Shown here piece by piece: positions 1 through 64,000 of a DNA stretch of 64,000 nt (the first letter of the stretch is position 1; each line of letters begins with the position of its first letter). Below the pieces are notes generated by a model, which was not told the origin of the DNA, searched no databases, and was given only the letters and a program-made list of their open reading frames with translations. This DNA comes from Sphingobacteriales bacterium 16-39-50 (lineage in GTDB: Bacteria; Bacteroidota; Bacteroidia; Sphingobacteriales; Sphingobacteriaceae): contig NCHA01000005.1 in NCBI GenBank assembly GCA_002257025.1, positions 62,001 through 126,000 of the forward strand. The letters are read 5' to 3'. A program made the position numbers and the translations under genes.

Positions 1-29
1 AATGCAACTATAAAAAATATCTTTTTCAT
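1..29 (-). CDS. Partial exported protein (first 9 codons only)
   Basis: The complement begins with ATG at 29 and reads MKKIFFIVA before leaving the window. Two lysines followed by a hydrophobic run are the start of a signal peptide. The rest of the gene lies to the left and its product cannot be named. It follows the His-rich protein gene on the same strand after an 84-nt gap, so the two could be co-transcribed. Confidence 0.5.
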
Positions 30-113
30 TTTGAAATGATTTAAATGTTTAAAGCAAATAATTACTTACACGGCTCAAACAATGACCATGAGGAATTAAA
101 CTTTAAACAAAAA

Positions 114-620
114 TCAAATCAGGAAACTCTGGATAGCTATACGGGTATCCGCTATGGGCGGATGATGATTACGTACGAAATATCGATTATTTGGTAAGAA
201 AATATGAGAGGCTCTCGCATCTAAAGTAAAGGGGGTATTAAACGCTAAAGTAACAAACAGGGGTCGTAAATTATAATTGAATGATTGCGGAGTACGTTTA
301 TCGCTTTTTTCAAATTTAGCTACTTCATCCTTGCAACAGTCATCCTCAGGGTTTTCCTGGAGATTGCTAACTTGTTTATGGTGGTCGGCCTTTTTCTGGT
401 GATGATCTGCCGGATGCTCGTGATGGCTTACAGGCTCCTGATGATGATCAGCCGAAGCAGCATGCTCATGGCTTTTTTGTTGTTGACCGGCTGTTTCTTT
501 ATGATGATCGGCGTTAAAGGTCATATCTAATCCTACAGAACAAGCGAACCCTACAATCGTACTCAGGGAGAATACGATTAGCAAAAAAGCTGCTTTAAAC
601 TGTACGGATGAAATTTTCAT
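114..620 (-). CDS. His/Cys-rich exported protein, HYC_CC_PP-like
   Basis: A 168-residue protein with an N-terminal signal-type hydrophobic segment (about 10-27) ending near a cysteine. Residues 35-85 hold many HH and HEH pairs, followed by a DDCC motif near 93 and a C-terminal HHPPIAD...IAIQSF stretch. This layout matches the small Bacteroidota exported proteins known as HYC_CC_PP, which often sit beside heavy-metal efflux genes. A periplasmic metal-binding or sensing role is inferred from the His and Cys clusters. A TATCTTTG box (positions 654-661, minus strand) lies about 35 nt upstream and fits a Bacteroidota -7 element. The family call rests on the CC and PP landmarks only. Confidence 0.6.
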   Translation of the reverse strand: MKISSVQFKAAFLLIVFSLSTIVGFACSVGLDMTFNADHHKETAGQQQKSHEHAASADHHQEPVSHHEHPADHHQKKADHHKQVSNLQENPEDDCCKDEVAKFEKSDKRTPQSFNYNLRPLFVTLAFNTPFTLDARASHIFLPNNRYFVRNHHPPIADTRIAIQSFLI

Positions 621-735
621 TAAAAATACTATATATCGTTAGCATTGATATAACAAAGATACTTATCAAATAGTTTATTTTATTATATAATAGATTGAAA
701 AGTTTATATAATTATAGTGCTTAAGAATTGCGATA

Positions 736-1962
736 TCAAAAGTAGGTTGATACACCAAACTGAAAACCTGCAAGTTTAGCTGCCGGATTGCCCAGCAGAT
801 CGGTTTGCCAGTTGTACCTGTAGTTTAGTCTGATTACTGTCTGGGGAGTCGGTCGAAAGCTTAGCGCAGGTACTACAGAGTAAATATGATCAGAAATATT
901 GCCGCTAGTTGAGCTAAACTTCCCTTTATTCCAATCGACATATTCAAGCCTTACCGCAGCATTTAAAACTGCCCTTTCAAAACCAAATAAGGGTCGTTTG
1001 ATCAAGGGTTGAACAATATCAATAAAACCACCCTGTTGGTTACTCCCAAACTGTTCTGTGTAGGTTGCCGGAACATCTACGTTCACCCATGCCCATTCTA
1101 CATTTATGAACGTATTTAGTTTGGGTAAAACTGTATTGAAATCAATGGCGAAGACATTCAAACGTCTTTTTTCGTCAAGAACGAGTCCATCATCCTGAAA
1201 TTTATTATAAATGCCCCCCATATAGGATAAGCCTAATTCACCAATCTTGGTGTTTCGTAAGGCTACTTTTCCGGTTAATAAAGGCGCTCCATTAAAGCTC
1301 TCTTCAAAACGATCTCGATTAGCTTTAGAAGCCGGTAAAAAAGTTCTGTTCTCGGAGTTAGCGATAATGGTTTCGTCAAAGCCATTAGTTAAGTAGGCTT
1401 CATAAGCGTATACCCAGTTCTTAAGGTACTTTTTCCCGAATATTCCGAATCCTACATTACTCCATGTTGCAGGAAGCATTTGCGTCGCAGATATCGGCCT
1501 GTCTACAAACTCCCATTTTGGTCCGTCATGGTTTTGGTTGAAAGCACCAATGGGATTCATTACGATGCCGCCCCTTAGATTCAATAAGGGATTAAACTCA
1601 AAATCTATTGAAGCGAACTCAATATTGATCTCCTTTGTGCCGTCTTCAAACTCGAGCTCTGATAGAAATTTAATTCTCTTTGCAATACCTGAGGACACAA
1701 ATAAGGTGAACCTTCGCATTTGAAACTGATGGCCTTCAGTCAAACCGTCCGCACCCAAATACTGATAATTAGCTTCCGCGTATCCCCCAAGCGCGACTGG
1801 GAGCTTAGCAACTTGAAGGAAAGGACGGTCGTAGACTGCGTCCATATTTAATTTGATACGAGCAGAGTCCCTGTCTGGTGCACGTAGTAAGTCGGGATCG
1901 ATTTGAGCGAAGCCTTGTTTGGCAAGAAGTACTACTAAAAATAAGGTAAGGAGTTTCTTCAT
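736..1962 (-). CDS. Porin of the OprO/OprP (phosphate-selective porin) family
   Basis: A 408-residue outer-membrane beta-barrel with a signal peptide (MKKLLTLFLVVLLAKQGFAQ). Alternating aromatic strands and glycine turns run to a C-terminal phenylalanine, as expected for a BAM-inserted porin. The segments GGYAEANYQYLG, QMRRFTLFVSSG, GGIVMNPIGAFN and WSNVGFGIFG follow the order seen in porin O/P proteins. It is the last gene of a three-gene operon. Its ATG overlaps the Rieske gene's stop by 4 nt (ATGA), so the two are probably translationally coupled. The substrate is unknown; an anion or metal chelate is possible. A DtxR-family operator controls the probable promoter upstream of the operon. 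Confidence 0.82.
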   Translation of the reverse strand: MKKLLTLFLVVLLAKQGFAQIDPDLLRAPDRDSARIKLNMDAVYDRPFLQVAKLPVALGGYAEANYQYLGADGLTEGHQFQMRRFTLFVSSGIAKRIKFLSELEFEDGTKEINIEFASIDFEFNPLLNLRGGIVMNPIGAFNQNHDGPKWEFVDRPISATQMLPATWSNVGFGIFGKKYLKNWVYAYEAYLTNGFDETIIANSENRTFLPASKANRDRFEESFNGAPLLTGKVALRNTKIGELGLSYMGGIYNKFQDDGLVLDEKRRLNVFAIDFNTVLPKLNTFINVEWAWVNVDVPATYTEQFGSNQQGGFIDIVQPLIKRPLFGFERAVLNAAVRLEYVDWNKGKFSSTSGNISDHIYSVVPALSFRPTPQTVIRLNYRYNWQTDLLGNPAAKLAGFQFGVSTYF

Positions 1963-2408
1963 GATTGCTTTCTCATATCTATGAATATATCGTTATTAGA
2001 CACCACGACTGGGAAAGTCCTGAGATTATCGTCGGCAGGTCCATTGGTAACCTTTCCTTTATTATTAAACTCGCTTCCATGAGCCGGGCACTGAAGGAAA
2101 TCCCCAGATGCTTGCAATTCTGTTCCCTGATGGGTGCACCTCATCCACAGCGCGGTATAATCCTGTTCGCTAAACCGGTATACACAAATTGGATATTTAA
2201 AGGCATCATTTCTAATGACCAGGAACGACAGGTAAGCTTTGCTTCCCTTCCCTGTTATTTTAAACTCTGATTTGTTTAATCTTAGTCCGTCCTTTTCAAC
2301 AGTTCCGGTAAGATATCTGGTGCTTGTGCAGGAAGTCAGCAATGCAGGCATAACCGTTATAGATAAGCATGCCGTGCAGCCTTTAGCGATAAAATTTCTT
2401 CTATCCAT
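1959..2408 (-). CDS. Exported Rieske [2Fe-2S] protein
   Basis: A 149-residue protein starting at ATG 2408 (MDRRNFIAKG). A longer in-frame start at 2501 would extend into the preceding gene and is rejected. The N-terminus has a twin-arginine-like RR followed by a hydrophobic stretch and LLTSC, which looks like a Tat or lipoprotein signal. The cluster ligands are visible as CTH (near 98-100) and CPAH about 16 residues later, the usual C-x-H...C-x2-H pattern. It sits 1 nt after the di-heme oxidoreductase and overlaps the porin. A role as periplasmic electron carrier for the di-heme partner is inferred from operon position. Confidence 0.85.
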   Translation of the reverse strand: MDRRNFIAKGCTACLSITVMPALLTSCTSTRYLTGTVEKDGLRLNKSEFKITGKGSKAYLSFLVIRNDAFKYPICVYRFSEQDYTALWMRCTHQGTELQASGDFLQCPAHGSEFNNKGKVTNGPADDNLRTFPVVVSNNDIFIDMRKQS

Positions 2409-2409
2409 T

Positions 2410-3609
2410 TTATAAAGATTCAAGGAACTTGATGAGTTTGGCTTTTTCGTTTGATGGGAGCTGCTGGAACTTATTCTTGCTTTGTTCAGCTTCACCGCCA
2501 TGCGTCAGGATAGCCTGGTCGATAGTTTTCGCCCTTCCATCGTGTAAAAGATGATACCCTCCTCCCTGAGAATTTTTGGATAAACCTAAACCCCATAAAG
2601 CGGGTGTCCGCCATTCGGGTGTCATTGCTGTACCTTCGGTATATTTATCATCAAGTGCCGGGCCCATATCATGCAGGAGGAAATCCGTGTAGGGTGCGAA
2701 GCTCTTATTAGCCAGCGCAGCTATATTTGACGGCCCTGTTTGTAACTGCGGAGTATGGCATTTACCACAGGAAATATTCAGAAACACTTGTTTGCCAGCA
2801 ATCACATCGGCATTATTCTGATCTCGTTGTATAGGCGCTTTTAATGTTTTGAGATAAAATACTACATCCAAAACTTTTTGATTTGAAATTTCAGGGTCTA
2901 TCTCCTGATTGTCATAGGTACTATAATGTTCGTAAGTAGAGTTCACCCCCATGTCCTGGCTATAAGCATTTGCGGTCTGCTGTAGCAGATCGTAAACCGA
3001 AGCCTTCTTTCCAAACCGGCCAATGTATTTCCCATTGCGAATGATTGTTCCTGGTCTTATTTGGGAATATTGAGTGATGTTTATCCAATTAGGTCTTCCT
3101 GAAATACCGTCTCCATCAGCATCATTTGCGTCTGCCAATGCCATAATAGACGCATCAGATATAGCTTCGAAAAACCCAAGCCCCGTATTTGCTGGCGGAG
3201 TAAAGTTCGAAAATGTTGCCCCGGCAGGTATTTTCTCCGGTTGAAACCCTGGTATAGCTCTGTTTTGCAACTGTGGCCCGCCAAGCAGCAAAAATTTATT
3301 ACCCAATGTATCACTTTGCCCAAAGCGGGTTAGCGTTGTGAAAGGATGACCTTTGCCATCCCCGGCATGACAGCTACCGCAGGAGTTAGCTACAAACATA
3401 GGCCCTAATCCATTGGCCGATGAAAACACATCACCGTTAAAAGCCACATCGCCATTCAGAAAAATGCGATTTTGTTCAGGAGTTAAACCTTCTATAGGAC
3501 CGTCAAGGATCTCATCGTCAGCCGGAGCGTCAGGAATAGTCTTTTCACAGGAAGTGCCTATCCCTATCAGGCAGGTGATAATTAATAGAATCATTAACTT
3601 ATTCTTCAT
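2410..3609 (-). CDS. Di-heme oxidoreductase lipoprotein (DHOR, DUF1111-like)
   Basis: A 399-residue protein with a lipoprotein signal ending in GTSC. Two c-type heme sites are present: CGSCH (about residue 77) and CGKCH (about 281). The spacing, and segments such as PAGATFSNFTPPANTGLGFFEAI and TPALWGLG, fit the di-heme oxidoreductase family related to MauG and cytochrome c peroxidases. It is the first gene of an operon with a Rieske protein and a porin. A TACCTTTG -7 box (3633-3640, minus strand) precedes it. A DtxR-type inverted repeat lies just beyond, so metal-dependent repression is likely. The electron donor and substrate are not evident. Confidence 0.83.
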   Translation of the reverse strand: MKNKLMILLIITCLIGIGTSCEKTIPDAPADDEILDGPIEGLTPEQNRIFLNGDVAFNGDVFSSANGLGPMFVANSCGSCHAGDGKGHPFTTLTRFGQSDTLGNKFLLLGGPQLQNRAIPGFQPEKIPAGATFSNFTPPANTGLGFFEAISDASIMALADANDADGDGISGRPNWINITQYSQIRPGTIIRNGKYIGRFGKKASVYDLLQQTANAYSQDMGVNSTYEHYSTYDNQEIDPEISNQKVLDVVFYLKTLKAPIQRDQNNADVIAGKQVFLNISCGKCHTPQLQTGPSNIAALANKSFAPYTDFLLHDMGPALDDKYTEGTAMTPEWRTPALWGLGLSKNSQGGGYHLLHDGRAKTIDQAILTHGGEAEQSKNKFQQLPSNEKAKLIKFLESL

Positions 3610-3632
3610 ACGCCATTAGGTCTTTTGATAGA

Positions 3633-3640
3633 CAAAGGTA
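3633..3640 (-). promoter_or_regulatory. -7 box of the di-heme oxidoreductase operon
   Basis: The minus strand reads TACCTTTG, an exact match to the Bacteroidota TAnnTTTG -7 consensus, 24 nt upstream of the ATG at 3609. A TTTTG sits upstream at 3656-3660, though with a shorter spacer than usual. The DtxR-type inverted repeat begins one base further on. Confidence 0.55.
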
Positions 3641-3660
3641 TAATTATTTGATTTACAAAA

Positions 3661-3690
3661 CTATTATTTTAGGCTTATCTAAAATAATAG
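3661..3690. promoter_or_regulatory. DtxR-type operator: perfect 12-bp inverted repeat
   Basis: CTATTATTTTAG (3661-3672) and CTAAAATAATAG (3679-3690) are exact reverse complements around a 6-bp spacer GCTTAT. The core TTTAG...CTAAA resembles DtxR/IdeR/MntR sites, and the repeat lies between the divergent DtxR-family gene and the di-heme operon. It overlaps the region where both -33 elements would be. That placement fits joint repression of both transcripts, which is an inference. Confidence 0.7.
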
Positions 3691-3731
3691 TTTTACGACC
3701 CTTTTTCTTATTTTGCATAAAATCTCTATTG

Positions 3732-4391
3732 ATGCATACTTTTACTGAGGAAAACTATCTTAAAGCCATCTACAAGTTAGAGGAACAGACAGGGGATACT
3801 GTAATAAATTCAGATCTGGCTAAGGCATTATCCATCCATTCAGCAACCGTGACGGACATGCTTAAAAAGATGTCCCAAAAAAAACTGATTACTTACGAAA
3901 AATCAAAAGGCTTTAAACTTACTGGTAAGGGTAAGAAGATAGCTATCAGCATAATCCGAAGGCATCGGTTGTGGGAGGTTTTTCTTGTCAATAATCTTGG
4001 CTTTGGGTGGGATGAGGTACATGATATTGCTGAACAATTGGAACACATACAAAGCGAAGATCTGGTAAATCGTCTTGACAAGTATTTAGGCCATCCAAAT
4101 GCCGATCCGCATGGAGATCCGATACCCAATGTAAACGGGGAGTTCGCGAAATCTAAAGCAATCCCTTTATCGAACTTACCTGTAGGTAAGCAGGCAAAGT
4201 TTTCAGGGGTAATAGATCATTCATCATCTTTTCTTTCTTACCTGAACAAGATTGAATTTGCCCTCGGTGATCCTATTAGAGTTAAATCGATTGAAGAGTA
4301 CGATAATAGTTATACGTTGCAGCTAAAGAATGAAAGAGAAATTGTAGTGAGCAGCAAATTTGTGAATAGCATATTGGTTATAGAGGGTTGA
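3732..4391 (+). CDS. DtxR/MntR-family metal-dependent transcriptional regulator
   Basis: A 219-residue protein. ATG 3732 is chosen because the longer TTG-initiated frame would run through the operator and promoter. Residues 1-65 form the winged helix-turn-helix (TEENYLKAIYKLEEQ, SIHSATVTDMLKKM), 66-140 the metal-binding/dimerisation domain with RRHRLWEVFL and AEQLEHIQSEDLVNRLD, and 150-219 a FeoA/SH3-like domain. This is the full three-domain layout of the DtxR/IdeR/MntR group, which represses with Fe(II) or Mn(II). Which metal it reads cannot be told from sequence. It is divergent from the di-heme/Rieske/porin operon and likely represses it and itself through the repeat at 3661-3690. Confidence 0.88.
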   Translation: MHTFTEENYLKAIYKLEEQTGDTVINSDLAKALSIHSATVTDMLKKMSQKKLITYEKSKGFKLTGKGKKIAISIIRRHRLWEVFLVNNLGFGWDEVHDIAEQLEHIQSEDLVNRLDKYLGHPNADPHGDPIPNVNGEFAKSKAIPLSNLPVGKQAKFSGVIDHSSSFLSYLNKIEFALGDPIRVKSIEEYDNSYTLQLKNEREIVVSSKFVNSILVIEG

Positions 4392-4403
4392 AACCAGTGC
4401 GAA

Positions 4404-4583
4404 TTACTCCACTCCCCAATGGATTAACGAGTGATTGAATTTTGTGATAATCGCTACCAGAATTAATACGCATAGTAGTTCTAAGAATACCATTCTGATC
4501 ATTTTCATCCACAACGGCTTTTTATAGTTTTTTACAAATCCTTTTTTCACTGGCTTGCCTTTAAATTTCGCCGATTTTGCCAT
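4404..4583 (-). CDS. Small basic single-pass membrane protein next to P1B ATPase
   Basis: A 59-residue protein from ATG 4583 (MAKSAKFKGKPVKKGFVKN). The longer frame from 4622 overlaps the ATPase and is less likely. The first 25 residues are strongly basic, followed by one hydrophobic helix (about 30-46) and a short tail NHSLIHWGVE. It lies 7 nt downstream of the zinc/cadmium ATPase and is surely in its operon. I do not recognise a family. Two other proteins of the same design occur in this window beside metal genes (16748-16933 and 31740-31913), suggesting an accessory subunit; this is inference. Confidence 0.55.
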   Translation of the reverse strand: MAKSAKFKGKPVKKGFVKNYKKPLWMKMIRMVFLELLCVLILVAIITKFNHSLIHWGVE

Positions 4584-4590
4584 ACCGCCA

Positions 4591-6561
4591 CTATAGTTGC
4601 ATTTTTTGAATTCGGACAGCATTTGCTATAGCAAGTAAGGCTACTCCCACATCCGCAATTACTGCCTCCCAAAGAGTGGCAACACCGCCAGCACCCAGGC
4701 CTAGCACGATAATCTTGACGACCATAGCCAAAATTATATTTTGCCAAACAACGTTCCTTGTAATTTTCCCTATCAAGATTGCAGAAACAATTTTTGAAGG
4801 GTGATCGTTCTGGATTACTACGTCAGCAGTTTCGATGGTTGCATCACTTCCTAATCCACCCATAGCGATACCTGCATCAGCTAAAGCTACCACCGGAGCA
4901 TCATTTACACCATCACCAACAAATGCTAAATAAAGGCCTGAATTCTTAAGCTCTTCCACCTTTTTTACTTTATCTTCTGGCAAGAGATCTCCATAGGCTG
5001 TATCAATTCCAAGCTTCTTTGCCACCTGATCAACAACACTTTGCTTATCACCTGATAACATCACGGTTTTGACATTGAGCCGGTGCATATCATTTATTGC
5101 CTGCACTGCGTCTTCTTTGATTTCATCGGCGATGGTAATGTATCCTGCATATCGGTTACTAATTGCAATGACTACTATCGTATCTACAATCTGTCCTATG
5201 TCATCGGGATAAGAAACGGAGAATTTTTTTAACAGTTTAAGATTACCCGCCAGAATCTCCTTACCTTCGATTATGCCATTTAAGCCATGTCCGGGTATTT
5301 CTTCCACCTTCTCAGCATTTCCCTTTTCTGCGGATTCTCCGGCATATTCTGTAATAGCAAGTGCTATCGGGTGAGTAGAGCTCTTTTCAAGAATGGCAGC
5401 AAGCCTGATCAGTTCTTGTTTGTCTATACCATCGGCAACAACTTCCTGTACCTTAAACACTCCTTTTGTCAGGGTGCCTGTTTTATCCATAATAACGGCA
5501 TTAATTTTAGTCATTACATCCAGAAAATTACCGCCCTTAAACAAAATACCATGTCTTGAAGCCAGCCCTATGCCCCCAAAGTATCCAAGGGGTATCGAAA
5601 CCACTAGAGCGCAGGGGCAACTGATTACCAGAAATACCAGTGAACGATAAAACCAGGTATTAAAATTGTAATCTTCCACAAAAAAGAAAGGAAGAAAACA
5701 AACTGCTACAGCAAGAAAAAAAACAATGGGGGTGTATACCTTAGCGAATTTAGAGATGAAGAGCTGAGTTTGGGATTTCCGGGCCGTAGCATCCTGCACC
5801 ATTTCGAGAATCCGGCTTAATTTACTATCTCTGAACAAGGCTTTCACTCTGACTACAGCAACAGTGTTCAGGTTGATCATGCCGGCCAGAATAGTTTCAC
5901 CCTTATACTTTGTGTCAGGTTTGCTTTCGCCGGTTAAAGCTGCTGTATTGAAAGAAGCATTTTCAGTGATCAGTTCCCCATCCAATGCTACTTTCTCACC
6001 TGGTTTTATGAGTATCGCTTCGTCCAATTCAACAGTTAAAGGATCAACTCTATTTTCAGTACCCTCCCGTATTACGGTAACTTCGTCAGGCCGGATATCC
6101 AGAAGAGCTTTAATACTGCGTTTTGCGCGGTTGACAGCCGAATCCTGGAACCACTCACCTACGGAATAAAACACCATAACCGCTACACCTTCACTATACT
6201 CTCCTATCAGGAAAGCCCCGATAGTAGCTACACTCATCAGAAAAAATTCGTTGAATATGTCAAAACGTTTCAGTTTTCTAAAGGCCAGATCTAATACTGT
6301 CCAGCCCGCCAACAGATAAGCTGTTCCAAAAATAAGGAGACTAATCAGATCCGGGAATACTGTATTAAATCCATATTCCAATACAAGCATTACCAAAAGA
6401 ATAAGAAAGGATAATAACAGGTTCCAATGAGATCTCCAGCCCGCTACCAGAGTACCATGCTTATGCCCTTCAGCTTGAGCAATTTTTTGATTTCCGGAAT
6501 TCCCCGGTTGTTCATCTATATCGGTACTGCAACACTCGGTATGTCTCGTATTTGATTTCAT
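4591..6561 (-). CDS. zntA: Heavy-metal P-type ATPase, P1B-2 (Zn/Cd/Pb) type
   Basis: A 656-residue inner-membrane pump that exports divalent soft metals using ATP. Visible motifs are TGES (actuator), CPC in the fourth core helix (ISCPCALVVSIPLG), DKTGTLT (phosphorylation aspartate), an HP pair (STHPIALAI) and GDGVNDAP. The last helices carry VKIIVLGLG and WEAVIADVG, the Lys and Asp signature of P1B-2 Zn/Cd/Pb pumps. There is no N-terminal HMA domain; the first 40 residues hold only a CC pair (TECCSTD) and HKH as possible metal ligands. It lies 49 nt after a Fur-family gene and is followed by a tiny membrane protein. The symbol is given by type. Confidence 0.88.
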   Translation of the reverse strand: MKSNTRHTECCSTDIDEQPGNSGNQKIAQAEGHKHGTLVAGWRSHWNLLLSFLILLVMLVLEYGFNTVFPDLISLLIFGTAYLLAGWTVLDLAFRKLKRFDIFNEFFLMSVATIGAFLIGEYSEGVAVMVFYSVGEWFQDSAVNRAKRSIKALLDIRPDEVTVIREGTENRVDPLTVELDEAILIKPGEKVALDGELITENASFNTAALTGESKPDTKYKGETILAGMINLNTVAVVRVKALFRDSKLSRILEMVQDATARKSQTQLFISKFAKVYTPIVFFLAVAVCFLPFFFVEDYNFNTWFYRSLVFLVISCPCALVVSIPLGYFGGIGLASRHGILFKGGNFLDVMTKINAVIMDKTGTLTKGVFKVQEVVADGIDKQELIRLAAILEKSSTHPIALAITEYAGESAEKGNAEKVEEIPGHGLNGIIEGKEILAGNLKLLKKFSVSYPDDIGQIVDTIVVIAISNRYAGYITIADEIKEDAVQAINDMHRLNVKTVMLSGDKQSVVDQVAKKLGIDTAYGDLLPEDKVKKVEELKNSGLYLAFVGDGVNDAPVVALADAGIAMGGLGSDATIETADVVIQNDHPSKIVSAILIGKITRNVVWQNIILAMVVKIIVLGLGAGGVATLWEAVIADVGVALLAIANAVRIQKMQL

Positions 6562-6610
6562 ATTTTACAAAGAAAGGGCCCCAGGCAATGCAATGGAATT
6601 GCATTTTTCA

Positions 6611-7024
6611 TTAGACACATTTATCACAAATCCCCTTGATTAACAGATTTACTTCCTCTACCCTGAACTTATCCGGCAGTTCTACTTTGGGGATCAGGGT
6701 TGAAGGCAAACAATATGTTTCTTTACAATTGCTGCAGTAAAAATGTAAATGCAGGTCGTGATGTCCCTCAGCATTACAATCCTCAATGCATAATGCATAT
6801 TTGGGAGTACCAGTACCATCTTCAACAGCATGCACAAGCCCCTGTTCTGAAAACAACTTCAGGCTTCGGTAAATGGTAACCCGGTTTGCAGGAGTTAAGC
6901 CCTTTTCTATGTCAGTCAGACTTATTGCAGCATGCTGGTCTAATAAATAATCAAGTACCAGCATCCGGTTTGCAGTAGGATTGATCTTTTTTGATATCAG
7001 AATATTTTCAACTTCCGTTTTCAT
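6611..7024 (-). CDS. Fur-family transcriptional regulator (Zur/PerR-like)
   Basis: A 137-residue Fur-family protein with an N-terminal winged helix (about 1-80; ISLTDIEKGL, RVTIYRSLKLFSEQGLV) and a dimerisation domain. HHDLHLHFYC provides regulatory metal ligands. Two CxxC pairs (CSNC near 94 and CDKC at the C-terminus) form the structural zinc site. It heads the operon with the P1B-2 ATPase, so a zinc- or cadmium-responsive role fits. Fur, Zur and PerR cannot be separated safely by eye. A good promoter (7054-7083) lies upstream in the gap shared with the divergent efflux operon, which it may also control. Confidence 0.82.
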   Translation of the reverse strand: MKTEVENILISKKINPTANRMLVLDYLLDQHAAISLTDIEKGLTPANRVTIYRSLKLFSEQGLVHAVEDGTGTPKYALCIEDCNAEGHHDLHLHFYCSNCKETYCLPSTLIPKVELPDKFRVEEVNLLIKGICDKCV

Positions 7025-7053
7025 TAATGTTCTCCTGTATTTATCATTTTAGC

Positions 7054-7083
7054 CAAAGGTAAAGAAAGCACCCTTAGTAACAA
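7054..7083 (-). promoter_or_regulatory. Promoter of the fur-zntA operon
   Basis: On the minus strand TTG (7083-7081) is followed after 19 bp by TACCTTTG (7061-7054), an exact TTG-N19-TAnnTTTG Bacteroidota promoter. It lies 30 nt upstream of the Fur-family ATG at 7024. No strong palindrome is visible in the rest of the divergent gap to 7260, so the Fur operator itself is not identified. Confidence 0.65.
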
Positions 7084-7260
7084 TTTTTACATTCCCGGGA
7101 AACTCATTAACGGTAGTGATTTCCGTATACCCAATATCAGAAACCCCTTTAAGAACGGCAACACATTCAAAATATATTCCGGAGTCTCAGTTTCATTCTT
7201 TTTTTCTTTTTTGGTTCATTTTCATCATGTTTTTCAGATATTTTATCATTACAATAAAAA

Positions 7261-7608
7261 ATGGTACATTTGAAAAAAAAATCTCAAGTGAAATTTTGGA
7301 GTTGGATTATTTGTACGATCATAGTGCTGGTGAGCTTAGTGCCCTGTGCAGATGGTGCAACCAACAGTCAATCTTCCGTAAAAACTATTATATCAGAAAC
7401 TTCGGCATCCAAAAATCACAATGAACTTAGCAGGGATGCCTGTTCTCCCTTTTGTGTTTGTGCATGCTGCAATACTCCAACTTTTACTCGGAAAATATCA
7501 CTTTCCAAGTTTATCCCTTCACTTATAAACATGAAGTTTCCCAATAATACACCAGGGAAAGCAACTTCTACCTCAATTTCAGTTTGGCAGCCGCCTAGAT
7601 TAGGTTAA
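7261..7608 (+). CDS. DUF6660-like small exported cysteine-rich protein
   Basis: A protein of up to 115 residues with an N-terminal hydrophobic helix, then CSPFCVCACC near 60 and WQPPRLG at the C-terminus. The CxPFCxCxCC cluster and terminal PP match the uncharacterised DUF6660 proteins found ahead of Bacteroidota CzcA genes. The start is uncertain: ATG 7261 overlaps a TACATTTG promoter-like box (7265-7272), and GTG 7288 would give VKFWSWIIC, a more usual N-terminus. It precedes the CzcA-CzcC fusion by about 90 nt. The cysteines could bind metal or act as a translated leader; neither is shown. Confidence 0.65.
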   Translation: MVHLKKKSQVKFWSWIICTIIVLVSLVPCADGATNSQSSVKTIISETSASKNHNELSRDACSPFCVCACCNTPTFTRKISLSKFIPSLINMKFPNNTPGKATSTSISVWQPPRLG

Positions 7609-7701
7609 TAAAAAATTATCGAATTATTGCGCCCGGATCAATCTTCTTGGAATGATTTGATCGCATATCTATTTTTTCATTTACAACCTAATTTAAATTC
7701 A

Positions 7702-10700
7702 ATGCTGAAAAAAATAATTCAGTTCTCCATACAGAACAAGTTAGTTATTGGCTTGTTTACCCTGGCACTAATCGCCTGGGGGATATACTCACTTAGACAG
7801 TTGCCCATAGATGCCGTACCAGATATAACCAATAACCAGGTACAGGTTATCACCTTAAGCCCTTCTCTGGCCACGCAGGAAGTGGAGCGTTTAATATCTT
7901 ATCCGGTAGAACAAACCATGTCTACCATACCTGAAATTGAGCAGGTCCGTTCTATTTCAAGATTCGGCCTTTCTGTAGTGACGATCGTATTTCATGACGA
8001 TGTGGATATTTACTGGGCAAGACAGCAAGTTAACGAGAAGTTGTCTGAAGCAAAGAACAATATACCCGGAGGCCTGGGTAATCCTGAAATATCGCCAATA
8101 TCTACCGGCTTGGGTGAGATATACCAGTATGTAATTCATGCAAAACCTGGCTTTGAAAAGAAATTTGATGCCCGTGAATTGCGAAGCATTCAGGACTGGA
8201 TCGTCCGTAAACAGCTTTTAGGCACCCCCGGCATTGCCGAAGTGAATAGCTTTGGCGGTTTGTTAAAGCAATACGAGATTGCTTTAGATCCTGATAAATT
8301 AAGAAGTTTTAATTTAAGTATCAATGAAGTCTTTACTGCACTGGAACAGAACAATCAGAATACCGGGGGGGCTTACATTGATAAAAAACCCAATGCTTAT
8401 TTCATACGAAGCGAGGGATTAGTTGGCGGTCTTGATGATATCAATAAGATTGTTGTTAAGAACAATGCCAGCGGCATACCTGTATTGATCAGGGATATAG
8501 CTACGGTTCAGATTGGTAATTCCATTAGATACGGCGCTCTTACCCGCGCCACTCCCGAAAGTCAGGGTGAGGCAGTCGGTGGCATTGTAATGATGCTGAA
8601 AGGAGCAAATGCCAACAATGTAGTTGGCTTGGTTAAGGCAAAAATAGAGCGGATCAATAAAACGCTTCCTGAAGGGGTAGTCATTGAGCCATTTCTCGAC
8701 CGTAGTGCGCTGGTAGACCGCGCAATGGGTACTGTAGCCACCAATCTGATCGAAGGAGCATTAATTGTCATTTTCGTACTTGTTTTGTTCCTTGGAAACT
8801 TCAGGGCAGGCCTGGTGGTCGCCTCGGTTATTCCACTTGCCATGCTGTTCGCTATTTCCCTAATGAACTTGTTTGGGGTATCGGGCAACCTAATGAGCCT
8901 TGGAGCAATTGATTTCGGTTTGATTGTCGATGGGGCTGTCATAATAGTGGAAGCTACCATGCACACCCTGGCTGGCAATAAATTGGGCAGGGCATTCACA
9001 CAGCCTGAAATGGATGAACAGGTTGAACAATCTTCTGTCCGGATGATGAGTGCAGCGGCCTTTGGCCAAATCATCATTTTGATCGTTTACCTGCCGATCC
9101 TGGCATTGGTAGGCATTGAAGGCAAAATGTTCGGACCGATGGCGCAAACTGTTTCGTTCGCTATCCTGGGTGCCTTTATCCTTTCGCTAACTTATGTCCC
9201 TATGGTATCGTCCCTGTTCCTTAGCAAGAAGGTATCCCACAAAAAAAACTTTTCAGACCGGATGATGGATTTCTTTCAGCGCAATTATAGTCCGTTAATC
9301 CATGCTGCCTTGCGTAAACGTAAACTCGTTGTTATCTCATCAGTAGCATTGCTGGCAATCAGCATTTTCCTGTTTACCCGTATGGGAGGTGAATTTATCC
9401 CAACCCTGGAAGAAGGCGATTTCGCAGTAGAAACCAGGTTGCTTACGGGAAGTTCCCTTACCCAATCTATCGATAAAATAAATCAGGCATCTAAAATTTT
9501 AGTAGAAAAGTTTCCGGAGGTAAAGGAGGTAATCGGTAAAATCGGTGCTGCGGAGATTCCTACAGATCCCATGCCAATGGAAGCCACGGATCTCACAGTC
9601 ATTCTAAAAGACAAAAAAGACTGGACAACGACCCATGATCGTGAAGAATTGGCGGAACTAATGGGTAAAGCACTGGAAGATATACCCGGTGTAAGCTTCG
9701 GGTTTTCGCAACCTATACAGCTGCGTTCAAATGAACTTATTTCAGGGGTAAGGCAGGATATCGGAATTAAAATTTTTGGGAACGATCTCAATGAATTAAC
9801 TGATATCTCTCAAGAAATAGGAAAAATTGTTTCAACGGTTGATGGAGCAAGGGACTTATATCTGGAACAGGCTACCGGATTGCCTCAAATTATGGTAAAG
9901 ATCGATCGTGACCGGATTGCCCAATATGGCCTAAGTATAGAAACGGTTAATCAGACATTAAATACAGCATTTGCAGGCCAGTCGGCAGGGTTGGTTTATG
10001 AGGGTGAACAACGATATGATATGGTAGTGCGTCTGGCAGTCCAAAACCGCCAGAATATTGACGATGTAAAAAATGTGTATGTAACTGCGCCAAACGGCAA
10101 CCAAATTCCAATGGGTCAGCTTGCCGATGTCGAATTTAAAGTGGGTCCAAATCAGATCCAGAGGGAAGACACTCAGCGCCGAATCATCGTAGGATTAAAT
10201 GTTCGTGGGCGTGATATTGCTAGCGTAGTTGAAGAGATCCAGCTAAAAATTAATCAGCAAATCAAACTACCAACAGGATATTTCATCACCTATGGCGGAC
10301 AGTTTGAAAACCTGAAACAAGCGACTCAACGATTATCAATAGCCGTTCCGGTTGCATTATTATTGATCCTGTTACTATTATATTTCTCTTTTGGATCTAT
10401 TAAGCAATCCATCCTCATCTTTTCAGCTATTCCAATGGCAGCAATCGGGGGGATTTTTGCACTTCTGTTAAGGGGAATGCCATTCAGTATTTCGGCGGGT
10501 GTTGGTTTTATTGCTCTTTTCGGTGTAGCCGTGTTAAACGGAATTGTGCTTATCACTGAATTTAACCGGCTCAAAAAACTCAATAAATACGGATTAAATG
10601 AAATTGTGCTTAAAGGTACTGCTATCCGTTTGAGACCGGTGCTAATGACAGCTACCGTGGCATCCCTTGGATTTTTACCCATGGCTCTTTCCTCAGCGGC

Positions 10701-12087
10701 TGGTGCCGAAGTTCAAAAGCCCCTGGCTACAGTCGTCATTGGCGGCTTGATAACATCAACTATTTTAACCTTAATTGTTTTACCAGTGTTATATACATAT
10801 TTCGAAAGTTTCAAAAGCAAAGTGAAGGCAGCTATTCCGACTGCTACTATAGCCATCTTCATCCTCGGCCTCACTTTATTTGCTCCGGCAGCTAAAGCTC
10901 AATTGCCTGTAACAGGCTCTCCACTGACCTTGCAACAGGCTATACAAACAGCCCTTAGAAATAACCAGGCAGTAAAGTCTTCCGGCTTGCAGATAAGCCA
11001 GCAACAGGCATTAAGAGGAAGCTCAATAGATTTGGGTAAGACAAATTTTGATGTTCAATATGGGCAAATTAATGGAATAAAGAAGGATAATAACTTTAGC
11101 GCTTCTCAAAATATCCCGAATCCGGCCTTATTTAAAAGCCAGCAAGGTCTCTATGATGCACAGATCAGGGGTGCGGAAATTGGGTTGGCTGTCACACAAA
11201 ATGACCTGAGTTACCAGGTCAAAAGTACCTACACCCAACTTGCCTATTTCACTGCCCTTCAGCAGTTGTATCTCAGTCAGGACAGTGTTTACAATAGCTT
11301 CTTAAAAGCTGCAGCGCTTCGGTATGAGACAGGGGAAACCAACCTGCTTGAAAAAACTACGGCTGAAACACAGTATAATGAAGTGCGCAATCAAATGAGC
11401 AAAAATCAATCTGACATTTTAGCTTACACCTCTGAATTGAAAAGGCTACTTAACTCTCAGGCACAGATTGAAATTTCAAAGGAACAGTTTGTCCAGGTGA
11501 ATTGGAATAACATTGTGCAAGATAGCCTGATTGCAAGGAATCCCCTCCTTGCTTCATACAGGCAACAGATAGAAATTGCAGACAATTCTATTAGGCTTGA
11601 AAAAGCTCGCTCAGGCCCGGATTTTACTTTAGGTTATTTCAATCAGTCCATTATAGGGAATCAAAGCGTTAAAGGGCAGGATGTTTACTTCAATGGCGGC
11701 AAACGATTCCAGGGTGTAAATGCAGGTATTTCTATCCCACTTTTTTTCAAACCTTTTTCTTCACGGATAAAAGCTGCCCAAATAGGCAGGCAGGTTGCTG
11801 AAAGTCAGTTTAATCTTTTTCAGACTAATCTCCAGGGTCAGTATAACCAGGCATACCAGGAACTGCTGAAAAACTCACGCAGTATTGAATATTACAAAAC
11901 AAGCGCACTGCCAAACGTTAACCTGATCTTAAAGCAATCTCAGATCGCATTCCAAAACGGAGAAATTGGTTATGTGGAATACCTGCAGGGATTGCGGACC
12001 TATTCGGAAATCCGCTTCAATTATCTACAGGCCATTAATCAATATAATCAATCAGTTTATACACTTCAATACCTAATGGGTTTATAA
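7702..12087 (+). CDS. czcA: CzcA-CzcC fusion: heavy-metal RND pump with fused outer-membrane TolC-like part
   Basis: A 1461-residue fusion; ATG 7702 (MLKKIIQFSIQNK) is preferred to an upstream TTG. Residues 1-1040 are an HME-RND proton antiporter with 12 helices. Helix 4 carries DFGLIVDGAVIIVE, the Asp/Asp/Glu set of Co/Zn/Cd-type CzcA pumps. Residues 1043-1066 are a second hydrophobic stretch ending AAKAQ, which looks like an internal signal peptide. From 1067 on is an outer-membrane factor of the CzcC/TolC type (LTLQQAIQTALRNNQAV, ETGETNLLEKTTAETQ). Fused CzcA-CzcC proteins are known in Bacteroidota. The 8-nt gap to czcB and the nearby ATPase show a complete export operon. Confidence 0.92.
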   Translation: MLKKIIQFSIQNKLVIGLFTLALIAWGIYSLRQLPIDAVPDITNNQVQVITLSPSLATQEVERLISYPVEQTMSTIPEIEQVRSISRFGLSVVTIVFHDDVDIYWARQQVNEKLSEAKNNIPGGLGNPEISPISTGLGEIYQYVIHAKPGFEKKFDARELRSIQDWIVRKQLLGTPGIAEVNSFGGLLKQYEIALDPDKLRSFNLSINEVFTALEQNNQNTGGAYIDKKPNAYFIRSEGLVGGLDDINKIVVKNNASGIPVLIRDIATVQIGNSIRYGALTRATPESQGEAVGGIVMMLKGANANNVVGLVKAKIERINKTLPEGVVIEPFLDRSALVDRAMGTVATNLIEGALIVIFVLVLFLGNFRAGLVVASVIPLAMLFAISLMNLFGVSGNLMSLGAIDFGLIVDGAVIIVEATMHTLAGNKLGRAFTQPEMDEQVEQSSVRMMSAAAFGQIIILIVYLPILALVGIEGKMFGPMAQTVSFAILGAFILSLTYVPMVSSLFLSKKVSHKKNFSDRMMDFFQRNYSPLIHAALRKRKLVVISSVALLAISIFLFTRMGGEFIPTLEEGDFAVETRLLTGSSLTQSIDKINQASKILVEKFPEVKEVIGKIGAAEIPTDPMPMEATDLTVILKDKKDWTTTHDREELAELMGKALEDIPGVSFGFSQPIQLRSNELISGVRQDIGIKIFGNDLNELTDISQEIGKIVSTVDGARDLYLEQATGLPQIMVKIDRDRIAQYGLSIETVNQTLNTAFAGQSAGLVYEGEQRYDMVVRLAVQNRQNIDDVKNVYVTAPNGNQIPMGQLADVEFKVGPNQIQREDTQRRIIVGLNVRGRDIASVVEEIQLKINQQIKLPTGYFITYGGQFENLKQATQRLSIAVPVALLLILLLLYFSFGSIKQSILIFSAIPMAAIGGIFALLLRGMPFSISAGVGFIALFGVAVLNGIVLITEFNRLKKLNKYGLNEIVLKGTAIRLRPVLMTATVASLGFLPMALSSAAGAEVQKPLATVVIGGLITSTILTLIVLPVLYTYFESFKSKVKAAIPTATIAIFILGLTLFAPAAKAQLPVTGSPLTLQQAIQTALRNNQAVKSSGLQISQQQALRGSSIDLGKTNFDVQYGQINGIKKDNNFSASQNIPNPALFKSQQGLYDAQIRGAEIGLAVTQNDLSYQVKSTYTQLAYFTALQQLYLSQDSVYNSFLKAAALRYETGETNLLEKTTAETQYNEVRNQMSKNQSDILAYTSELKRLLNSQAQIEISKEQFVQVNWNNIVQDSLIARNPLLASYRQQIEIADNSIRLEKARSGPDFTLGYFNQSIIGNQSVKGQDVYFNGGKRFQGVNAGISIPLFFKPFSSRIKAAQIGRQVAESQFNLFQTNLQGQYNQAYQELLKNSRSIEYYKTSALPNVNLILKQSQIAFQNGEIGYVEYLQGLRTYSEIRFNYLQAINQYNQSVYTLQYLMGL

Positions 12088-12095
12088 TTAATAAA

Positions 12096-13334
12096 ATGAA
12101 AAGAACAATTCAAATGATCAAACTGATCTGCTTAACCGTCATTGTGGCCGCTCTCTTTGCCTATTGTGGTAGTAAAGAGACTTCTGTAGAACAAACTCAA
12201 GAGGACAGCACTCATAATGAAAATGAAGCCTCGGTCGAAATTACTGAGGCACAATATAAAACAGTGGGCATTACATTGGGCTCACCGGAAATGAGATCCT
12301 TAAGCGGTATATTAAAAGTCAATGGATTTATTGATGTGCCTCCCCAAAATCTTTTCAGTGTTACTACACAAATGGGAGGGATTGTTAAATCGACCCCTCT
12401 TTTGCAGGGAAGTAACGTAAGCAAGGGACAGGTAATTGCTGTACTGCAAAACCAGGAATTTGTTCAGCTTCAACAAGACTATCTGGAAAGCAGAAGTCAG
12501 TTAGAATTGACCAATTCTGAATATAATCGGCAGCAAACTCTGGCGCAACAGAACGTAAATTCTCAAAAAACTCTGCAACAGTCAAAAGCCAATTATCAAA
12601 GCGCTTTGGCCAGAGAAAATTCATTGAAACAACGGCTCCTGTTAATTAATATTAATCCAGCAAGCTTATCAGCGGGAAATATACGAAGTCAGGTTGATAT
12701 TTATGCTCCCATTAGCGGCTATGTAACCGAAGTGAATGTCAATATTGGGAAATTTGTTAATCCAAACGATATCATGTTTGAGATCGTAAATAGTGCGAAC
12801 CTGCATGTAGAGTTAAACGTATTTGAAAAAGATGCTGTAAAAGTAAAACCAGGGCAGCAGGTTCGGTTTACTATGACGAATGATACAACTGAGTTACGGG
12901 CGGTAGTTCAGTTGGTGGGCGGTGAAATTAATCCTGATAAAACTGTAACAGTCCATGCTATTGCAAAAGGAAGTAAAGGTTTTATTCCAGGAACATATCT
13001 CAAAGCGTTTATTGAAACTGCAAGTAGCGAAGTCTTGACATTGCCACAAACAGCGGTTGTTGATTTCGAGGGGAAGAAGTACATTTTTGTAGCCTCCCAG
13101 GCTACCACAGAAGTGCCTGTACAACACACGGAAAAGGAAACAGAAGCTGAAAAGGAAAAGGCAGGTGAAACATTTCATTTTGAAATGATGGAAATAACTA
13201 CTGGTATAAGTGATGGTGGGTATGTCGAGGTTCAGATTCCCGGAAATCCTGATTTAACAGGGAAGGTAGTTATGAAGGGAGCTTATGATCTGCTTTCAAA
13301 AATGAAAAATAGCGAAGAGGAATCTGGTCATTAG
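12096..13334 (+). CDS. czcB: CzcB-type periplasmic adaptor of the RND pump
   Basis: A 412-residue membrane-fusion protein. A lipoprotein-like signal ends in FAYCG. Next come a barrel-sandwich/lipoyl half (LLQGSNVSKGQVIAVLQNQ), a coiled-coil hairpin (about 120-180, rich in Gln/Glu), the second lipoyl half (IYAPISGYVTEVNVN) and beta-barrel and membrane-proximal domains. It links the CzcA trimer to the outer-membrane channel. An insert near 345-365 is rich in Glu and Lys with a few His, a possible metal-contact loop. It is 8 nt downstream of the fused pump and 12 nt before the P1B-4 ATPase. Metal specificity is inferred from the CzcA partner. Confidence 0.9.
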   Translation: MKRTIQMIKLICLTVIVAALFAYCGSKETSVEQTQEDSTHNENEASVEITEAQYKTVGITLGSPEMRSLSGILKVNGFIDVPPQNLFSVTTQMGGIVKSTPLLQGSNVSKGQVIAVLQNQEFVQLQQDYLESRSQLELTNSEYNRQQTLAQQNVNSQKTLQQSKANYQSALARENSLKQRLLLININPASLSAGNIRSQVDIYAPISGYVTEVNVNIGKFVNPNDIMFEIVNSANLHVELNVFEKDAVKVKPGQQVRFTMTNDTTELRAVVQLVGGEINPDKTVTVHAIAKGSKGFIPGTYLKAFIETASSEVLTLPQTAVVDFEGKKYIFVASQATTEVPVQHTEKETEAEKEKAGETFHFEMMEITTGISDGGYVEVQIPGNPDLTGKVVMKGAYDLLSKMKNSEEESGH

Positions 13335-13346
13335 TCAATAGTTAAC

Positions 13347-15473
13347 ATGGAAAAAAATAATCGCAAAAGTAAGGTTAAAAAACCCGGAACGGTAACCCGA
13401 AGAACTGAAGTTGTTAATGATAAAAAAGAAAAACCATTGAAAAGCCCGGTCTCAAAAGCAGCCTCCGGAAAGAAGGAAATTAAGGGGTCTATTTCCGAAA
13501 AGGATAAACACGCCCACCCAGAAGGGGTCCATGAGGACGGAAGCATTTTTGGTAAGAATACTGAATTGATATTCGCCCTTCTATGCGGTGCAGCTTTAGG
13601 TACAGGCTTTGGTTTTTCATATATGAACAGCATACCCGACTGGGTAAGCTTGTCACTTTATATAATTGCTTACTTCTTTGGAGGGTACTTTACGGCTAAG
13701 GAAGCAGTTCAAACAATCCTTAAAGGTGGATTTGAAATTGATTTCCTGATGCTAGTAGCAGCCATTGGAGCCGCTATATTGGGTGCATGGGCAGAAGGAG
13801 CCTTACTATTATTTTTATTCAGCCTTGGGCACTCCTTAGAGCATTATGCAATGGCTAAAGCACGTAAATCAATTGCGGCGCTAACTAGTCTGGCACCCCC
13901 AACAGCCCTGGTAGTTAGAAATGGCAAAGAAGAAGAGGTTAGAATTGAAGACTTAGTTCTAGGTGACATAATTATAATTAAACCTAATAGTAAAATACCT
14001 GCCGATGGCGTAGTAGTCAAAGGAGAAGGAAGTGTAAACCAGGCACCCATTACAGGAGAAAGTGTACCAGTAGACAAGTCCCCCGTGCCTGATCCGGAAA
14101 AAGATTATACCAGCGAGAAAAGTATTAAACTTCAATACCGCGTTTTTGCTGGTACGATCAATGGGGCATCTGTATTAGAGGTAAAAGTAATCAAAGAAGC
14201 CAAGGATTCAACCATTTCAAAATTAGTGAAAATGGTAAATGAAGCTGAAAAGCAAAAATCTCCAACGCAGCTGTTTACCGATAAATTTGAAAAATACTTT
14301 GTACCGGTCGTGCTGGTCTTAGTAGCCCTGCTCTGTTTTGCCTTCCTGGTAATTGATGAACCGTTTAGTAAAAGTTTTTACAGGGCAATGTCCGTACTGG
14401 TTGCAGCCAGCCCTTGTGCTTTGGCAATCTCTACTCCAAGCGCTGTATTAAGCGGCGTAGCCCGCGCCGCTCGTGGTGGTGTGCTGATCAAAGGAGGGCG
14501 ACCTTTAGAGGACCTGGGATCTTTAAATGCTATTGCATTTGACAAGACCGGTACTTTAACAGAAGGCAAACCTCAGCTTACTAATACGATTCCTCTAAAT
14601 GATATTTCTGAAGAAGAGCTGCTTACTCTTGTAGTAGCCGTTGAAAAATTAAGTGATCACCCGCTGGCCGAGGCTATAGTTAAGGCTGCAATGGAAAAAT
14701 TAAAAAAGCAAAAAATCCCGGAAGCTCATAACGTTAAGGGGATCGTTGGCAGGGGCGTCCAGGCTGAAGTCAGTGGGAAAAAAGTTTGCATCGGGAATAA
14801 GGCTTTATTTAACAAGATTGGTATTCCTGCGGAAATTTTAAAACAGGTCGAAGACCTTGAAAAGGGAGGTCATACCTCTATGCTGGTTATGCGTGACAAG
14901 GACTTTATTGGGATATTGTCCTTGATGGATGTGCCACGTAAAGAAGCAAAGCATGTGCTTTCTGAGTTGACAGACCTGGGTATTAAAAAGATGATCATGC
15001 TTACAGGTGATAACCAACAGGTTGCTGACGCTGTAGCCAGGCAGATTGGCATTACAGATGCCTGGGGAGATCTTATGCCCGAAGACAAGGTAAAGGCGAT
15101 ACAAAAACTGGACAAATCTGAAAAGATGGTTGCTATGGTAGGTGATGGGGTTAATGATGCTCCGGCAATGGCCAAAAGTACGGTCGGTATCGCTATGGGT
15201 GCTGCAGGTTCAGACGTTGCACTTGAAACAGCAGACATTGCGTTAATGGGTGACAGGCTTGAAAGCCTGCCTTTTGCAATAGGTTTAAGCAGAAAAGCTA
15301 AAGGCATTATTAAACAAAACTTGTGGATCAGTCTCGGTGTTGTTGCCGCTTTAATCCCTCTGACTATTCTGGGTATAGCATCCATTGGCCCCGCAGTACT
15401 GGCCCATGAAGGCTCAACAATGGTCGTTGTACTTAACGCACTTAGATTATTGGCCTATAAAAATGATGCATGA
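13347..15473 (+). CDS. P1B-4-type heavy-metal ATPase (Co/Zn/Fe type)
   Basis: A 708-residue P-type ATPase with TGES, DKTGTLTEG, HPLAEAI and GDGVNDAP motifs. The transmembrane metal motif is SPC (AASPCALAISTPSAV) rather than CPC. The last helix carries HEGSTMVVVLNALRLL. SPC plus HEG(S/T) marks subgroup P1B-4, whose studied members export Co(II), Fe(II) or Zn(II). The first 65 residues are a Lys-rich tail with HAHPEGVHEDG instead of an HMA domain. It is co-transcribed with the CzcA-CzcC/CzcB pump and followed by a SpoIIAA-like gene. Cytosolic export by this pump feeding the RND pump in the periplasm is the likely division of labour. Confidence 0.9.
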   Translation: MEKNNRKSKVKKPGTVTRRTEVVNDKKEKPLKSPVSKAASGKKEIKGSISEKDKHAHPEGVHEDGSIFGKNTELIFALLCGAALGTGFGFSYMNSIPDWVSLSLYIIAYFFGGYFTAKEAVQTILKGGFEIDFLMLVAAIGAAILGAWAEGALLLFLFSLGHSLEHYAMAKARKSIAALTSLAPPTALVVRNGKEEEVRIEDLVLGDIIIIKPNSKIPADGVVVKGEGSVNQAPITGESVPVDKSPVPDPEKDYTSEKSIKLQYRVFAGTINGASVLEVKVIKEAKDSTISKLVKMVNEAEKQKSPTQLFTDKFEKYFVPVVLVLVALLCFAFLVIDEPFSKSFYRAMSVLVAASPCALAISTPSAVLSGVARAARGGVLIKGGRPLEDLGSLNAIAFDKTGTLTEGKPQLTNTIPLNDISEEELLTLVVAVEKLSDHPLAEAIVKAAMEKLKKQKIPEAHNVKGIVGRGVQAEVSGKKVCIGNKALFNKIGIPAEILKQVEDLEKGGHTSMLVMRDKDFIGILSLMDVPRKEAKHVLSELTDLGIKKMIMLTGDNQQVADAVARQIGITDAWGDLMPEDKVKAIQKLDKSEKMVAMVGDGVNDAPAMAKSTVGIAMGAAGSDVALETADIALMGDRLESLPFAIGLSRKAKGIIKQNLWISLGVVAALIPLTILGIASIGPAVLAHEGSTMVVVLNALRLLAYKNDA

Positions 15474-15497
15474 TAAAAATTAAATCTGAACGAAAGG

Positions 15498-15845
15498 ATG
15501 CTACAGCTATTAGAATTTACATCAGATAATATTATTGCCACGAAGGCAGATAGTCAGTTGAAGGCAGGGGATTATGAAAAGCTCCATCCAATTATTCATA
15601 ATATATTAACTAAGGGGAAAAAGGTGCGATGGTATCTGGAGATCGCAAGTTTTGAGCAATGGTCTGATGACCAATTCTTACAATGTATTAGTCATTCCGA
15701 TGATTTTGAAAAAATTTGTTGTGTGGGTGCAAACGAAGATGATAAACGAATTATTTCATTGCTTCAACCATTTAAAAACGCACAGATACGATTCTATTCT
15801 ATAGAAAATAAGGGAAACGCAATGGCATGGATAAAGGATACCTGA
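15498..15845 (+). CDS. SpoIIAA-like (STAS/SEC14-type) protein
   Basis: A 115-residue cytosolic protein resembling the SpoIIAA-like family (Pfam PF11964) with alternating beta/alpha pattern: IIATKADSQLKAGDYEKLHPI, VRWYLEIASFEQWSDDQ and IRFYSIENKGNAMAWI. Members of this family bind lipids or small ligands, but their role is mostly unknown. It follows the P1B-4 ATPase by 24 nt with an AAAGG ribosome site. It overlaps the DUF1345 gene by 19 nt, so the products are likely made together. Confidence 0.7.
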   Translation: MLQLLEFTSDNIIATKADSQLKAGDYEKLHPIIHNILTKGKKVRWYLEIASFEQWSDDQFLQCISHSDDFEKICCVGANEDDKRIISLLQPFKNAQIRFYSIENKGNAMAWIKDT

Positions 15846-16516
15846 AATATTTGAGATACTTCCACCGGTTGGATGCCCATCACAAACTATACATCTCAGC
15901 AGGTATGGCCTTAGTCATTTTCATATTGACTTTTGGAAGATTTTCATCCTCAATACAAATTACGTGGCTAGCATATGCATTAAGTAGTTTAATTCTAGCC
16001 TGGATCACTATTTTAACCTCCCATCCTGCAGAGGGCAAGCATGAGGCACATAGCCAGGGTTCCAGTCGCACTTTGGTATTTCTCTTTGCTGTTGCCGCTG
16101 CATTTGTCAGTCTTTTTGCTATCCTGATATTACTACGCGGTTCCGCTGAAGGGTCAAAACAGGAACTTACCACTATTTTTATTCCCCTGGCTTGTGTCAT
16201 TAGTGCCTGGTGGTTGGTACATACAGTGTTTACATTAAGACATGCTCATTTTTATTACTGTGATATAGATCATGATAAAAAGGGGGTAAATGTAAAACCC
16301 GGAGGTTTGGTATTTACAGATGAAGCGGAACCAGATTATCTTGATTTTACGTATTTCGCGTTTGTTCTTGGAATGACATCCCAGGTTTCTGATATACAGA
16401 TCACCTCCCACAGGATCAGAAGGCTGGCCTGGATGCATGGGGTATTATCATTTGCGTTTAATACCATCATTGTGGCGCTCACCATTAATATCATTTCAGG
16501 GCTCATTCAAAAATAA
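15827..16516 (+). CDS. DUF1345 membrane protein
   Basis: A 229-residue integral membrane protein with about five hydrophobic helices. Its conserved C-terminal block, DFTYFAFVLGMTSQVSDIQI followed by HRIRRLAWMHGVLSF, is typical of DUF1345. The function of the family is unknown. It overlaps the SpoIIAA-like gene and lies in the P1B-4 ATPase operon, so a role in metal tolerance is suggested by context only. Confidence 0.78.
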   Translation: MDKGYLKYLRYFHRLDAHHKLYISAGMALVIFILTFGRFSSSIQITWLAYALSSLILAWITILTSHPAEGKHEAHSQGSSRTLVFLFAVAAAFVSLFAILILLRGSAEGSKQELTTIFIPLACVISAWWLVHTVFTLRHAHFYYCDIDHDKKGVNVKPGGLVFTDEAEPDYLDFTYFAFVLGMTSQVSDIQITSHRIRRLAWMHGVLSFAFNTIIVALTINIISGLIQK

Positions 16517-16571
16517 GCGGACAAGACAAAACTGCTTTAATGGTTTAATAGTAAAAATTAAAATTTGCGAT

Positions 16572-16748
16572 ATGGAATGGACTTTAGAAAATTTTCCTGT
16601 AGGAATGAACGATTTGGAGCCGAAAGTGATGGAGAAAGCGATTGAAATTGCCAATCAATTAAAAAAAGAAGGGCGAATTAAAGAGTCATCAATAGTGGAC
16701 GAGGCTATTCAACAGGCACAAGAATGGTTTTTAAATATGGAAGGATAA
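16572..16748 (+). CDS. Small YdaT-like protein of unknown function
   Basis: A 58-residue protein from ATG 16572 (MEWTLENFPVGMNDLEPKV); an upstream in-frame start at 16437 lies inside the DUF1345 gene. The pattern W-T-x-x-N-F-P followed by KAIEIANQLKKEG and a Gln/Glu-rich helix resembles small YdaT/DUF2188-associated proteins. It is probably soluble and helical. Its stop overlaps the next gene's start (TAATG), indicating coupling. Confidence 0.5.
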   Translation: MEWTLENFPVGMNDLEPKVMEKAIEIANQLKKEGRIKESSIVDEAIQQAQEWFLNMEG

Positions 16749-16933
16749 TGAGAAAGAAAGGCATCGTTATAAGGCCTGTGAAAATTACCGATTCCAAGAA
16801 ACCCAGAAAAAAAGTCAAAAGCACTAGTTATAAGCCCAAACCGTTTCTTATGGTTATATATTGGATACTTGCACTATTGACGTTACTCATGATCTATTTA
16901 AAACTAAAGCATTTTTTTACTACGCACTGGTAG
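16748..16933 (+). CDS. Small basic single-pass membrane protein
   Basis: A 61-residue protein starting at ATG 16748 inside the TAATG junction. About 35 residues of Lys/Arg-rich sequence (MRKKGIVIRP, SKKPRKKVKS) precede one hydrophobic helix (about 36-52) and a short tail LKHFFTTHW. The design matches the proteins at 4404-4583 and 31740-31913. It ends the operon of the P1B-4 ATPase. No family is recognised; a regulatory or stabilising subunit of the pump is a guess from context. Confidence 0.5.
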   Translation: MRKKGIVIRPVKITDSKKPRKKVKSTSYKPKPFLMVIYWILALLTLLMIYLKLKHFFTTHW

Positions 16934-16996
16934 CTGCATTGTTTAAAGAATATCGAGTATAGTTCGGGGATTGTTAAAAAACCAATTACTTAATCT

Positions 16997-17629
16997 TTAT
17001 AAAGTGTACTGTCCCTTTAACCTCAGATTGACAATCACATCTGTATTACCATTATTTCTGAAAAACCAGCCATGTTTACCTTCATAGGGAGATAAAAAAG
17101 TGCCCACCATGTTGTTGGAATAAGCAATTGTATAGCTTTCAAAGTAAACTGCTTTAGCTTCTTGCGCTTGCTTAACCTCGCCGTGAAAATCAAAATAGAC
17201 CGTTCCATTATTCGTGACCCATTCATATTTCATCTTTCCGTGTTTCAGCATATTAATTTTATACTCGATTCCTTTCCCCGCCGGAACGGTTACCTGAATA
17301 CTATCTTCTCTTTCTGTCAATTGCTCTTCAGGAGCCGGATTATCGGCTTCCACAGGTCTATTTACATCAGGTCCTGAACCTGCCTTTTCGAGTTTGATCG
17401 GGGGGAACGATTGCTGACCCACTGGGCCTGGTGCCATTGTATTAACCGCTGATTCTTCCGGAACATAGAGCCTGCTGAAGCCAAACAGCTTACCTGCGCC
17501 GGTTGGATCCATGCCATATTCTGCGGGCAGAACAGCTATAATTAACAAAGTAATTCCTATTATTAGAGCAATAATTGTTGATTTAATAATGGTTTTTTTT
17601 CCTAATACAGGATGATTCATTTCTGACAT
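16997..17629 (-). CDS. Transmembrane anchor protein of metal cluster
   Basis: A 210-residue protein with one N-terminal membrane helix (about 17-36). A proline/glutamate-rich linker leads to a C-terminal periplasmic beta domain (IQVTVPAGKGIEYKINMLKHG ... EGKHGWFFRNNGNTDVIVNLRLKG). It resembles proteins annotated as transmembrane anchor proteins beside HupE/UreJ genes in metal islands. It lies 10 nt downstream of the HupE/UreJ gene, so the two likely act as a pair. The beta domain looks like a ligand-binding sandwich, but no ligand residues stand out. Confidence 0.6.
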   Translation of the reverse strand: MSEMNHPVLGKKTIIKSTIIALIIGITLLIIAVLPAEYGMDPTGAGKLFGFSRLYVPEESAVNTMAPGPVGQQSFPPIKLEKAGSGPDVNRPVEADNPAPEEQLTEREDSIQVTVPAGKGIEYKINMLKHGKMKYEWVTNNGTVYFDFHGEVKQAQEAKAVYFESYTIAYSNNMVGTFLSPYEGKHGWFFRNNGNTDVIVNLRLKGQYTL

Positions 17630-17639
17630 GGTATACTAT

Positions 17640-18329
17640 TTAAGATGTAAAATATCCGGTTAACTGATAGCCCAATAACAAAAAACCAGCTGCCATCAGC
17701 ATGGTGTTCGTCAAGGTGGAAAATTTTATAAAACTTGGGTATCGTCGCCATAAACTGATGATGATCAGTACAAAGGCCAGTGCGATAAACTGGCCTATTT
17801 CCACACCAATATTAAAGCCAATTAAATTGGTAAATAGTCCTTCTTTATCAAATTTAAACTCCTGCAATTTGCTGGCAAGCCCGAAGCCATGAAATAATCC
17901 AAAAATTAATACTGCTGCTTTGGTGTTAGGTTGCGTTCCAAAAAAACGTTTAAACCCTCCTAAATTATCAAAGCCTTTGTACACTATTGAAAGAGCAATA
18001 ATTGCATCAATAAGGTATGAGTTAATGGAAATGTCTGCCATTACCCCAAGTAAGAGTGTTAGACTATGGCCGATTGTGAAAAAGCTTACATACAGCAATA
18101 CTTCTTTGGGACGATACAGAAAAAAAATAACCCCTACCAGGAACAGCAAATGGTCATAACCTGTTATCATGTGTTTGGCGCCGATATAAAGAAAGGGGCC
18201 AAAAGCTACACCCTCGTTGCCGGATAAGAACGTTTGGGTATCGCCATCTACCCCATGTGCAAGAACCTGGTTTCCAATGCCACATAATAATATGAGCGCG
18301 GCAAGCGATCCTGTTTTTTTTAAATTCAT
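17640..18329 (-). CDS. HupE/UreJ-family membrane protein
   Basis: A 229-residue protein with a signal peptide ending LAHG and about six helices. Conserved features are HMITGYDHLLFL (His and Asp-His pair), FTIGHSLTLLLG and GLFHGFGLAS, the marks of HupE/UreJ_2 proteins, which move nickel or cobalt in studied relatives. The histidines lie within membrane segments and are probable metal ligands. It is followed by its anchor protein and preceded by a small lipoprotein on the same strand. Substrate unknown; a divalent metal is likely. Confidence 0.83.
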   Translation of the reverse strand: MNLKKTGSLAALILLCGIGNQVLAHGVDGDTQTFLSGNEGVAFGPFLYIGAKHMITGYDHLLFLVGVIFFLYRPKEVLLYVSFFTIGHSLTLLLGVMADISINSYLIDAIIALSIVYKGFDNLGGFKRFFGTQPNTKAAVLIFGLFHGFGLASKLQEFKFDKEGLFTNLIGFNIGVEIGQFIALAFVLIIISLWRRYPSFIKFSTLTNTMLMAAGFLLLGYQLTGYFTS

Positions 18330-18394
18330 ATTTTTAAGATTATCAATTCATTTCATCGCTCAGAAATATCCTGAACGATGATTGGATGAATGTA

Positions 18395-18613
18395 TTAATG
18401 TGAGTGGCCGTGTGCTGCATCTGCGCTGTCTTTCGCTGCTTTATCCGCGGCAGCGTTAGTACTGTCGGCCATAGTGGTAGCAGCAGTATCGGCAGACATT
18501 TCCATTTGCTGCATTGCTGTATCTGACGCAGCGTCTGATTTCTTTTCAGTGTTACTTGAACAAGCTGTAAATAAGCCTAAAGTTAGTGTTGTAAGAAAAA
18601 ATAGTTTTTTCAT
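18395..18613 (-). CDS. Small Met/Ala/Asp-rich lipoprotein with C-terminal HGHSH
   Basis: A 72-residue protein with a clear lipoprotein signal (MKKLFFLTTLTLGLFTAC). A low-complexity body of Ala, Asp, Ser and Thr with a few Met follows (MQQMEMSAD), and the protein ends in HGHSH. Methionine and terminal histidines suggest weak Cu/Ni binding in the periplasm. It sits between the HupE/UreJ and VIT1-like genes on the same strand. It has no recognisable domain. Confidence 0.6.
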   Translation of the reverse strand: MKKLFFLTTLTLGLFTACSSNTEKKSDAASDTAMQQMEMSADTAATTMADSTNAAADKAAKDSADAAHGHSH

Positions 18614-18738
18614 GTGTTTGTTTTTTAAGATTTAATTTAATTGATAATAAAAGTAAATAACCCATGATGGTAATTTAATATTGCTGCAAATAGTTATTTT
18701 TTGGAACCGTTATGATGGTTAAGATGATCTTATTTAAA

Positions 18739-19836
18739 TCATCCGTTAACGGATACTCCAATCAGATTGCCAATACCAAATGTAATGGCAGCAGCAATCA
18801 AACCAAAGAGCACTTGTCTAAATCCCGAGTACCAAACATTTTTCCCTGTAAATAAGGTGATGGCGGCTCCAATTAAAAATAAGCCGATTGCACTGGCTAT
18901 AACACTAATTAATATGGCGTGTATTCCAGTGAACAGCATAAATGGCAAAACGGGAATAACGGCTCCAATGGAAAATAATATAAAAGAATAAATAGCCGCT
19001 TCAAAAGCTGAGCCCTTCAGCTCTTCGGCATTAATACCTAATTCCTCTTTAATTAATATTTCATGAGCATGATCTTTATCCTTCATAATATCAGCAGCCA
19101 TTTGATGCGCCTGCTCCTCGGGAATACCTTTTGCAATATATATTAAGGCCAATTCCCTCATTTCACCTTCCGGATTAGTTTCCAACTCCTCCATTTCTAT
19201 TTGCATTTGATTTTCGTATAATTCTTTCGAACTTGTTACCGAAATCCATTCACCCAAAGCCATAGAAAGAGCTCCGGCTAATAAGCCGGCAAGACCAGCC
19301 AATAAAACAGCAGATTGTCCGGCAGTTGCTCCCGCTATTCCCATTACCAAACTAAAATTGGAAACTAACCCATCATTTCCTCCCAATACTGCGGCTCTGA
19401 TCGCATTTCCCCCAACCGAACGGTGTCTGCTTTCAAATCTTGAAAGTTGTGTGCCAGTCACTTTTGTCTCCTTCTCAAGGATTGTCCGAAGTATTTTTAC
19501 GTGATTTGTCTCTGTACCTGTTATTTCTTGTTTGTTCTTGTTTTTTGTGGCAATAATAGCATTTGCTATGCTTTTTTCCGTATCCATTAAAACCCCTAAA
19601 ACGTAGTCATACCCAAATATTTTGCCAATAGTATTTAACGTTTTTGCTCGCCAGGAAGGTTGCATCAGGTTCTCAAAATTTATATTCTCTTTTTTTGCAA
19701 AAGCCTCTGCGTGACTTCTCTCAATGTCGCTCATTTGTCTGAAAACATTTGCAATCATCGCATCAGGCTCATGCTCAGCAAGTCTTTGATATAGAAAGCA
19801 GGCATCAATTTCTGTCTGTATATTCTTGTTTTTCAT
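18739..19836 (-). CDS. Ferritin-like domain fused to VIT1/CCC1 transporter
   Basis: A 365-residue fusion. Residues 1-135 form a rubrerythrin/ferritin-like helical bundle with iron ligands visible in EIDACFLYQRLAEHE, DIERSHAEAF and ETNHVKIL. Residues 145-365 form the VIT1/CCC1 membrane domain with about five helices (AVLGGNDGLVSNFSLVMG, GEWISVTSSKEL, and late glycine-rich helices). The arrangement matches membrane-bound ferritin-like exporters (MbfA type), which take up Fe(II)/Mn(II) at the bundle and export it. It stands alone between the small lipoprotein and the multicopper oxidase. Confidence 0.85.
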   Translation of the reverse strand: MKNKNIQTEIDACFLYQRLAEHEPDAMIANVFRQMSDIERSHAEAFAKKENINFENLMQPSWRAKTLNTIGKIFGYDYVLGVLMDTEKSIANAIIATKNKNKQEITGTETNHVKILRTILEKETKVTGTQLSRFESRHRSVGGNAIRAAVLGGNDGLVSNFSLVMGIAGATAGQSAVLLAGLAGLLAGALSMALGEWISVTSSKELYENQMQIEMEELETNPEGEMRELALIYIAKGIPEEQAHQMAADIMKDKDHAHEILIKEELGINAEELKGSAFEAAIYSFILFSIGAVIPVLPFMLFTGIHAILISVIASAIGLFLIGAAITLFTGKNVWYSGFRQVLFGLIAAAITFGIGNLIGVSVNG

Positions 19837-19958
19837 AGGTACGATACTTCAGGTTTCTTGATTAGTTATGACACATTACCGCTGTTGATTAATTGATCGG
19901 ACAGGTATTTGCCTAATGCTGATACTAATTTTCATTTAGTTTGAACAATTGAATATTA

Positions 19959-22178
19959 CTAGTAACGAATACTAATGCCTGCACCCGCTCCATATCCATT
20001 GTCATATAAACTACTTATGGAAAATGTACGATTGACAAAATAGCGCAGGCCGAGAGTGTATTCTTTGTCAGTGTTCACCCGGCCGTCAAAAAACAAACGG
20101 GTAGTTATTGCCATGTCCCGGCGTTGCAATTGTGCCCGCAGGCGGCCTTTCTGGTCCACCCGTAGTTCCGTTTCAATGAAAAAAGGCATTAAATACAACA
20201 ACCCGGCTTCAAAAACCCGTCGATTGTCTTTAGTGTTTGAGATTGGATTTTTGACTTCACTTTTGTTTAAGCGGTAATCAAAACCAACAAAAGCAGCGAG
20301 GAAACTTCTTTTATCAAGGAACCGCAATAGATGTGATTCAGTTTCATAATCTCCTTTCCAGTTCACCCGGCCATCAAAGCGAAATTGATTTTTGTTGTTC
20401 GATACAAAGGCCTCTAACCAGGCGCCGTTAGACAATGCACTTAAATCAAACCAATGTGAAATAAAGTTGTCTTCCTTCTTCAAGGTTTTGTACCCAGTTT
20501 TTGCAAACTCATTTTGTTCAGAGCCTTCATAGCTGACAATGCGAGCCATGCCGGTAGCCAGGTGGTACAAGATATGGCAATGGAAAAACCAGTCTTTTTC
20601 TTCATTGGCCAAAAATTCAATGGTAACGGTTTCCATAGGCAGTATGTCAAACGTATGCTTGAGTGGTGAATAATCACCCTGTGCATTTATCAGCCGGAAG
20701 AAATGCCCATGTAGGTGCATGGGATGGCGCATCATGGTACTATTGAACATTTTAAAACGCACAACCTCACCTTTCTTGATCATTATTTTATCAGCTTTCG
20801 AAAGAGGCTTGTCGTCAAAAGACCAGATATAGCGCAGCATGTCGCCGGTAAGCGTTAATGGAACTTCACGAATCGGTAATTTTTTATCAAAATCTGTACG
20901 CTCTACCGATCGCAGCATATCGTAGGTGAGGGCGCCGGCAGCTTTTTCATTTCCCTTGTTCATGCCAGTCATGTTCATTCCCGGCATAGATGAGCTTTCC
21001 TTTTTAGCACCCATATCCATTCCGTTCATTTTTTTGGTAGTATCCTTCTGCTGCTGCATATCCATTGCTGGCATGGAGCTGTCTTTGCCGGCACTTCCCA
21101 TGTCCATTTTATTTCTTTCCCGAAGCATGGCAAAATAATTAAGCTTAGGAATATCAGGTGCATTTATCTTTTTTCCGCTCCCAAAATAAACAGAACTATG
21201 GCCGGAAATATCAGCAGAGGTGGCTCTTAGTTCATACGCACCTTCAGCCGGAATGGTGATCAGCACATCATAGGTTTCAGCAATCGGAAAATCAATTTTA
21301 TCTACTTTTACGGGCTCCACATTTTTTCCATCTGCTGCTATAATAGTCATTGGACCGGCTGCAAACTGCACCCAGAAATAAGTGCCAGCACCCCCATTGA
21401 TAAGCCTGAGCCTGACGGTTTCACCGGCCTTAAATTCAGGATACTCGGTTACCTGCCGCCCGTTGGCCAGAAAGGCATTGTAATACACATCGGAGACATC
21501 CATTGGCGGCATCCGGCTCCATTCCTGTTTCGCTTTATCGCCCAAATAGCCTTTTACCAAAGCCTCTCCCCAGCTTTGCACTGATTTTCTTTTGATGCCA
21601 TACCATTCATAATTTGCTTTTAATGACCGAACTACGGTCGACAAACTCTCATTGGTCCAGTCCGCAAAAAGAATCACTTTTTCCTTTTCAACCTGCTTGT
21701 TCTTTGGATAGATCACAATAGGCCCGTAGAGTCCTACCTGCTCCTGAAGCCCCGTATGAGAATGATACCAATAGGTGCCGTTTTGAATCACAGGAAAAGA
21801 AAAAGTGTATGTGCTTCCTGCTTCGATCGGAGGTGTGTTAAGATAAGGAACACCATCTGCCACATTAGGAAGCAGCAAACCATGCCAATGGATAGATGTC
21901 TCTACCTGCATGAGATTCTTTACATGAATAACGGCTGTATCACCTTCGGTAAAATAAAGCGTGGGAGCTGGTATGGTGCCGTTAATGGCAATGGCGGGTT
22001 TTAATTTTCCATTTGCAAACGTGACTAATGTATCTGTTACGTTAAGGTTGTACTCGACATGTTTACCCATACCTTTTGTTTCTGCGGTTTTTGACATATT
22101 CATTTTGGATATGTCGTGCTGCTGTGCCTGAGCTAAAGCCGGCAGGAATGCAGTTAAAAGAATTACCAGTTTTTTCAT
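19959..22178 (-). CDS. copA: CopA-CopB fusion: periplasmic multicopper oxidase with outer-membrane copper domain
   Basis: A 739-residue protein with a signal peptide (FLPALAQAQ). Residues 40-590 are a CopA multicopper oxidase with HWHG, HSH, HPMHLHGHFF and HCHILYH copper sites. A methionine/aspartate-rich linker near 360-410 (MDMG, MPAMDM, MPGMNM repeats) binds Cu(I) in related proteins. The last 160 residues (FRFDGRVNWKGDYETE ... GYGAGAGISIRY) look like the beta-barrel of CopB, an outer-membrane copper protein. The fusion would oxidise Cu(I) at the outer membrane. No copper ATPase or CusA-type pump lies next to it, so it may serve the whole island. Confidence 0.88.
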   Translation of the reverse strand: MKKLVILLTAFLPALAQAQQHDISKMNMSKTAETKGMGKHVEYNLNVTDTLVTFANGKLKPAIAINGTIPAPTLYFTEGDTAVIHVKNLMQVETSIHWHGLLLPNVADGVPYLNTPPIEAGSTYTFSFPVIQNGTYWYHSHTGLQEQVGLYGPIVIYPKNKQVEKEKVILFADWTNESLSTVVRSLKANYEWYGIKRKSVQSWGEALVKGYLGDKAKQEWSRMPPMDVSDVYYNAFLANGRQVTEYPEFKAGETVRLRLINGGAGTYFWVQFAAGPMTIIAADGKNVEPVKVDKIDFPIAETYDVLITIPAEGAYELRATSADISGHSSVYFGSGKKINAPDIPKLNYFAMLRERNKMDMGSAGKDSSMPAMDMQQQKDTTKKMNGMDMGAKKESSSMPGMNMTGMNKGNEKAAGALTYDMLRSVERTDFDKKLPIREVPLTLTGDMLRYIWSFDDKPLSKADKIMIKKGEVVRFKMFNSTMMRHPMHLHGHFFRLINAQGDYSPLKHTFDILPMETVTIEFLANEEKDWFFHCHILYHLATGMARIVSYEGSEQNEFAKTGYKTLKKEDNFISHWFDLSALSNGAWLEAFVSNNKNQFRFDGRVNWKGDYETESHLLRFLDKRSFLAAFVGFDYRLNKSEVKNPISNTKDNRRVFEAGLLYLMPFFIETELRVDQKGRLRAQLQRRDMAITTRLFFDGRVNTDKEYTLGLRYFVNRTFSISSLYDNGYGAGAGISIRY

Positions 22179-22254
22179 ATTGTCAGTTTTAATAGTTTAA
22201 AGAATAAATATTTTTTTCATGGTGTCAGTTTAAAAATTATCTATAATAATGTAA

Positions 22255-23010
22255 TTATTCCTCGTTATATCTTGTGTCTGTAATATATTTTAAGAATTCC
22301 TCTATGTTCAGTTCGCGTGTTCCGTTACCGGCTCTTACAAAAAAATGTACGTTTTGCTGATGTTTTAGGAAAACAGGAGACTTGGTCTTCTTTACTTTAA
22401 CCACACAAACATCCATACTATTAAAGGTTTCAAAAACAACCTGTATGTTTTTGCAGTTTTCTGTTCCAAGGCATAAGGAAATTGATTGCATAATATATTG
22501 TTCAAATCCATCTCTGCCACTGTTCCTCAACGTTTCATAATCTTTATCAAGCCCTACGATCTTAGCATCATCATTTACTCCAATCAATAAGCTTCCGCCA
22601 TCAGAATTCATAAAAGCTACTATTGTCTTCAAACTGGCAAATTCAATTTCCTTATTTGTTTTTTGTAGGCGGTAATCCCACCGAAAAGAAGATTTAAACT
22701 CTATGGAATTACATTCACCTTTTAATAAAAGATCCGAAATGGTTGCGTCCGAACTATATCTGTGGTTATCTGCCCTTAAACGGAATATTAAATAGCCTAT
22801 CATGCCACCCATAAAAACAAATAATAGGAGCAACGCTCCGCTTACAAAATCAAGTGCCTCGCGGTAAAAACCAATGGCTACCTCGTCAAAAGGAAGTTGA
22901 TGCTTTCCAAAATGATATTCAAATAAGATCATTATTAATGGAGCAAACACCACTAGCCCGAAAAGTGCTCCAGAAATAATCCATAACCACTGCTTTTTAA
23001 CCTTTATCAT
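22255..23010 (-). CDS. Membrane-anchored AlbA_2 (Schlafen-type) domain protein
   Basis: A 251-residue protein from ATG 23010; the frame also has an upstream TTG. Two hydrophobic helices (about 8-30 and 50-72) precede a cytosolic AlbA_2 domain: ECNSIEFKSSFRW, then TIVAFMNSDGGSLLIGVND and FFVRAGNGTREL. AlbA_2 domains bind nucleic acids or nucleotides and occur in regulators and defence proteins. Why one sits between the copper oxidase and the DUF2231-like gene is unclear; a stress-responsive regulator tethered to the membrane is possible. Function unassigned. Confidence 0.72.
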   Translation of the reverse strand: MIKVKKQWLWIISGALFGLVVFAPLIMILFEYHFGKHQLPFDEVAIGFYREALDFVSGALLLLFVFMGGMIGYLIFRLRADNHRYSSDATISDLLLKGECNSIEFKSSFRWDYRLQKTNKEIEFASLKTIVAFMNSDGGSLLIGVNDDAKIVGLDKDYETLRNSGRDGFEQYIMQSISLCLGTENCKNIQVVFETFNSMDVCVVKVKKTKSPVFLKHQQNVHFFVRAGNGTRELNIEEFLKYITDTRYNEE

Positions 23011-23091
23011 CGACAAAAAAAATATTCTCTTAAAACAATATCTCCGTCATTCAAATGCATCTATTATTTATTTCTACGGATCCAACATTAA

Positions 23092-23556
23092 TTATCGCGG
23101 TAAAACAACATTATTGTTCGAGCGGATTTCCTGGTGCATAATTTCTCCGCCAAGAAGTCCTGCCCAGGCCATTAGTCCTGCAGCAATAAGCGCAAGAATA
23201 AATACTATTACCGGCATTGCCCGCACAGTTTTTAAACGGTTTATAAACAAAGCAGCAAGAGCAGTTATTCCCACGATAACCATAACCCACTGCGCAATAT
23301 TGGAGGCCTCTACATGCCGCTCAATAATAGCTTCATCGGCTAGCTTTGCATCCAGTATAAAGCGTTCAGCTCCTTCGCCTGTTTGCGTAGCCACCACAGA
23401 AAATACAGCCATTAAGGCAAACAGCCAGTAGGCCGCTTTAATGACGCCTTCGTTTTTTCGCAAAATGCCGTATAACAATATTAGAACGGCGATAAGACTT
23501 CCGGTGATGGGCAAGTGATTAACGATCAGGTGCCAGTGTGCAGGATTGAGATTCAT
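23092..23556 (-). CDS. Four-helix membrane protein, DUF2231-like
   Basis: A 154-residue membrane protein with four helices. It begins MNLNPAHWHLIVNHLPITG, a His-rich first segment reminiscent of DUF2231 proteins (HxxxxHFP motif), which may bind heme or metals. Later segments include TQTGEGAERFI and an ERHVEAS stretch. It lies between the AlbA_2 gene and the broken MFS gene on the same strand. The family is likely but not certain. Confidence 0.6.
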   Translation of the reverse strand: MNLNPAHWHLIVNHLPITGSLIAVLILLYGILRKNEGVIKAAYWLFALMAVFSVVATQTGEGAERFILDAKLADEAIIERHVEASNIAQWVMVIVGITALAALFINRLKTVRAMPVIVFILALIAAGLMAWAGLLGGEIMHQEIRSNNNVVLPR

Positions 23557-23623
23557 GATTTTTAAAATTTAGTTTATATGTGATTTAAAGATAAGTACTA
23601 TGACGCAAACCATTCATTGATTT

Positions 23624-24861
23624 TCATTTGAGTTCTTGAGAATTCCCTTTGGTTCTGAAAAACAAAATTCCTATAGTCAATAATGCGATCGTCATAAGCC
23701 CTCCTATTAAAAAATTCGAGTTTGGATAATATGTTCCCAGGAATCCTGCAATCGGATAAGCTATCGCCCACCAGAGATGGGAGAAGGCAAAATGAGACCC
23801 GTACACTTTTCCTTGTTCCTGTTCTTTGATGTTCTCCGCTATTAGAGTCTCGGAAGGAATCTCGGCAAGACTTTGACCTAAGCCCGCAATCAGCCATAAA
23901 AATAACAATGGATAGTAGCTTAAATAATTTGCCCCTGTTATTGCCAAACCTAAAAACAGCGCCCCGTAATTAAAGAAACATTTCTTGACCTGGATTTATC
24001 TATGCTACCCGATAAAAAAGCCGCTACTGAGGCGCCAATCCCAAAAAAAGCCATGACCAGGCCATAATGGCTGTCGGTTAGCTGCAATCCTGTTTTTACA
24101 TGTGAAACGGTATTTGCCAGAATTTGTGCACCGGCAATAGCGGAGATAAATTCTATGGAGAGTGCAAATCGCAATAATTTATTTCCAAATAACAACCTGA
24201 CACCTTTCAACACATCCTCCCAGGTAGAAAGTTGCTTTCCGGAAGATTTAGGCCCTTGCATAATATTCCCCGGTAAAGTCATTATCAATATCCCTGCTAC
24301 TATAAAAGTAGCTGCATCAATAAAGAAAATCTGCCTGGCACCAAACCAGATCGCCATGACACCAGCCAGTGCAGGCCCTAAAAAGCCTAATAACTGGTAG
24401 GTTGCTGTTGATAAACCTACCGCCTGACGGTAAATTCCCTTATCGACAATGTGTGGAATGATGGCTTTATAGGTAGGGGTAAAAAATGCATTAAAAACAT
24501 TCAGCAAAAACACCAGAACGTAGATGTGCCATTACTCTGTTATAAATGGGAAACAAGCCAAAATAACCATCCTGATAAAATGGGTAATATACAGGATCTT
24601 CTTCCGGTCAATTTTATCTGCTAATACCCCTGCAAAGGGAGAAAACAGGATAAAAGCAGTAACCCTTAACGTGAGGGCTGATGCCAGGATCACTGCTGAG
24701 TTCTCCTTCCCAAATTGGTAGGAGATCAGTGCTAATCCTATCCAGGTAAATGCATCGCCTAAAAGGCTGATCGTTTGCGCCGGGTAAAGCCTGGCGAAAA
24801 CTCCGTTCTTTAAAACTTTAAACGGTTCGGAAAAAATTTTTAACTTATTTGTCACCTGCAT
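23624..24861 (-). pseudogene. MFS transporter broken by an in-frame stop and a frameshift
   Basis: Three pieces of one MFS protein (about 412 residues if repaired) lie in order. The first (24861-24532) contains the DRKK loop between helices 2 and 3 and ends at TAA (24532-24534). The second continues in the same frame (WHIYVLVFLLNVFNAFFTP) to about 23965. There a run of four C on the plus strand (23962-23965) is one base short of restoring the frame (ITGALFLGLAIT). The third piece (to 23624) completes the last helices. It follows czcB by 21 nt. Either the gene is inactive or the sequence has two errors; two independent lesions favour a real pseudogene. Confidence 0.8.
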
Positions 24862-24882
24862 CTGAAATTTTAAATAATTATT

Positions 24883-26043
24883 CTATTCTTCCACGTTTTT
24901 CATGGCAGATAGTAAAGCATAAGCGCCTTTTAATACTACCTGCGAACTTTTGTCAAATTGTTCGGGCAACATGACTTCTGTATAGCCCCCTTCTTCGATT
25001 CCGCGCTTGATCGGGATCATTTTAAAAGCATATCCACTAGCGTTAATTTTTGTTTGAATGAATAAGTAATCATTCCCATCTGCATTTACAATAGCCTCGC
25101 TGGGTACAGCCGACACTTCATCATCCGTTACAGAAATTAGAGCTTTGGCATACATCCCCGGAATTAGAGAAGGATCGCTTACATTCTCGATATGACAATG
25201 AACAGGTACTGTTCCTTCTTTTCCCGCAGATTTCCCAATTAAAAATACTTTAGCCACGCGGTTATAATCAGCAGCGTTAGCTAACGCGAAACGAATCGGC
25301 TGACCTACCCGTATTTTGTAGGCGTCTTTTTCATATACGTTCAGGGCTAAGTGAAGATCGCTTTTATTACCCAGTTCGAAAAGTACGTCAGTTGCATTGA
25401 CATACTTGCCCTTATTGGCGTTACTAACGGTGACATATCCATTAATTGGTGAATAAAGATTGCTGGTCCGGGATATTCTGCCGGCCTGAAGACTGCTTGT
25501 ACTGATACCTATCAGCGACAGCTTCTGCTGCAATCCGCTCATTCTGGCTCTCATTATTTTTAATTCAGAACTAACCTGCTGAAAGGTCTTAGCTGAGTTG
25601 ACATCTTCTTTACGCAAGTCTTCCTGACGCTTGAATTCCAATTGCAGGAACTCCATTCGGCTCTTACTTTCCAGATATTCCTGTTGAATATCAATAAAAT
25701 CGGGATTCTCTATCACAGCAACTACCTGACCCTTCCGGACGGACTGTCCTGGTAATAACCCAGCGCTTCGGACGTACCCTCCCAAGGGAGCAGACACTGA
25801 AACCATACTCTCAGGGGGCATATCCAATTGGCCGCTTGCCTTGATCACATTACTGAGGCTACGCATTTCAACTTTACCTAATTGAATATCGGCTACTTTG
25901 TATTGATCTTTTGTCAAGCTTGTTTCATCCGCTACTTTTACAGCAACTTCTGTCTCTGCAGATTTTTCTTCCTTCTTTTGATTACAAGCTATGGCAGTTA
26001 AACCGATCATAGCCATGCATATTATTTTATTAAAATGTTTCAT
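24883..26043 (-). CDS. czcB: CzcB-type periplasmic adaptor (second pump)
   Basis: A 386-residue adaptor with lipoprotein signal (TAIACNQ), lipoyl halves (LLPGQSVRKGQVVAVIENPD and LYSPINGYVTVSNANKG), a coiled-coil hairpin (about 115-170) and barrel domains. It parallels the adaptor at 12096-13334 but lacks the Glu/Lys/His insert. It lies 24 nt downstream of the second CzcA-CzcC fusion and together they form a tripartite metal efflux pump. It is expressed with the broken MFS gene. Confidence 0.9.
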   Translation of the reverse strand: MKHFNKIICMAMIGLTAIACNQKKEEKSAETEVAVKVADETSLTKDQYKVADIQLGKVEMRSLSNVIKASGQLDMPPESMVSVSAPLGGYVRSAGLLPGQSVRKGQVVAVIENPDFIDIQQEYLESKSRMEFLQLEFKRQEDLRKEDVNSAKTFQQVSSELKIMRARMSGLQQKLSLIGISTSSLQAGRISRTSNLYSPINGYVTVSNANKGKYVNATDVLFELGNKSDLHLALNVYEKDAYKIRVGQPIRFALANAADYNRVAKVFLIGKSAGKEGTVPVHCHIENVSDPSLIPGMYAKALISVTDDEVSAVPSEAIVNADGNDYLFIQTKINASGYAFKMIPIKRGIEEGGYTEVMLPEQFDKSSQVVLKGAYALLSAMKNVEE

Positions 26044-26067
26044 ATTTAAAATTTCCTTTTGATCCGT

Positions 26068-29000
26068 TTATTTTTTACCTATAATATTTTCTATATCCAG
26101 TACGGACTGATTGTACAGAAAAAGCTCCTGCATGTAATCAGATTTTATCTTAATAGATATTGACATGCTCTGCAGATACTGTAAGTATGCAATCTCACCA
26201 CCTTTAAAACCTTTTTCCGCATTTTGAATAATGAGATCAGCCTGGGCTAAAGCACTTTTTTCATAATAATCAAGCGCACTGTTATGCTTATTGTACTGTT
26301 GTATTAATTGTTGCAGTTCACCCTGTAAATTGGTTTGATGGTATTGGAAATTAGCAGCCGCTATTTGCTCGCTGATCTTAGAAGCATTGATCTTTGCCTT
26401 ATTCCCGCCCGGCAGAATGGGAATTCCAATTCCGATCTGGAAACCCATAAAACGATCTTTGCGGGTAAAATTCTGCGGTATGCCATTTACATTTTGTAGT
26501 CCCTGAAAAGACTGGTTGAAATAACCTGCAGTGAAATCAGGCAGGCGTCTGGCCTGCTGCAGACTGGTTTCACTGCGACGAACATTGATCTCCTGCTCTA
26601 AAAATTTCAGATAGGGATTTTGAGCTATCGCAGAACTGTCTTGTGGTATCTCAAGTGGACGTTTAATCAATAGATCATCAACACTTAACCGTTCTTTGGT
26701 ATTAAGCAGCGTTTGCAGCCGGTTTTGAGCGATCAGGATATCAGCTTGGTTTTGAATGATAGCATTTTTGAGCTCCATCAGCTGGGTTTCGGAGGTTACC
26801 TTTTCCAGCCGGTTACTTTCTCCGGTGCGGTAGCGAAGGTCACTGGCTTTAACAAGGTTACTGTATAAGCTATCCTGATACGTAAAAAGCCTTTCTTTTC
26901 CTCTAAGATACACCAGTTCATAATAGACTGATTTCACCTGTCTTATCAAATCGTTCTCCGTGATAGCAAAAAATCGTTCGCTGCTTTTAATCCGCTGATC
27001 CGCCAATCTGGACTGACTGCTGTAAACTGTAGGGAACTCTGTTTTTTGTGAGATAAGAAAATGATTGTCCTGATTACTGCTGTTGATCTGGCCCTTCTGG
27101 TAGGTGATACTCGTTCTGTCAAGATTGACAGATCCCTTTTTCAGGCTTTTTTGAATATCAATTTCATATATCGCAGCTCGCAGGCTACTGTTATTTTTTA
27201 CGGCTTCGTCAATTGCCTGATCTAACGTAATCTTTCTTCCCGCGATGCTCTGTGCAGAGGAATTTATCGGGAGCAACATCCCCCCGAATAGTAATATCAA
27301 AATAACCGATAAGGCACTGAGTCCTGATTTCACTTCTGCAGATTTCCTTTTACGTTCAAATAAAATATATAAAACAGGCAACACAATTAAGGTTAAAAGG
27401 GTAGCGGTGATCAGTCCGCCGATAACTACCGTGGCTAAAGGCCTTTGCACTTCGGCGCCGGATGAATTGGAAATAGCCATAGGCAAAAATCCTAATGAGG
27501 CTACTGCTGCGGTCATTAATACAGGGCGCAGCCTGCTTTTTGTTCCAGACAATACCCGTTCGTTCACATCGACTATCCCTTCTTTTTTCAAACGATTAAA
27601 TTCTGCGATTAAAACAATCCCGTTTAAAACGGCAACCCCAAACAATGCAATAAAACCAACGCCAGCAGAAATACTGAAAGACATACCGCGGATCAACAAA
27701 GCGAAAACCCCTCCAATAGCGGACAAGGGGATAGCCGTGAAAATAAGCAGGCTCTGAGAGACTGAACGAAATGTAAAGTATAACAATATCAGGATAAGAA
27801 ATAAAGCGACCGGAAGGGCAATTGCAAGCCGTGCATTTGCTGCTTTCAGATTTTCAAATTGTCCGCCATAAGTGGTATAATACCCTGGGGGTAATTTTAA
27901 TTTATTATCCAGCGTTTTTTGAATTTCTTCAACTATACTCTCCACATCACGGTTCCTGACATTGAACCCAATAGTTATCCGGCGCTTGGTATCATCCCGC
28001 TGGATCTGATTGGGTCCGTTGACAAAGTCAACAGCAGCGACCTCTTCCAGGGGCATTTGTTGACCTGTGCGTGTTGTTACATATAAACCCCGGACATCCT
28101 GTAAACTCTGCCGATCATCCTTATCGAGCCGTACAACAAGGTCAAAACGTTTTTCTCCCTCATATACTACACCGGCGGCCTCCCCGGCGAAAGCTGTTTT
28201 AATAGTTCTGTTGATCGCATTAATATTTAACCCATATTGAGCAATCCTGTCGCGGTTATATTTGATCCGGATCTGCGGCAAGCCGGTCACTTCTTCAACA
28301 TAAACATCATTAACACCCTCTACCGGGCTAATTAGCTTTCCGATCTTTGCAGCTTCATTAGTCAGTACATCAAGATCTTCACCATAAATTTTAATCACCA
28401 CATCCTGTTTGGCCCCGGTAATTAATTCATTAAAACGCATTTGAATAGGCTGTTGAAACCCAAAAGTAACACCAGGGATAACTGACAATGCTTCCTGCAT
28501 CTTTTCGGCAAGTTCTTCCCGGGATGAGGCACTTGTCCATTCTTTTTTATCTTTCAGGATGATCATCATATCTCCTGCTTCTATAGGCATCGGATCTGTG
28601 GGAATTTCACCGGATCCGATTTTATTGACCACCTGCTTCACTTCAGGAAACTGAGCCAAAATTATTTTTTGGGCTTTCGTCGAAGCATCAATGATCTGAT
28701 CAATAGAACTTCCGGTTAGTACCCGTGTTTCAACCGCAAAATCACCTTCATCCAATTGAGGAATAAACTCACCGCCTAAACGCGTAAAGGCAAACAGACT
28801 TATCAGGAATAATGCCACGGCAATAACCACCACGCCTGTTTTTTGACGGATAGCGAAATGGATAACCGGAGAATAAGTACGCTGGAAGAAATCCAACATA
28901 CGGTCTGAAAAATTCCTCTTATGAGTGGTATTTTTGCTCAGGCCCAAAGCGGACATCATCGGAACATAGGTAAGCGATAAAATAAATGCCCCTATAATGG

Positions 29001-30459
29001 CAAACATTACGGTTTGAGCCATCGGCCGGAACATCTTACCCTCAATACCTATTAAGGCTAGAAGAGGCAAATACACAATTAATATAATGATCTGTCCAAA
29101 GGCTGCTGAATTCATCATTTTACTGGAGCTTTCATAAACCTGCTGATCCATCTGGCTTTGATCGAGCCGTTTCAGGCCCACATGATGATGCTTACTCATA
29201 CTGATCCGGTGCAGCACACTCTCTACAATAATGACAGCGCCATCCACAATCAAACCAAAGTCTATTGCTCCCAAACTCATCAGGTTCCCTGATACACCAA
29301 AAAAATTCATCATCGAAATGGCGAAAAGCATAGACAAGGGGATAACTGAAGCGACCACCAAACCCGCCCTGAGGTTTCCAAGAAACAGTATCAGGATAAA
29401 GATAACGATCAAAGCGCCTTCTACCAGATTGGTTAAGACGGTACTGATGGCATTGTCGACCAATTTTTTACGGTCCAGGAAAGGTTCAATATCCACCCCT
29501 TCGGGAAGTGTCTTTTTAATTTGCTCGATCCTGGCTTTAACGGCATTTATAACTTCGGAGGAATTGGCTCCTTTGAGCATCATCACGATCCCGGTCACGA
29601 CCTCTCCTTCCCCGTTTCGGGTTGCCGCACCATAGCGCACACTATTCCCGAATTGCACTTTAGCCACATCCCTGATCAAAACAGGTGTTACATTATCTGT
29701 TTCAATAACGATCTTTTCAATATCTTCAACAGTTTCAATTAGCCCCTCACTCCGGATGAAATAGGCATTGGGAGACTTATTGATATAAGCTCCGCCTGTA
29801 TTCTGATTATTGGTTTCCAGCGCATCGAAAATATCTGATATGCTGACATTTAAACTACGCAGCCTATCAGGATTTACGGCGATTTCATATTGTTTGACAT
29901 ATCCCCCAAAACCGCTTACTTCTGCCACTCCAGGCGTGCCCAGAAGCTGCCGCTTAATGATCCAATCCTGGATGGTACGAAGCTCCATTGGAGTATATTT
30001 CTTTTCATAGCCTTTCTTAGGGTGGATGACATATTGGTAGATTTCGCCCAAACCTGTTGTAACCGGAGCCATTTCCGGCTCGCCTACACCTTCAGGTATT
30101 TGTTTGGCCGCCTCTCCAAGCCGTTCGTTAATCTGTTGGCGGGCCCAGTAGATGTCGACATCCTCATTGAACACGACTGTTACAAGCGATAAACCGAAGC
30201 GCGAAAAAGACCTGATTTGTTTAATTCCGGGGATGCTCGCCATGGTTTGTTCGACCGGAAAGGTTATCAATCTTTCAACTTCCTGAGCGGCTAAAGTAGG
30301 AGTGACAGTAATGACCATCACCTGATTATCCGTAATGTCAGGTACTGCGTCAATGGGAAGTTTTGTTAAGGAATAGGCACCCCAACCTATTAATGCTAGG
30401 GTGAATAATCCGATAAGCAGTTTATTTTTTATCGAAAAGAGAATAATCTTATTTAACAT
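26068..30459 (-). CDS. czcA: CzcA-CzcC fusion RND pump (second copy)
   Basis: A 1463-residue protein with the same domain order as the copy at 7702-12087. Residues 1-1040 are HME-RND with DFGLIVDGAVIIVE in helix 4, followed by a hydrophobic segment ending NSSAQ near 1073, then a TolC/CzcC-like half (ITLDQAIDEAVKNNSSL, RTGESNRLEKVTSETQ). The two fusions are similar but clearly diverged, so they are old paralogs, not a recent copy. A His-containing small exported protein gene precedes it by about 200 nt. Remains of a third copy lie upstream (31919-32195). Confidence 0.92.
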   Translation of the reverse strand: MLNKIILFSIKNKLLIGLFTLALIGWGAYSLTKLPIDAVPDITDNQVMVITVTPTLAAQEVERLITFPVEQTMASIPGIKQIRSFSRFGLSLVTVVFNEDVDIYWARQQINERLGEAAKQIPEGVGEPEMAPVTTGLGEIYQYVIHPKKGYEKKYTPMELRTIQDWIIKRQLLGTPGVAEVSGFGGYVKQYEIAVNPDRLRSLNVSISDIFDALETNNQNTGGAYINKSPNAYFIRSEGLIETVEDIEKIVIETDNVTPVLIRDVAKVQFGNSVRYGAATRNGEGEVVTGIVMMLKGANSSEVINAVKARIEQIKKTLPEGVDIEPFLDRKKLVDNAISTVLTNLVEGALIVIFILILFLGNLRAGLVVASVIPLSMLFAISMMNFFGVSGNLMSLGAIDFGLIVDGAVIIVESVLHRISMSKHHHVGLKRLDQSQMDQQVYESSSKMMNSAAFGQIIILIVYLPLLALIGIEGKMFRPMAQTVMFAIIGAFILSLTYVPMMSALGLSKNTTHKRNFSDRMLDFFQRTYSPVIHFAIRQKTGVVVIAVALFLISLFAFTRLGGEFIPQLDEGDFAVETRVLTGSSIDQIIDASTKAQKIILAQFPEVKQVVNKIGSGEIPTDPMPIEAGDMMIILKDKKEWTSASSREELAEKMQEALSVIPGVTFGFQQPIQMRFNELITGAKQDVVIKIYGEDLDVLTNEAAKIGKLISPVEGVNDVYVEEVTGLPQIRIKYNRDRIAQYGLNINAINRTIKTAFAGEAAGVVYEGEKRFDLVVRLDKDDRQSLQDVRGLYVTTRTGQQMPLEEVAAVDFVNGPNQIQRDDTKRRITIGFNVRNRDVESIVEEIQKTLDNKLKLPPGYYTTYGGQFENLKAANARLAIALPVALFLILILLYFTFRSVSQSLLIFTAIPLSAIGGVFALLIRGMSFSISAGVGFIALFGVAVLNGIVLIAEFNRLKKEGIVDVNERVLSGTKSRLRPVLMTAAVASLGFLPMAISNSSGAEVQRPLATVVIGGLITATLLTLIVLPVLYILFERKRKSAEVKSGLSALSVILILLFGGMLLPINSSAQSIAGRKITLDQAIDEAVKNNSSLRAAIYEIDIQKSLKKGSVNLDRTSITYQKGQINSSNQDNHFLISQKTEFPTVYSSQSRLADQRIKSSERFFAITENDLIRQVKSVYYELVYLRGKERLFTYQDSLYSNLVKASDLRYRTGESNRLEKVTSETQLMELKNAIIQNQADILIAQNRLQTLLNTKERLSVDDLLIKRPLEIPQDSSAIAQNPYLKFLEQEINVRRSETSLQQARRLPDFTAGYFNQSFQGLQNVNGIPQNFTRKDRFMGFQIGIGIPILPGGNKAKINASKISEQIAAANFQYHQTNLQGELQQLIQQYNKHNSALDYYEKSALAQADLIIQNAEKGFKGGEIAYLQYLQSMSISIKIKSDYMQELFLYNQSVLDIENIIGKK

Positions 30460-30657
30460 TTGTATTGATTAGTTAAATGGACTGGAGACAATTATTAGCG
30501 TTAGACTTTAACTCACGGATCGTACCAGCGTTGGAATATGATGCAGAAATGAAGCTAATTTAACGGGTATAATATTAACGAAATTGATTACAGGAAATCA
30601 ATTGGGGCAACAGGAATCTGCGTACAGGATCCAGTACCTAATCGCTAATAAACAAAA

Positions 30658-31050
30658 TTAACTGGAAGGAGGTCCCCGGAGAGAAAAATATTTTAATTGA
30701 TGAGTGGGTGAGATGATTATATATTCCCTAAAGTGTTGCTTTTTATAATTAGCGTACCAGGCCGGTCGGTTATCAACTACAGAAATGAATGGTGTGTTAT
30801 AAAAGGTCTTTTTCTGAAGGTCAACTTTCTTTTCAGCTGAGCCCAGATAGATCAGATTACTTTCAGCAGTCGAATGCTGGAAGTGTGTGAAAGAGTTTTG
30901 GAGGTCAGTTAAGCCATCATTAGTTGAATGTGGTAAAGAAGCAGAATGTTCGGGCGAATCATGTTCATTCTCATGAAAATGAGGAACAGCATCATGACCC
31001 ATCATTACGATAAAGGACAGAAGAAATGCTATGTGCCTGATGATTTTCAA
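30658..31050 (-). CDS. Small His-containing exported protein preceding czcA
   Basis: A 130-residue protein with a hydrophobic N-terminus, then MMGHDAVPHFHENEHD and more His (PEHS, PHST, HFQH), ending KYFSLRGPPSS. The start is a TTG (31050): no ATG lies before the signal region, and LKIIRHIAFLLSFIV is a sensible signal peptide. No family name is certain. It sits at the head of the second pump operon, as the DUF6660 protein does for the first. A C-terminal PP is also shared by that protein and the one at 114-620. A metal-sensing or binding role is inferred. Confidence 0.6.
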   Translation of the reverse strand: MKIIRHIAFLLSFIVMMGHDAVPHFHENEHDSPEHSASLPHSTNDGLTDLQNSFTHFQHSTAESNLIYLGSAEKKVDLQKKTFYNTPFISVVDNRPAWYANYKKQHFREYIIISPTHQLKYFSLRGPPSS

Positions 31051-31739
31051 AGTAGTGATATAAAATTCTGAGACTAAAGTAGTTATTTACAGTTCAAATA
31101 TGCTATTAATTATTAAAAATCCAAGTAACTTATCAAAGAGTCGAAATTTATACTATAAATCATACACTATACTGCTTTGAGTATTATAACTTGATGTTAG
31201 TCTATTAATCAAGCCGTACTAGCAACTATTTATCAATTTATCTTAAAGCTGCAAAAAAGAAAGTTCTGGACAGTAACAGAAGAAACCACCGAATCATTGG
31301 AATAATCCCTAGAGAAAAATGGGAACAAAATATCCATATCACGGCTATGAAACAAGAGCAACCCAGAGAGCAGCAAACAGCTCCAATATCGGCAATCAAA
31401 AATAATCAGGAAGCGAAATATTCGGAAGAAAAAATACAGTTAAATTCGAACACTTATTACATAACTAATTCACAACTTTTGTCCAACTAATAAGGGGTCG
31501 GTACCTTTGTAGGATAGATATATATATGTATTATAAAAATGTTAGAGCAATTTAAAAATGCAGAAATTCTCTTTCTTTCTATTGATGATAAGGAAAAGGC
31601 AAAAAATTAGATAGGGATTGAAAATATAGTAATGTAAGTTATAACGATTAGGAAATGATAATTAGTCTGAGCCTTTAGATACACCGTTGACAGATTATTT
31701 GCTAAATCTCTAATGATAAAACAGCATTGAAAATACCTT
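31051..31739. other. Mostly noncoding stretch with a promoter and orphan short ORFs
   Basis: This 690-nt AT-rich stretch holds no gene I can name. A plus-strand open frame from about 31206 to 31490 lacks an early ATG; its only ATG (31347) gives 47 residues (MKQEQPREQQTAPISAIKNN...). After a strong promoter-like sequence at 31477-31509 a 23-codon ORF (31539-31610, MLEQFKNAEILFLSIDDKE) ends at TAG. Both look like fragments of decayed genes. Confidence 0.4.
31477..31509 (+). promoter_or_regulatory. Strong Bacteroidota-type promoter match
   Basis: TTTTG (31477-31481), a 20-bp spacer and TACCTTTG (31502-31509) match the -33/-7 consensus exactly. It points at a 23-codon ORF (31539-31610) and the small membrane protein gene at 31740. 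The same TTTTGTCC string occurs ahead of the rteC gene at 42074-42081. Confidence 0.55.
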
Positions 31740-31913
31740 ATGAAAAAAAATAAAATAAAGCGGCCTCAAAGAATAAAACTATCGAAAAGATTACCCCAAA
31801 AGAAGAGTAGGGTTATACGTGTTTTAGTGATTATATTCTTGGTGATAGTTTTTATCATCATGCTCCTGCTTACATATTTTCTTTCTCAATTTTCAGAAAA
31901 TACTATACATTAA
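31740..31913 (+). CDS. Small basic single-pass membrane protein (57 residues)
   Basis: ATG 31740 to TAA 31913 encodes 57 residues: about 27 mostly basic residues (MKKNKIKRPQRIKLSKRLPQ, then KKSRVIR), one hydrophobic helix (VLVIIFLVIVFIIMLLL) and a short tail ending NTIH. It has the same layout as the proteins at 4404-4583 and 16748-16933, each next to a P1B ATPase. Here no intact ATPase is adjacent, only the decayed pump copy just downstream. It may be the survivor of a lost third efflux operon. The family is unrecognised. Confidence 0.5.
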   Translation: MKKNKIKRPQRIKLSKRLPQKKSRVIRVLVIIFLVIVFIIMLLLTYFLSQFSENTIH

Positions 31914-31918
31914 TATTC

Positions 31919-32195
31919 AGGTTATTGGTTTCTAACCCATCGAAAATATCTGATATGCTGATGCTCAAGCCGCACAGCCTCTGTCCGGATTTACAGCAAT
32001 TTAATATTGCTTAACATATTCCCCATACCCACTGACCTCTGCCACTCCGGGTTTGCCTAAAAGCTGGAGTTTAACAGCCCGGGAATGGATAGTGCGAAGT
32101 GCTATAGGGTTGATAAATTTGTCCTAATCCTGTTCTGACAAAAGCCATTTCCGGAATCCCTACACCTTCTGGTATTTGTTTAGCAGCATCACGAA
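31919..32195 (-). pseudogene. Remnant of a third czcA gene
   Basis: The nucleotide sequence aligns by eye with 29808-30115 of the intact czcA (about residues 115-217), for example CGAAAATATCTGATATGCTG in both. It carries many substitutions, small gaps and stops, and no frame stays open. It ends abruptly next to a remnant of the small His protein. The order and strand match the intact copy, so it is a decayed tandem duplicate. Confidence 0.8.
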
Positions 32196-32465
32196 GAGAA
32201 ATGGTTTATAATAAAAGGTCTTTCTCTGAAAATTAACTTTTTTCAGCCGAATTCGGATAGACCAGATTACTTTCAGCAGCAGGATGGTGGGAGTGAGAGA
32301 ACGAATTTTGAAGATCGGTTAAACCGTCATACGATGAATACGGTAAAGTAGCGGAATGTTCAGGCAGATAATGACTATCCTTAAGAAAATGAGGAACAGC
32401 ATCATGCCCCATCATCATATAACCAATAATAGGAATGCTATATTCCTGGCGATTTTCAAATCAAA
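32196..32465 (-). pseudogene. Remnant of a second His-containing exported protein
   Basis: The frame from 32418 to 32233 (61 codons) reads MMMGHDAVPHF ... DGLTDLQNSFSHSHHPAAES, closely matching residues 16-70 of the protein at 30658-31050. Upstream the signal region is still readable (TTGAAAATCGCCAGGAATA near 32463) but in a different frame. A frameshift therefore lies near the ATGATGATG run. The C-terminal third is missing and joins the czcA remnant directly. Inactive. Confidence 0.75.
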
Positions 32466-32552
32466 CGCAATTTTAAAATTCTGGTGCCAGATTAGTTATT
32501 AAGATCTAAATATTCCATCATCAGATTACTTTAGTTGAATATAATGATAAAG

Positions 32553-32588
32553 AAAAACCTGCTCTGCTCTGGCAAAGCGGGTTTTTTT
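32553..32588 (-). terminator. Intrinsic terminator after the TlpA-like gene
   Basis: AAAAACCTGCT (32553-32563) pairs with AGCGGGTTTTT (32576-32586) around a short loop, with T/A runs on both sides. It begins 15 nt beyond the stop of the TlpA-like gene and could work in both directions. Confidence 0.7.
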
Positions 32589-32602
32589 TACAGAATTAAT
32601 TC

Positions 32603-33211
32603 TTACTCAGAACCCGTCTTTTCTAAAAATTTCTCAAATTCTGTATTACTGTAATCAGCTCCGCCTTCATGTTTAAAAACAAGCTTTCCTGATTTATCAA
32701 ATAGTAAAGTGGTAGGTAATGCTCCTTGAAAATAATCACCTGGGATTTGACTGGCCGGAATATAAACATCCAGATTATAATTTTTTCTTTCCATAAATTT
32801 TAAGGACTTCTTCAGATCAGAATCCATATCAAGCATAATAAAAACAAAATTGGGATTATCTTTAAACTTGTCCTTTAGTTTATTAATAGAATGCATTTCG
32901 GCTATACATGGAGGACACCAGGTTGCCCAAAAATTAATGAGTACCACTTTTCCCTTTAAATCTGAAAGCCTGGTGATCTTCCCGTTTTCATCTTCAAATA
33001 CCATCTCTCCGCCGGCTTCAGATGAAGATACGAGAGAGGAACTTGCCGGGTCGCTTTGCTGGGGAATAGCTGGCTGAAATAATCCAATTTTCATTAATCC
33101 CTGTATAATTATTCCTTTAAACTGAGGACTAATCAGCATTACTATAACAAAAATCAGCATGAGTGCTGTAGTAATATTGGATTTGGTAAGCCATTTTTTA
33201 TTGTTTTCCAT
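32603..33211 (-). CDS. Membrane-anchored TlpA/ResA-like thiol-disulfide oxidoreductase
   Basis: A 202-residue protein with one N-terminal membrane helix (about 13-32), a Ser-rich linker and a periplasmic thioredoxin fold. The active site is WCPPC (ATWCPPCIAEM near 113-123) and the cis-proline region is GALPTTLLF. This CPPC type usually reduces apocytochrome c or periplasmic cysteines. It could serve the heme or copper proteins of the island, or repair metal-oxidised thiols. It stands alone with a downstream terminator. Confidence 0.87.
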   Translation of the reverse strand: MENNKKWLTKSNITTALMLIFVIVMLISPQFKGIIIQGLMKIGLFQPAIPQQSDPASSSLVSSSEAGGEMVFEDENGKITRLSDLKGKVVLINFWATWCPPCIAEMHSINKLKDKFKDNPNFVFIMLDMDSDLKKSLKFMERKNYNLDVYIPASQIPGDYFQGALPTTLLFDKSGKLVFKHEGGADYSNTEFEKFLEKTGSE

Positions 33212-33483
33212 AATATTTAACTGAGAATGATTGATATGATTTAATTTTTCAATTGTTCATTATTTAATACTTGCTTTACTACCTTCTGTTAATTCTTTCG
33301 AACCGATTTTTTAAATATTATCAGTTGTTATAAAATCACCGAAAACTTCTGATTTTTTAGCTAACATCAAATTCTAAGCTCATTGATCGCATAGACTTTT
33401 GAATGAAACTTGAAGTTCTGGCTAATTTCGATTGAAAAAGTATTCTAATAGAGTTAATAGGATTAGCCTATTAGAAGATTATT
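33212..33483. other. AT-rich intergenic region with one inverted repeat
   Basis: No gene is visible. TTCTAATAG (33443-33451) and CTATTAGAA (33468-33476) form a perfect 9-bp inverted repeat just beyond the stop of the next minus-strand gene. It could be a weak terminator or operator; there is no T-run. Confidence 0.35.
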
Positions 33484-33909
33484 CTATATCAAAAACAGGC
33501 AGTTCTTAATATGTATAGAATATGAAGAAAGGGCTCTTTCTCGCCCAAAAGTATTGGAGAAAGACTTTATGGCAGGGTTAGGCCAAACGAAATTAAAAGA
33601 CGGGCCAAAAGAGGCTAAGAAAAAAACAGGAGTTTTTAAATCCGGTGATTGAATAGATGAGGTGACAGCAGCATAATTAGTCTTGAACCCTCGAGCACAC
33701 CCATGTACCGCATCGGGCATAAGCACGGCCCTTGCTTGTTGATCTTTATTAAAATCTTTACTCGCTTTGGCTTCAGTATTATTTAAAAAGAAATTAATAG
33801 TTTGTCTGAGAGGACATGAGGATAAAATAAAAAGGCCAATAAAAATAATGAGCAAGGTAGATTTTACCTTATTCCTTATTAAATTAGCTATTTCGGAATA
33901 GCTGCTCAT
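33484..33909 (-). CDS. Uncharacterised small exported protein
   Basis: A 141-residue protein with an N-terminal hydrophobic segment (about 17-30) ending LSSCP, which may be a lipobox. No domain is recognised. The SCPLRQTINFFLNN segment followed by a variable spacer recalls small exported proteins annotated as hypothetical in Bacteroidota metal islands. A second Cys (HGCARG) and another near the C-terminus (KNC) are present. It stands alone. Confidence 0.45.
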   Translation of the reverse strand: MSSYSEIANLIRNKVKSTLLIIFIGLFILSSCPLRQTINFFLNNTEAKASKDFNKDQQARAVLMPDAVHGCARGFKTNYAAVTSSIQSPDLKTPVFFLASFGPSFNFVWPNPAIKSFSNTFGRERALSSYSIHIKNCLFLI

Positions 33910-34091
33910 GTAGTCTTATAATAGTGCAAAGATATTATTTTGAAATTCAGAAACTTGTTAAAAGATGTTAAAATCAGCACCAGATAATATCTTGGAAACG
34001 ATTAATATAACCATTTATTTTATATCCAATACCAATCTTATTAGCTAAATAAGCAATTATCAAACCGTATTATATTAAAGAAAAGTAACCG

Positions 34092-35387
34092 TTAATGACC
34101 TTGCATTACATGCTCTTTGGCATTATTTATTCCTGCAATTTGCTGATGCTTGTTCGTTATCCACTCCCATAGTTTCAATCCACCATCGGTTCTGCATTTC
34201 ATCCGGAAATGAATGATTAAAGCAGATACTAAAGTCAGAAAACCAATAAATAATATGGCTGCATTGATACTAAAAAAATCGGCTATTATTCCTGTCAGAA
34301 TTGCTCCAATTGCATATCCCAGGTCACGCCATAACCTGAAAATACCAATACTCTTTGCTCTGTCCTGCGGATGGGTATTTTCTGCAACTGTTGCCAGGAA
34401 TGTTGGATACACCATTGCCGTACCCCAACCTAAAATGGAAGACAATACTACAAAATCAGCCATACTATCAGCCCATACCAAAACAATCAGGGCAATGGCC
34501 TGCAAAAACATTCCAACATAGAGTATATCCTTTTTGCAAAATTTATCAGCCATTTTCCCGGTAAATAATTGACCGATACCCCAAACTGCGGGGTATATGG
34601 CTGTAATAATTCCGATTTCTCCAATTGAAAAACCTTTAATAGCAAGTAAGATTGGGAAGATCCCCCATGCCATACCATCGTTCAGGTTATTGATTAATCC
34701 TGCCTGAGTTACAGAACCTAAGTTTTTGTTCTTCCAGGTAGTGTCCCAAAAGATATTTTTCAGCTTCGGAATGGTACTTGTAGCAGTCTCTTTTGCAACA
34801 TGGTGTTTAGTATCTTTTATAAAAAATATACTTCCAAATAACCCAAACACAACTAAGCCAATTCCGATATAAAAGGGGTAAGGTCTTAATCCATACTCAC
34901 TGGCTATCCACCCTGTCAGGAAAGCAACAAGTGCAACAGAAATATATCCTGCAAATTCATTTAATCCCATTGCAAAACCTCTTTGTTTTTCACCAACAAG
35001 GTCAATTTTCATTACTACTGTACTGGACCAGGTTAAGCCCTGATTGATCCCTAAAAGCACATTAGCTGCAATTATCCAGTTCCAGTCGGGGGCAAACATC
35101 AAAATGAACGGAATTGGAATACCAATTATCCAGCCTGCCACCAAAAGTTTTTTTCTGCCGAATTTATTGGCTAATGCACCTGTATAATAATTGGTGATTG
35201 CTTTAACAATACCAAACACAATAATGAATGAGAGAATAGCTGTTTTAGCCGCTAAGGCGAATTCCTGTTCCGCAATCTGAGGAAGTATAGAACGTTCCAA
35301 ACCTACCATCCCGCCAACAAAACCATTGATGATAACCAGCAGGGTAAACTGTTTCCAGTTTTCTTTTAATCCTAATTGTACTCCCAT
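34092..35387 (-). CDS. MFS transporter (12 helices)
   Basis: A 431-residue major facilitator protein with 12 predicted helices. The loop after helix 2 reads ANKFGRKKLL, the matching loop in the second half reads ADKFCKKDIL, and helix 4-5 signatures are intact. It is the last gene of the sulfide/persulfide operon, 7 nt after the nucleoside phosphorylase. The substrate is not evident; export of a sulfur compound, nucleobase or drug is possible. Unlike the MFS gene at 23624-24861 it is intact. Confidence 0.8.
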   Translation of the reverse strand: MGVQLGLKENWKQFTLLVIINGFVGGMVGLERSILPQIAEQEFALAAKTAILSFIIVFGIVKAITNYYTGALANKFGRKKLLVAGWIIGIPIPFILMFAPDWNWIIAANVLLGINQGLTWSSTVVMKIDLVGEKQRGFAMGLNEFAGYISVALVAFLTGWIASEYGLRPYPFYIGIGLVVFGLFGSIFFIKDTKHHVAKETATSTIPKLKNIFWDTTWKNKNLGSVTQAGLINNLNDGMAWGIFPILLAIKGFSIGEIGIITAIYPAVWGIGQLFTGKMADKFCKKDILYVGMFLQAIALIVLVWADSMADFVVLSSILGWGTAMVYPTFLATVAENTHPQDRAKSIGIFRLWRDLGYAIGAILTGIIADFFSINAAILFIGFLTLVSALIIHFRMKCRTDGGLKLWEWITNKHQQIAGINNAKEHVMQGH

Positions 35388-35394
35388 TTTATAA

Positions 35395-36168
35395 TTATAA
35401 GATACGTTTCAATAAGTATGATAATAGATTTAACGAATCGGTGCTTCCGAAATGTTCTCCTTTTTCAAAATCACCTTCTGTTTGAGCCATGGTATTAGTA
35501 AGATGCGCCAGACAAACAACATTCTTCTGTTTGGCCTCTGCAAAAGCATACAAAGCAGCTGATTCCATTTCCACACAACAAACACCCTCTTTTTCCATCG
35601 CTGTTATGGCAGCCTGAGTTTCTCTGTACGGTGCATCTGTTGTCCAGCTTTTTGCTTCAAAATAAGGGCAATTAACAGCTGCCGAATTAACAGCCAGTTT
35701 CTCATACAGCACCTGAGCTAGTTTTGAAATTGCATCAGGGGGCAGGTAATGATAGCTTGTGCCTTCATCCCTTACAGCTTCGGTAATTAAAGCGAATCTT
35801 TTGCTTGAGTTTGGTTGATTGATAATGCCGGAGGATGTAATACTAATAAGACTAGTACAGCCCGACACGAATAATTGCTCTGCTACAAGCACTGCATAAG
35901 ATGAGCCTACTATGCAGGGAATGATGCCAACCTCAATGCCATCAACTTTAAAGCTGTACAATTTGGAATGATAACAGGCCCAACACTCATTTAAAGATGC
36001 CTGGTTAGTTTTTAGTAAATATTCAGCTAAATCCCCGTCCGGATCAAGAAGACAGACCGAAGGGACATTGCAATCTTTTTTTTCTTTTTGCCGCTTTGCT
36101 TCACGCAGGAGGTTTTCGGGTTTGAATACACTTTCCGTCTGATAATATTTATACTTTAATAAATCCAT
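35395..36168 (-). CDS. Nucleoside phosphorylase (uridine/purine type)
   Basis: A 257-residue protein from ATG 36168 (MDLLKYKYYQTE); the upstream ATG at 36198 overlaps the preceding gene. The PNP/UDP fold shows VSGCTSLISITSSGII and RFALITEAVRDEGTSYHYL, then CVEMESAALYAFAEAK, the nucleoside-binding Met-Glu motif. Such enzymes split nucleosides with phosphate. Its place inside a sulfide-handling operon is odd: a thio-nucleoside such as methylthioadenosine could be the substrate, but nothing in the sequence proves it. Confidence 0.8.
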   Translation of the reverse strand: MDLLKYKYYQTESVFKPENLLREAKRQKEKKDCNVPSVCLLDPDGDLAEYLLKTNQASLNECWACYHSKLYSFKVDGIEVGIIPCIVGSSYAVLVAEQLFVSGCTSLISITSSGIINQPNSSKRFALITEAVRDEGTSYHYLPPDAISKLAQVLYEKLAVNSAAVNCPYFEAKSWTTDAPYRETQAAITAMEKEGVCCVEMESAALYAFAEAKQKNVVCLAHLTNTMAQTEGDFEKGEHFGSTDSLNLLSYLLKRIL

Positions 36169-36184
36169 TCGTTTATTTTCAATT

Positions 36185-37291
36185 TTAAGAGACTGCACAC
36201 CTGTTTGCCCCGGCTTCTAAATCAACAGGGTTTATATCGCCGAAATCACCCCTTATGTTCTTTTCTACAATTGACAGGTAGTTAGCCGGTGTTGGCGGAA
36301 TACGTTGCTGAATTGTATCAATAAAATCTGCTTCATTCAATTGAAGCAAAGGCACAGATTTTTTGACACTTCCTATCGTTGTTTGAATAGGCGTATTGTC
36401 AAAATCTACCGGCTTGTTCGTATGGGCTGGCAGTATGATTATGTTTTCATCCAGTTCTAACAGCTTTTGTAAAGATTGATAGAGCATTTTTGACTTTTGA
36501 ATTGCTTCATCCTGGTTTGCCTTCAAATCAGGTCTGCCTACTCCATTAATGAATAAGGTATCACCTGTGAGCAATACTTTTTCACTAATCAAATAGCTAG
36601 TACTTTCTAAAGTATGCCCGGGAGTTTGAATGGCTTTAATGCTGATATTTCCAATCTTAAAGATTGTAGAATCGTCCACGGGCATAAAATCAAAGTTTAC
36701 TTTATTAGGCACTGGAAGGTTTAATGTGGCATTGCTGCTCTCCGCTAATTGTTTTGACCTTGAAAGATGGTCTGCATGAATATGGGTTTCAATTACATGC
36801 TTCAATTTCAGGTTCTCCTTTTTAAGGATGCCCTGGTAGGCTTCAATTGGTAAAGAAGCGTCTACTACTATTGCTTCTTGGTTTGATGTTACCATGTAAG
36901 AAAGGCAGCCCTTACCTGTTCTTCTGAATTGTATAATCTCAAAACCGGGGAATGAAATCTTTGCTATGTTCCAGGACAGGCTCCACCCCTTCATCCCTCC
37001 TTGCAGGGAGTAGGCTTCAAAACCCTGCTTTTGAAGCATTTCAGCAGCAATCACTGCTGTTTTACCTCCTGCACAAATAGTTACTACCGGGACTGTTTTA
37101 TCAAGGTACAAGCCACGCAAAGCATCCGGATTGTTTGTTTTTAACTTATCGTATGCATTAAAATAAATGCTGCCTGGGATGAACCATTCGGTTCTTTCCT
37201 GAATAGGCCTTATGTCAAGGACAGAGACTTTTTTTCCGGTTTCCAGCCAGGTTCTGAGTGTATTCGTATCTATTTGTTGAGTACTTTCCAT
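36185..37291 (-). CDS. Rhodanese fused to metallo-beta-lactamase (persulfide dioxygenase-like)
   Basis: A 368-residue fusion. Residues 1-105 are a rhodanese domain with a catalytic loop CAGGKT (near 74). Residues 115-330 are an MBL hydrolase with THIHADH, a later histidine in TPGHTLES and TGDTLF, and HTN near 291, as in ETHE1-like persulfide dioxygenases. Known fusions usually place rhodanese after the dioxygenase; here it is first. It would turn persulfides to sulfite and pass sulfane sulfur. It lies 36 nt after DsrE and overlaps no neighbour. Confidence 0.83.
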   Translation of the reverse strand: MESTQQIDTNTLRTWLETGKKVSVLDIRPIQERTEWFIPGSIYFNAYDKLKTNNPDALRGLYLDKTVPVVTICAGGKTAVIAAEMLQKQGFEAYSLQGGMKGWSLSWNIAKISFPGFEIIQFRRTGKGCLSYMVTSNQEAIVVDASLPIEAYQGILKKENLKLKHVIETHIHADHLSRSKQLAESSNATLNLPVPNKVNFDFMPVDDSTIFKIGNISIKAIQTPGHTLESTSYLISEKVLLTGDTLFINGVGRPDLKANQDEAIQKSKMLYQSLQKLLELDENIIILPAHTNKPVDFDNTPIQTTIGSVKKSVPLLQLNEADFIDTIQQRIPPTPANYLSIVEKNIRGDFGDINPVDLEAGANRCAVS

Positions 37292-37327
37292 TATTTATAA
37301 TTTAGCTTTTCTTTTATTCTGATGTTC

Positions 37328-37681
37328 TTAAAAAGTCAATACCTTATCGCTGTCAAGCACCCAATTGGTGAGCTCAGCAAGATTGCTGATTTCTGCACCT
37401 TCAATCAAGGATAAGTTTATCAATCCTCTTGCTTCGGCACAGCTTCCGCATATTTTTACTTTGGCGCCTTTATTCAATAAGAGTTTCAACATTCTTTCAA
37501 TGTTATAATAACCATTAGGGGTGGTTTGACCGGCAATAGCACAATTGGCTGCATCCGCGATCAAAAAGATCCTGACTTCTACATCCGGATTTTCTTTGTT
37601 AAGTTGATTTGCAATACGTAAAGCATTAAATGCTTTTTCAGTTCCGTAAGGAGCATCGTTGATAATGATTAAAATTTTCAT
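37328..37681 (-). CDS. DsrE-family sulfur-carrier protein
   Basis: A 117-residue protein of the DsrE/TusD/YchN type with an open alpha/beta fold (MKILIIINDAPYGTEKAFNALR). A conserved cysteine region is present (KICGSCAEARGL, near 84-87), and another Cys lies at DAANCAIAG. These carry persulfide sulfur between enzymes. It sits between the fusion rhodanese and the decayed cytochrome region, consistent with sulfide oxidation. Confidence 0.8.
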   Translation of the reverse strand: MKILIIINDAPYGTEKAFNALRIANQLNKENPDVEVRIFLIADAANCAIAGQTTPNGYYNIERMLKLLLNKGAKVKICGSCAEARGLINLSLIEGAEISNLAELTNWVLDSDKVLTF

Positions 37682-37809
37682 GTGCTTTTTATTTTTCTCA
37701 TTGACGGATGGGCTTCGTTATAGGTCATGCTACCGGTAATTACTAAGCAGTAAACTGTATCATAACATAATAATTCAGCAGTGTGCTATTAGTTCATAAA
37801 AAACACAAT

Positions 37810-37956
37810 TTATGATCGGGATATTTGCAGTGCCGAAACGAGCTTAACAGGATTTCTAAGAGTGAATACTACGGGGCAGCGCTCCAGTGCAAGTTTCTCT
37901 GCTTCCTTAATCTTTGCTTCTTCTTCATCGCTCTCCACTAAAAGTAAATGAACCAT
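37810..37956 (-). pseudogene. C-terminal remnant of an OsmC-family protein
   Basis: A 48-codon frame from ATG 37956 reads KEAEKLALERCPVVFTLRNP and ends at TAA 37810-37812. The Cys-Pro pair in a helix-end context (ERCPV...TL) is the distal catalytic part of OsmC/Ohr peroxiredoxins. The N-terminal two thirds are missing. The upstream cytochrome gene overlaps it in another frame at 37925-37956, marking a deletion junction. Confidence 0.65.
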
Positions 37957-38239
37957 CAGACTGCTTTAATGATTTTTTAGTATCCATATCCAGTATATCA
38001 ATAATCAATTGATCATCTTCTTTCCATGGACCATTATTAGAATGGCAGCCCATACAGTTTTTTGAATTACTCAAAATACCTACTGCAGGTGGGTAAGCGT
38101 AAGCAGAACCTACTCCAAAAGATAAACGAGAAAAAGATTTTCCGAATTCAGAATGATGAAATGGTTGTTGTTCAGTTATGGAATTAATCGTAATGACAAC
38201 GGAACCTATCACAAATAAAATAATAATTTTCACTTTCAT
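37925..38239 (-). CDS. Exported c-type cytochrome, probably truncated at its C-terminus
   Basis: A 104-residue protein with a signal-like N-terminus and a heme site CMGCH (near 62) followed by KEDDQLIIDILDMDTKKSL. The reading frame stops soon after QSDGSF, and the sequence then continues as the OsmC remnant in another frame, so the natural C-terminus seems lost. Its ATG lies 4 nt past the truncated oxidoreductase stop. It may have been the electron acceptor for the sulfide oxidation operon. Whether the shortened form still works is unclear. Confidence 0.6.
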   Translation of the reverse strand: MKVKIIILFVIGSVVITINSITEQQPFHHSEFGKSFSRLSFGVGSAYAYPPAVGILSNSKNCMGCHSNNGPWKEDDQLIIDILDMDTKKSLKQSDGSFTFSGER

Positions 38240-38243
38240 ACAT

Positions 38244-38495
38244 TTAAAATTTAGTTGATTGCAGGACTATCTTTATTAATTCAATACCTTTCTTAGCGAT
38301 TAGTTTGGTGGAACGGTAAACATCCTTCGTTTTTCGCTTACCTACCATCAGCCAGAGCAGTGAAGGAGCAAAGACATTCTTCTCTTCTTTTTCAAAAACT
38401 ATAATGCGGCAATTGCTGCCTAATTTATTACGCAGGAAATGGGCGGTCATTAATCCGCCTGTACCGCCGCCAAGAACTAAAATTACCGGTTTCAT
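38244..38495 (-). pseudogene. N-terminal fragment of a sulfide:quinone reductase-like flavoprotein
   Basis: Only 83 codons remain: MKPVILVLGGGTGGLMTAHF is a Rossmann GxGxxG dinucleotide-binding start and FEKEEKNVFAPSLLWLMVG matches the SQR family. Normal members have about 390 residues and two FAD-binding halves with redox cysteines. The end (KIVLQSTKF) is followed at once by the cytochrome gene. An internal deletion has removed the rest. Confidence 0.75.
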
Positions 38496-38499
38496 TGTT

Positions 38500-39162
38500 T
38501 TATTTTCTATTTATTTCATGCTGTCTTAATTTCCATTCCACATAACCATCTTCCATACGGATTGCCTTGAATTTCTTTTGGTTCAGAAGTTTAATGGCAT
38601 CAACAGCCATCACACATAAAGGACCACGGCAATAGGCAATGATTGTTTGGTCTTTGGGCAATTCATTCAGCCTATTTTTAAGCTGTACAAGAGGAATAGA
38701 AACTGCATCGGGTATATGGCCCGCCTTGTACTCATCTTCCGGTCTCACATCAATCAGTATTACTTTTTCATTTTTATTCCTTGCAAGCAAATCATTAATG
38801 GTAATGGATTCGAGAATGTTTTTATCAGCTTTAAAATCACTGATAAGCCTTTCCAGTTCAGCAATCTTGCGAAAGCCAAGTTCTTTCACTGCTGACACAA
38901 GCCGCAATACACTATCATCAGTAATGCTATAAATGATAAAATTGCCCTGACGCTGTGTATTCACCAGCTTAACCGACTTTAGTATCTGCAAATGCTGTGA
39001 AGTACTCGCAACGGACATTGAAATTTCTTTGGAAAGTTCTTCTACTGAATAGTCCTTTTGGGAAAGAACATCAATTAGTTCCATCCGTTTGGGATTGGAA
39101 ATAGCATGAGTAACTCTTGAAAATTCCTGATAAACCTGTTCTTTAATAGACGATGCTGCCAT
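38500..39162 (-). CDS. ArsR-family regulator fused to rhodanese domain
   Basis: A 220-residue protein. Residues 1-95 are a winged helix-turn-helix of the ArsR/SmtB type (NPKRMELIDVLSQKDYSVEEL, MSVASTSQHLQILKS). Residues 115-215 are a rhodanese domain with active loop CRGPLC (near 184-189). ArsR-rhodanese fusions act as persulfide or thiol sensors for sulfide operons. It heads the operon that runs to the MFS gene at 34092. A TTTG-N20-TACATTTA promoter (39182-39213) lies upstream. Confidence 0.83.
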   Translation of the reverse strand: MAASSIKEQVYQEFSRVTHAISNPKRMELIDVLSQKDYSVEELSKEISMSVASTSQHLQILKSVKLVNTQRQGNFIIYSITDDSVLRLVSAVKELGFRKIAELERLISDFKADKNILESITINDLLARNKNEKVILIDVRPEDEYKAGHIPDAVSIPLVQLKNRLNELPKDQTIIAYCRGPLCVMAVDAIKLLNQKKFKAIRMEDGYVEWKLRQHEINRK

Positions 39163-39181
39163 ATAAAATAATTTTCTGCAG

Positions 39182-39213
39182 TAAATGTAGCATCTATTAA
39201 ACTATTATACAAA
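39182..39213 (-). promoter_or_regulatory. Promoter of the sulfide operon
   Basis: On the minus strand TTTG (39213-39210) is followed after 20 bp by TACATTTA (39189-39182), one base from the TAnnTTTG consensus. It is 20 nt upstream of the ArsR-rhodanese ATG (39162). No separate palindrome stands out. Confidence 0.55.
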
Positions 39214-39431
39214 TAAGTTGAATAGAATTTTTGATCTACGACATCTGGCCAGCTCAAGTTCAATTTTACTCAGCCTGTTCTGGTTATCGAGAACCCACTT
39301 AGAGGAAGTGCTATCGTATAATAATTCCAAAGCCAGTGATTTAGCATTAGATCGTAGTAACCCATAATACGCTGATGGGTCATTTAAGTCAATTGAGGAG
39401 TAAAATATTAATCATTGAGACAAAGTTAGGC
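39205..39431 (-). other. Fragment of an unrecognised gene in the intergenic region
   Basis: A minus-strand frame from about 39408 to a TAA at 39205 has no ATG. It reads like protein (DPSAYYGLLRSNAKSLALEL, then KIELELARCRRSK). It could be the C-terminal remains of a lost gene left at a rearrangement point. No family is recognised. Confidence 0.25.
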
Positions 39432-39544
39432 TAAATCAGAAATACGAGTTCGCTTCGCCAAAGTAGTATCAAAAAAATGGGTATCCACTATCGTGGAGCC
39501 TCCGCATTTTTTTGATCTCCACTTTGCACTTTATTTCTGATTTA
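39432..39544. repeat. 113-bp nested palindrome between sulfide operon and RadC gene
   Basis: Four nested inverted repeats share nearly one centre. TAAATCAGAAATA (39432-39444) pairs with TATTTCTGATTTA (39532-39544). CAAAGT (39459-39464) pairs with ACTTTG (39521-39526). ATCAAAAAAATG (39468-39479) pairs with CATTTTTTTGAT (39505-39516). CCAC/GTGG lie at 39485-39496. As RNA it would be a long hairpin; as DNA it could extrude a cruciform or be a mobile palindromic element. No gene lies within it. Confidence 0.75.
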
Positions 39545-39591
39545 ACCATCGACAGCACCATAATTAATTCATTCACTTAATCAAAGTAATT

Positions 39592-40074
39592 ATGGAAAAG
39601 CTTCAAACCGAGCAGAAAGCGAGCTCAACAACATTCCAGGTATCAGAAATCAATGTGTCTTACCGACCTAAAGTTAAAGCTTCAGAAAGACCCAAAGTAT
39701 CAACATCAAAGGAAGTTTATGACATACTGTTTAATAACTGGGATCTTGATAAAATGGAACTTTTAGAACAGTTTAAAATTCTACTATTAACCAGAGCCAA
39801 CCGGGTGATAGGAATATATGAAGTTTCATCCGGTGGGATGGCAGGAACCGTAGCGGATCCTAAGTTAATTTTCTCAGCCGCTTTGAAGGCTTGCGCAAGT
39901 TCTATAATCCTATCGCACAACCACCCTTCAGGCAATTTAAAGCCAAGTCAAGCAGATATTAGCCTTACTCAAAAGCTCAGAACTGCAGGAAGTTTTCTGG
40001 ATATTGATGTCTTAGATCACATCATCCTGACCAGTGAAGGATATATTTCCTTTGTTGATGAAGGGCTTATCTAG
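39592..40074 (+). CDS. RadC-like JAB (JAMM) domain protein
   Basis: A 160-residue protein with the JAMM metal-site motif SHNHPSGNLKPSQADISLT (residues near 113-131) and a conserved EVSSGG...GTVADPK start. It resembles the short RadC-like proteins common in Bacteroidota conjugative elements, whose function is unknown despite the name. Its stop lies inside a strong terminator hairpin (40062-40082). It is the first gene of the element-specific part of the window. Confidence 0.85.
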   Translation: MEKLQTEQKASSTTFQVSEINVSYRPKVKASERPKVSTSKEVYDILFNNWDLDKMELLEQFKILLLTRANRVIGIYEVSSGGMAGTVADPKLIFSAALKACASSIILSHNHPSGNLKPSQADISLTQKLRTAGSFLDIDVLDHIILTSEGYISFVDEGLI

Positions 40075-40082
40075 CCCTTTTT
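40062..40082 (+). terminator. Intrinsic terminator of the RadC-like gene
   Basis: AGGGCT (40062-40067) and AGCCCT (40073-40078) form a stem with loop TATCT followed by TTTT. The stem contains the gene's stop codon. A single transcript for the RadC-like gene is implied. Confidence 0.75.
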
Positions 40083-40457
40083 AATAATTTTTCTGAATTT
40101 GAGTAATTCACTTGGGGGGACATTCAAGCTCTTAGCTAATTCTAACTTTGTCGTTAATTTGATACGACTGATCTCCTAAAACGTTATTACTGTCGTTCTT
40201 GATCTGACCGAAAAAGAGGACGAGAGTGATTTTGCCGATTTTGCATATAGAGAAACGTGCTTTTTGTCACATAACAATTAGTTAATCATTGCGTATAACA
40301 AGGATCGCCGTTAGTATTACACTATTGTTTAGTTAGTGAATTATACAAAATATAGTTAAGGCGAGGCTGTTAGATATCTGATGAAATGCAAGAAAACTAA
40401 TTAGCACCATTTTTGATAAAAATCATTGTAAAGTAGTGCTTTCTAATCTTATAACCT
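40071..40457. other. Intergenic region with a possible XRE regulator remnant
   Basis: The minus strand from about 40166 to a TAG at 40071-40073 reads KLTTKLELAKSLNVPPSELL and ends KIIKKG. This matches the C-terminal helix region of Cro/CI-type (XRE) regulators. A stop codon lies shortly upstream, so the gene is not whole. The remainder to 40457 is AT-rich with no visible gene. Confidence 0.3.
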
Positions 40458-41045
40458 ATGAAAAGAGCCTCCTATAGTAACAAAAACAGGATTATCGATA
40501 TCCTGTCCAAATCGTTTGATACGAACCAAAGTGTCAACTATATCGTAAAACAGGATGATAAACGACAAGAGAGAATCAGGTATCTAATGGATTATTCCTT
40601 TGAGGTCTGCTATTTGTTTGGAGAAGTTTATTTATCTGATGATAACAAAGCCTGCGCTTTGATATTATATCCTGACAAAAAGAAAACCACACTTGAATCT
40701 GTAATTCTGGATGCCAAATTGATATTTAATTGTATCGGTATAGCCGGTATTGGTAAAGCGATGGATAGGGAAGCCAAAATAAAAAAACTGAAGCCTAAAG
40801 AAAGGATGTATTACCTGTGGTTCATTGGTGTTGACCCAAAATACCAGGGTTCTGGAATTGGAACCGATTTGATGCAATCGTTAATTGAGGACAGCGAGAA
40901 ACAACAACGGCCAATCTTTCTTGAAACTTCCACACTGAGAAATCTTCCCTGGTATAAGAAATTCGGTTTTGAAACATATAATGAACTTGTGTTAACATAC
41001 AAGCTCTACTTTTTAAAGCGCAAACTGGCCAAACATAAGATATGA
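40458..41045 (+). CDS. GNAT-family N-acetyltransferase
   Basis: A 195-residue GNAT fold enzyme. The acetyl-CoA loop is visible as GVDPKYQGSGIGTDLMQSLI (near 124-143), followed by FLETSTLRNLPWYKKFGFE. The acceptor is unknown. Its stop overlaps the next gene's start (ATGA), so it is co-translated with the membrane LuxR-type regulator. Confidence 0.82.
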   Translation: MKRASYSNKNRIIDILSKSFDTNQSVNYIVKQDDKRQERIRYLMDYSFEVCYLFGEVYLSDDNKACALILYPDKKKTTLESVILDAKLIFNCIGIAGIGKAMDREAKIKKLKPKERMYYLWFIGVDPKYQGSGIGTDLMQSLIEDSEKQQRPIFLETSTLRNLPWYKKFGFETYNELVLTYKLYFLKRKLAKHKI

Positions 41046-41959
41046 GGGTCTTCGGCACAGAAATGCTCCTGGTGACATTTATTTTCGCGGTGCTCGAAAT
41101 TGTAATGTTCTTTTACCAGTTTATTCATTATTTATCCCGTCCGCAGGAAAAACAACGTCTTTACTATTTGATTTTACTCTTCCTGCTGATCGTGTATAAT
41201 ATTACCGGCGGTCTTTTCCCTGATCCCGAGATCGGTCTTCCTATCGTAGCCCAAAATAGCATTGCCTATGGCAGCGGCTTTTTGATGGCATCCTACTTTC
41301 CGTATTACTTCTATAAAGGTTTTGATTTGAAACGCCTGCGCTTTCACGCGATTTATGGAGTTTTGCTCTTCCTGATACTTCCTTATCTTATCTTTTTTGT
41401 AATCGTTTACTCGATCAACAACAACCTTGATTTTGCCGTTAAATACGGCATAATTGCTCCTTTCTTCTATTCCATTGTTCTTCTGTGGGCGATTTTAAGG
41501 GCGATACGATTAAAATATAAGGGTAATAGAAGCCGGGCAACATTCATAGAGGTTGTTGCGGTCTACCTCGCGGTTATTCCCTGGGTAATGATGACGGTAA
41601 TTGCCTATTTTAATCTGGGGCAACTGATTGAAGTTATTTGTACCAACGGTGGTTTTGTGGTTATCACCATCATGTTTATCTCTAAATCGGTTACTCAGGC
41701 AAGACTTGAATATCAGCAACTAATTGATTTGACCATAAACGGGGTGCGTCCGTCTGCCTTCCAGGACAATTGTACACAATATAAGCTAACCAACCGGGAA
41801 ATTGAAATTGTGCAACTGCTTAGACAAGGTAGTAAATATCAAAGTATTGGAGAGAAGCTATTCATCTCAGAGCTTACTGTAAAGAAGCACGTTCATAATG
41901 TGTTCGAAAAAGTGGGTGTCAATAATAAAGTTGAATTGATCCACAAAATGGAACAATAG
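41042..41959 (+). CDS. Membrane-bound LuxR-type transcriptional regulator
   Basis: A 305-residue protein with seven or so N-terminal membrane helices (about 1-225). The C-terminal LuxR/GerE helix-turn-helix is LTNREIEIVQLLRQGSKYQS followed by ISELTVKKHVHNVFEK. The hydrophobic part may sense a membrane or extracellular signal while the HTH binds DNA. It is coupled to the GNAT gene (ATGA overlap). It may control element or host genes; no site is identified. Confidence 0.8.
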   Translation: MRVFGTEMLLVTFIFAVLEIVMFFYQFIHYLSRPQEKQRLYYLILLFLLIVYNITGGLFPDPEIGLPIVAQNSIAYGSGFLMASYFPYYFYKGFDLKRLRFHAIYGVLLFLILPYLIFFVIVYSINNNLDFAVKYGIIAPFFYSIVLLWAILRAIRLKYKGNRSRATFIEVVAVYLAVIPWVMMTVIAYFNLGQLIEVICTNGGFVVITIMFISKSVTQARLEYQQLIDLTINGVRPSAFQDNCTQYKLTNREIEIVQLLRQGSKYQSIGEKLFISELTVKKHVHNVFEKVGVNNKVELIHKMEQ

Positions 41960-42156
41960 CCTTGCTATTTACAGTAAAAGTCCCATTCCTCTCATACTTC
42001 ACTTGAAAATACTCCTTTTGTAGTAGGTAAATACTCCTATTAGCGTATTTATACCGGTAACCTATTTACCCAATTTTGTCCTATAATATCCTGTCCATTG
42101 TAAGAGTTGTTGCCAGTAAACAGGCAGGACCGGATTTACTTTTAATCTACCGCTAT

Positions 42157-43038
42157 ATGTTAATCAAGTACACAGAACAATTGTATGCCGAGATGGAAGC
42201 GCAATTGGAACGCATTAATGGGTCATTAAAAGAAGCTATTCTGAATTTAACGGAATCGCTCTTTTGTATTACAACAACCTTAAATCTTTTAAAAAAACTC
42301 ATTCAGGAACACCCTTTTGAGAATTTCGAGGATGAGATTGATTTTTTTAAAAACATTAAGCCACGATTTTACGGATGGTATATTTATGTGGTTGAGGTAT
42401 ATCATATACTTTCAGCCGTACCTAGTGGTACAGATCAGATGATCCGAGATTATTTTATGGATGAGCTAAAGATCATTAACAGGTATTTTACTATTCATCA
42501 GTTTTACTATCAATACTTCCTGCGGGATGAGACCGCGATGGATGAAAACTATTTTCTACGTGTTAACCTGGTTCCTTTTCCAACCGGATCTGAACAGACC
42601 GCTATTGATCCTGAATTCTCCACTAACCAGGATTATATGTTTTCTAAATTCCGGGCTTACGAAATGCTAAGATCTTTCCTGATCAGGAGGCTAAAGCTTC
42701 TTTACCAAAACCCTGATAATGTTTTTATTGCCGAATTACTCGCCGGTAAAAAGCGCTGGTGGTCTGGCGACAAAGTGGAGCTTGTTGAAGTCGCCTATGG
42801 CATTTATTACACCAATAGATTGAATGCGGGCAAAGCAGAGATTGGAGATGTTATTGAATGGCTGGAAGACAGTCTTCAAATTGATTTAAGCCAGGCTTAC
42901 CGCATGTTCCTGGATATACGCAGGCGAAAAACACTTAGTTATACCAAATATTTAGACGAAATGTGTGAATCAATCCACAAGCATATCGACGAAACCAACC
43001 GTTACAAACCGAAGACTCCCAAGCGACAGAATCTGTAA
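42157..43038 (+). CDS. rteC: RteC-family regulator of conjugative transfer
   Basis: A 293-residue protein from ATG 42157 (MLIKYTEQLYAEMEAQLE); an upstream TTG start is less likely. The long acidic/aromatic helical body matches the RteC family, with FYYQYFLRDETAMDENYFLR and KVELVEVAYGIYYTNRLN. In Bacteroides CTnDOT, RteC activates excision genes. The stop is followed by a perfect 8-bp hairpin (43063-43086). It lies next to a hairpin-rich noncoding stretch, as would suit a regulatory node of the element. Confidence 0.88.
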   Translation: MLIKYTEQLYAEMEAQLERINGSLKEAILNLTESLFCITTTLNLLKKLIQEHPFENFEDEIDFFKNIKPRFYGWYIYVVEVYHILSAVPSGTDQMIRDYFMDELKIINRYFTIHQFYYQYFLRDETAMDENYFLRVNLVPFPTGSEQTAIDPEFSTNQDYMFSKFRAYEMLRSFLIRRLKLLYQNPDNVFIAELLAGKKRWWSGDKVELVEVAYGIYYTNRLNAGKAEIGDVIEWLEDSLQIDLSQAYRMFLDIRRRKTLSYTKYLDEMCESIHKHIDETNRYKPKTPKRQNL

Positions 43039-43062
43039 TTGTTCAAGTCAGGCAATAAATCG

Positions 43063-43336
43063 TTACCAACATTTTGAAGTTGGTAAAGCCCGGCCTTCAT
43101 CCTCCCCAATTTTGTCCCAGTGACAACGAGATCTTTGACATTGGGGGATGAAACATTATCCTGCGGAAGCGGGAAATTTTGCGAAGGTGAGATTATATCA
43201 ATAATCTGAAAGCGCATTGGCAGGCGAGGGCCCGGTTCGTAGGAACCGACGTGAGTAATCCCGAATATATAGAACCAGTATCCGCATGAAGTTTGGTGCG
43301 GATACTGGATTAGCCAAGGGGCATTTTGCCCCTTTT
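43063..43336 (+). ncRNA. Hairpin-rich noncoding region, candidate sRNA or leader
   Basis: Five perfect stems lie in 274 bp: TTACCAAC/GTTGGTAA (43063-43086), AGATTAT/ATAATCT (43190-43207), CGGTTC/GAACCG (43233-43248), CCAGTATCCGCA/TGCGGATACTGG (43275-43308) and GGGGCA/TGCCCC plus TTTT (43318-43336). The last is an intrinsic terminator. No ORF of note lies inside. A weak promoter (TTTTG ... GATCTTTG) could start near 43150. The first stem is probably the rteC terminator. The rest may be a small RNA or a leader controlling the next gene. Confidence 0.55.
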
Positions 43337-43385
43337 ATGTTTCCGAACTTCTCAAAATACTATCCATAAACTTAATTCATATGTT

Positions 43386-44354
43386 ATGTTCTTAAATGCG
43401 AATGAGATCCGGGAAAAGGTTTCTCCTGTGGATCTTTTAGCCCATTTGGGTTATACTCCGGCTTATAAATCAGGCAAAGAGTTATTTTATCTTAGTATGC
43501 TCAGGGAAGAAAAAACCGCATCACTTTGTGTAAATGAGCAACTGGGGATATGGTATGATCATGGCGGGCCAAACCGCTCTGGCATTAAAGGAGGAAATGT
43601 AATTGACCTCGGGCTAGCCTATTGGTTCCCTCTTTCCTTTCCAGAAGTGCTTGAAAAGATTAAGGATACCTGTTCTATTGAAATTTCAAAAATCCCTGCT
43701 CAAAAAGAATTAAATCAAAAGGCCAGACCCCGGATCGCAATTAAGGTTCCAAATTATAAAATTGAAGAAATAAAACCGCTGGGCAGTAATCCCGCCATTA
43801 ATGGTTACCTGCAATATAGAGGGGTATGGGAAACAGCTGCGGAACATCTTAAAGAGATTTACTATTATGTAGAGGACAATAAGAAAAATCGAAAGCATTT
43901 TTTTGCAGCCGGATGGAAAAATGAAAATGGCGGATGGGAAGTGCGCAACAAGTATTTTAAAGGTTGCCTGGGTAAAAAGGGAATGAGCTTTATTCAGGGA
44001 GAAGAGAATCGATTGGCGGTTTTTGAAGGATATTTGGATTTCCTAAGTTGGAAACATGAACAAACACTAAACAAGCCTACTGTTTTAATCCTTAATTCCT
44101 TATCTTTTATCTCAGCTGCTATTGTCCGTTCTTCCAAATTTGAAGCGGTGGATGTTTTTTTTGACCATGATCAATCCGGTAGGCATGCTACACAGCAGTT
44201 GTTATCCGCCATTCCTCATGCCAAAGATCGCTCAGATATATACGCCAGCCATAAAGATTATAACGAGAAACATATGGCTGAAAAAGCCGAATTAATGGGC
44301 ATAAGGTCGACTAGTGATTTTTTTAAAAGCCTTAAAGTTGGTTTTAGTAGGTAA
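43386..44354 (+). CDS. Toprim-domain (primase-like) protein
   Basis: A 322-residue protein from ATG 43386 (MFLNANEIREKVSPVDLLAH). The N-terminus has the layout of a CHC2 zinc finger (EEKTASLCVNEQLGIWYDHG and GGNVIDLGLAY), but the zinc-binding cysteines are missing. The C-terminal toprim domain shows LAVFEGYLDFLS (Glu) and VFFDHDQSGRHATQ (Asp-x-Asp). Such proteins are standard in Bacteroidota conjugative elements just ahead of the mobilisation genes and may prime or process the transferred strand. The preceding terminator suggests control by attenuation. Confidence 0.82.
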   Translation: MFLNANEIREKVSPVDLLAHLGYTPAYKSGKELFYLSMLREEKTASLCVNEQLGIWYDHGGPNRSGIKGGNVIDLGLAYWFPLSFPEVLEKIKDTCSIEISKIPAQKELNQKARPRIAIKVPNYKIEEIKPLGSNPAINGYLQYRGVWETAAEHLKEIYYYVEDNKKNRKHFFAAGWKNENGGWEVRNKYFKGCLGKKGMSFIQGEENRLAVFEGYLDFLSWKHEQTLNKPTVLILNSLSFISAAIVRSSKFEAVDVFFDHDQSGRHATQQLLSAIPHAKDRSDIYASHKDYNEKHMAEKAELMGIRSTSDFFKSLKVGFSR

Positions 44355-44806
44355 CTATTTTACAAATCATTCTCTGAAGGGAGAATCTCGTTTAGTATGG
44401 TTCAACTTAGCTTGTTTTAATCAGATCTTACTAATGGGTTATTCAGCTATTCATTTATGCAAATTGCTGTATAGCCGTATATACGAATAGCTATTTGTTT
44501 ATCTAAACAATTCTTTATATAGTCTGCTAACTGATTAGCCAGATATACAACTATCTACTTTTACAATTATTCAATAAGCTACCTAAACAAATAGCGCTAT
44601 ATATAAACAGACATTGATATCAATAATCGAATAGAGGTTAATCTATATATCTGTTTTATGTCTTAATCTAAATAGCTACTTAAACTAATAGCCAGTAACC
44701 TAATTCAACCCATAAGAAGAGCTCCAGAAAGCTTTAGCCTTTAAACCCACATTTGGCAATACCATCTCCTTTAAAAGGTATTAGTCTCAGTCTTTGTTTT
44801 TATACC
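44355..44806. repeat. AT-rich region with three related 20-bp repeats
   Basis: Three copies of a motif lie about 90 bp apart: AATAGCTATTTGTTTATC from 44486 (inverted), AAGCTACCTAAACAAATAGC from 44576 and ATAGCTACTTAAACTAATAG from 44672. They share a TAAACnAATAGC core. The region also has ATAAACAGA facing TCTGTTTTAT. It holds no gene. It lies just upstream of the mobilisation genes and 2 kb before ParA; partition site or transfer-protein binding sites are plausible. Confidence 0.5.
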
Positions 44807-44915
44807 GGCAAGTTGTGTTTTTGGGTACCCAAAAACTCACTTGCCTTTGACCTGCCTTACCCCTGAAGGGGGAAAGGCTGGACAAAGGAGTGAAAAACCG
44901 CGCAACTTGGTTTTT
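44807..44915 (+). other. Candidate origin of transfer (oriT)
   Basis: Three structures lie directly before mobC. A near-perfect 39-bp palindrome spans 44807-44845 (left arm GGCAAGTTGTGTTTTTGGGT, right arm ACCCAAAAACTCACTTGCC). A CCTTACCCC/GGGGGAAAGG hairpin spans 44855-44877. An AAAAACC/GGTTTTT hairpin spans 44893-44915 around CGCGCAACTT. Nested inverted repeats beside MobC and relaxase genes are the usual oriT setting. The nick site is not identifiable from sequence alone. Confidence 0.6.
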
Positions 44916-44948
44916 CTGCAAAACGCCTAAAAGCCTATCCGAAGCCTC

Positions 44949-45359
44949 ATGAAGAAAGCAATTAAGAAAGTTGGTCGGCCGGAAATGACATCAGGAAAAC
45001 GCACGAAGATTATTAAAGCCAGGCTGACAGAAGATGAATTTAACCAAATCTTGATTATTGAAAAAAGCCTCGGTATCACTCGTATGGAACTTATCCGGAC
45101 AAGAGTGCTTTACAATTCAAGTAAGGTTTTGGTTAATGCAGGGGGGCTTTTAAAACAGCTTGATGCTATCGGTGCAGAAATGGGCAGAGGTGGAAATAAC
45201 ATTAATCAACTGGCCAGGCATGCTAATATACTCAATAATGAAGGTTTGCTGACTGAAAGCGTAGCCAGAGAATTTAACGAACTTTTTCGATCCTACATAA
45301 CTATCCAACAAGAATTGGAAAAAGCGATGCGGCAAATCATTCGACTGATGAAATCTTAA
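44949..45359 (+). CDS. mobC: MobC-type mobilisation accessory protein
   Basis: A 136-residue DNA-binding accessory protein. An N-terminal ribbon-helix-helix-like segment (KARLTEDEFNQILIIEKSLG) is followed by the MobC hallmark GRGGNNINQLARHAN (near 77-91) and a helical C-terminus. MobC proteins bind oriT and help the relaxase open the DNA. It lies right after the candidate oriT and 3 nt before the relaxase gene. Confidence 0.87.
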   Translation: MKKAIKKVGRPEMTSGKRTKIIKARLTEDEFNQILIIEKSLGITRMELIRTRVLYNSSKVLVNAGGLLKQLDAIGAEMGRGGNNINQLARHANILNNEGLLTESVAREFNELFRSYITIQQELEKAMRQIIRLMKS

Positions 45360-45362
45360 TCT

Positions 45363-46589
45363 ATGATTGTAAAAATCCTCAATAAATCCGCAGCCTTTAA
45401 AGGAGTAAGTTATAACACCAGCAAGGTTGAAAAAGATAAAGGCGAACTAATGATGGTACAAAACTTCGGGGCTTTACAAGGCTTGGATCATTTACGGCCA
45501 CAGGATTATATCAATTATCTTGAAGCTCAATCTGCCCGAAGTACCCGGACAAAGTTTCCGCAATTCCATGCTGTTATTTCGGCTAAAGGAAGATCACACA
45601 GCAAAGAGCAGTTAACTGACATTGCGGAGCAATGGCTTAAAGGAATGGGCTACAAAGATCAGCCCTATCTGCTGATTTTCCATAAGGATACGAAAAACAA
45701 CCACATACACATGATTACCACTCGCGTGGGAAAAGATGGACGGAAGATCCCTGATTCTTATGAAAAAATAAGATCATACCAGGTATTAAACCGGGTATTA
45801 GGGATAGATGAAAAAAAGGTTGCTTTAGCGGATCTGAAAAATGCTTTATTGTACAACTTTTCCACCCGTGCGCAGTTCATGATGATTTTAGAAGCACAGG
45901 GTTACGCCCTGACTTTATCACCAACAGATTATAAGATCAGCAAGTTTGGTAAAGAACTGGCTCAAATACCTATAACAAAGGTAGATGAGAGAATAGCTGA
46001 CCATCAAAAAGATAAAGAGCGCATCAGCCAGCTGCGGGCGATAATCGAAAAATACAGGCTACAAACAAATCCGGCAATTTATACTATATCCCGTGATCTT
46101 CCGGGAGGAAAGACAAAAACAATTACCAGCTATTCTTCCAAATTGGCAGAAATGCTGAAGGCTAAGTTCGTAGTTCAAATACTATTTCATGCGAAAGATG
46201 ATAAGCACCCTTATGGATACACCATCCTTGATCATGCGCAGAAAGCTGTTTTTAAAGGTGGCGAAGTCATGTCCTTAAAAGAGTTTATTGACCCCTTACA
46301 ACCCGGAGTCAAAGAGGAAACCAGCCCTGAATTTTCTGGAATAATGAAAGAGATATCCCAGGACAATCTGGCTTTTGATGAGGAAACTCCTAATGAATAT
46401 TCAAGTGAAAATCAAAATCCGGATGAAACCCATGCTATAACTACTGAACCTTCACCCGAACAGGATGGTACAGGAATATCACCTGTTATGTCTGAATTGC
46501 AAATAGATATTGCTGATGACATTGACGATGAAGCGATACACGGACGGAATCGGCGCAAGAAAAGAAAATCAAGAACAAATACCCGATAA
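45363..46589 (+). CDS. Relaxase / mobilisation nuclease (MobA/MobB family)
   Basis: A 408-residue relaxase. The N-terminus holds candidate catalytic tyrosine SYNTSK. The metal-binding motif is HKDTKNNHIHMITTR (near 100-114), preceded by HAVISAKGRSHS. Together they fit the relaxase/mobilisation nuclease family (PF03432). The C-terminal 110 residues are acidic and disordered, ending in a basic tail (GRNRRKKRKS), possibly a secretion or coupling signal. It would nick oriT and lead the strand to the coupling protein. Confidence 0.9.
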   Translation: MIVKILNKSAAFKGVSYNTSKVEKDKGELMMVQNFGALQGLDHLRPQDYINYLEAQSARSTRTKFPQFHAVISAKGRSHSKEQLTDIAEQWLKGMGYKDQPYLLIFHKDTKNNHIHMITTRVGKDGRKIPDSYEKIRSYQVLNRVLGIDEKKVALADLKNALLYNFSTRAQFMMILEAQGYALTLSPTDYKISKFGKELAQIPITKVDERIADHQKDKERISQLRAIIEKYRLQTNPAIYTISRDLPGGKTKTITSYSSKLAEMLKAKFVVQILFHAKDDKHPYGYTILDHAQKAVFKGGEVMSLKEFIDPLQPGVKEETSPEFSGIMKEISQDNLAFDEETPNEYSSENQNPDETHAITTEPSPEQDGTGISPVMSELQIDIADDIDDEAIHGRNRRKKRKSRTNTR

Positions 46590-46607
46590 CTTTATAAAAT
46601 TCATGAA

Positions 46608-47243
46608 ATGGTTATACTAATAGGCAATCAAAAAGGCGGCGCAGGTAAGAGTACGCTCACCCTGCTATTTGCCAATTATTTAGCTACCATTCGCAAGCGA
46701 AGGGTGACTGTACTGGACATGGATTATCAGCAGTCCATCGCCTCCAAATCTGAAAAAGCGAAAATTTTGGAAAACCAGCCGGACTATGAAGTGATCCCTT
46801 CAGATCTCAAGCATTTTCCTATGCTGCTAAATGTATTAAACAAGAATAAAGGCGAGATCGTACTCATCGACTTGCCAGGCAAGATGGACGATGACGGGCT
46901 GATCCCCGTGTTCCTGGCCGGAGATATGATCTTATGCCCGTTTAATTATGATGAATTCTCTGTTGACTCAACACTACTGTTTGCGATGGTCGCCAGGAAG
47001 ATTAATAACCATGCACCATTTATTTTTATTCCCAACCGTATCAAAAACACGGTGAAATACGAAACCAGGCTTGAAGTCGAAAAGGTGTTACAACGCTTTG
47101 GTGTCATAACACCTGGCATTGCTGACCGTGTAGATTTCCAAAGGATCAGCACGGTACATACGCCTCTTATCCTATTACCGGTAATCCTTCCGATCCTTGA
47201 TCTGGTTTACGAAGCCTATCTTTTGAAGGAGGAACAGCCATGA
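46608..47243 (+). CDS. ParA-family ATPase
   Basis: A 211-residue Walker-type ATPase with a deviant Walker A IGNQKGGAGKSTLTLLFANY and Walker B region IVLIDLPGKMDDD. It corresponds in position to TraA of Bacteroidota conjugative elements. It may position the element or the transfer apparatus. The stop overlaps the next start (ATGA). Confidence 0.88.
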   Translation: MVILIGNQKGGAGKSTLTLLFANYLATIRKRRVTVLDMDYQQSIASKSEKAKILENQPDYEVIPSDLKHFPMLLNVLNKNKGEIVLIDLPGKMDDDGLIPVFLAGDMILCPFNYDEFSVDSTLLFAMVARKINNHAPFIFIPNRIKNTVKYETRLEVEKVLQRFGVITPGIADRVDFQRISTVHTPLILLPVILPILDLVYEAYLLKEEQP

Positions 47244-47599
47244 CTGGTATTAAATCTCTTGCTGATGAACTGAGGGAAAAAATCCGATCGCAGGACGCAG
47301 AAAATCCGATAACATCTAAAGAAAACCCTCCTGAAAAAACTAAAAAGCCTTTTGCACTTAAAGTAACGGATAAGGAAATTGCATCTCTATTTAATGCTCT
47401 TGCTGCCTACGAGCTTTGCGGCTCTGACAAAATGCTAATTCGCCTCGATACCCGGACAACCAATTTGCTGAAGCAACTAAAGCTGGCCAAAGGTATTGAC
47501 ATGAACAAGTTCATTGCCTACAGTTTGCAAGTTTTCCTGGAACAGCATCCCTGGCTCAGCTCTTATATTAAAGAAACCCTTAAAAACACTGACTTATGA
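47240..47599 (+). CDS. TraB-position protein, DUF3408-like
   Basis: A 119-residue basic protein with a disordered N-terminus and a C-terminal helix-turn-helix or ribbon-helix-helix-like part (IRLDTRTTNLLKQLKLAKGI). It overlaps ParA and the next gene by 4 nt each (ATGA). Its position after ParA equals that of DUF3408 proteins in related elements. It may be the DNA-binding partner of ParA. Identity is by context and weak likeness. Confidence 0.5.
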   Translation: MTGIKSLADELREKIRSQDAENPITSKENPPEKTKKPFALKVTDKEIASLFNALAAYELCGSDKMLIRLDTRTTNLLKQLKLAKGIDMNKFIAYSLQVFLEQHPWLSSYIKETLKNTDL

Positions 47600-47940
47600 C
47601 ATGGACAAATTTTTTATTGATTTTATTAGTGACTTATCTCACCTACTATGGGCTGAATGTAATCTTTGACCTTTTTATGGCTCGCAAACAACCAGGGTCC
47701 GAAAGTGATCAGGATGTATTGTTTTTCAATGAAGATAATAGCCCTGAGCTGATTACTTATGAAGAAGAGTTGGAAACACCAGCACCTCCATCTGTATCGG
47801 AAAATCCAGAGCCGGACGCTCCAAAACAGTCCAGTTTTACATCGGGACTGCTTAGATCAACAGGCGCCGTTGGCATTAAAGAGTTATTCAATCTGGCAAA
47901 GGATGACCTCATCGAATATACCAGGGCGATCCCTTATTAA
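47596..47940 (+). CDS. Small membrane protein in TraD position
   Basis: A 114-residue protein with one N-terminal helix (about 5-25). An acidic, proline-rich middle (ETPAPPSVSENPEPDAPK) leads to a C-terminal helix (GLLRSTGAVGIKELFNLAKD). It overlaps the previous gene by 4 nt. It has no recognised domain and is placed like TraD in related operons. Confidence 0.45.
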   Translation: MTWTNFLLILLVTYLTYYGLNVIFDLFMARKQPGSESDQDVLFFNEDNSPELITYEEELETPAPPSVSENPEPDAPKQSSFTSGLLRSTGAVGIKELFNLAKDDLIEYTRAIPY

Positions 47941-47991
47941 ACTTTATTGCTACGTATGATTTCTTCACGTTCACCTTAATCAAATTCCAGG

Positions 47992-48315
47992 ATGAAAACC
48001 ATTCCTCAATTTTTGAAGGCAGCTTTGGCTGCCTTTTTTATTGCATTACCTTTTTTTTGCTCTGCTCAACAACCACCTGGTATAAATGAATTCTACCGGG
48101 TAAGCGGCGAAATGCACCGCTGGTATTTCAGTCTGTCCGATCTGGTTTTGGTGGTCGGTGCGATCAGCGGAATACTTGGATGTCTGAGAATCTATACCAA
48201 CTGGCAATCCGGCAAACATCATCACATAGATGCCCAGGTTATGGGCTGGTTCTTTTCCTGCCTTTTCCTAACGTTGATCGGTGTTTTTCTCAGAGCTCTA
48301 TTCAGGGTCAATTAA
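47992..48315 (+). CDS. DUF4134 (TraE-like) membrane protein, divergent copy
   Basis: A 107-residue protein with a signal-like first helix ending CSAQQ and two more helices (SDLVLVVGAISGILGCLRIY and VMGWFFSCLFLTLIGVFLRA). The pattern matches the next gene, a DUF4134 protein, but is more divergent. Two helices with a short cytoplasmic loop resemble VirB2/VirB3-sized pilin-like proteins. It lies 51 nt after the TraD-like gene. Confidence 0.65.
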   Translation: MKTIPQFLKAALAAFFIALPFFCSAQQPPGINEFYRVSGEMHRWYFSLSDLVLVVGAISGILGCLRIYTNWQSGKHHHIDAQVMGWFFSCLFLTLIGVFLRALFRVN

Positions 48316-48354
48316 CTCTTCATTTAAACATTAACCTTTTTAATTCTTACTCTT

Positions 48355-48669
48355 ATGACAAGTAAAACTCAAAAACTGTTATCATTTGCTGCGCTGTTTA
48401 CTGTAGCAGTACAAACCGCCATGGCTCAAGGAGGCGGCGGCACAACCGGAATCAATGCAGCAACATCTTCGCTGACAAGTTACATAGATCCAGTATCAAC
48501 ATTAACCCTTGCGATTGGGGCGGTAGTTGGAATCATAGGAGGTGTACGCGTATACATCAAATGGAATTCCGGCGATAACGACATCAACAAAGAACTTATG
48601 GGCTGGGGAGGATCGTGCCTCTTCCTGGTTTTGGTGTCGGTGGTCATTAAGGCATTTTTTGGTGTTTGA
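48355..48669 (+). CDS. traE: TraE (DUF4134) membrane protein
   Basis: A 104-residue protein with a signal peptide (LFTVAVQTAMAQ) and two helices: PVSTLTLAIGAVVGIIGGVR and MGWGGSCLFLVLVSVVIKAF. This is DUF4134, TraE in CTnDOT, probably a pilin-like subunit (VirB2 equivalent). Its TGA overlaps the ATG of traF. It is the second of a tandem pair. Confidence 0.85.
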   Translation: MTSKTQKLLSFAALFTVAVQTAMAQGGGGTTGINAATSSLTSYIDPVSTLTLAIGAVVGIIGGVRVYIKWNSGDNDINKELMGWGGSCLFLVLVSVVIKAFFGV

Positions 48670-48977
48670 TGATTCGCAAATTTTCCATATACAAGGGGCT
48701 GCAGAAGCCTCTTGTATATAAGGGATTTAAAGGAAAGTTTATTGCCTGGGGAATCGGGTCCCTCGCTTTGGGTTTGGTATCAGGGGGATTATTGGGTGCC
48801 CTGACCAATATGTATCTGGGTGGGATAGTTACAATACTATCCATTGCCGGAGGACTTTCCTATACCTTTTTCCAGCAGAAGAACGGCTTGCATTCAAAAA
48901 CCCACCACAAAGGAGTCTTTATACATCCCATTAATTTAAAAATAAATTATGCAAACACATCAAAAGACCGCATTTAG
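48669..48977 (+). CDS. traF: TraF (DUF4133) membrane protein
   Basis: A 102-residue protein from ATG 48669 in the TGATG junction. It opens FSIYKGLQKPLVYKGFKGKF followed by two helices. DUF4133/TraF is the VirB3 counterpart and is encoded just before the VirB4 ATPase, as here. It overlaps traG by 29 nt. Confidence 0.85.
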   Translation: MIRKFSIYKGLQKPLVYKGFKGKFIAWGIGSLALGLVSGGLLGALTNMYLGGIVTILSIAGGLSYTFFQQKNGLHSKTHHKGVFIHPINLKINYANTSKDRI

Positions 48978-51444
48978 AATACCCTATGCCGGTATTGATC
49001 CTGATGATGGTCATGCTGTACTGTACGGGGAAAGAGGTGATTTCTCAATGATCTTTCAGATTCGGAATTCTGTTTTGCATTACGGTGCAGATCCTGATGC
49101 CTATTCAGCTTACCACCACCTGTTGCTCAACATCATCAAAATCCTGGGTGAAGGGTATATCATACAGAAGCAAGATGTATTCTCCCGCCAAAAATATCAG
49201 CCTAAGCCTGCTACGGAATTTCTACAACAGAAATACAATGAACATTTTGAAGGAAGGGAGTACACCAGCATCAGCACCTATCTTATTCTGACACGCCAGG
49301 TTAAAAGAGGGGCATTTTATGTATACGATAAAAAAGTGCTGAATGATTTTCATCAGCATCGGGGCAAGATATATGACCTGTTGAACGGTTCAGGCTTAAG
49401 CCCTCATCTTTTAGATGAAACGGAGATCAATCGCTATATCACCGCTATCCTGGGCATGGAGTTTTCATCAGGACACGCTGCCCTGGATAATATAAGAGCT
49501 GGAGATCAGCAACTGGAGATTGGTACAAGGGCGTTACGTAATATCAGCCTGATCAATACAGATTCGATTGACCTGCCGGAAAAGCTGGGCACATATATTG
49601 AAAAGCATGACGGGAAGAACCTTCGGGAATTCCCGGTTGATAACCTTTCATTTCTGCATCAAGTTCCCGGCTATCAGTGCATCGTTTATAATCAGGTGAT
49701 TGAGATTCCCGGACAACAGCTTACACTGAATAAACTGGAATTAAAACGTAAACGACATTCCGGAGTACCGGATCCTGCTAACCTGATTTGTGTGGAGGAT
49801 ATTGATCAGCTCCTTGTCGATGTGGCCAGGGAGAATCAGTTGCTGGTAAATGCTCATTATAATATTATAGTTTGCGCAGAGGCTTCCAAAATCAGCAAGG
49901 CCGCCAATTTTATTGAAGCAGCACTTTTCCAGCAAGGTATCATCCCTTCGCGGAATGCCTACAACCAACTGGAGCTTTTTCGCTCTGCTCTTCCCGGCAA
50001 TGCAGTAGAATTGAAAAAATACGACTGGTTTTTGACGACATCAGATGCGGCCCTGTGCTTTTTTTTCAAAGAATCGATGCTAACCGATGAGGATTCAGAT
50101 TTTCTAATTCGCTTCACCGACCGCCAGGGAATTCCGGTAGGCATAGACCCTGCGGATCTGCCGATGCGTACGGGCCGAATTAATAATCGTTCAAAATTTG
50201 TTCTGGGTGGCAGTGGCAGCGGAAAATCTTTTTTTATGTGCGCACTCCTTGAACAATATATGCTTTACAATATGGATGTGGTTATTGTCGATGTAGGTCA
50301 TTCATATTCCGGTTTGTGTGCCTACTTCGGTGGTAAATATTACACTTATACTGAAAAGAACCCAATCACGATGAATCCGTTCTCGATCAGCGAAAGTGAA
50401 TATAACATTGAGAAAAAAGATTTTTTAAAAACCTTGATAGGGTTGCTTCTTAAAGGAGCCGAAGGCTCAATCTCGCAGATAGAAGATACCATATTTTCGA
50501 ATGTGATCTCCGCTTATTATTCTGACTACTTTATGCCGGAATCTGAAAATAAAACAGATGCTCTAAATTTTGATTCCTTTTATAATTATTCGGTAGAGAA
50601 GATTAGAGAGATTAAAGATCATGAAAAGGTCAGTTTTGACCTTGATGAATACCGTTATGTTTTAAAGAAATTTTGCAGAGGCGGTGAATACGGATCGCTC
50701 TTAAATGAAACCTCTGATGTTTCCGTATTTACTGAAAGGTTTATCGTCTACGAAATAGATTCCATCAAAGAGAATAAGGTTTTATTTCCCATAGTGACCC
50801 TGATCATTATGGATGTGGTTTTACAGAAGATGCGCCACCGCACAGGACAACGTAAAGCCCTGATCCTTGAAGAAGCCTGGAAAGCTATTGCATCACCCTT
50901 AATGGCAGGGTACATTCTTTATTTATATAAAACCATGCGCAAATTCTGGGGGGAACCTATTGTGGTCACCCAGGAGCTTGGAGATATTTTGGGTAATGCG
51001 GTGGTCAAAGACAGTATCCTGAATAACTCTGATTCCATTTGCCTGCTGGATCAAAGCAAGTTCAAGGAGAATTACGATGATATCGCAAAACTGCTTTCAT
51101 TAACACCAATTGAACAGAAAAAGATCTTCACCATTAATCAACTTGACAACAAGGAAGGTCGTGGAAAATTTAAGGAAGTGTATATCCGCAGGGGATCAAG
51201 CGGCGAAGTTTATGGTGTGGAAGTCTCGCTATTTCAATACTTGACTTATACCACCGAAAAGCCGGAAAAAAATGCCGTTGAAACCTACATGAGGGCTTAC
51301 GGATCTTACCAGGCAGGGTTGGAAGCTTTTGTTTCCGATCTGGAGCGAAGCAGCTTGAAGCTTGAAACATTTGTCCGAAAAGTTAATCTGGAAGGGATAC
51401 TCCCAGTTGGTTCTTTAGAATATTTTAAACCTGATTTTATATGA
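48949..51444 (+). CDS. traG: TraG, VirB4-type conjugation ATPase
   Basis: An 831-residue ATPase that powers the mating-pair apparatus. Walker A is GGSGSGKSFFM (near 420), Walker B is KALILEEAW (near 640), and an ASCE arginine/glutamine region follows (VVTQELGDILGN). The N-terminal half fits the VirB4 family. Its stop overlaps the following gene (ATGA). In Bacteroidota this gene is called traG although it is not the coupling protein. Confidence 0.93.
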   Translation: MQTHQKTAFRIPYAGIDPDDGHAVLYGERGDFSMIFQIRNSVLHYGADPDAYSAYHHLLLNIIKILGEGYIIQKQDVFSRQKYQPKPATEFLQQKYNEHFEGREYTSISTYLILTRQVKRGAFYVYDKKVLNDFHQHRGKIYDLLNGSGLSPHLLDETEINRYITAILGMEFSSGHAALDNIRAGDQQLEIGTRALRNISLINTDSIDLPEKLGTYIEKHDGKNLREFPVDNLSFLHQVPGYQCIVYNQVIEIPGQQLTLNKLELKRKRHSGVPDPANLICVEDIDQLLVDVARENQLLVNAHYNIIVCAEASKISKAANFIEAALFQQGIIPSRNAYNQLELFRSALPGNAVELKKYDWFLTTSDAALCFFFKESMLTDEDSDFLIRFTDRQGIPVGIDPADLPMRTGRINNRSKFVLGGSGSGKSFFMCALLEQYMLYNMDVVIVDVGHSYSGLCAYFGGKYYTYTEKNPITMNPFSISESEYNIEKKDFLKTLIGLLLKGAEGSISQIEDTIFSNVISAYYSDYFMPESENKTDALNFDSFYNYSVEKIREIKDHEKVSFDLDEYRYVLKKFCRGGEYGSLLNETSDVSVFTERFIVYEIDSIKENKVLFPIVTLIIMDVVLQKMRHRTGQRKALILEEAWKAIASPLMAGYILYLYKTMRKFWGEPIVVTQELGDILGNAVVKDSILNNSDSICLLDQSKFKENYDDIAKLLSLTPIEQKKIFTINQLDNKEGRGKFKEVYIRRGSSGEVYGVEVSLFQYLTYTTEKPEKNAVETYMRAYGSYQAGLEAFVSDLERSSLKLETFVRKVNLEGILPVGSLEYFKPDFI

Positions 51445-52100
51445 AAAAGCTAATCTCAATTTTAGGGTTTTGCCTGCTGGTTTTGCCGGGTTTTACCCAG
51501 ATCTACATCGATCCGGCGACAGCCGGTGCAACGGCAGCCCATTCAGGAATCATTAATGGCCAGCTTAATAAAACCAACGATAATCTGACCTTGATACAAC
51601 GCGGACAACTGGCGGTAACAGGGCAACTGGTAATAGTAAACGACTTGCAAAACCAGATCTATAAAGGTTTGAGTGAGGTATCGGGCGTAGTCCGATCATT
51701 ACTTGCGGTAAAGGATATTACCGAAATCAGTATTGACATAGTGGAAGATGTAAACAAGGCGGTCACTATTGCCCAAAGCAATCCTGCGCTGTTGCTATTT
51801 GCGGAAGGGGGTGCTAGGGAGTTTAAAACACGGGCTACCAACCTGGCGGCAGAGGTCAGTTCATTTGTATTACAAGGCGGTAAGAGTAACCTCATGGATT
51901 CGGGAGAACGGGCAAAACTGTTGAACAGGATCGTTAATGAATTGATGATCTTACGGGGTGTGGCCTACGGTATGTACCGCTCCATGTACTGGGCAAAACA
52001 GCGTGGGATACTAAATTCTCTGAACCCCTATGCGGGGTATATCAATATCGATAAACAGATCGCTGATGATATTATCCGAAATGCCAAATACCTGAAGTAA
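51441..52100 (+). CDS. Exported conjugation protein, first of four related genes (TraI-position)
   Basis: A 219-residue protein with a signal peptide ending GFTQI. A helical body (TNDNLTLIQRGQLAVTGQLV) follows, with a C-terminal motif NIDKQIADDII that recurs in the next genes. It sits in the place of TraI (DUF4141) in CTnDOT, a VirB5-like position. Its TAATG junction couples it to the next gene. Role in the apparatus is inferred. Confidence 0.6.
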   Translation: MKKLISILGFCLLVLPGFTQIYIDPATAGATAAHSGIINGQLNKTNDNLTLIQRGQLAVTGQLVIVNDLQNQIYKGLSEVSGVVRSLLAVKDITEISIDIVEDVNKAVTIAQSNPALLLFAEGGAREFKTRATNLAAEVSSFVLQGGKSNLMDSGERAKLLNRIVNELMILRGVAYGMYRSMYWAKQRGILNSLNPYAGYINIDKQIADDIIRNAKYLK

Positions 52101-52759
52101 TGAAATATTTTATTCTCTTCTTGATCTTGTTGGGCATAGTGTCTGAAGGATCAGCCCAGATAAATGTACAACTCTTGCATCAGTTAGTGGCCGAAAGCAA
52201 ATCAGAGCATAGCAAACAAGAGGAAGCTAGAAATAAACAAGCCATTACATCTGCAAATGAAGAAGTGAACCGTTCTCAAATGAGCAAGCTTAAAACCAAA
52301 TACCGCGAATTGCAGAGCCGCTTCCAAACGCTCGGATTGGCAATAGATGCTACACAGATTGGATTACAAGCTGCGCCTGTTATAACAGAAATCATCCAGC
52401 AGCAAAACCTTATTTTCCAGCAAGCAGGTAACGACCCATTATTGATATTGCTTGCCTATAACGCTGAAATGGACATGGCTGATCAGGCATATTTACTAAG
52501 TAACTACTTGTACGGACTGGCAATAAGTTTCGGTGATCTAAACCAGATGAAATCCAGCGACCGCAAAATACTGTTCAGCCATGTTTTGACAGAATTGCGT
52601 AGGATCGCCGGGGCATCGAGAGGGTTGGCAGCAACGATGTACTACGCCAGCAGGAAAAAAGCACTTCAATCTATAAACCCCTTTGCAGACTTTATCAATG
52701 AGGATAAACGATTAGTTAATGACATCCTGCGAAAAGTCGATCTTCTTAAAAACCCCTGA
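52100..52759 (+). CDS. Exported conjugation protein, second paralog
   Basis: A 219-residue protein with signal peptide (LGIVSEGSAQI). The body is shorter on glycine than its neighbour and has a coiled region (KQEEARNKQAITSANEEVNR). The C-terminus repeats the motif as NEDKRLVNDIL. The Arg/Tyr-rich stretch RGLAATMYYASRKKAL matches the RSMYWAKQRGIL stretch of the first paralog. Start overlaps the previous stop (TAATG). Confidence 0.6.
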   Translation: MKYFILFLILLGIVSEGSAQINVQLLHQLVAESKSEHSKQEEARNKQAITSANEEVNRSQMSKLKTKYRELQSRFQTLGLAIDATQIGLQAAPVITEIIQQQNLIFQQAGNDPLLILLAYNAEMDMADQAYLLSNYLYGLAISFGDLNQMKSSDRKILFSHVLTELRRIAGASRGLAATMYYASRKKALQSINPFADFINEDKRLVNDILRKVDLLKNP

Positions 52760-52763
52760 TCTC

Positions 52764-53429
52764 ATGAAACACATTCTCTTTTTACTTTTAATATCGACGG
52801 GCTGGTTAACTGGGCTTGCCCAAGTTGTGGTTTTTGATCCCAGGCACTTTGCCACAGTCAATGAAAACGGGGTAGCTCGTCTTATGGCCGAAAACACGCA
52901 CAATAACTATCTTAATACGATCAATAACAGGCTGGATGATATTAACCTTAATATCTCTTCAGTAGTGATGGTACAAACGCTCATCCGTAACTCTCTAACT
53001 CAAGTAAACCAGGCGCTAAAAAGCGGTTTAACAGTTTTGCAGATCGGTCAGATCTCTTACGAAATCATCAAGGAAAGTAGTAATATGATCGCTATAGCAA
53101 GGACGGATCCTGTGTTGCTTTTGTTTGCTGAAGATGTTGCCCGGCAAATGAAATCACGCGGCGTTAACCTGGTCAGTGAGGTATCTGGCTTCATCTTAAA
53201 AGAAGGTGATAATGTTCTGATGGATTTTGAAAAGCGAGATGCGCTTCTCCGCAAAGTTATCCTGGAGCTAAGGGTAATGCGGGCTTTATGTTACAGTATG
53301 AGTCGATCCATGTACTGGGCAAAAGTGAATGGGGTGCTGAAAACAGCTAATCCATACCGTGATTTTATCAACCAGGATACCAGACTGGTAAATGACATCC
53401 TGTTTAAATATAGCCTCCTAAAAAAATAA
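52764..53429 (+). CDS. Exported conjugation protein, third paralog
   Basis: A 221-residue protein from ATG 52764; the longer in-frame start at 52719 is inside the previous gene. It has a signal peptide (ISTGWLTGLAQV). The body is close to the first paralog (VMVQTLIRNSLTQVNQALK, SRSMYWAKVNGVLK), and the C-terminus is NQDTRLVNDIL. The three paralogs likely arose by duplication and may form one multi-subunit part. Confidence 0.6.
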   Translation: MKHILFLLLISTGWLTGLAQVVVFDPRHFATVNENGVARLMAENTHNNYLNTINNRLDDINLNISSVVMVQTLIRNSLTQVNQALKSGLTVLQIGQISYEIIKESSNMIAIARTDPVLLLFAEDVARQMKSRGVNLVSEVSGFILKEGDNVLMDFEKRDALLRKVILELRVMRALCYSMSRSMYWAKVNGVLKTANPYRDFINQDTRLVNDILFKYSLLKK

Positions 53430-53431
53430 CG

Positions 53432-54214
53432 ATGAAAACAATACAACTATTAATCCTGCTCCTCTTCTTAGGTTGCAGGTCCACTTTCGCACAAATGGTG
53501 ATTAATGATGAATCTATCCGGTATCAGCAAGAGCGCATGGTGTTTAAACAATGGGACAAGGATAAGTTTACTCCAAAACCTGGTTTTTTAGGTCTTAATC
53601 CCTTTTACTGGCTAACATGGGCCTGGCATCCTGATTACAAGAAAAAAGATCTGCGTCCCTTGGGACCAATAGGACCACAAACACAACGCCTGATCTTTGT
53701 TGCTGCCATGCAAAACACGGAGAATGCTTATAAATTACAAGCAGACACTTTACGAAATACGGCAGTCACCGAAGCAGTCAACTATTCCGGCATAACCTCT
53801 GCTGCCGATCCATTATGGTTGTTGTACTATCGGCATGAATTCGATCCTCTAATAAATCAACAGGATGACGAATTACTAAACGGCCTTACCCAAAAAGAGA
53901 AGGATTACCTGAATCGTAGCGGAGTATTGAGCTGGTACCTGGAAGAAAGTCAAGCTTTAAATGAACGGCTAGATGCCGCACGTAATACAACTGTAGATAG
54001 AGGATCCCGCATGTTAGCTTATTATCGCCTCCTGGCCGAATACCGCAAGCTGGCTGCAGCATGGGATACCAAGAAGCAAAATGCAAAACTATATCTTTCT
54101 CTAGCGGAGTCAGCAGATAAAGTTAAAGGTCAGAGCGTCCTGATTGAGAAGAATACTGGGTACAGAACGGATAAACAGATCGCAGATGATGTACTGAACA
54201 AATCCAAACTTTAA
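53432..54214 (+). CDS. Exported conjugation protein, fourth member with shared C-terminal motif
   Basis: A 260-residue protein with signal peptide (LLFLGCRSTFAQM). The N-terminal 90 residues are aromatic-rich (GLNPFYWLTWAWHPDYKK) and differ from its neighbours, but the end TDKQIADDVLNKSKL repeats the C-terminal motif. It is 2 nt after the third paralog. It could be the membrane-proximal partner of the group. No domain is named. Confidence 0.55.
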   Translation: MKTIQLLILLLFLGCRSTFAQMVINDESIRYQQERMVFKQWDKDKFTPKPGFLGLNPFYWLTWAWHPDYKKKDLRPLGPIGPQTQRLIFVAAMQNTENAYKLQADTLRNTAVTEAVNYSGITSAADPLWLLYYRHEFDPLINQQDDELLNGLTQKEKDYLNRSGVLSWYLEESQALNERLDAARNTTVDRGSRMLAYYRLLAEYRKLAAAWDTKKQNAKLYLSLAESADKVKGQSVLIEKNTGYRTDKQIADDVLNKSKL

Positions 54215-54224
54215 ACGAATAGCT

Positions 54225-55367
54225 ATGACAACTATCCAAATGATAACCGGCCTCGCCGGTTTTTTTGTGCAGGGTCAACCCGTTAATGTCCCGGACTCTT
54301 TCAAGGATACATTTAATTTTCTACAAGGGAATGGAGTATATGAGGAAGGAACAATGCACTTTTTAAAACAGATGAAGAACACCATCTGGACGCATTACGA
54401 TGCTTTCGTTGCAGATGCACAGGCACTGTCAGCCATCTTTATGCTCATTTTCTTTGCTATTAAGTCGTATGAGATGATGTCGGGCGACAAAAAGCTAGAG
54501 ATTATGCCGCTTTTACGGCCTTTCGGCCTGGTAATGGTCATTCTCTGGTGGTCGACTTTTACCAGGGTGGTTGCTTTTCCGACTGATGTGATTGCCAATA
54601 AAACCGAAGCCGTGTTTGACGGCAGCCAGAGAGCAGTGAATGACCTTCGCCTTCAACGTGCCAAGCTCATGGTAGAAGTTTCTGATCAGTTGCTCACCGT
54701 ACAAGCCCAAACTGAAACAGCCAAAAAGGAGGCAGATACCTGGTATGAGAATGCTTGGGAATCCGTCCAGTCTTCAGTAAAGGAAGGATTTTCCGAAGTT
54801 TGGAACCCGATTGTCGAAATGCGCAACCGTTTACAGGTCGGTCTTCAACTGCTTGCAACTTCCTTACTGGAAACAATTGCTTTGTGGTTCTTGCGCATAT
54901 GCGTCTATGTGATCTTTATTATACAAATCATCTTTTCAACGATTTTGATCATTCTCGGACCTTTTTCAGTGGCGATCAGTATTCTGCCTGCTTTTCGGGA
55001 TTCGTTTGGTACATGGGTGGCACGCTTTATATCTGTCAATCTGTACTCTGGCATTGCGTATTTGGTAATGTATGTTGCTTCCCTTTTTCAGCAATATGCT
55101 ATGGAAGCAGAGATTACCCGTTACCAAGAGCTAGTTGGTACATCTGGAGCAAGCATGGAGAAACTTAGTGTGTTTGCAGGAAATGGTGTCCTCTCTTTTG
55201 GGATAGTTATCGGAACATTTATCATCGGGGCACTGACCATGCTTACCGTTCCCAGTATATCCACATGGATTGTTTCCACCTCTGGTATTACCTCCGCTGC
55301 TTCTTCAATGGGTAGAGGAGCATCCAATATGTCCCGCATGATGACCCGCATGATCACTAAAGCATAA
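54225..55367 (+). CDS. traJ: TraJ, VirB6-like membrane channel protein
   Basis: A 380-residue polytopic membrane protein with about six helices (AIFMLIFFAIKSYEMM, TIALWFLRICVYVIFIIQ, GILSTILIILGPFSVAIS-like block near 240-260). TraJ of Bacteroidota elements is the VirB6 equivalent in the inner-membrane channel. The C-terminus is rich in Ser, Met and Arg (GRGASNMSRMMTRM). It precedes traK by 66 nt. Confidence 0.83.
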   Translation: MTTIQMITGLAGFFVQGQPVNVPDSFKDTFNFLQGNGVYEEGTMHFLKQMKNTIWTHYDAFVADAQALSAIFMLIFFAIKSYEMMSGDKKLEIMPLLRPFGLVMVILWWSTFTRVVAFPTDVIANKTEAVFDGSQRAVNDLRLQRAKLMVEVSDQLLTVQAQTETAKKEADTWYENAWESVQSSVKEGFSEVWNPIVEMRNRLQVGLQLLATSLLETIALWFLRICVYVIFIIQIIFSTILIILGPFSVAISILPAFRDSFGTWVARFISVNLYSGIAYLVMYVASLFQQYAMEAEITRYQELVGTSGASMEKLSVFAGNGVLSFGIVIGTFIIGALTMLTVPSISTWIVSTSGITSAASSMGRGASNMSRMMTRMITKA

Positions 55368-55433
55368 TACTTTATTCTTTAACCCAGATTTGGCTGCTCT
55401 AACGGGTGGCCATTTCTTTTAAATCCAAATTCG

Positions 55434-56054
55434 ATGATCATCAAAAATATTGAAAGCAAGGTCAGGCTGGCCACCTTTCTATCTGCGGGCAGTTTCCTTA
55501 CGGCCATTATTATAGTATTAATTGTCAGCTTTTTTGCTTACGAGCAGGTGGCCGATGCCCGTAAAAGTGTTTACCTTCTGGATGCAAACAGCGTTCCGCT
55601 TCTGGCCCGACAAACGGATGTACATATGAATCGGGCGGCAGAATATCGGGCACATATCAATCTGTTTCACACACTATTCTTTAATCTTACTCCCGACGAT
55701 AAGTTTATTGAATATCAGATGAAGCAGGCAATGTACCTGATCGATGAAAGCGGTGCTGCCCAGTATAATAACTTAAAGGAAAAGGGGTATTTTAATTCGA
55801 TCCTTTCTTCAAGCGCTGTACTTACCATCCGTACAGACTCCATTTATGTGGATGAAGGAAAAAAGTACTTCCGCTATTACGGTACGCAAAAGATAGACCG
55901 CAGAAGTTCAACCATAACACGCTCTCTAATTACCGAAGGCTACCTAAGTGATCTTAAAAAACGATCGGACAATAATCCGCATGCCGTACTGATTACGCGC
56001 TGGAAAACTTTGGAAAACAAAGACCTTGAAAATGTCCAGAAAAACAATTTCTGA
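55434..56054 (+). CDS. traK: TraK, VirB8-like protein
   Basis: A 206-residue bitopic protein with one N-terminal helix (about 15-37) and a periplasmic domain, typical of TraK/VirB8 scaffolds. Landmarks are RKSVYLLDANSVPLLARQ and HINLFHTLFFNLTPDD. It overlaps the next gene by 23 nt. Function is assembly of the mating channel. Confidence 0.85.
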   Translation: MIIKNIESKVRLATFLSAGSFLTAIIIVLIVSFFAYEQVADARKSVYLLDANSVPLLARQTDVHMNRAAEYRAHINLFHTLFFNLTPDDKFIEYQMKQAMYLIDESGAAQYNNLKEKGYFNSILSSSAVLTIRTDSIYVDEGKKYFRYYGTQKIDRRSSTITRSLITEGYLSDLKKRSDNNPHAVLITRWKTLENKDLENVQKNNF

Positions 56055-56457
56055 ACAGGATAACCAGGTTACTCTGTTCAGTGAACTAAGAAAAGAATTC
56101 GCAGGGTACTTTACCCTGCTTTCACAGCGACGAAACCAGTTTCTGCAAAGATATCCAAGGCAAGTTTTTATGGGTATGCTGATCTGCCTCGTCACCTCTG
56201 TTGTGCTTGCATTTTCGGTAATGCGTCAGAAGAAGGTATCAACCCCATCAGGGATTGGAAAGGCCGGAGCCGAGATGACTTCCGGGTTGGGACAGATACT
56301 AAATACCGGCACTGCCTTGAAAGAAATACTGGAGCTGCAAAGTCAAGTTGAAATTATTCTTAAAAAAGACAGCCTGAATCAGGCCGATAGCCTTTTGTTA
56401 AAAGCGGCATTCGACAGGCTGGAATCCATTAACAAAAAATTAAACCCCAAGCCATGA
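56032..56457 (+). CDS. TraL-position small membrane protein
   Basis: A 141-residue protein from ATG 56032, inside the end of traK. It has a basic cytosolic start, one helix (MGMLICLVTSVVLAFSV, about 43-60) and a helical C-terminus. Its position between TraK and TraM is that of TraL. It overlaps traM by 4 nt (ATGA). No domain is visible. Confidence 0.6.
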   Translation: MSRKTISEQDNQVTLFSELRKEFAGYFTLLSQRRNQFLQRYPRQVFMGMLICLVTSVVLAFSVMRQKKVSTPSGIGKAGAEMTSGLGQILNTGTALKEILELQSQVEIILKKDSLNQADSLLLKAAFDRLESINKKLNPKP

Positions 56458-57674
56458 AGATAGATTTTAAAAAGCCACGGTACATTATACCGCTGATTAT
56501 ACTGCCTTTTGTGTGCATTTTCTTTTATGTCTATAAGAGCAGCTTTGGTAAAGAAACACCACCACAAGCAGGTAAAGACTCCCTGCAAGTAAACCTTGCC
56601 GGTGTATCTGATAAGGTCAGAAACCAGGCGCTAACAGATAAGCTGGATGCTTACCGTAATGAGTATAAAAAAGCAGATGGTTATACTGCTATCGGGCAGA
56701 TCCAGGAAGAGCAGGCAAGTAATCAGGATCCAAATTCTTTATATAATGATAAAGAAAAGCGAATGCTTGACTCTATCGAAAAAGCCATGAACCGAAAATA
56801 TGGAATGGCCTCACAGGAAAGGCCAATCGGTTCCAATACTAATTTTCCAGATGCTTCCCTCCCGTTCAGGAAGTCAAGATCGCCAGAACAGCAGGATAAG
56901 GCTCTCGCAGAAGCTTTGGCAAAAATGAACCAACATCCTCCGGTTACCGGTTATCGCCAGACTGCACCTGAACAAACAGATCCTATGCAGCTATTCCGAC
57001 AGCAAATGGCTTTAGTTGATAGTATAGGGAAAGCCAATGACCCCGATTACAAGGAAAAGCAGCAGCAGAAGCAACAAGCCGAGCTGTTGGAAAAAGACTT
57101 GAAGAGCAAGAAAAAATTGTCTGTCAGTAAATCTGATGCTAATGCCCATGTATTTAACACCATAAGTGCCGATCAAAACGAAACTTTTATTACTGCGATC
57201 ATTGACCAGGATATTACCGGCTATGCAGGCTCACGTTTAAGGATCCGCTTATTGGAGGATATGATGGCGGGACGCTTTTTGGTTAAAAAAGGCACTTATT
57301 TGTTTGCCCAGATCTCCGGTTTTAGTGGCCAGCGGGTTAACCTTACCATTACCACGATCATGCAGGGAAATAATATCCTGCCCGTAAAACTGGATGTTTA
57401 TGACAACGATGGGCTTCCGGGCCTGTATGTCCCAGCCTCAGCCTTTAGGGAATTTACCAGGGAATTAGGTGGCAGTACCAGTCAGGGCATTACGCTTCAA
57501 CAACAAGCTGAAAATAACAATCAACTGGTTATGAGTATGGTTCAGAAAATGTTTCAGTCAACAACAACCGCTGTTAGCAAATTGATTCGCCAGAATAAAG
57601 CAAAGCTGAAATATAACACGATAGTCTATCTCATAGACCCAGACGAATTAAAAGCTAACCAAAACAACTATTAA
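56454..57674 (+). CDS. traM: TraM, VirB10-like conjugation protein
   Basis: A 406-residue bitopic protein: one N-terminal helix (IIPLIILPFVCIFFYVYK, about 11-28), a long Gln/Lys-rich spacer (30-225) and a C-terminal beta domain (AGRFLVKKGTYLFAQISGFS and VKLDVYDNDGLPGLYVPA). This is the layout of TraM, the VirB10 counterpart that spans the envelope. It is 9 nt ahead of traN. Confidence 0.88.
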   Translation: MKIDFKKPRYIIPLIILPFVCIFFYVYKSSFGKETPPQAGKDSLQVNLAGVSDKVRNQALTDKLDAYRNEYKKADGYTAIGQIQEEQASNQDPNSLYNDKEKRMLDSIEKAMNRKYGMASQERPIGSNTNFPDASLPFRKSRSPEQQDKALAEALAKMNQHPPVTGYRQTAPEQTDPMQLFRQQMALVDSIGKANDPDYKEKQQQKQQAELLEKDLKSKKKLSVSKSDANAHVFNTISADQNETFITAIIDQDITGYAGSRLRIRLLEDMMAGRFLVKKGTYLFAQISGFSGQRVNLTITTIMQGNNILPVKLDVYDNDGLPGLYVPASAFREFTRELGGSTSQGITLQQQAENNNQLVMSMVQKMFQSTTTAVSKLIRQNKAKLKYNTIVYLIDPDELKANQNNY

Positions 57675-57683
57675 CTCTTTTTT

Positions 57684-58517
57684 ATGAAAACAATATATGT
57701 CATTTTACTGGCTGTGTTCAGTCTGTTCCAGGAAATCTATGCTCAAAATTTCCCGAGTGTTTATCGAAAAGACCTGCCCAATGTTTTTATCAGCAAGAAT
57801 ATTTCACTGCATTTTATTTCGCCGGAGCCTATTACTTACGCGGACATTTCTACTCCGATGATTGTCGGCGATCTTCCGGTTAAGAACATTCTCAGGCTCA
57901 AAATAAAAACTGATTCGCTGACTATGGATACAGGCTATATCGGCGTAGTTACCATTATAGGAGAAAGTTTTATATCCCAGTATAATCTTCGATACGCAGG
58001 TGTTCTGCAACCGCAGATTAGTTCACAAGTGGAAATTCTGCCGGATCAAACCCGTCCGCTGGATGTGCCAGGCGTCAGCCTGACCAGACAGGAGATGAAA
58101 GACCATGCATTGGCAATTTTAAAAGATCACAGCAGGTCTGTTGTAAGAAAAGAAAGTGCTTACGGGCTTAAAGCTACGCTAAACCAAGTACACACTGTAG
58201 GAAATTACATATTTCTGGATATAACCTATAAAAATGAAACCAATTTGGCTTATGACATTGATGAGCTGCGTTTCAAGATAGAGGATAAGAAAATCAATAA
58301 GGCTACTAACGTACAGTCCATCGAGATCAAACCAGTCTGGCAGCTCTATTCTTCAGGATCATTTAAAAGAAACTTCCGCAATATCTATGTGCTTAAAAAA
58401 GCCACGTTTCCTGAAAACAAGGTGCTAACCATTGAACTCATTGAAAAACAGATCTCCGGAAGAACATTGACCCTGCAAATTAAATATCGTGATATAATAA
58501 AAGCAGATACTTTCTGA
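57684..58517 (+). CDS. traN: TraN (DUF4138, VirB9-like)
   Basis: A 277-residue exported protein with signal peptide (SLFQEIYAQN). The beta-rich body runs from SISLHFISPEPITYADIST-like strands to ALILKDHSRSVVRKESAYGL-like strands, and DINELRFKIEDKK-type edges match DUF4138. TraN is the VirB9-type outer part of the channel. The tra operon is then interrupted by an antisense mercury cassette. Confidence 0.82.
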   Translation: MKTIYVILLAVFSLFQEIYAQNFPSVYRKDLPNVFISKNISLHFISPEPITYADISTPMIVGDLPVKNILRLKIKTDSLTMDTGYIGVVTIIGESFISQYNLRYAGVLQPQISSQVEILPDQTRPLDVPGVSLTRQEMKDHALAILKDHSRSVVRKESAYGLKATLNQVHTVGNYIFLDITYKNETNLAYDIDELRFKIEDKKINKATNVQSIEIKPVWQLYSSGSFKRNFRNIYVLKKATFPENKVLTIELIEKQISGRTLTLQIKYRDIIKADTF

Positions 58518-58533
58518 AATCGTGTTGCAAAGG

Positions 58534-58749
58534 TTAACCGCAGCAGGATGTTCCCTGCTGGATAGGCGGACATTTAACCGTTCCATAGCTGCAAAACACA
58601 CAGCAATCGCCCGTAAACGGCTTTAAGCGTGCCTTACAGCTTTCACATTCATAAAAGTACTGACAGGCATCGATCGGCATTTCTTCCTCTTTTTGAAAGC
58701 CGCAATTGGGACAGGTAATTACAGAATTTAGCAGGATTGCTGTTGCCAT
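58534..58749 (-). CDS. Small Cys-rich protein of mercury clusters (GDCCVFCSYG)
   Basis: A 71-residue zinc-ribbon-like protein: CPNC and CESC pairs in the first half, then GDCCVFCSYGTVKCPPIQ. The GDCC-x-C-SYG-x-CPP signature occurs in small proteins next to merTP genes. It may bind metal in the cytosol. It lies 4 nt after merTP and 16 nt from the convergent traN stop. Confidence 0.72.
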   Translation of the reverse strand: MATAILLNSVITCPNCGFQKEEEMPIDACQYFYECESCKARLKPFTGDCCVFCSYGTVKCPPIQQGTSCCG

Positions 58750-58753
58750 ACGA

Positions 58754-59356
58754 TTAATTTTTTTTGATTAAAGTGGGTTGGTATCCTATTTCTTTTATCT
58801 TATGATTGATGCTATCGGCATTTGTCTTAGCCGGATCATAGCGTACGATCGTTTCTGACTTTTCAAAGGATGTGCGGGAAGTTGCAACACCGTTAATCTC
58901 CAGCAGAGATCCATCAATATGTTTGGTACAATCCGCACAGCTCATACCTTTAATATTCCATTTGACGTAGCTGAATCTCGCTTGGCTAATAGCTGCGGCT
59001 GATGGCTGAGGGGTTCTATAAAACAAGGAAGAGTAATAAGGAAAGGCAATCAGCATTCCTGAACACAGCGTGACGATCAGTAAGAACTTTTTAGACTGCC
59101 AGAACGAACGCTTTTCCGGTTCGCAGCAATCCACTTGCTGTTCCTGCCTGGTAGCCAGTTGCTGGTACCAGATTATCGCAAAGACCAGAATAGTCAGGCC
59201 AATCATATAAGGGCGAAAGGGTTCCATCCAGTTAAAATAAGTGGCAGCACCGCTTATTCCGCCAAAGACGGCCAGCAAGGGTGCAATACAACAAAGAGAT
59301 GCAGCTATTGCTGCAAGTATTCCACTTATCCAGCTTTTTTGAATTGCATTTTTCAT
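58754..59356 (-). CDS. merT: MerTP fusion, mercuric ion transport protein
   Basis: A 200-residue protein from ATG 59356. Three helices make the MerT part (AASLCCIAPLLAVFGG with its Cys pair, near 19-34). A Cys pair (DCCEPEK) lies between helices, and a C-terminal HMA domain of MerP type carries GMSCADCTKHI (near 139-149). It takes Hg(II) from the periplasm. No merA reductase is in the window, so the fate of the mercury is not shown. It overlaps the regulator's stop (ATGA). Confidence 0.88.
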   Translation of the reverse strand: MKNAIQKSWISGILAAIAASLCCIAPLLAVFGGISGAATYFNWMEPFRPYMIGLTILVFAIIWYQQLATRQEQQVDCCEPEKRSFWQSKKFLLIVTLCSGMLIAFPYYSSLFYRTPQPSAAAISQARFSYVKWNIKGMSCADCTKHIDGSLLEINGVATSRTSFEKSETIVRYDPAKTNADSINHKIKEIGYQPTLIKKN

Positions 59357-59721
59357 ACTCGTATTGTTGCTGATTGATTTTTTATGATACTGAATAAAGG
59401 TTTGAGCAGATGTAACTGGGATGGGCAAACTGAATAGAATATCGTCTGACCGGACTTTCGCGATTGTATGACGCTGCCATTTTTCAATTTATGAAGGTGC
59501 TGTGAAATAGCTGGAATCTTCATTTCCAGAATATCGCTTAAATCACAGGGGCACAATTCATGTTCCTGATCTAAAAGGAAAAGTATTTTTAATCGTACCT
59601 CATTTCCGGCTAAAGCTACAACCTGGGAAAGTTCAGAAAAAGATTGCTGGTTTTCTTTTATGATTTCCCTGCAATTATTGATCTGGCTTAAATCAGCAAA
59701 AATCCTCTTACATGCGCTCAT
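59353..59721 (-). CDS. ArsR/SmtB-family metal regulator of merTP
   Basis: A 122-residue winged-helix repressor from ATG 59721 (MSACKRIFADL). ELCPCDLS (near 69-76) is the Cys pair of ArsR/CadC metal sites, followed by the recognition helix MKIPAISQHLHKLKN. It takes the place usually held by MerR. An 8-bp inverted repeat (59748-59769) and a TATCTTTG box lie upstream. It is in one operon with merTP. Confidence 0.87.
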   Translation of the reverse strand: MSACKRIFADLSQINNCREIIKENQQSFSELSQVVALAGNEVRLKILFLLDQEHELCPCDLSDILEMKIPAISQHLHKLKNGSVIQSRKSGQTIFYSVCPSQLHLLKPLFSIIKNQSATIRV

Positions 59722-59737
59722 ATCAAATATCAAGTTA

Positions 59738-59769
59738 CAAAGATACGTATTTAAGCAATTACTTAAATA
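59738..59769 (-). promoter_or_regulatory. ArsR operator and promoter of the mercury cassette
   Basis: TATTTAAG (59748-59755) and CTTAAATA (59762-59769) form a perfect 8-bp inverted repeat with spacer CAATTA. This resembles ArsR/SmtB sites. A TATCTTTG -7 box (59745-59738 on the minus strand) sits next to it, so bound repressor would block the promoter. TSS would be about 10 nt ahead of the ATG at 59721. Confidence 0.7.
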
Positions 59770-59868
59770 AGAGTTTTTACGATAACGCGACTTGCATGAA
59801 TGATAAACTTAAAACTCATTAAGGAGAATTCACAGTTTTTTAAAATCTCACCCTTTATTTAATTAATT

Positions 59869-61908
59869 ATGGAAGAAACGAAAGAACAGCAATCGCTGCA
59901 CCGCTTCCTGCAATTTGGCATTTATCTTTCTGTAGTCTTTGATGTGTTACTATTTGTCTATGCTCGCAAAATAACCGGCACAGCAATAAGCGAGCATTAT
60001 GGTCTTTCTCATTTTTTAGAGAGAATGGCCAAAATAATAATCTATAAGGATCCTTTAAACAGCAAGCTATTTACCTTGGTCCTGATTTGCCTGGTTTCTG
60101 TTGGAACACTCAGTCGGAAGAAAAAAGACCTGAACCCTAAAAATGCCATTGTTTACCCATTGGCAGCAGGCCTGCTGATTTTTATTGGTGGACTTTGGTT
60201 CTATGAAAAGACAGGAGAAATCGTCTTTCCTCATACCAACTGGTATGATATCGGGTACATAACTTCTGCTTTTGGGGGTGCTATCCTGGTACATATTGCA
60301 ATGGATAATGTATCTAAGATCATAAGTTCCAATTTAGGCAAGGATAAGTGGAATGTCGAAGGCGAATCCTTTATGCAGGCCACTAAGCCAAAAGTCACTC
60401 CGTATGCCGTTAATATCCCAACATTATTCTATTACAAGAAGAAAGTCCGTAAAGGGTACATCGTACTGGAGAACGTATTTCGGGGAACATTGCTTTGCGG
60501 AGTCCCCGGCAGTGGTAAAAGCTTTGGAGTAGTAATGCCTGTGATCAGGCAATTTCTGGCCAATGGCTTCACCTTATGTTTATACGACTTCAAATTTCCA
60601 GATCTTGGTAAAGTTGCTTATTATCATTATTTACTGGCTAAACAAAACGGGAAATGCAAGAACTATGAATTCCATGTAGTCAACCTTAGTGAACCAGAGA
60701 AAAGCAGGCGTCTGAATCCCTGGAGGGCAGCCTACTTATCTACCCTGGCTGATGCGTCTGAAACCGCTGAAGGTCTGGTCGAGGCGATGAAAAAAGGTGA
60801 TAAATCAGGAGGCAGTGATCAGTTTTTTACCCAGTCAGCCATCAACTTCCTTGCCTCATGCATTTACTTTTTCAGTAAGTATAATGGAGGGCAATACTCA
60901 AGTTTTCCTCATGTACTGGCCTTCCTTAATCTCTCTTATGAGGACATATTCAGTACCTTGTTTAGCAATAAGGAACTTGCTTCATTGCTATCTCCTTTTA
61001 TGACGGCCTATAAAGCTCGTGCTTTTGATCAGCTGGAAGGCCAGGTTGGAACACTTAAGATCTTTATTAGCCGTCTGGCCACTAAAGAAACTTTTTGGGT
61101 CTTTTCCGGTGATGACTTCGATCTGAAGATCAGCGATCCGGCACATCCTGCTGTTTTGGTACTGGCAAATGATCCAAATACACAAAGTATCAACTCGGCG
61201 TGTTACTCGGTTATTCTTAACCGGATTACCCGGCTGGTCAATTCCAGAGGTAATATTCCTGTAGGTTTGGTAATAGATGAGGCACCCACTTTGTACTGCC
61301 ATAAAATCGAAAATCTAATTGCCCAGGCCAGATCGAATTTGACCGCTGTCCTTTTGGGACTTCAGGAATTGCCTCAGCTAAAGCAGCAATATGGAAAGGA
61401 AACGGCCGCAACCATAACCGCTGTAGTTGGTAATGTACTTTCAGGGTCGGTACGAAATAAAGAAACACTGGAATGGTTGGAGCGGCTGTTTGGCAAGGTT
61501 AAGCAGGTAGGCGAAAGCCTCTCTATTGACAGGACTAAAACATCTGTATCCCTGAGCGAAAAACTCGAGCCTCTGATTCCTGCCGGAAAGATCGCCTCTT
61601 TAAAAGCAGGAGAAATGGTTGGCATTCTTGCTGCCGATGCGGTAGAAAAGTTTACCGGACAATACGAAACCTCCGCCGTTAACTGCCGGATCAATCTGGA
61701 TTTAAAAGCGATCAAAAAAGAAGAGCAGGCTTATCGAGAGCTCCCTGTTTACTATGATTTTAAAGGCCGGAAAGAAGAAGTACTGCTGCAAAATTTCAAT
61801 AAGATAAATAGCGAAATACAGGAGATGGTCAGGCAGTTTAAACCTATGGCAGCACCTCAGCCTGCCCCAACATCAAAAGGATCTATGAAGCCAGGCTTCA
61901 AAAAATAA
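59869..61908 (+). CDS. TraG/VirD4-type coupling protein (T4CP)
   Basis: A 679-residue coupling ATPase. Three or so N-terminal helices (to about 150) precede Walker A GVPGSGKSFGVV (near 213-223) and Walker B VGLVIDEAPTLY (near 465). It brings the relaxase-DNA complex to the channel. The gene starts beyond the antisense mercury cassette, on the same strand as the tra genes. Confidence 0.88.
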   Translation: MEETKEQQSLHRFLQFGIYLSVVFDVLLFVYARKITGTAISEHYGLSHFLERMAKIIIYKDPLNSKLFTLVLICLVSVGTLSRKKKDLNPKNAIVYPLAAGLLIFIGGLWFYEKTGEIVFPHTNWYDIGYITSAFGGAILVHIAMDNVSKIISSNLGKDKWNVEGESFMQATKPKVTPYAVNIPTLFYYKKKVRKGYIVLENVFRGTLLCGVPGSGKSFGVVMPVIRQFLANGFTLCLYDFKFPDLGKVAYYHYLLAKQNGKCKNYEFHVVNLSEPEKSRRLNPWRAAYLSTLADASETAEGLVEAMKKGDKSGGSDQFFTQSAINFLASCIYFFSKYNGGQYSSFPHVLAFLNLSYEDIFSTLFSNKELASLLSPFMTAYKARAFDQLEGQVGTLKIFISRLATKETFWVFSGDDFDLKISDPAHPAVLVLANDPNTQSINSACYSVILNRITRLVNSRGNIPVGLVIDEAPTLYCHKIENLIAQARSNLTAVLLGLQELPQLKQQYGKETAATITAVVGNVLSGSVRNKETLEWLERLFGKVKQVGESLSIDRTKTSVSLSEKLEPLIPAGKIASLKAGEMVGILAADAVEKFTGQYETSAVNCRINLDLKAIKKEEQAYRELPVYYDFKGRKEEVLLQNFNKINSEIQEMVRQFKPMAAPQPAPTSKGSMKPGFKK

Positions 61909-62008
61909 GTCTTTGCCGGCTTAAGATCCCCCACTCATTTTTCACTTAAAAATTAAATTTATGGAAGAACGGCGAAGCCCTCCTTCCAACCTTAAAAAAC
62001 AAATTATC

Positions 62009-62437
62009 ATGGAAGAATTAATTGGTACTGTAGTTCTGGTTCACCCGGAACTTATGAATGATCCTGTGAACCGTCAGGGTCAGGTTGGCATTGTTGCCAC
62101 AGCAGATCTTGGACAAGATGAAGTATTTGTGGGTTTTGGCAAAGGGCCATTAGGTCTGTACTCGGTAGATGCATTGCTTGCATTAAAACCACACAATGAA
62201 ATCTATAAAGACCTGCTCACCCACGTTCAGGAACTGGATCCGCAGGATTTTAAAGCCATGTTGCGCATCAGTATGCTCCTGGAAGCTGGTTCACCCAAAC
62301 AGATTAAAGATGCAATGGAACTAGCTATGACCAGCTACCAGACTTTATCTCACTGCACAATACCCTTACAAGATAAACTGAATCCAGTCAGGGAACAAAA
62401 CCAGATTGAAGAGCGGGACTATGCCCACACTCGTTAA
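62009..62437 (+). CDS. Uncharacterised element protein, tandem paralog A
   Basis: A 142-residue protein from ATG 62009 (MEELIGTVVLVHPELM). The start is chosen because the paralog at 62486 begins MDELVDKEVMVHPNLT at the same place. The N-terminal 65 residues look like an SH3-like barrel (RQGQVGIVATADLGQDEVFV), ending GLYSVDALLALKP; the rest is helical. No function is known. It follows the coupling-protein gene. Confidence 0.6.
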   Translation: MEELIGTVVLVHPELMNDPVNRQGQVGIVATADLGQDEVFVGFGKGPLGLYSVDALLALKPHNEIYKDLLTHVQELDPQDFKAMLRISMLLEAGSPKQIKDAMELAMTSYQTLSHCTIPLQDKLNPVREQNQIEERDYAHTR

Positions 62438-62485
62438 CTGGCTTCAATTATTAAAACTAATGAAAGACTAAAAAAATAAATTGTT

Positions 62486-62914
62486 ATGGATGAATTGGTA
62501 GATAAAGAGGTTATGGTACATCCCAACCTGACCCAGGATCCTGCTACCAGGCAGGGTCAAACGGGAACGATTACAAATGTCGTGCACGAGAATGATGAGG
62601 TATTTGTGCGTTTTGGCGATAATAGTATAGGCCTATACAGCTCTGATGCGCTACTCTTATTAAAGCCAGCATCTTTAATACTGGAAAGCCTTCGCTCCGC
62701 TATTTATGGAATAGATTATCTGGATAGTAAGGATATCGTGGGAATTCTTGACGTCTATGCACTGCAAGCTTCAGGTCAGATAAAAGAAGCATTGGAACTT
62801 GCTATCAGTAATGAAACTGTGCGTATCGCTTCCATAGTATTCGTAGATGACTGGATCGACCGTGGCTATTCAGATCAACAAGACCGTGGTCAAAGTCCAA
62901 ATATAAGCCGATGA
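62486..62914 (+). CDS. Uncharacterised element protein, tandem paralog B
   Basis: A 142-residue protein, same length as its neighbour and clearly related: HPNLTQDPATRQGQTGTITN, then DEVFVRFGDNSIGLYSSDAL and LLLLKP. The C-terminal tails differ. It ends in an ATGA overlap with the M23 peptidase gene. A role in transfer or establishment is inferred from position. Confidence 0.6.
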   Translation: MDELVDKEVMVHPNLTQDPATRQGQTGTITNVVHENDEVFVRFGDNSIGLYSSDALLLLKPASLILESLRSAIYGIDYLDSKDIVGILDVYALQASGQIKEALELAISNETVRIASIVFVDDWIDRGYSDQQDRGQSPNISR

Positions 62915-63447
62915 ATTGGAACGCTGGGGGTAAAGGCGTTATCAACTGCATTACTTTTCTGCTTCTTTTGTTACCAGTAGAAATTATCGCCCAGGATATT
63001 CACCGGCCAAGCGTTCCTGGAGTCAATATCAGTCTGCCCTTAGCACATTTGATCGTCACTTCATCCTTTGGATGGCGTATTCATCCAATACTTGGCAAAC
63101 CAGATTTTCACCGTGCAGTGGATCTCGCCGCCAGCAATGACCCCGTTTATAGTATCATGGATGGTATCGTTTGTGAAACAGGCAAGCATCGCATTCTGGG
63201 TAACTATGTGAGAATAGATCACGGGAATATTCAAAGCCTCTACGGGCATCTTTCTCAGGTGCTTGTCCAAGCTGTCCAGACGGTTTTGGCTGGTCAGCCG
63301 ATTGGTATCACCGGATCCACAGGACGAGCGACCGGGGAACATTTGCATTTCAGTATCGTGTTCGGTGATAAGTATATACATCCGTTGCTTTTTCTCAAAG
63401 GAGCAATGGAGCAACAGGTATCCAGCCCACCATTCACTAAAAACTAA
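62911..63447 (+). CDS. M23-family peptidoglycan endopeptidase
   Basis: A 178-residue exported hydrolase with signal peptide (LLLLLPVEIIAQ). The zinc site is visible as FHRAVDLA (His, Asp) and EHLHFSI (HxH), with RIDHGNIQSLYGHLS and GSTGRATG between. Such enzymes open the cell wall locally so the mating channel can be built. It overlaps the paralog B gene (ATGA). Confidence 0.87.
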   Translation: MNWNAGGKGVINCITFLLLLLPVEIIAQDIHRPSVPGVNISLPLAHLIVTSSFGWRIHPILGKPDFHRAVDLAASNDPVYSIMDGIVCETGKHRILGNYVRIDHGNIQSLYGHLSQVLVQAVQTVLAGQPIGITGSTGRATGEHLHFSIVFGDKYIHPLLFLKGAMEQQVSSPPFTKN

Positions 63448-63452
63448 GACTT

Positions 63453-63614
63453 ATGAAACCACATTTAAAGAAAGCCCAGCAATCACTTGAGAATAAACTC
63501 AATCAATTGCTAGAGGGTGAAGCTATCAGTTTAACCCCGAAAGAAGCAGCTATTTATGGCGCAGATCAATCTGATTTTTTGCCCGCAGAAGAGGAGGTAG
63601 ATGATGGCCGGTGA
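63453..63614 (+). CDS. Small acidic helical protein (53 residues)
   Basis: ATG 63453 to TGA 63614 encodes MKPHLKKAQQSLENKLNQLL and an acidic tail (DFLPAEEEVDD). One helix is likely. It overlaps the ArdC start by 14 nt and follows the M23 gene by 5 nt, so it is a real operon member. Function unknown. Confidence 0.55.
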   Translation: MKPHLKKAQQSLENKLNQLLEGEAISLTPKEAAIYGADQSDFLPAEEEVDDGR

Positions 63615-64000
63615 AAAAGCAAAAGCCCTGCATATTCAAGTCGCCGAAAAATTGATCGAACAGCTTAAAGCAGGAACCGCTCCATGGCAAAAACCCTGGA
63701 GCAGCGAGAATCTGCCAGCTTTTGAATTGCCTTATAATGTCCAGAGCGGTAATCGTTACAAAGGCATCAATACATTAATGCTTTTGCTTGCAGAGAGAGA
63801 AGACCCCCGATGGATGACTTTTAAGCAGGCTGCAGCCAGTGACTGGCAAGTTAAAAAAGGCGAAAAAGGTACCATGATCCAATTTGTTAAAACGACGGAT
63901 CAACAGACCAAACGAGACGAAAAAGGGAAACCGGTTTTGAATGAACTGGGGCAGCCCGTAAAAATAAATTTAAAACTCGATAAACCGATTATTACTTCGG
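63601..64000 (+). CDS. ArdC-type antirestriction protein (partial, runs off window)
   Basis: The first 133 codons from ATG 63601 (MMAGEKAKALHIQ), after a GAGGAGG ribosome site. WQKPWSS (near 29-35) and GNRYKGINTLMLL (near 50-62) are in the ArdC/DUF1738 N-terminal domain, which binds single-stranded DNA. The zinc-peptidase half lies beyond the window. ArdC proteins protect incoming DNA from restriction. Confidence 0.8.
   Translation, partial: MMAGEKAKALHIQVAEKLIEQLKAGTAPWQKPWSSENLPAFELPYNVQSGNRYKGINTLMLLLAEREDPRWMTFKQAAASDWQVKKGEKGTMIQFVKTTDQQTKRDEKGKPVLNELGQPVKINLKLDKPIITS

Follow-up and report, generated by a model that had tools for sequence, protein, structure and literature searches.

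A conserved boxA-headed RNA at the start of conjugative transfer operons in Sphingobacteriaceae, a candidate processive-antitermination leader

The sequence analysed here (the window) is a 64,000-nucleotide stretch of contig NCHA01000005.1 of Sphingobacteriales bacterium 16-39-50. In it an rteC gene and a conjugative transfer module are separated by 347 nt (from rteC to the toprim gene), which hold the RNA described below and its neighbouring signals (Table 1); after the relaxase gene, TraG/TraJ/TraM-type conjugation genes continue to the window end. Between the toprim gene and nikA there is an AT-rich non-coding stretch of 595 nt (44355-44948), with a near-palindrome (ttgggtacccaa) near nikA, and this stretch is likely the oriT region. 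RteC could act at the inverted repeat that follows its own gene; similar repeats were seen by eye at other loci (L003, L008, L033-L036 and others), all of them with an adjacent rteC. The Bacteroidota -7 element has the consensus TAnnTTTG, as given in the relevant part of PMC7366714, and a weak match to it, CAATTTTG, places the predicted transcription start at about 43120.

Table 1. Features around the rteC-toprim gap (positions in the window)
Feature	Positions	Strand	Remarks
rteC	42076-43038	+	PF09357, E 6.3e-59
Inverted repeat CGTTACCAAC-N8-GTTGGTAAAG	43061-43088	.	just 3' of rteC; candidate RteC operator
Weak -7-like element CAATTTTG	43107-43114	+	18 nt 3' of the inverted repeat
boxA GATCTTTGACAT	43130-43141	+	directly 5' of P0; motif profile from 85 non-redundant upstream segments
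Structured core closed by P0	43145-43262	+	covariation
Closing helix P0	43145-43149 with 43258-43262	+	paired in 98.4% of cells; 5/5 pairs with double changes (alignment A2)
Helix P1	43159-43164 with 43169-43174	+	covariation
Helix P2	43178-43183 with 43213-43218	+	encloses P3 and P3b; covariation
Helix P3	43186-43187 with 43206-43207	+	inside P2; covariation
Helix P3b	43191-43193 with 43197-43199	+	inside P2; covariation
Helix P4	43223-43225 with 43230-43232	+	covariation
Helix P5, GTAG loop	43233-43238 with 43243-43248	+	covariation
Strong 3' hairpin	43275-43308	+	not conserved in sequence; class-A relatives have an acceptor/T-arm-like hairpin in its place
Intrinsic terminator GGGGCATTTTGCCCC-TTTT	43316-43336	+	class B
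Toprim_2/primase-like gene	43386-44354	+	first gene of transfer module
NikA-like accessory gene	44949-45359	+	
MobA/MobB-type relaxase gene	45363-46589	+	

An earlier sequence-only reading had proposed a structured RNA in this gap, with three perfect stems and an intrinsic terminator 50 nt ahead of the toprim gene and with no open reading frame (ORF). These elements are present in the sequence: the terminator arms GGGGCA (43318-43323) and TGCCCC (43327-43332) are followed by TTTT (43333-43336), the toprim ATG at 43386 follows the T-run at a distance of 49 nt, and no ORF overlaps the window copy at cut-offs of 60 aa (+ strand) and 100 aa (- strand). Its three stems correspond approximately to P1, P5 and the long 3' hairpin; P0, P2, P3, P3b and P4 were added by covariation, and the boxA is a feature that it did not contain. 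The region folds with a z score of -5.8, and none of 200 shuffled sequences was equally stable. A blastn search with 43105-43345 gave matches in 123 of 399 Sphingobacteriaceae genomes, and 80 more loci, together with five named loci found through RteC, brought the collection to 117 core copies in 115 sequences. The part conserved by blastn spans approximately 43130-43270, neither the long hairpin nor the terminator being conserved in sequence among relatives, and we take boxA plus core (43130-43262) as the conserved unit.

Covariation of the core was evaluated on two alignments. The first (A1; 42 of the 117 copies, non-redundant, with a short P3, built by MAFFT without structure) had double changes in 24 of 31 base pairs and 92.8% of its cells paired, a value that fell to below 48% when the pairing partners were slid. 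For the second (A2), 100 of the 116 sequences (99 loci and the window) were used as input and fitted to a covariance model, giving 103 matches, 97 of them distinct; two degenerate second copies (L015, L044), the damaged L045 copy and one duplicated record (L032) had been kept out of the alignment set. Here double changes occur in 28 of the 31 pairs and 93.1% of cells are paired, the covariation score is 0.497 (compared with 0.195 after shuffling and at most 0.116 after sliding), and none of 500 shuffles matched the alignment on any of five measures. P0, which joins the two ends of the core, reads GGGAU/AUCCC here and GGAGU or GGGAC elsewhere, each with matching partners. Among variant cells (summed over the table) there are 50 G-U against three C-A combinations, indicating that the molecule is an RNA read from the + strand. 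The existence of a conserved structured RNA at this locus is therefore virtually certain. Conservation of the stems in related elements, which had been set beforehand as a test, is borne out by these double changes and by the genome search with the covariance model (R1), which found the RNA in 145 of the 399 family genomes, in nine of 25 genera.

The R1 search of a phylum sample (strict filters and eight candidates scored per genome, as in the family search) gave matches in six of 395 Bacteroidota genomes, all six of them Sphingobacteriaceae; toprim relatives outside the family were without the RNA (two matches in 26 loci, both within the family), and a search of a plasmid collection returned no match. 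No Rfam family matches it at the gathering score, with weak chance matches at the E-value threshold only; by the tests applied, the RNA belongs to none of the named RNA families. The window's own genome holds a single copy by R1. Two loci carry a degenerate second core beside the intact one (L015:2277-2397 and L044:7569-7705), which suggests decay of nested or tandem elements. There is also a divergent clade (G064, G099, G234, G285 and others) that lies outside the alignments and has a core of about 163 nt and lower R1 scores; by blastn it has the promoter-proximal stretch in common with the window.

The sequence directly 5' of P0 is conserved as GNT(C/A)TTTGACAT; GNTCTTTGACAT is fully matched in 72 of the 117 copies and with one mismatch in 42, and in all of 103 copies it stands exactly 3 nt from P0. 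GNTCTTTGACAT agrees with the boxA of the 16S-23S spacer, GTTCTTTGACAT(ATTGG), in all of 30 rrn loci, which come from 26 relatives; the spacer motif is flanked by exact tRNA-Ala and 23S landmarks in 21 of these loci, and in six genomes of the same genus (seven loci) the motif is present and followed by the 23S start. Ten of 11 positions agree with the published boxA GYTCTTTAANA, the second base being variable; this consensus is a gamma-proteobacterial one, as stated in the cited section of PMC5725501. By its sequence, the motif is a boxA, that is, a predicted NusB/S10 site of the rrn type. The degenerate 12-mer GNT[CA]TTTGACAT occurs at eight places in the window's own genome and its reversed control at six, and because the motif is not rare by itself the case for boxA rests on conservation and position. 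In the single rrn locus of that genome (L162, G000:C67) the exact 12-mer is absent from the 16S-23S spacer, reflecting either a real loss or an assembly fault, and the rrn leader contains GTTCTTTAAAGA.

Other explanations of the conserved 5' sequence were considered and rejected. A TTGACA promoter with its -10 element inside the core would have a spacing that lands in P0 and P1, which covary as RNA; a TAnnTTTG promoter disagrees with the upstream profile, which has G at the first position in 94%. An upstream hairpin (CTGCC..GGCAG) is present in only 14 of 117 copies and by eye is the coding end of the upstream ORF in many loci, and so is not counted as part of the RNA. The predicted fold of the window places boxA within a 5' hairpin (43116-43146) that would hide it and compete with P0. 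Across copies, pairing between the stretch upstream of boxA and the 5' strand of P0 is better than in shuffles at p <= 0.05 in 10 of 84, with some enrichment among rteC-adjacent elements, and this hairpin is a possible additional layer of control.

The position of the RNA relative to genes is consistent across copies. In the 117 copies whose neighbouring genes were searched, many of them with short flanks, a toprim gene was found downstream in 100, nikA in 81 and mobA in 70, and rteC was found upstream in 44; every flanking gene found lies on the strand of the RNA, with no case on the opposite strand. The next + strand ORF starts within 450 nt downstream in 104 of the 115 copies for which such an ORF was found. 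This first ORF varies (toprim, a gene of about 91 aa, or nikA), so that control is not aimed at one particular gene. We consider it very likely that the RNA is a cis leader of the transfer operon: it is structured, encoded in cis and heads a long operon on the same strand, as do antiterminators of the put, EAR and canT type.

Downstream of the core there are two kinds of 3' module. A script assigned 52 copies to class A (a hairpin resembling an acceptor/T-arm), 46 to class B (an intrinsic terminator, as in the window) and 18 to neither, the last group including four that are class-A-like by eye (L027, L052, L054, L072), several with terminators missed by the filter and a few with none; one false class-A call (L102) and one false class-B call (L055) were dropped. 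Inspection by eye gave about 56 of 117 copies as class A, with no terminator after the RNA. Overall, a terminator follows the RNA in about 40% of relatives and about half are without any. The class-A hairpin, which resembles an acceptor/T-arm minihelix in its 8 + 4 bp and loop of 7 nt, has compensatory changes, and each class-A RNA has one: in 15 genomes it was found at 16 places, always 14-42 nt away from the core matched by BLAST. It may be cut by tRNA-processing enzymes. That it is a true tRNA was rejected: ARAGORN found no tRNA in 15 loci, and the A at the fifth T-loop position is present in only 16 of 52 class-A loops (loop statistics being biased, because the detector demanded CG at loop positions 3-4), so that we treat the resemblance to tRNA as a lead and not as a claim.

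In class B the terminator lies close to the gene that follows. The distance from the end of the T-run to the next start codon (the first ATG of an ORF of at least 70 aa, true starts possibly lying somewhat further downstream) has a median of 29.5 nt; it is 30 nt or less in 24 of 46 copies, thus providing the downstream terminator that accompanies antitermination RNAs, and 0 nt in six. A promoter hardly fits into so short a space, and the operon is therefore probably transcribed through the terminator, although a promoter between terminator and gene is possible in the 14 of 46 copies where the distance exceeds 60 nt. The terminator does not appear to be switched by the core. Duplex energies between the terminator arms and the core were no better than those of shuffles, and neither a conserved alternative pairing nor mutually exclusive helices were found, so a terminator/antiterminator switch was rejected. 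Together with the class-A copies, which keep the core without a terminator, this indicates that switching an adjacent terminator is not the main task of the core.

A cis-encoded RNA that starts with boxA, a fold rigidly attached to it, a terminator to pass and a long operon beyond are together the anatomy of processive antitermination. We therefore favor, with a probability of roughly 0.6 and on grounds of sequence and comparison, the reading that the RNA acts in cis, as a leader with boxA at its head that brings about processive antitermination in the transfer operon of integrative and conjugative elements (ICEs) found in soil bacteria of the family Sphingobacteriaceae. As the leader emerges from RNA polymerase, host NusB/S10 would bind boxA, and together with NusA/NusG or some unknown factor the folded domain would dock on the elongation complex; the polymerase would thereby become resistant to terminators and pass both the leader terminator and terminator-like sites within the 20-kb operon. 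Polymerase that enters by chance, with no RNA loaded on it, would be halted at the leader terminator, so that the transfer genes would stay off. Such a modification of polymerase would be useful in class A and class B alike. The terminator-like sites carry little weight as evidence, because they are equally common on both strands (15 on the + strand and 15 on the - strand in 43340-63330, 30 in total versus 18.4 expected). A NusG paralogue borne by the element was rejected as a partner: none was found in the element, and the two NusG-type genes of the genome both lie on contigs other than that of the element. The sequence-only reading had suggested an attenuating leader by which the transfer genes are kept in check. 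The leader is supported by the common strand, the proximity of the next ORF and the terminators near start codons; the simple hold-back gives way to read-through, given the boxA start, the lack of alternative pairing and the roughly half of copies that have no terminator. More tentatively, and at somewhat less than even odds, we generalize to a new RNA family, in which conjugative elements from these bacteria fuse the ribosomal boxA of their host to a docking domain of their own, with a geometry that is fixed and with two interchangeable 3' modules, so that the polymerase on the transfer operon would run in rRNA-operon mode.

Several of the same observations can be read in other ways. The core could be an aptamer that senses a ligand or protein and, much like a riboswitch, controls attenuation at the neighbouring terminator; a conserved, aptamer-like core with a terminator after it, as in class B, agrees with this, as would the concealment of boxA in some rteC-adjacent elements by pairing with P0. 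But the terminator and core have no conserved alternative pairing, the core is kept in class A without a terminator, and the pairing that would hide boxA stands out in just the 10 of 84 copies given above; we regard this reading as quite unlikely. A DNA element (an oriT or single-strand origin, with hairpins acting in the transferred single-stranded DNA) would explain the location upstream of nikA/mobA, and the P1 hexamer ATCCTG bears what we take to be a resemblance to an IncP-type nick site. As a nick site the hexamer was rejected, since it is not conserved and covaries within P1; moreover, the frequent G-U wobbles and near absence of C-A point to RNA, we know of no role for an rrn boxA in DNA transfer, and the non-coding stretch beside nikA is a better oriT candidate, which leaves this reading very improbable. 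The possibility that GC-rich DNA between genes merely folds by chance is refuted for the structure by the covariation in 97 distinct sequences and by the shuffles, and can be given almost no credence.

A trans-acting small RNA deserves fuller consideration, because the sequence-only reading had also named an analogue of RteR from CTnDOT. The terminator or 3' hairpin would then yield a discrete RNA of about 200 nt that controls tra mRNA, by base-pairing or otherwise, and boxA would only protect its transcription. The discrete unit with its terminator is compatible with this, and in class A the hairpin could be where the RNA is processed and where its 3' end is set. RteR itself has the same kind of link, to a conjugative element of the rteC type and to the tra genes of that element; it is set apart from the RNA here by its description as a 90-nt trans-encoded, trans-acting RNA that acts on the tra operon (in the portion of PMC7366714 concerned). 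Two observations stand against a trans-acting RNA: it keeps its location before the transfer genes and its strand although the first gene changes, and a trans RNA needs neither; and the gene start is often very near the terminator. The proposed analogy to RteR received no positive support, R1 having no homologue outside the family in the 395 Bacteroidota genomes sampled under strict filters, and we consider the small RNA unlikely, and less likely than the cis antitermination leader.

In its proposed action the antitermination leader would resemble several known systems, among them lambda nut/N and the rrn boxA as well as put, EAR and canT, and it has parts in common with them. Nut sites have a fixed boxA-to-boxB distance, and the RNA here likewise has a fixed distance from boxA to structure, its structured domain being much larger than boxB and unlike it. 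EAR is an Rfam family, in contrast to the RNA here, which has no Rfam match, and to our knowledge boxA is part of neither EAR nor put. In the sections cited, EAR RNA (Bacillus subtilis eps) and put RNA (phage HK022) are presented as RNA-only processive antiterminators of long operons (PMC8955417), and the rrn boxA and lambda nut sites, bound by NusB/S10, have the same boxA sequence and place on the nascent RNA (PMC4807359, PMC5725501, PMC12691694). A likeness in setting, by description and not by sequence, is to canT RNA of the ICE Tn916, a non-coding cis RNA placed for read-through of terminators before and inside the transfer operon; its terminator T1 and the beginning of the first gene overlap, in a manner similar to the class-B leaders (PLoS Genet 2024, PMC11658703). 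canT differs in being Gram-positive and in having a proven function, whereas antitermination here is read from sequence; the fragment studied was 452 nt, and boxA is mentioned zero times in the text of that paper. The conAn1/conAn2 system of pLS20 opens a long conjugation operon by antitermination, as we propose here, but requires a protein partner, according to the relevant part of PMC8955417.

In a search of the published literature we found nothing on boxA in Bacteroidota conjugative elements. The RNA family is thus widespread and, by the literature searched, undescribed, and it has a concrete candidate role in switching on gene transfer. RfaH is given in part of a 2022 paper as the only antitermination system known for conjugation in Gram-negatives (PMC8955417); if the reading proposed here is true, RNA-based antitermination would serve an operon for conjugation in a phylum of Gram-negative bacteria. 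On the more tentative, general reading, horizontal transfer would be tied to the rRNA antitermination machinery and to growth state. A natural boxA fusion would also help in the study of Nus-factor complex formation in Bacteroidota.

Further along the transfer module, a gene with a MerT/heavy-metal domain (58754-59428) lies on the - strand, opposite to the transfer genes, between a TraN-like (DUF4138) gene and a TraG/TrwB-type coupling-protein gene, and is mercury cargo inserted in the module.

Follow-up and report, generated by a model that had tools for sequence, protein, structure and literature searches.

The window analysed here, a stretch of 64,000 nucleotides from Sphingobacteriales bacterium 16-39-50, is part of a 321-kb contig; the relatives of its genome are Sphingobacteriaceae. 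The locus encodes a Bacteroidota conjugation type IV secretion system of the CTnDOT / MPF-B type, with the genes arranged in the order traG, P1, P2, P3, P4, traJ, traK, a small gene, traM and traN. Matches to TIGR03783, TIGR03781, TIGR03779 and TIGR03780 were above the cut-off in this operon. The genes abut or nearly so, with an overlap of 4 bases between the traG stop and the P1 start and of 1 base between the P1 stop and the P2 start. Four consecutive reading frames for exported proteins lie between traG and traJ, at the positions given in the initial annotation; their signal peptides were judged by eye. The features of the block and its flanks are as follows.

48949..51444, + strand: traG, VirB4-type ATPase (TIGR03783, E 4e-144), upstream flank of the P1–P4 block
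51441..52100, + strand: P1, first TraI-like exported helical protein, 219 aa; the first gene of the block in all complete four-gene loci
52047..52097, + strand: P1 tail helix IDKQIADDIIRNAKYLK, class 1, modelled as a separate helix
52100..52759, + strand: P2, second TraI-like exported protein, 219 aa
52700..52756, + strand: P2 tail EDKRLVNDILRKVDLLKNP, class 2
52764..53429, + strand: P3, third TraI-like exported protein, 221 aa (the mechanical reading frame begins at 52719, the signal peptide at the ATG at 52764)
53373..53426, + strand: P3 tail QDTRLVNDILFKYSLLKK, class 2
53432..54214, + strand: P4, exported protein, 260 aa, with a conserved N-terminal segment and a helical C-terminal domain; body without detectable homology to P1–P3
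54131..54169, + strand: P4 linker preceding the tail, variable and unstructured
54167..54211, + strand: P4 tail TDKQIADDVLNKSKL, class 1, co-varying with the P1 tail
54225..55367, + strand: traJ, polytopic membrane protein in the virB6 position (TIGR03782, E 9e-21, below the cut-off), downstream flank
54318..54344, + strand: FLQGNGVYE motif in the N-terminal extension of TraJ, noted on inspection of 23 TraJ sequences; a lead for a docking site

The initial annotation had described three of the proteins as clear paralogs and the fourth as different outside its tail, which agrees with profile comparisons. P1, P2 and P3 matched one another with profile-profile probabilities of 99.7–100%, whereas the body of P4, once its tail was removed, aligned with the P1–P3 profiles over the signal peptide only. 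In a tree of tail-less bodies from 43 divergent loci, P1, P2 and P3 were each monophyletic (supports 0.95, 0.64 and 0.84, respectively). This perfect separation indicates that the paralogs arose before these systems diverged and before the tail co-variation described below. Searches of P1–P4 against Pfam, NCBIfam and PHROGs gave no meaningful match, sequence searches against the PDB returned nothing usable, and a scan of IMG/VR gave no relative. The best PDB profile match, phosphopantetheine adenylyltransferase (E 0.0014), covered a short stretch and was judged spurious.

The block is a fixed unit. The order traG-P1-P2-P3-P4-traJ was invariant in the first 8 loci of relatives, and P4 was preceded by three TraI-like genes at 133 non-redundant loci. 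Relatives of P1 in named genomes numbered 241, and the best 80 of these belonged to Sphingobacteriaceae (Pedobacter, Sphingobacterium, Mucilaginibacter, Parapedobacter and others) and to a few metagenome-assembled genomes; of the named relatives, the nearest to carry an identical P1 was Daejeonella sp. JGW-45. P4 was present in 92 of 301 Sphingobacteriaceae genomes and in 74 of 247 genomes of a second family, taken as that of Chryseobacterium (Weeksellaceae). In a sample of 395 genomes across the phylum Bacteroidota, 50 of them with TraK, the traG–traJ interval held one CTnDOT-type TraI, three TraI paralogs or the four-gene block, with a few other arrangements. Our literature search found the four-gene block nowhere described. 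CTnDOT-like islands are reported in Mucilaginibacter, and the portion of that report available to us does not mention the P1–P4 genes (PMC6316836).

All four C-terminal motifs quoted in the initial annotation were present as quoted; however, they are near-terminal rather than terminal, with 5 to 9 residues following (e.g., IDKQIADDII-RNAKYLK). The tail Asp was conserved in 523 of 532 proteins, so that the tail is kept among orthologs and the absence of conservation that had been named as grounds for refutation was not borne out. In P1–P3 the tail is conserved, yet no more than the remainder of the protein. The P4 orthologs showed a distinct profile: the linker carried ~1 bit per column, after which the tail was well conserved again (Asp 4.0, Ile 3.2 and Ala 3.0 bits). 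In 76 of 80 orthologous loci, a matrix built solely from the P1–P3 tails matched P4 best within its last 25 residues, and in 67 of the 80 the P4 score was above the 99th percentile of shuffled P4s. For P4 of the window the score was 24.7 bits, compared with 6.6 bits at the shuffle 99th percentile.

AlphaFold models of P1 and P4, made from alignments of 54 and 57 sequences, were of moderate confidence (pLDDT 73 and 72, respectively) and all-helical. The P1 tail was modelled as a separate helix at residues 198–214, after an NPY break. The P4 model comprised a confident domain at ~131–230, no secondary structure at 234–246 and an isolated helix at 247–257. As modelled, the P4 tail is a conserved island behind a variable, unstructured linker, as in a short docking motif. 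Foldseek searches of the PDB with these two moderate-confidence models found no significant match, either to VirB5 or to any other fold.

Two classes of co-varying tail can be distinguished, one in P1 and P4 and the other in P2 and P3. Across 133 loci, core identity of the P1 and P4 tails was 0.570 within a locus versus 0.426 between loci, and that of the P2 and P3 tails was 0.477 versus 0.424. The differences were retained when each cluster was reduced to one representative. For P1–P4 the values were 0.571 versus 0.404 with 29 divergent representatives and 0.597 versus 0.428 with 8 deep-cluster representatives (p < 2e-4 in both cases); for P2–P3 they were 0.517 versus 0.419 (29 representatives, p < 2e-4) and 0.556 versus 0.408 (8 representatives, p = 0.0004). 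The P1 and P2 tails, which served as an internal control, had no within-locus effect (p = 0.37 with 29 and p = 0.70 with 8 representatives). Consequently, shared ancestry and composition alone do not account for the pairwise co-variation. Within-locus effects for P1–P3, P2–P4 and P3–P4 were weak.

The co-variation is visible at a single position. The residue after the conserved Ile was the same in P1 and P4 in 86% of loci versus 47% between loci, and it shifted jointly, as A/A, M/M, L/L, V/V or F/F. Most Sphingobacteriaceae had A/A, a divergent group had M/M and L/L, and other loci had F/F and V/V; few independent deep changes lie behind the co-variation. In Weeksellaceae alone (42 loci), P1–P4 co-variation was not significant (p = 0.79), whereas P2–P3 co-variation was (p = 0.002). 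The P1–P4 signal therefore arises from differences between clades and from within Sphingobacteriaceae.

The counterpart of P1–P3 in Bacteroides conjugative transposons is the CTnDOT-type TraI (DUF4141, PF13605), which likewise lies between traG and traJ and has a signal peptide. It aligned with the P1–P3 profile at 93–96% probability in hhalign, signal peptide included. The TraI-like profile recovered CTnDOT-type TraI in genome searches (E ~1e-7 to 2e-4, profile positions 1–170) and located it adjoining TraK in single-gene systems. In the reverse direction, P1–P3 gave no match to PF13605 at E ≤ 1, while CTnDOT-type TraI as positive control gave 2e-20. The CTnDOT-type system differs in having TraI in single copy and no P4. 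The initial annotation had regarded the shared tail as a feature not seen in the single-gene TraI of CTnDOT. The P1–P4 motif is indeed absent there, but CTnDOT-type TraI has a conserved tail of its own, RAKKxNDxxRVLxLYG, which is unlike that of P1–P4 and is absent from P1–P3. With the paralogs of three-gene systems it shares the common form RAKxxxDxxxVxxxYG. The contrast is therefore between different tails and not between a tail and none.

The first 65–80 residues of CTnDOT-type TraI also resembled VirB5 (E 3e-6) and TrbJ (1e-5 and 1e-4), all below the cut-off, whereas P1–P4 had no direct match to the VirB5 and TrbJ models. Like the VirB5/TrbJ minor pilins (R388 TrwJ, pKM101 TraC, A. tumefaciens VirB5), P1–P3 are exported helical proteins encoded in the virB4-virB5-virB6 position; they differ in being present in three copies with P4 added. 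Our reading of the literature on VirB5/TrbJ found no report of a shared C-terminal tag. The VirB5 pentamer of R388 rests on a pentamer of VirB6, with each VirB5 subunit placed between two of VirB6 (PMC9259494). Taken together, the TraI match to VirB5/TrbJ, the virB4-virB5-virB6 gene order and the R388 arrangement lead us to read P1–P3 as probable VirB5-type proteins and their tails as putative addressing helices.

The suggestion that the tail may be a docking signal gains from its conservation in orthologs, from the P4 model, where it stands as a separate helix after an unstructured linker, and from its co-variation between non-homologous proteins, all of which are as expected of a docking element. 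The further idea of docking to one channel part appears too simple, since there are two co-varying tail classes. We propose that P1, P2 and P3 may be three VirB5/TraI-type periplasmic subunits of the secretion system, that P4 would be a fourth exported subunit of different build, and that each would end in a short helix serving as an address tag. With one version of the tag on P1 and P4 and another on P2 and P3, a single stalk or channel would offer at least two kinds of docking site, and these would most plausibly lie around TraJ in the virB6 position or between neighbouring subunits. P4 could then occupy a P1-type site by means of its flexible linker, its distinct N-terminal part doing another job. 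As a whole, this explanation, in which the tails seat P1–P4 at two or more kinds of docking site, has in our judgement an even chance of being right. A two-code addressing system is offered more tentatively: two helix classes, carried by VirB5-type subunits and an unrelated partner, might set the places of these proteins in a hetero-oligomeric stalk or tip and co-evolve with docking sites on TraJ or on neighbouring subunits.

The main rival is assembly through the helices themselves, each binding another tail or an adjacent subunit rather than a separate receptor, within a hetero-oligomer in which P1 pairs with P4 and P2 with P3. Pairwise co-variation of similar tails would be in keeping with such packing, and a helix with a hydrophobic face suits bundling (hydrophobic moment p = 0.03 for the P1 tail and p = 0.05 for the P2 tail); however, the amphipathicity of the P3 and P4 tails was not significant (p = 0.41 and 0.34, respectively), and we regard tail–tail assembly as rather unlikely, though a serious competitor. 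Common descent alone, with P4 a very diverged fourth TraI paralog whose tail is its best-kept remnant and has no docking function, appears less probable still. It draws on the weak alignment of the last 72 columns of the P1–P3 and P4 profiles (71% probability, tail included) and on a collinear DxGxR...E...L helix before the tail. However, signal peptides alone align when the tail is removed, the tail is retained next to a variable linker, and the parallel changes that P1 and P4 underwent once separated are not accounted for by descent alone.

Gene conversion between the tail-coding ends would homogenise P1 with P4 and P2 with P3, and in the window the DKQIADD codons of P1 and P4 are identical at 20 of 21 bases, the sole difference being synonymous. 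Across 80 loci, however, codon identity at identical residues was no higher for P1–P4 (0.497) and P2–P3 (0.496) than for P1–P2 (0.509) and P1–P3 (0.495); this equality across pairs is evidence against conversion, which we disfavour as very improbable. Equally remote is the reading in which the tail serves exported proteins in general as a signal for sorting or quality control rather than as a docking element of the machine. The C-terminus of an exported protein is a frequent place for sorting signals, but the other reading frames of ~140 related loci held no convincing near-end copy of the tail, with one marginal match, and a search of the window's own genome with the P1 tail gave P1 and P2 only, at a low sensitivity that also missed P3 and P4. 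The existence of two pair-specific versions also argues against one general receptor.

As to the partner of the proposed address tags, TraJ may be the candidate receptor, on the strength of a hint from coupling between alignment columns. Tail columns coupled slightly more to TraJ than body columns did (mutual information, p = 0.0017), a weak and unlocalised signal from ~39 effective sequences that may reflect clade structure; against TraK, tail columns had no excess coupling (p = 0.25). The likening of TraJ to VirB6 is based on its position and topology, with no match to a VirB6 model. A further hint is an N-terminal FLQGxGVYE-like segment of TraJ, present in four-gene systems and absent from the examined one-, two- and three-gene systems and from Persicobacter.

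Related plasmid systems offer a comparison for P4, on the understanding that their P4-like genes are linked to P4 by weak homology, or else by their position and a resemblance at the N-terminus. Plasmids of the pBF9343-like Bacteroides group and of Pontibacter/Adhaeribacter resemble this block in the order traG, TraI-like, P4-like, traJ; they differ in that a single TraI-like gene stands there and the P4-like protein is shorter and lacks the tail. A Persicobacter plasmid encodes four TraI-like proteins and a P4-like protein, all with a common tail of their own (DxRxxIA...), in a block relocated behind the coupling-protein gene, and the P4-like tail was closest to that of the first TraI-like gene. 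In these examples, a P4-type tail seems to be present where TraI-like genes are multiplied and absent where there is one, as far as the weak P4-like homology allows.

Bacteroidota conjugation systems disseminate resistance genes in gut and soil bacteria, and no structure of their stalk and tip was found. The matched tail pairs in a conserved block suggest that the VirB5-type part of the machine is hetero-oligomeric and offers two or more kinds of seat. The tails are short, defined peptides suitable for finding a receptor and give a concrete, testable hint on the assembly of a poorly studied conjugation machine, and thereby a route to the architecture of these systems. If the address-tag explanation is true, a secretion machine can recruit an unrelated protein by a shared tag.

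Multiplied subunits have a precedent in the Trw system of Bartonella, reported to have several copies of both VirB5 and VirB2 (Seubert et al. 2003, cited in PMC12857230). VirB5-type genes would likewise be multiplied here. The copies here differ in being ancient and fixed in number and order, and in being joined by a non-homologous protein that shares their tail. The system described here also has two TraE (DUF4134) genes, found in the window and in 58 of 66 related loci.

The two TraE genes of the window lie in tandem:
47992-48315 and 48355-48669, tandem TraE genes (DUF4134, pilin candidates)
TraE was found in two copies in 58 of 66 loci carrying the four-gene block (P1 to P4), and in one copy in single-TraI loci. 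The doubling of TraE together with the multiplied TraI genes here parallels Bartonella Trw. Another tandem pair of paralogs follows the coupling-protein gene:
61961-62437 and 62486-62914, tandem paralogs

TraI-like genes also occur outside their usual position. The Persicobacter plasmid (L167) has its TraI-like/P4-like block relocated behind the coupling-protein gene, with the common tail retained despite the relocation. pBF9343 (L161) has a second TraI-like gene, whose tail is similar, at a distance from the transfer operon; this gene adjoins a gene for a topoisomerase-repeat protein, with an HU gene close by.
L167 14401-26715, relocated TraI-like/P4-like block
L161 17008-17712, second TraI-like gene of pBF9343

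Within the four-gene block, an additional reading frame separates P1 from P2 in two Mucilaginibacter loci:
L053 4142-4663 (strand coordinates), additional reading frame
L052 4152-4850 (strand coordinates), additional reading frame
P4 is displaced in L120, L122, L127, L145 and L151, which suggests more insertions in the block of these five loci.

Elsewhere in the window, mercuric transport and regulator genes occupy the interval between traN and the coupling-protein gene, inside the transfer region, and two proteins join a TolC-like outer-membrane domain to an efflux pump in one chain:
58534-59733, minus strand, MerTP mercuric transport fusion, ArsR-type regulator and small Cys-rich ORF
7627-12087 and 26068-30459, two fusions of a CusA/CzcA efflux pump with a TolC-like outer-membrane domain
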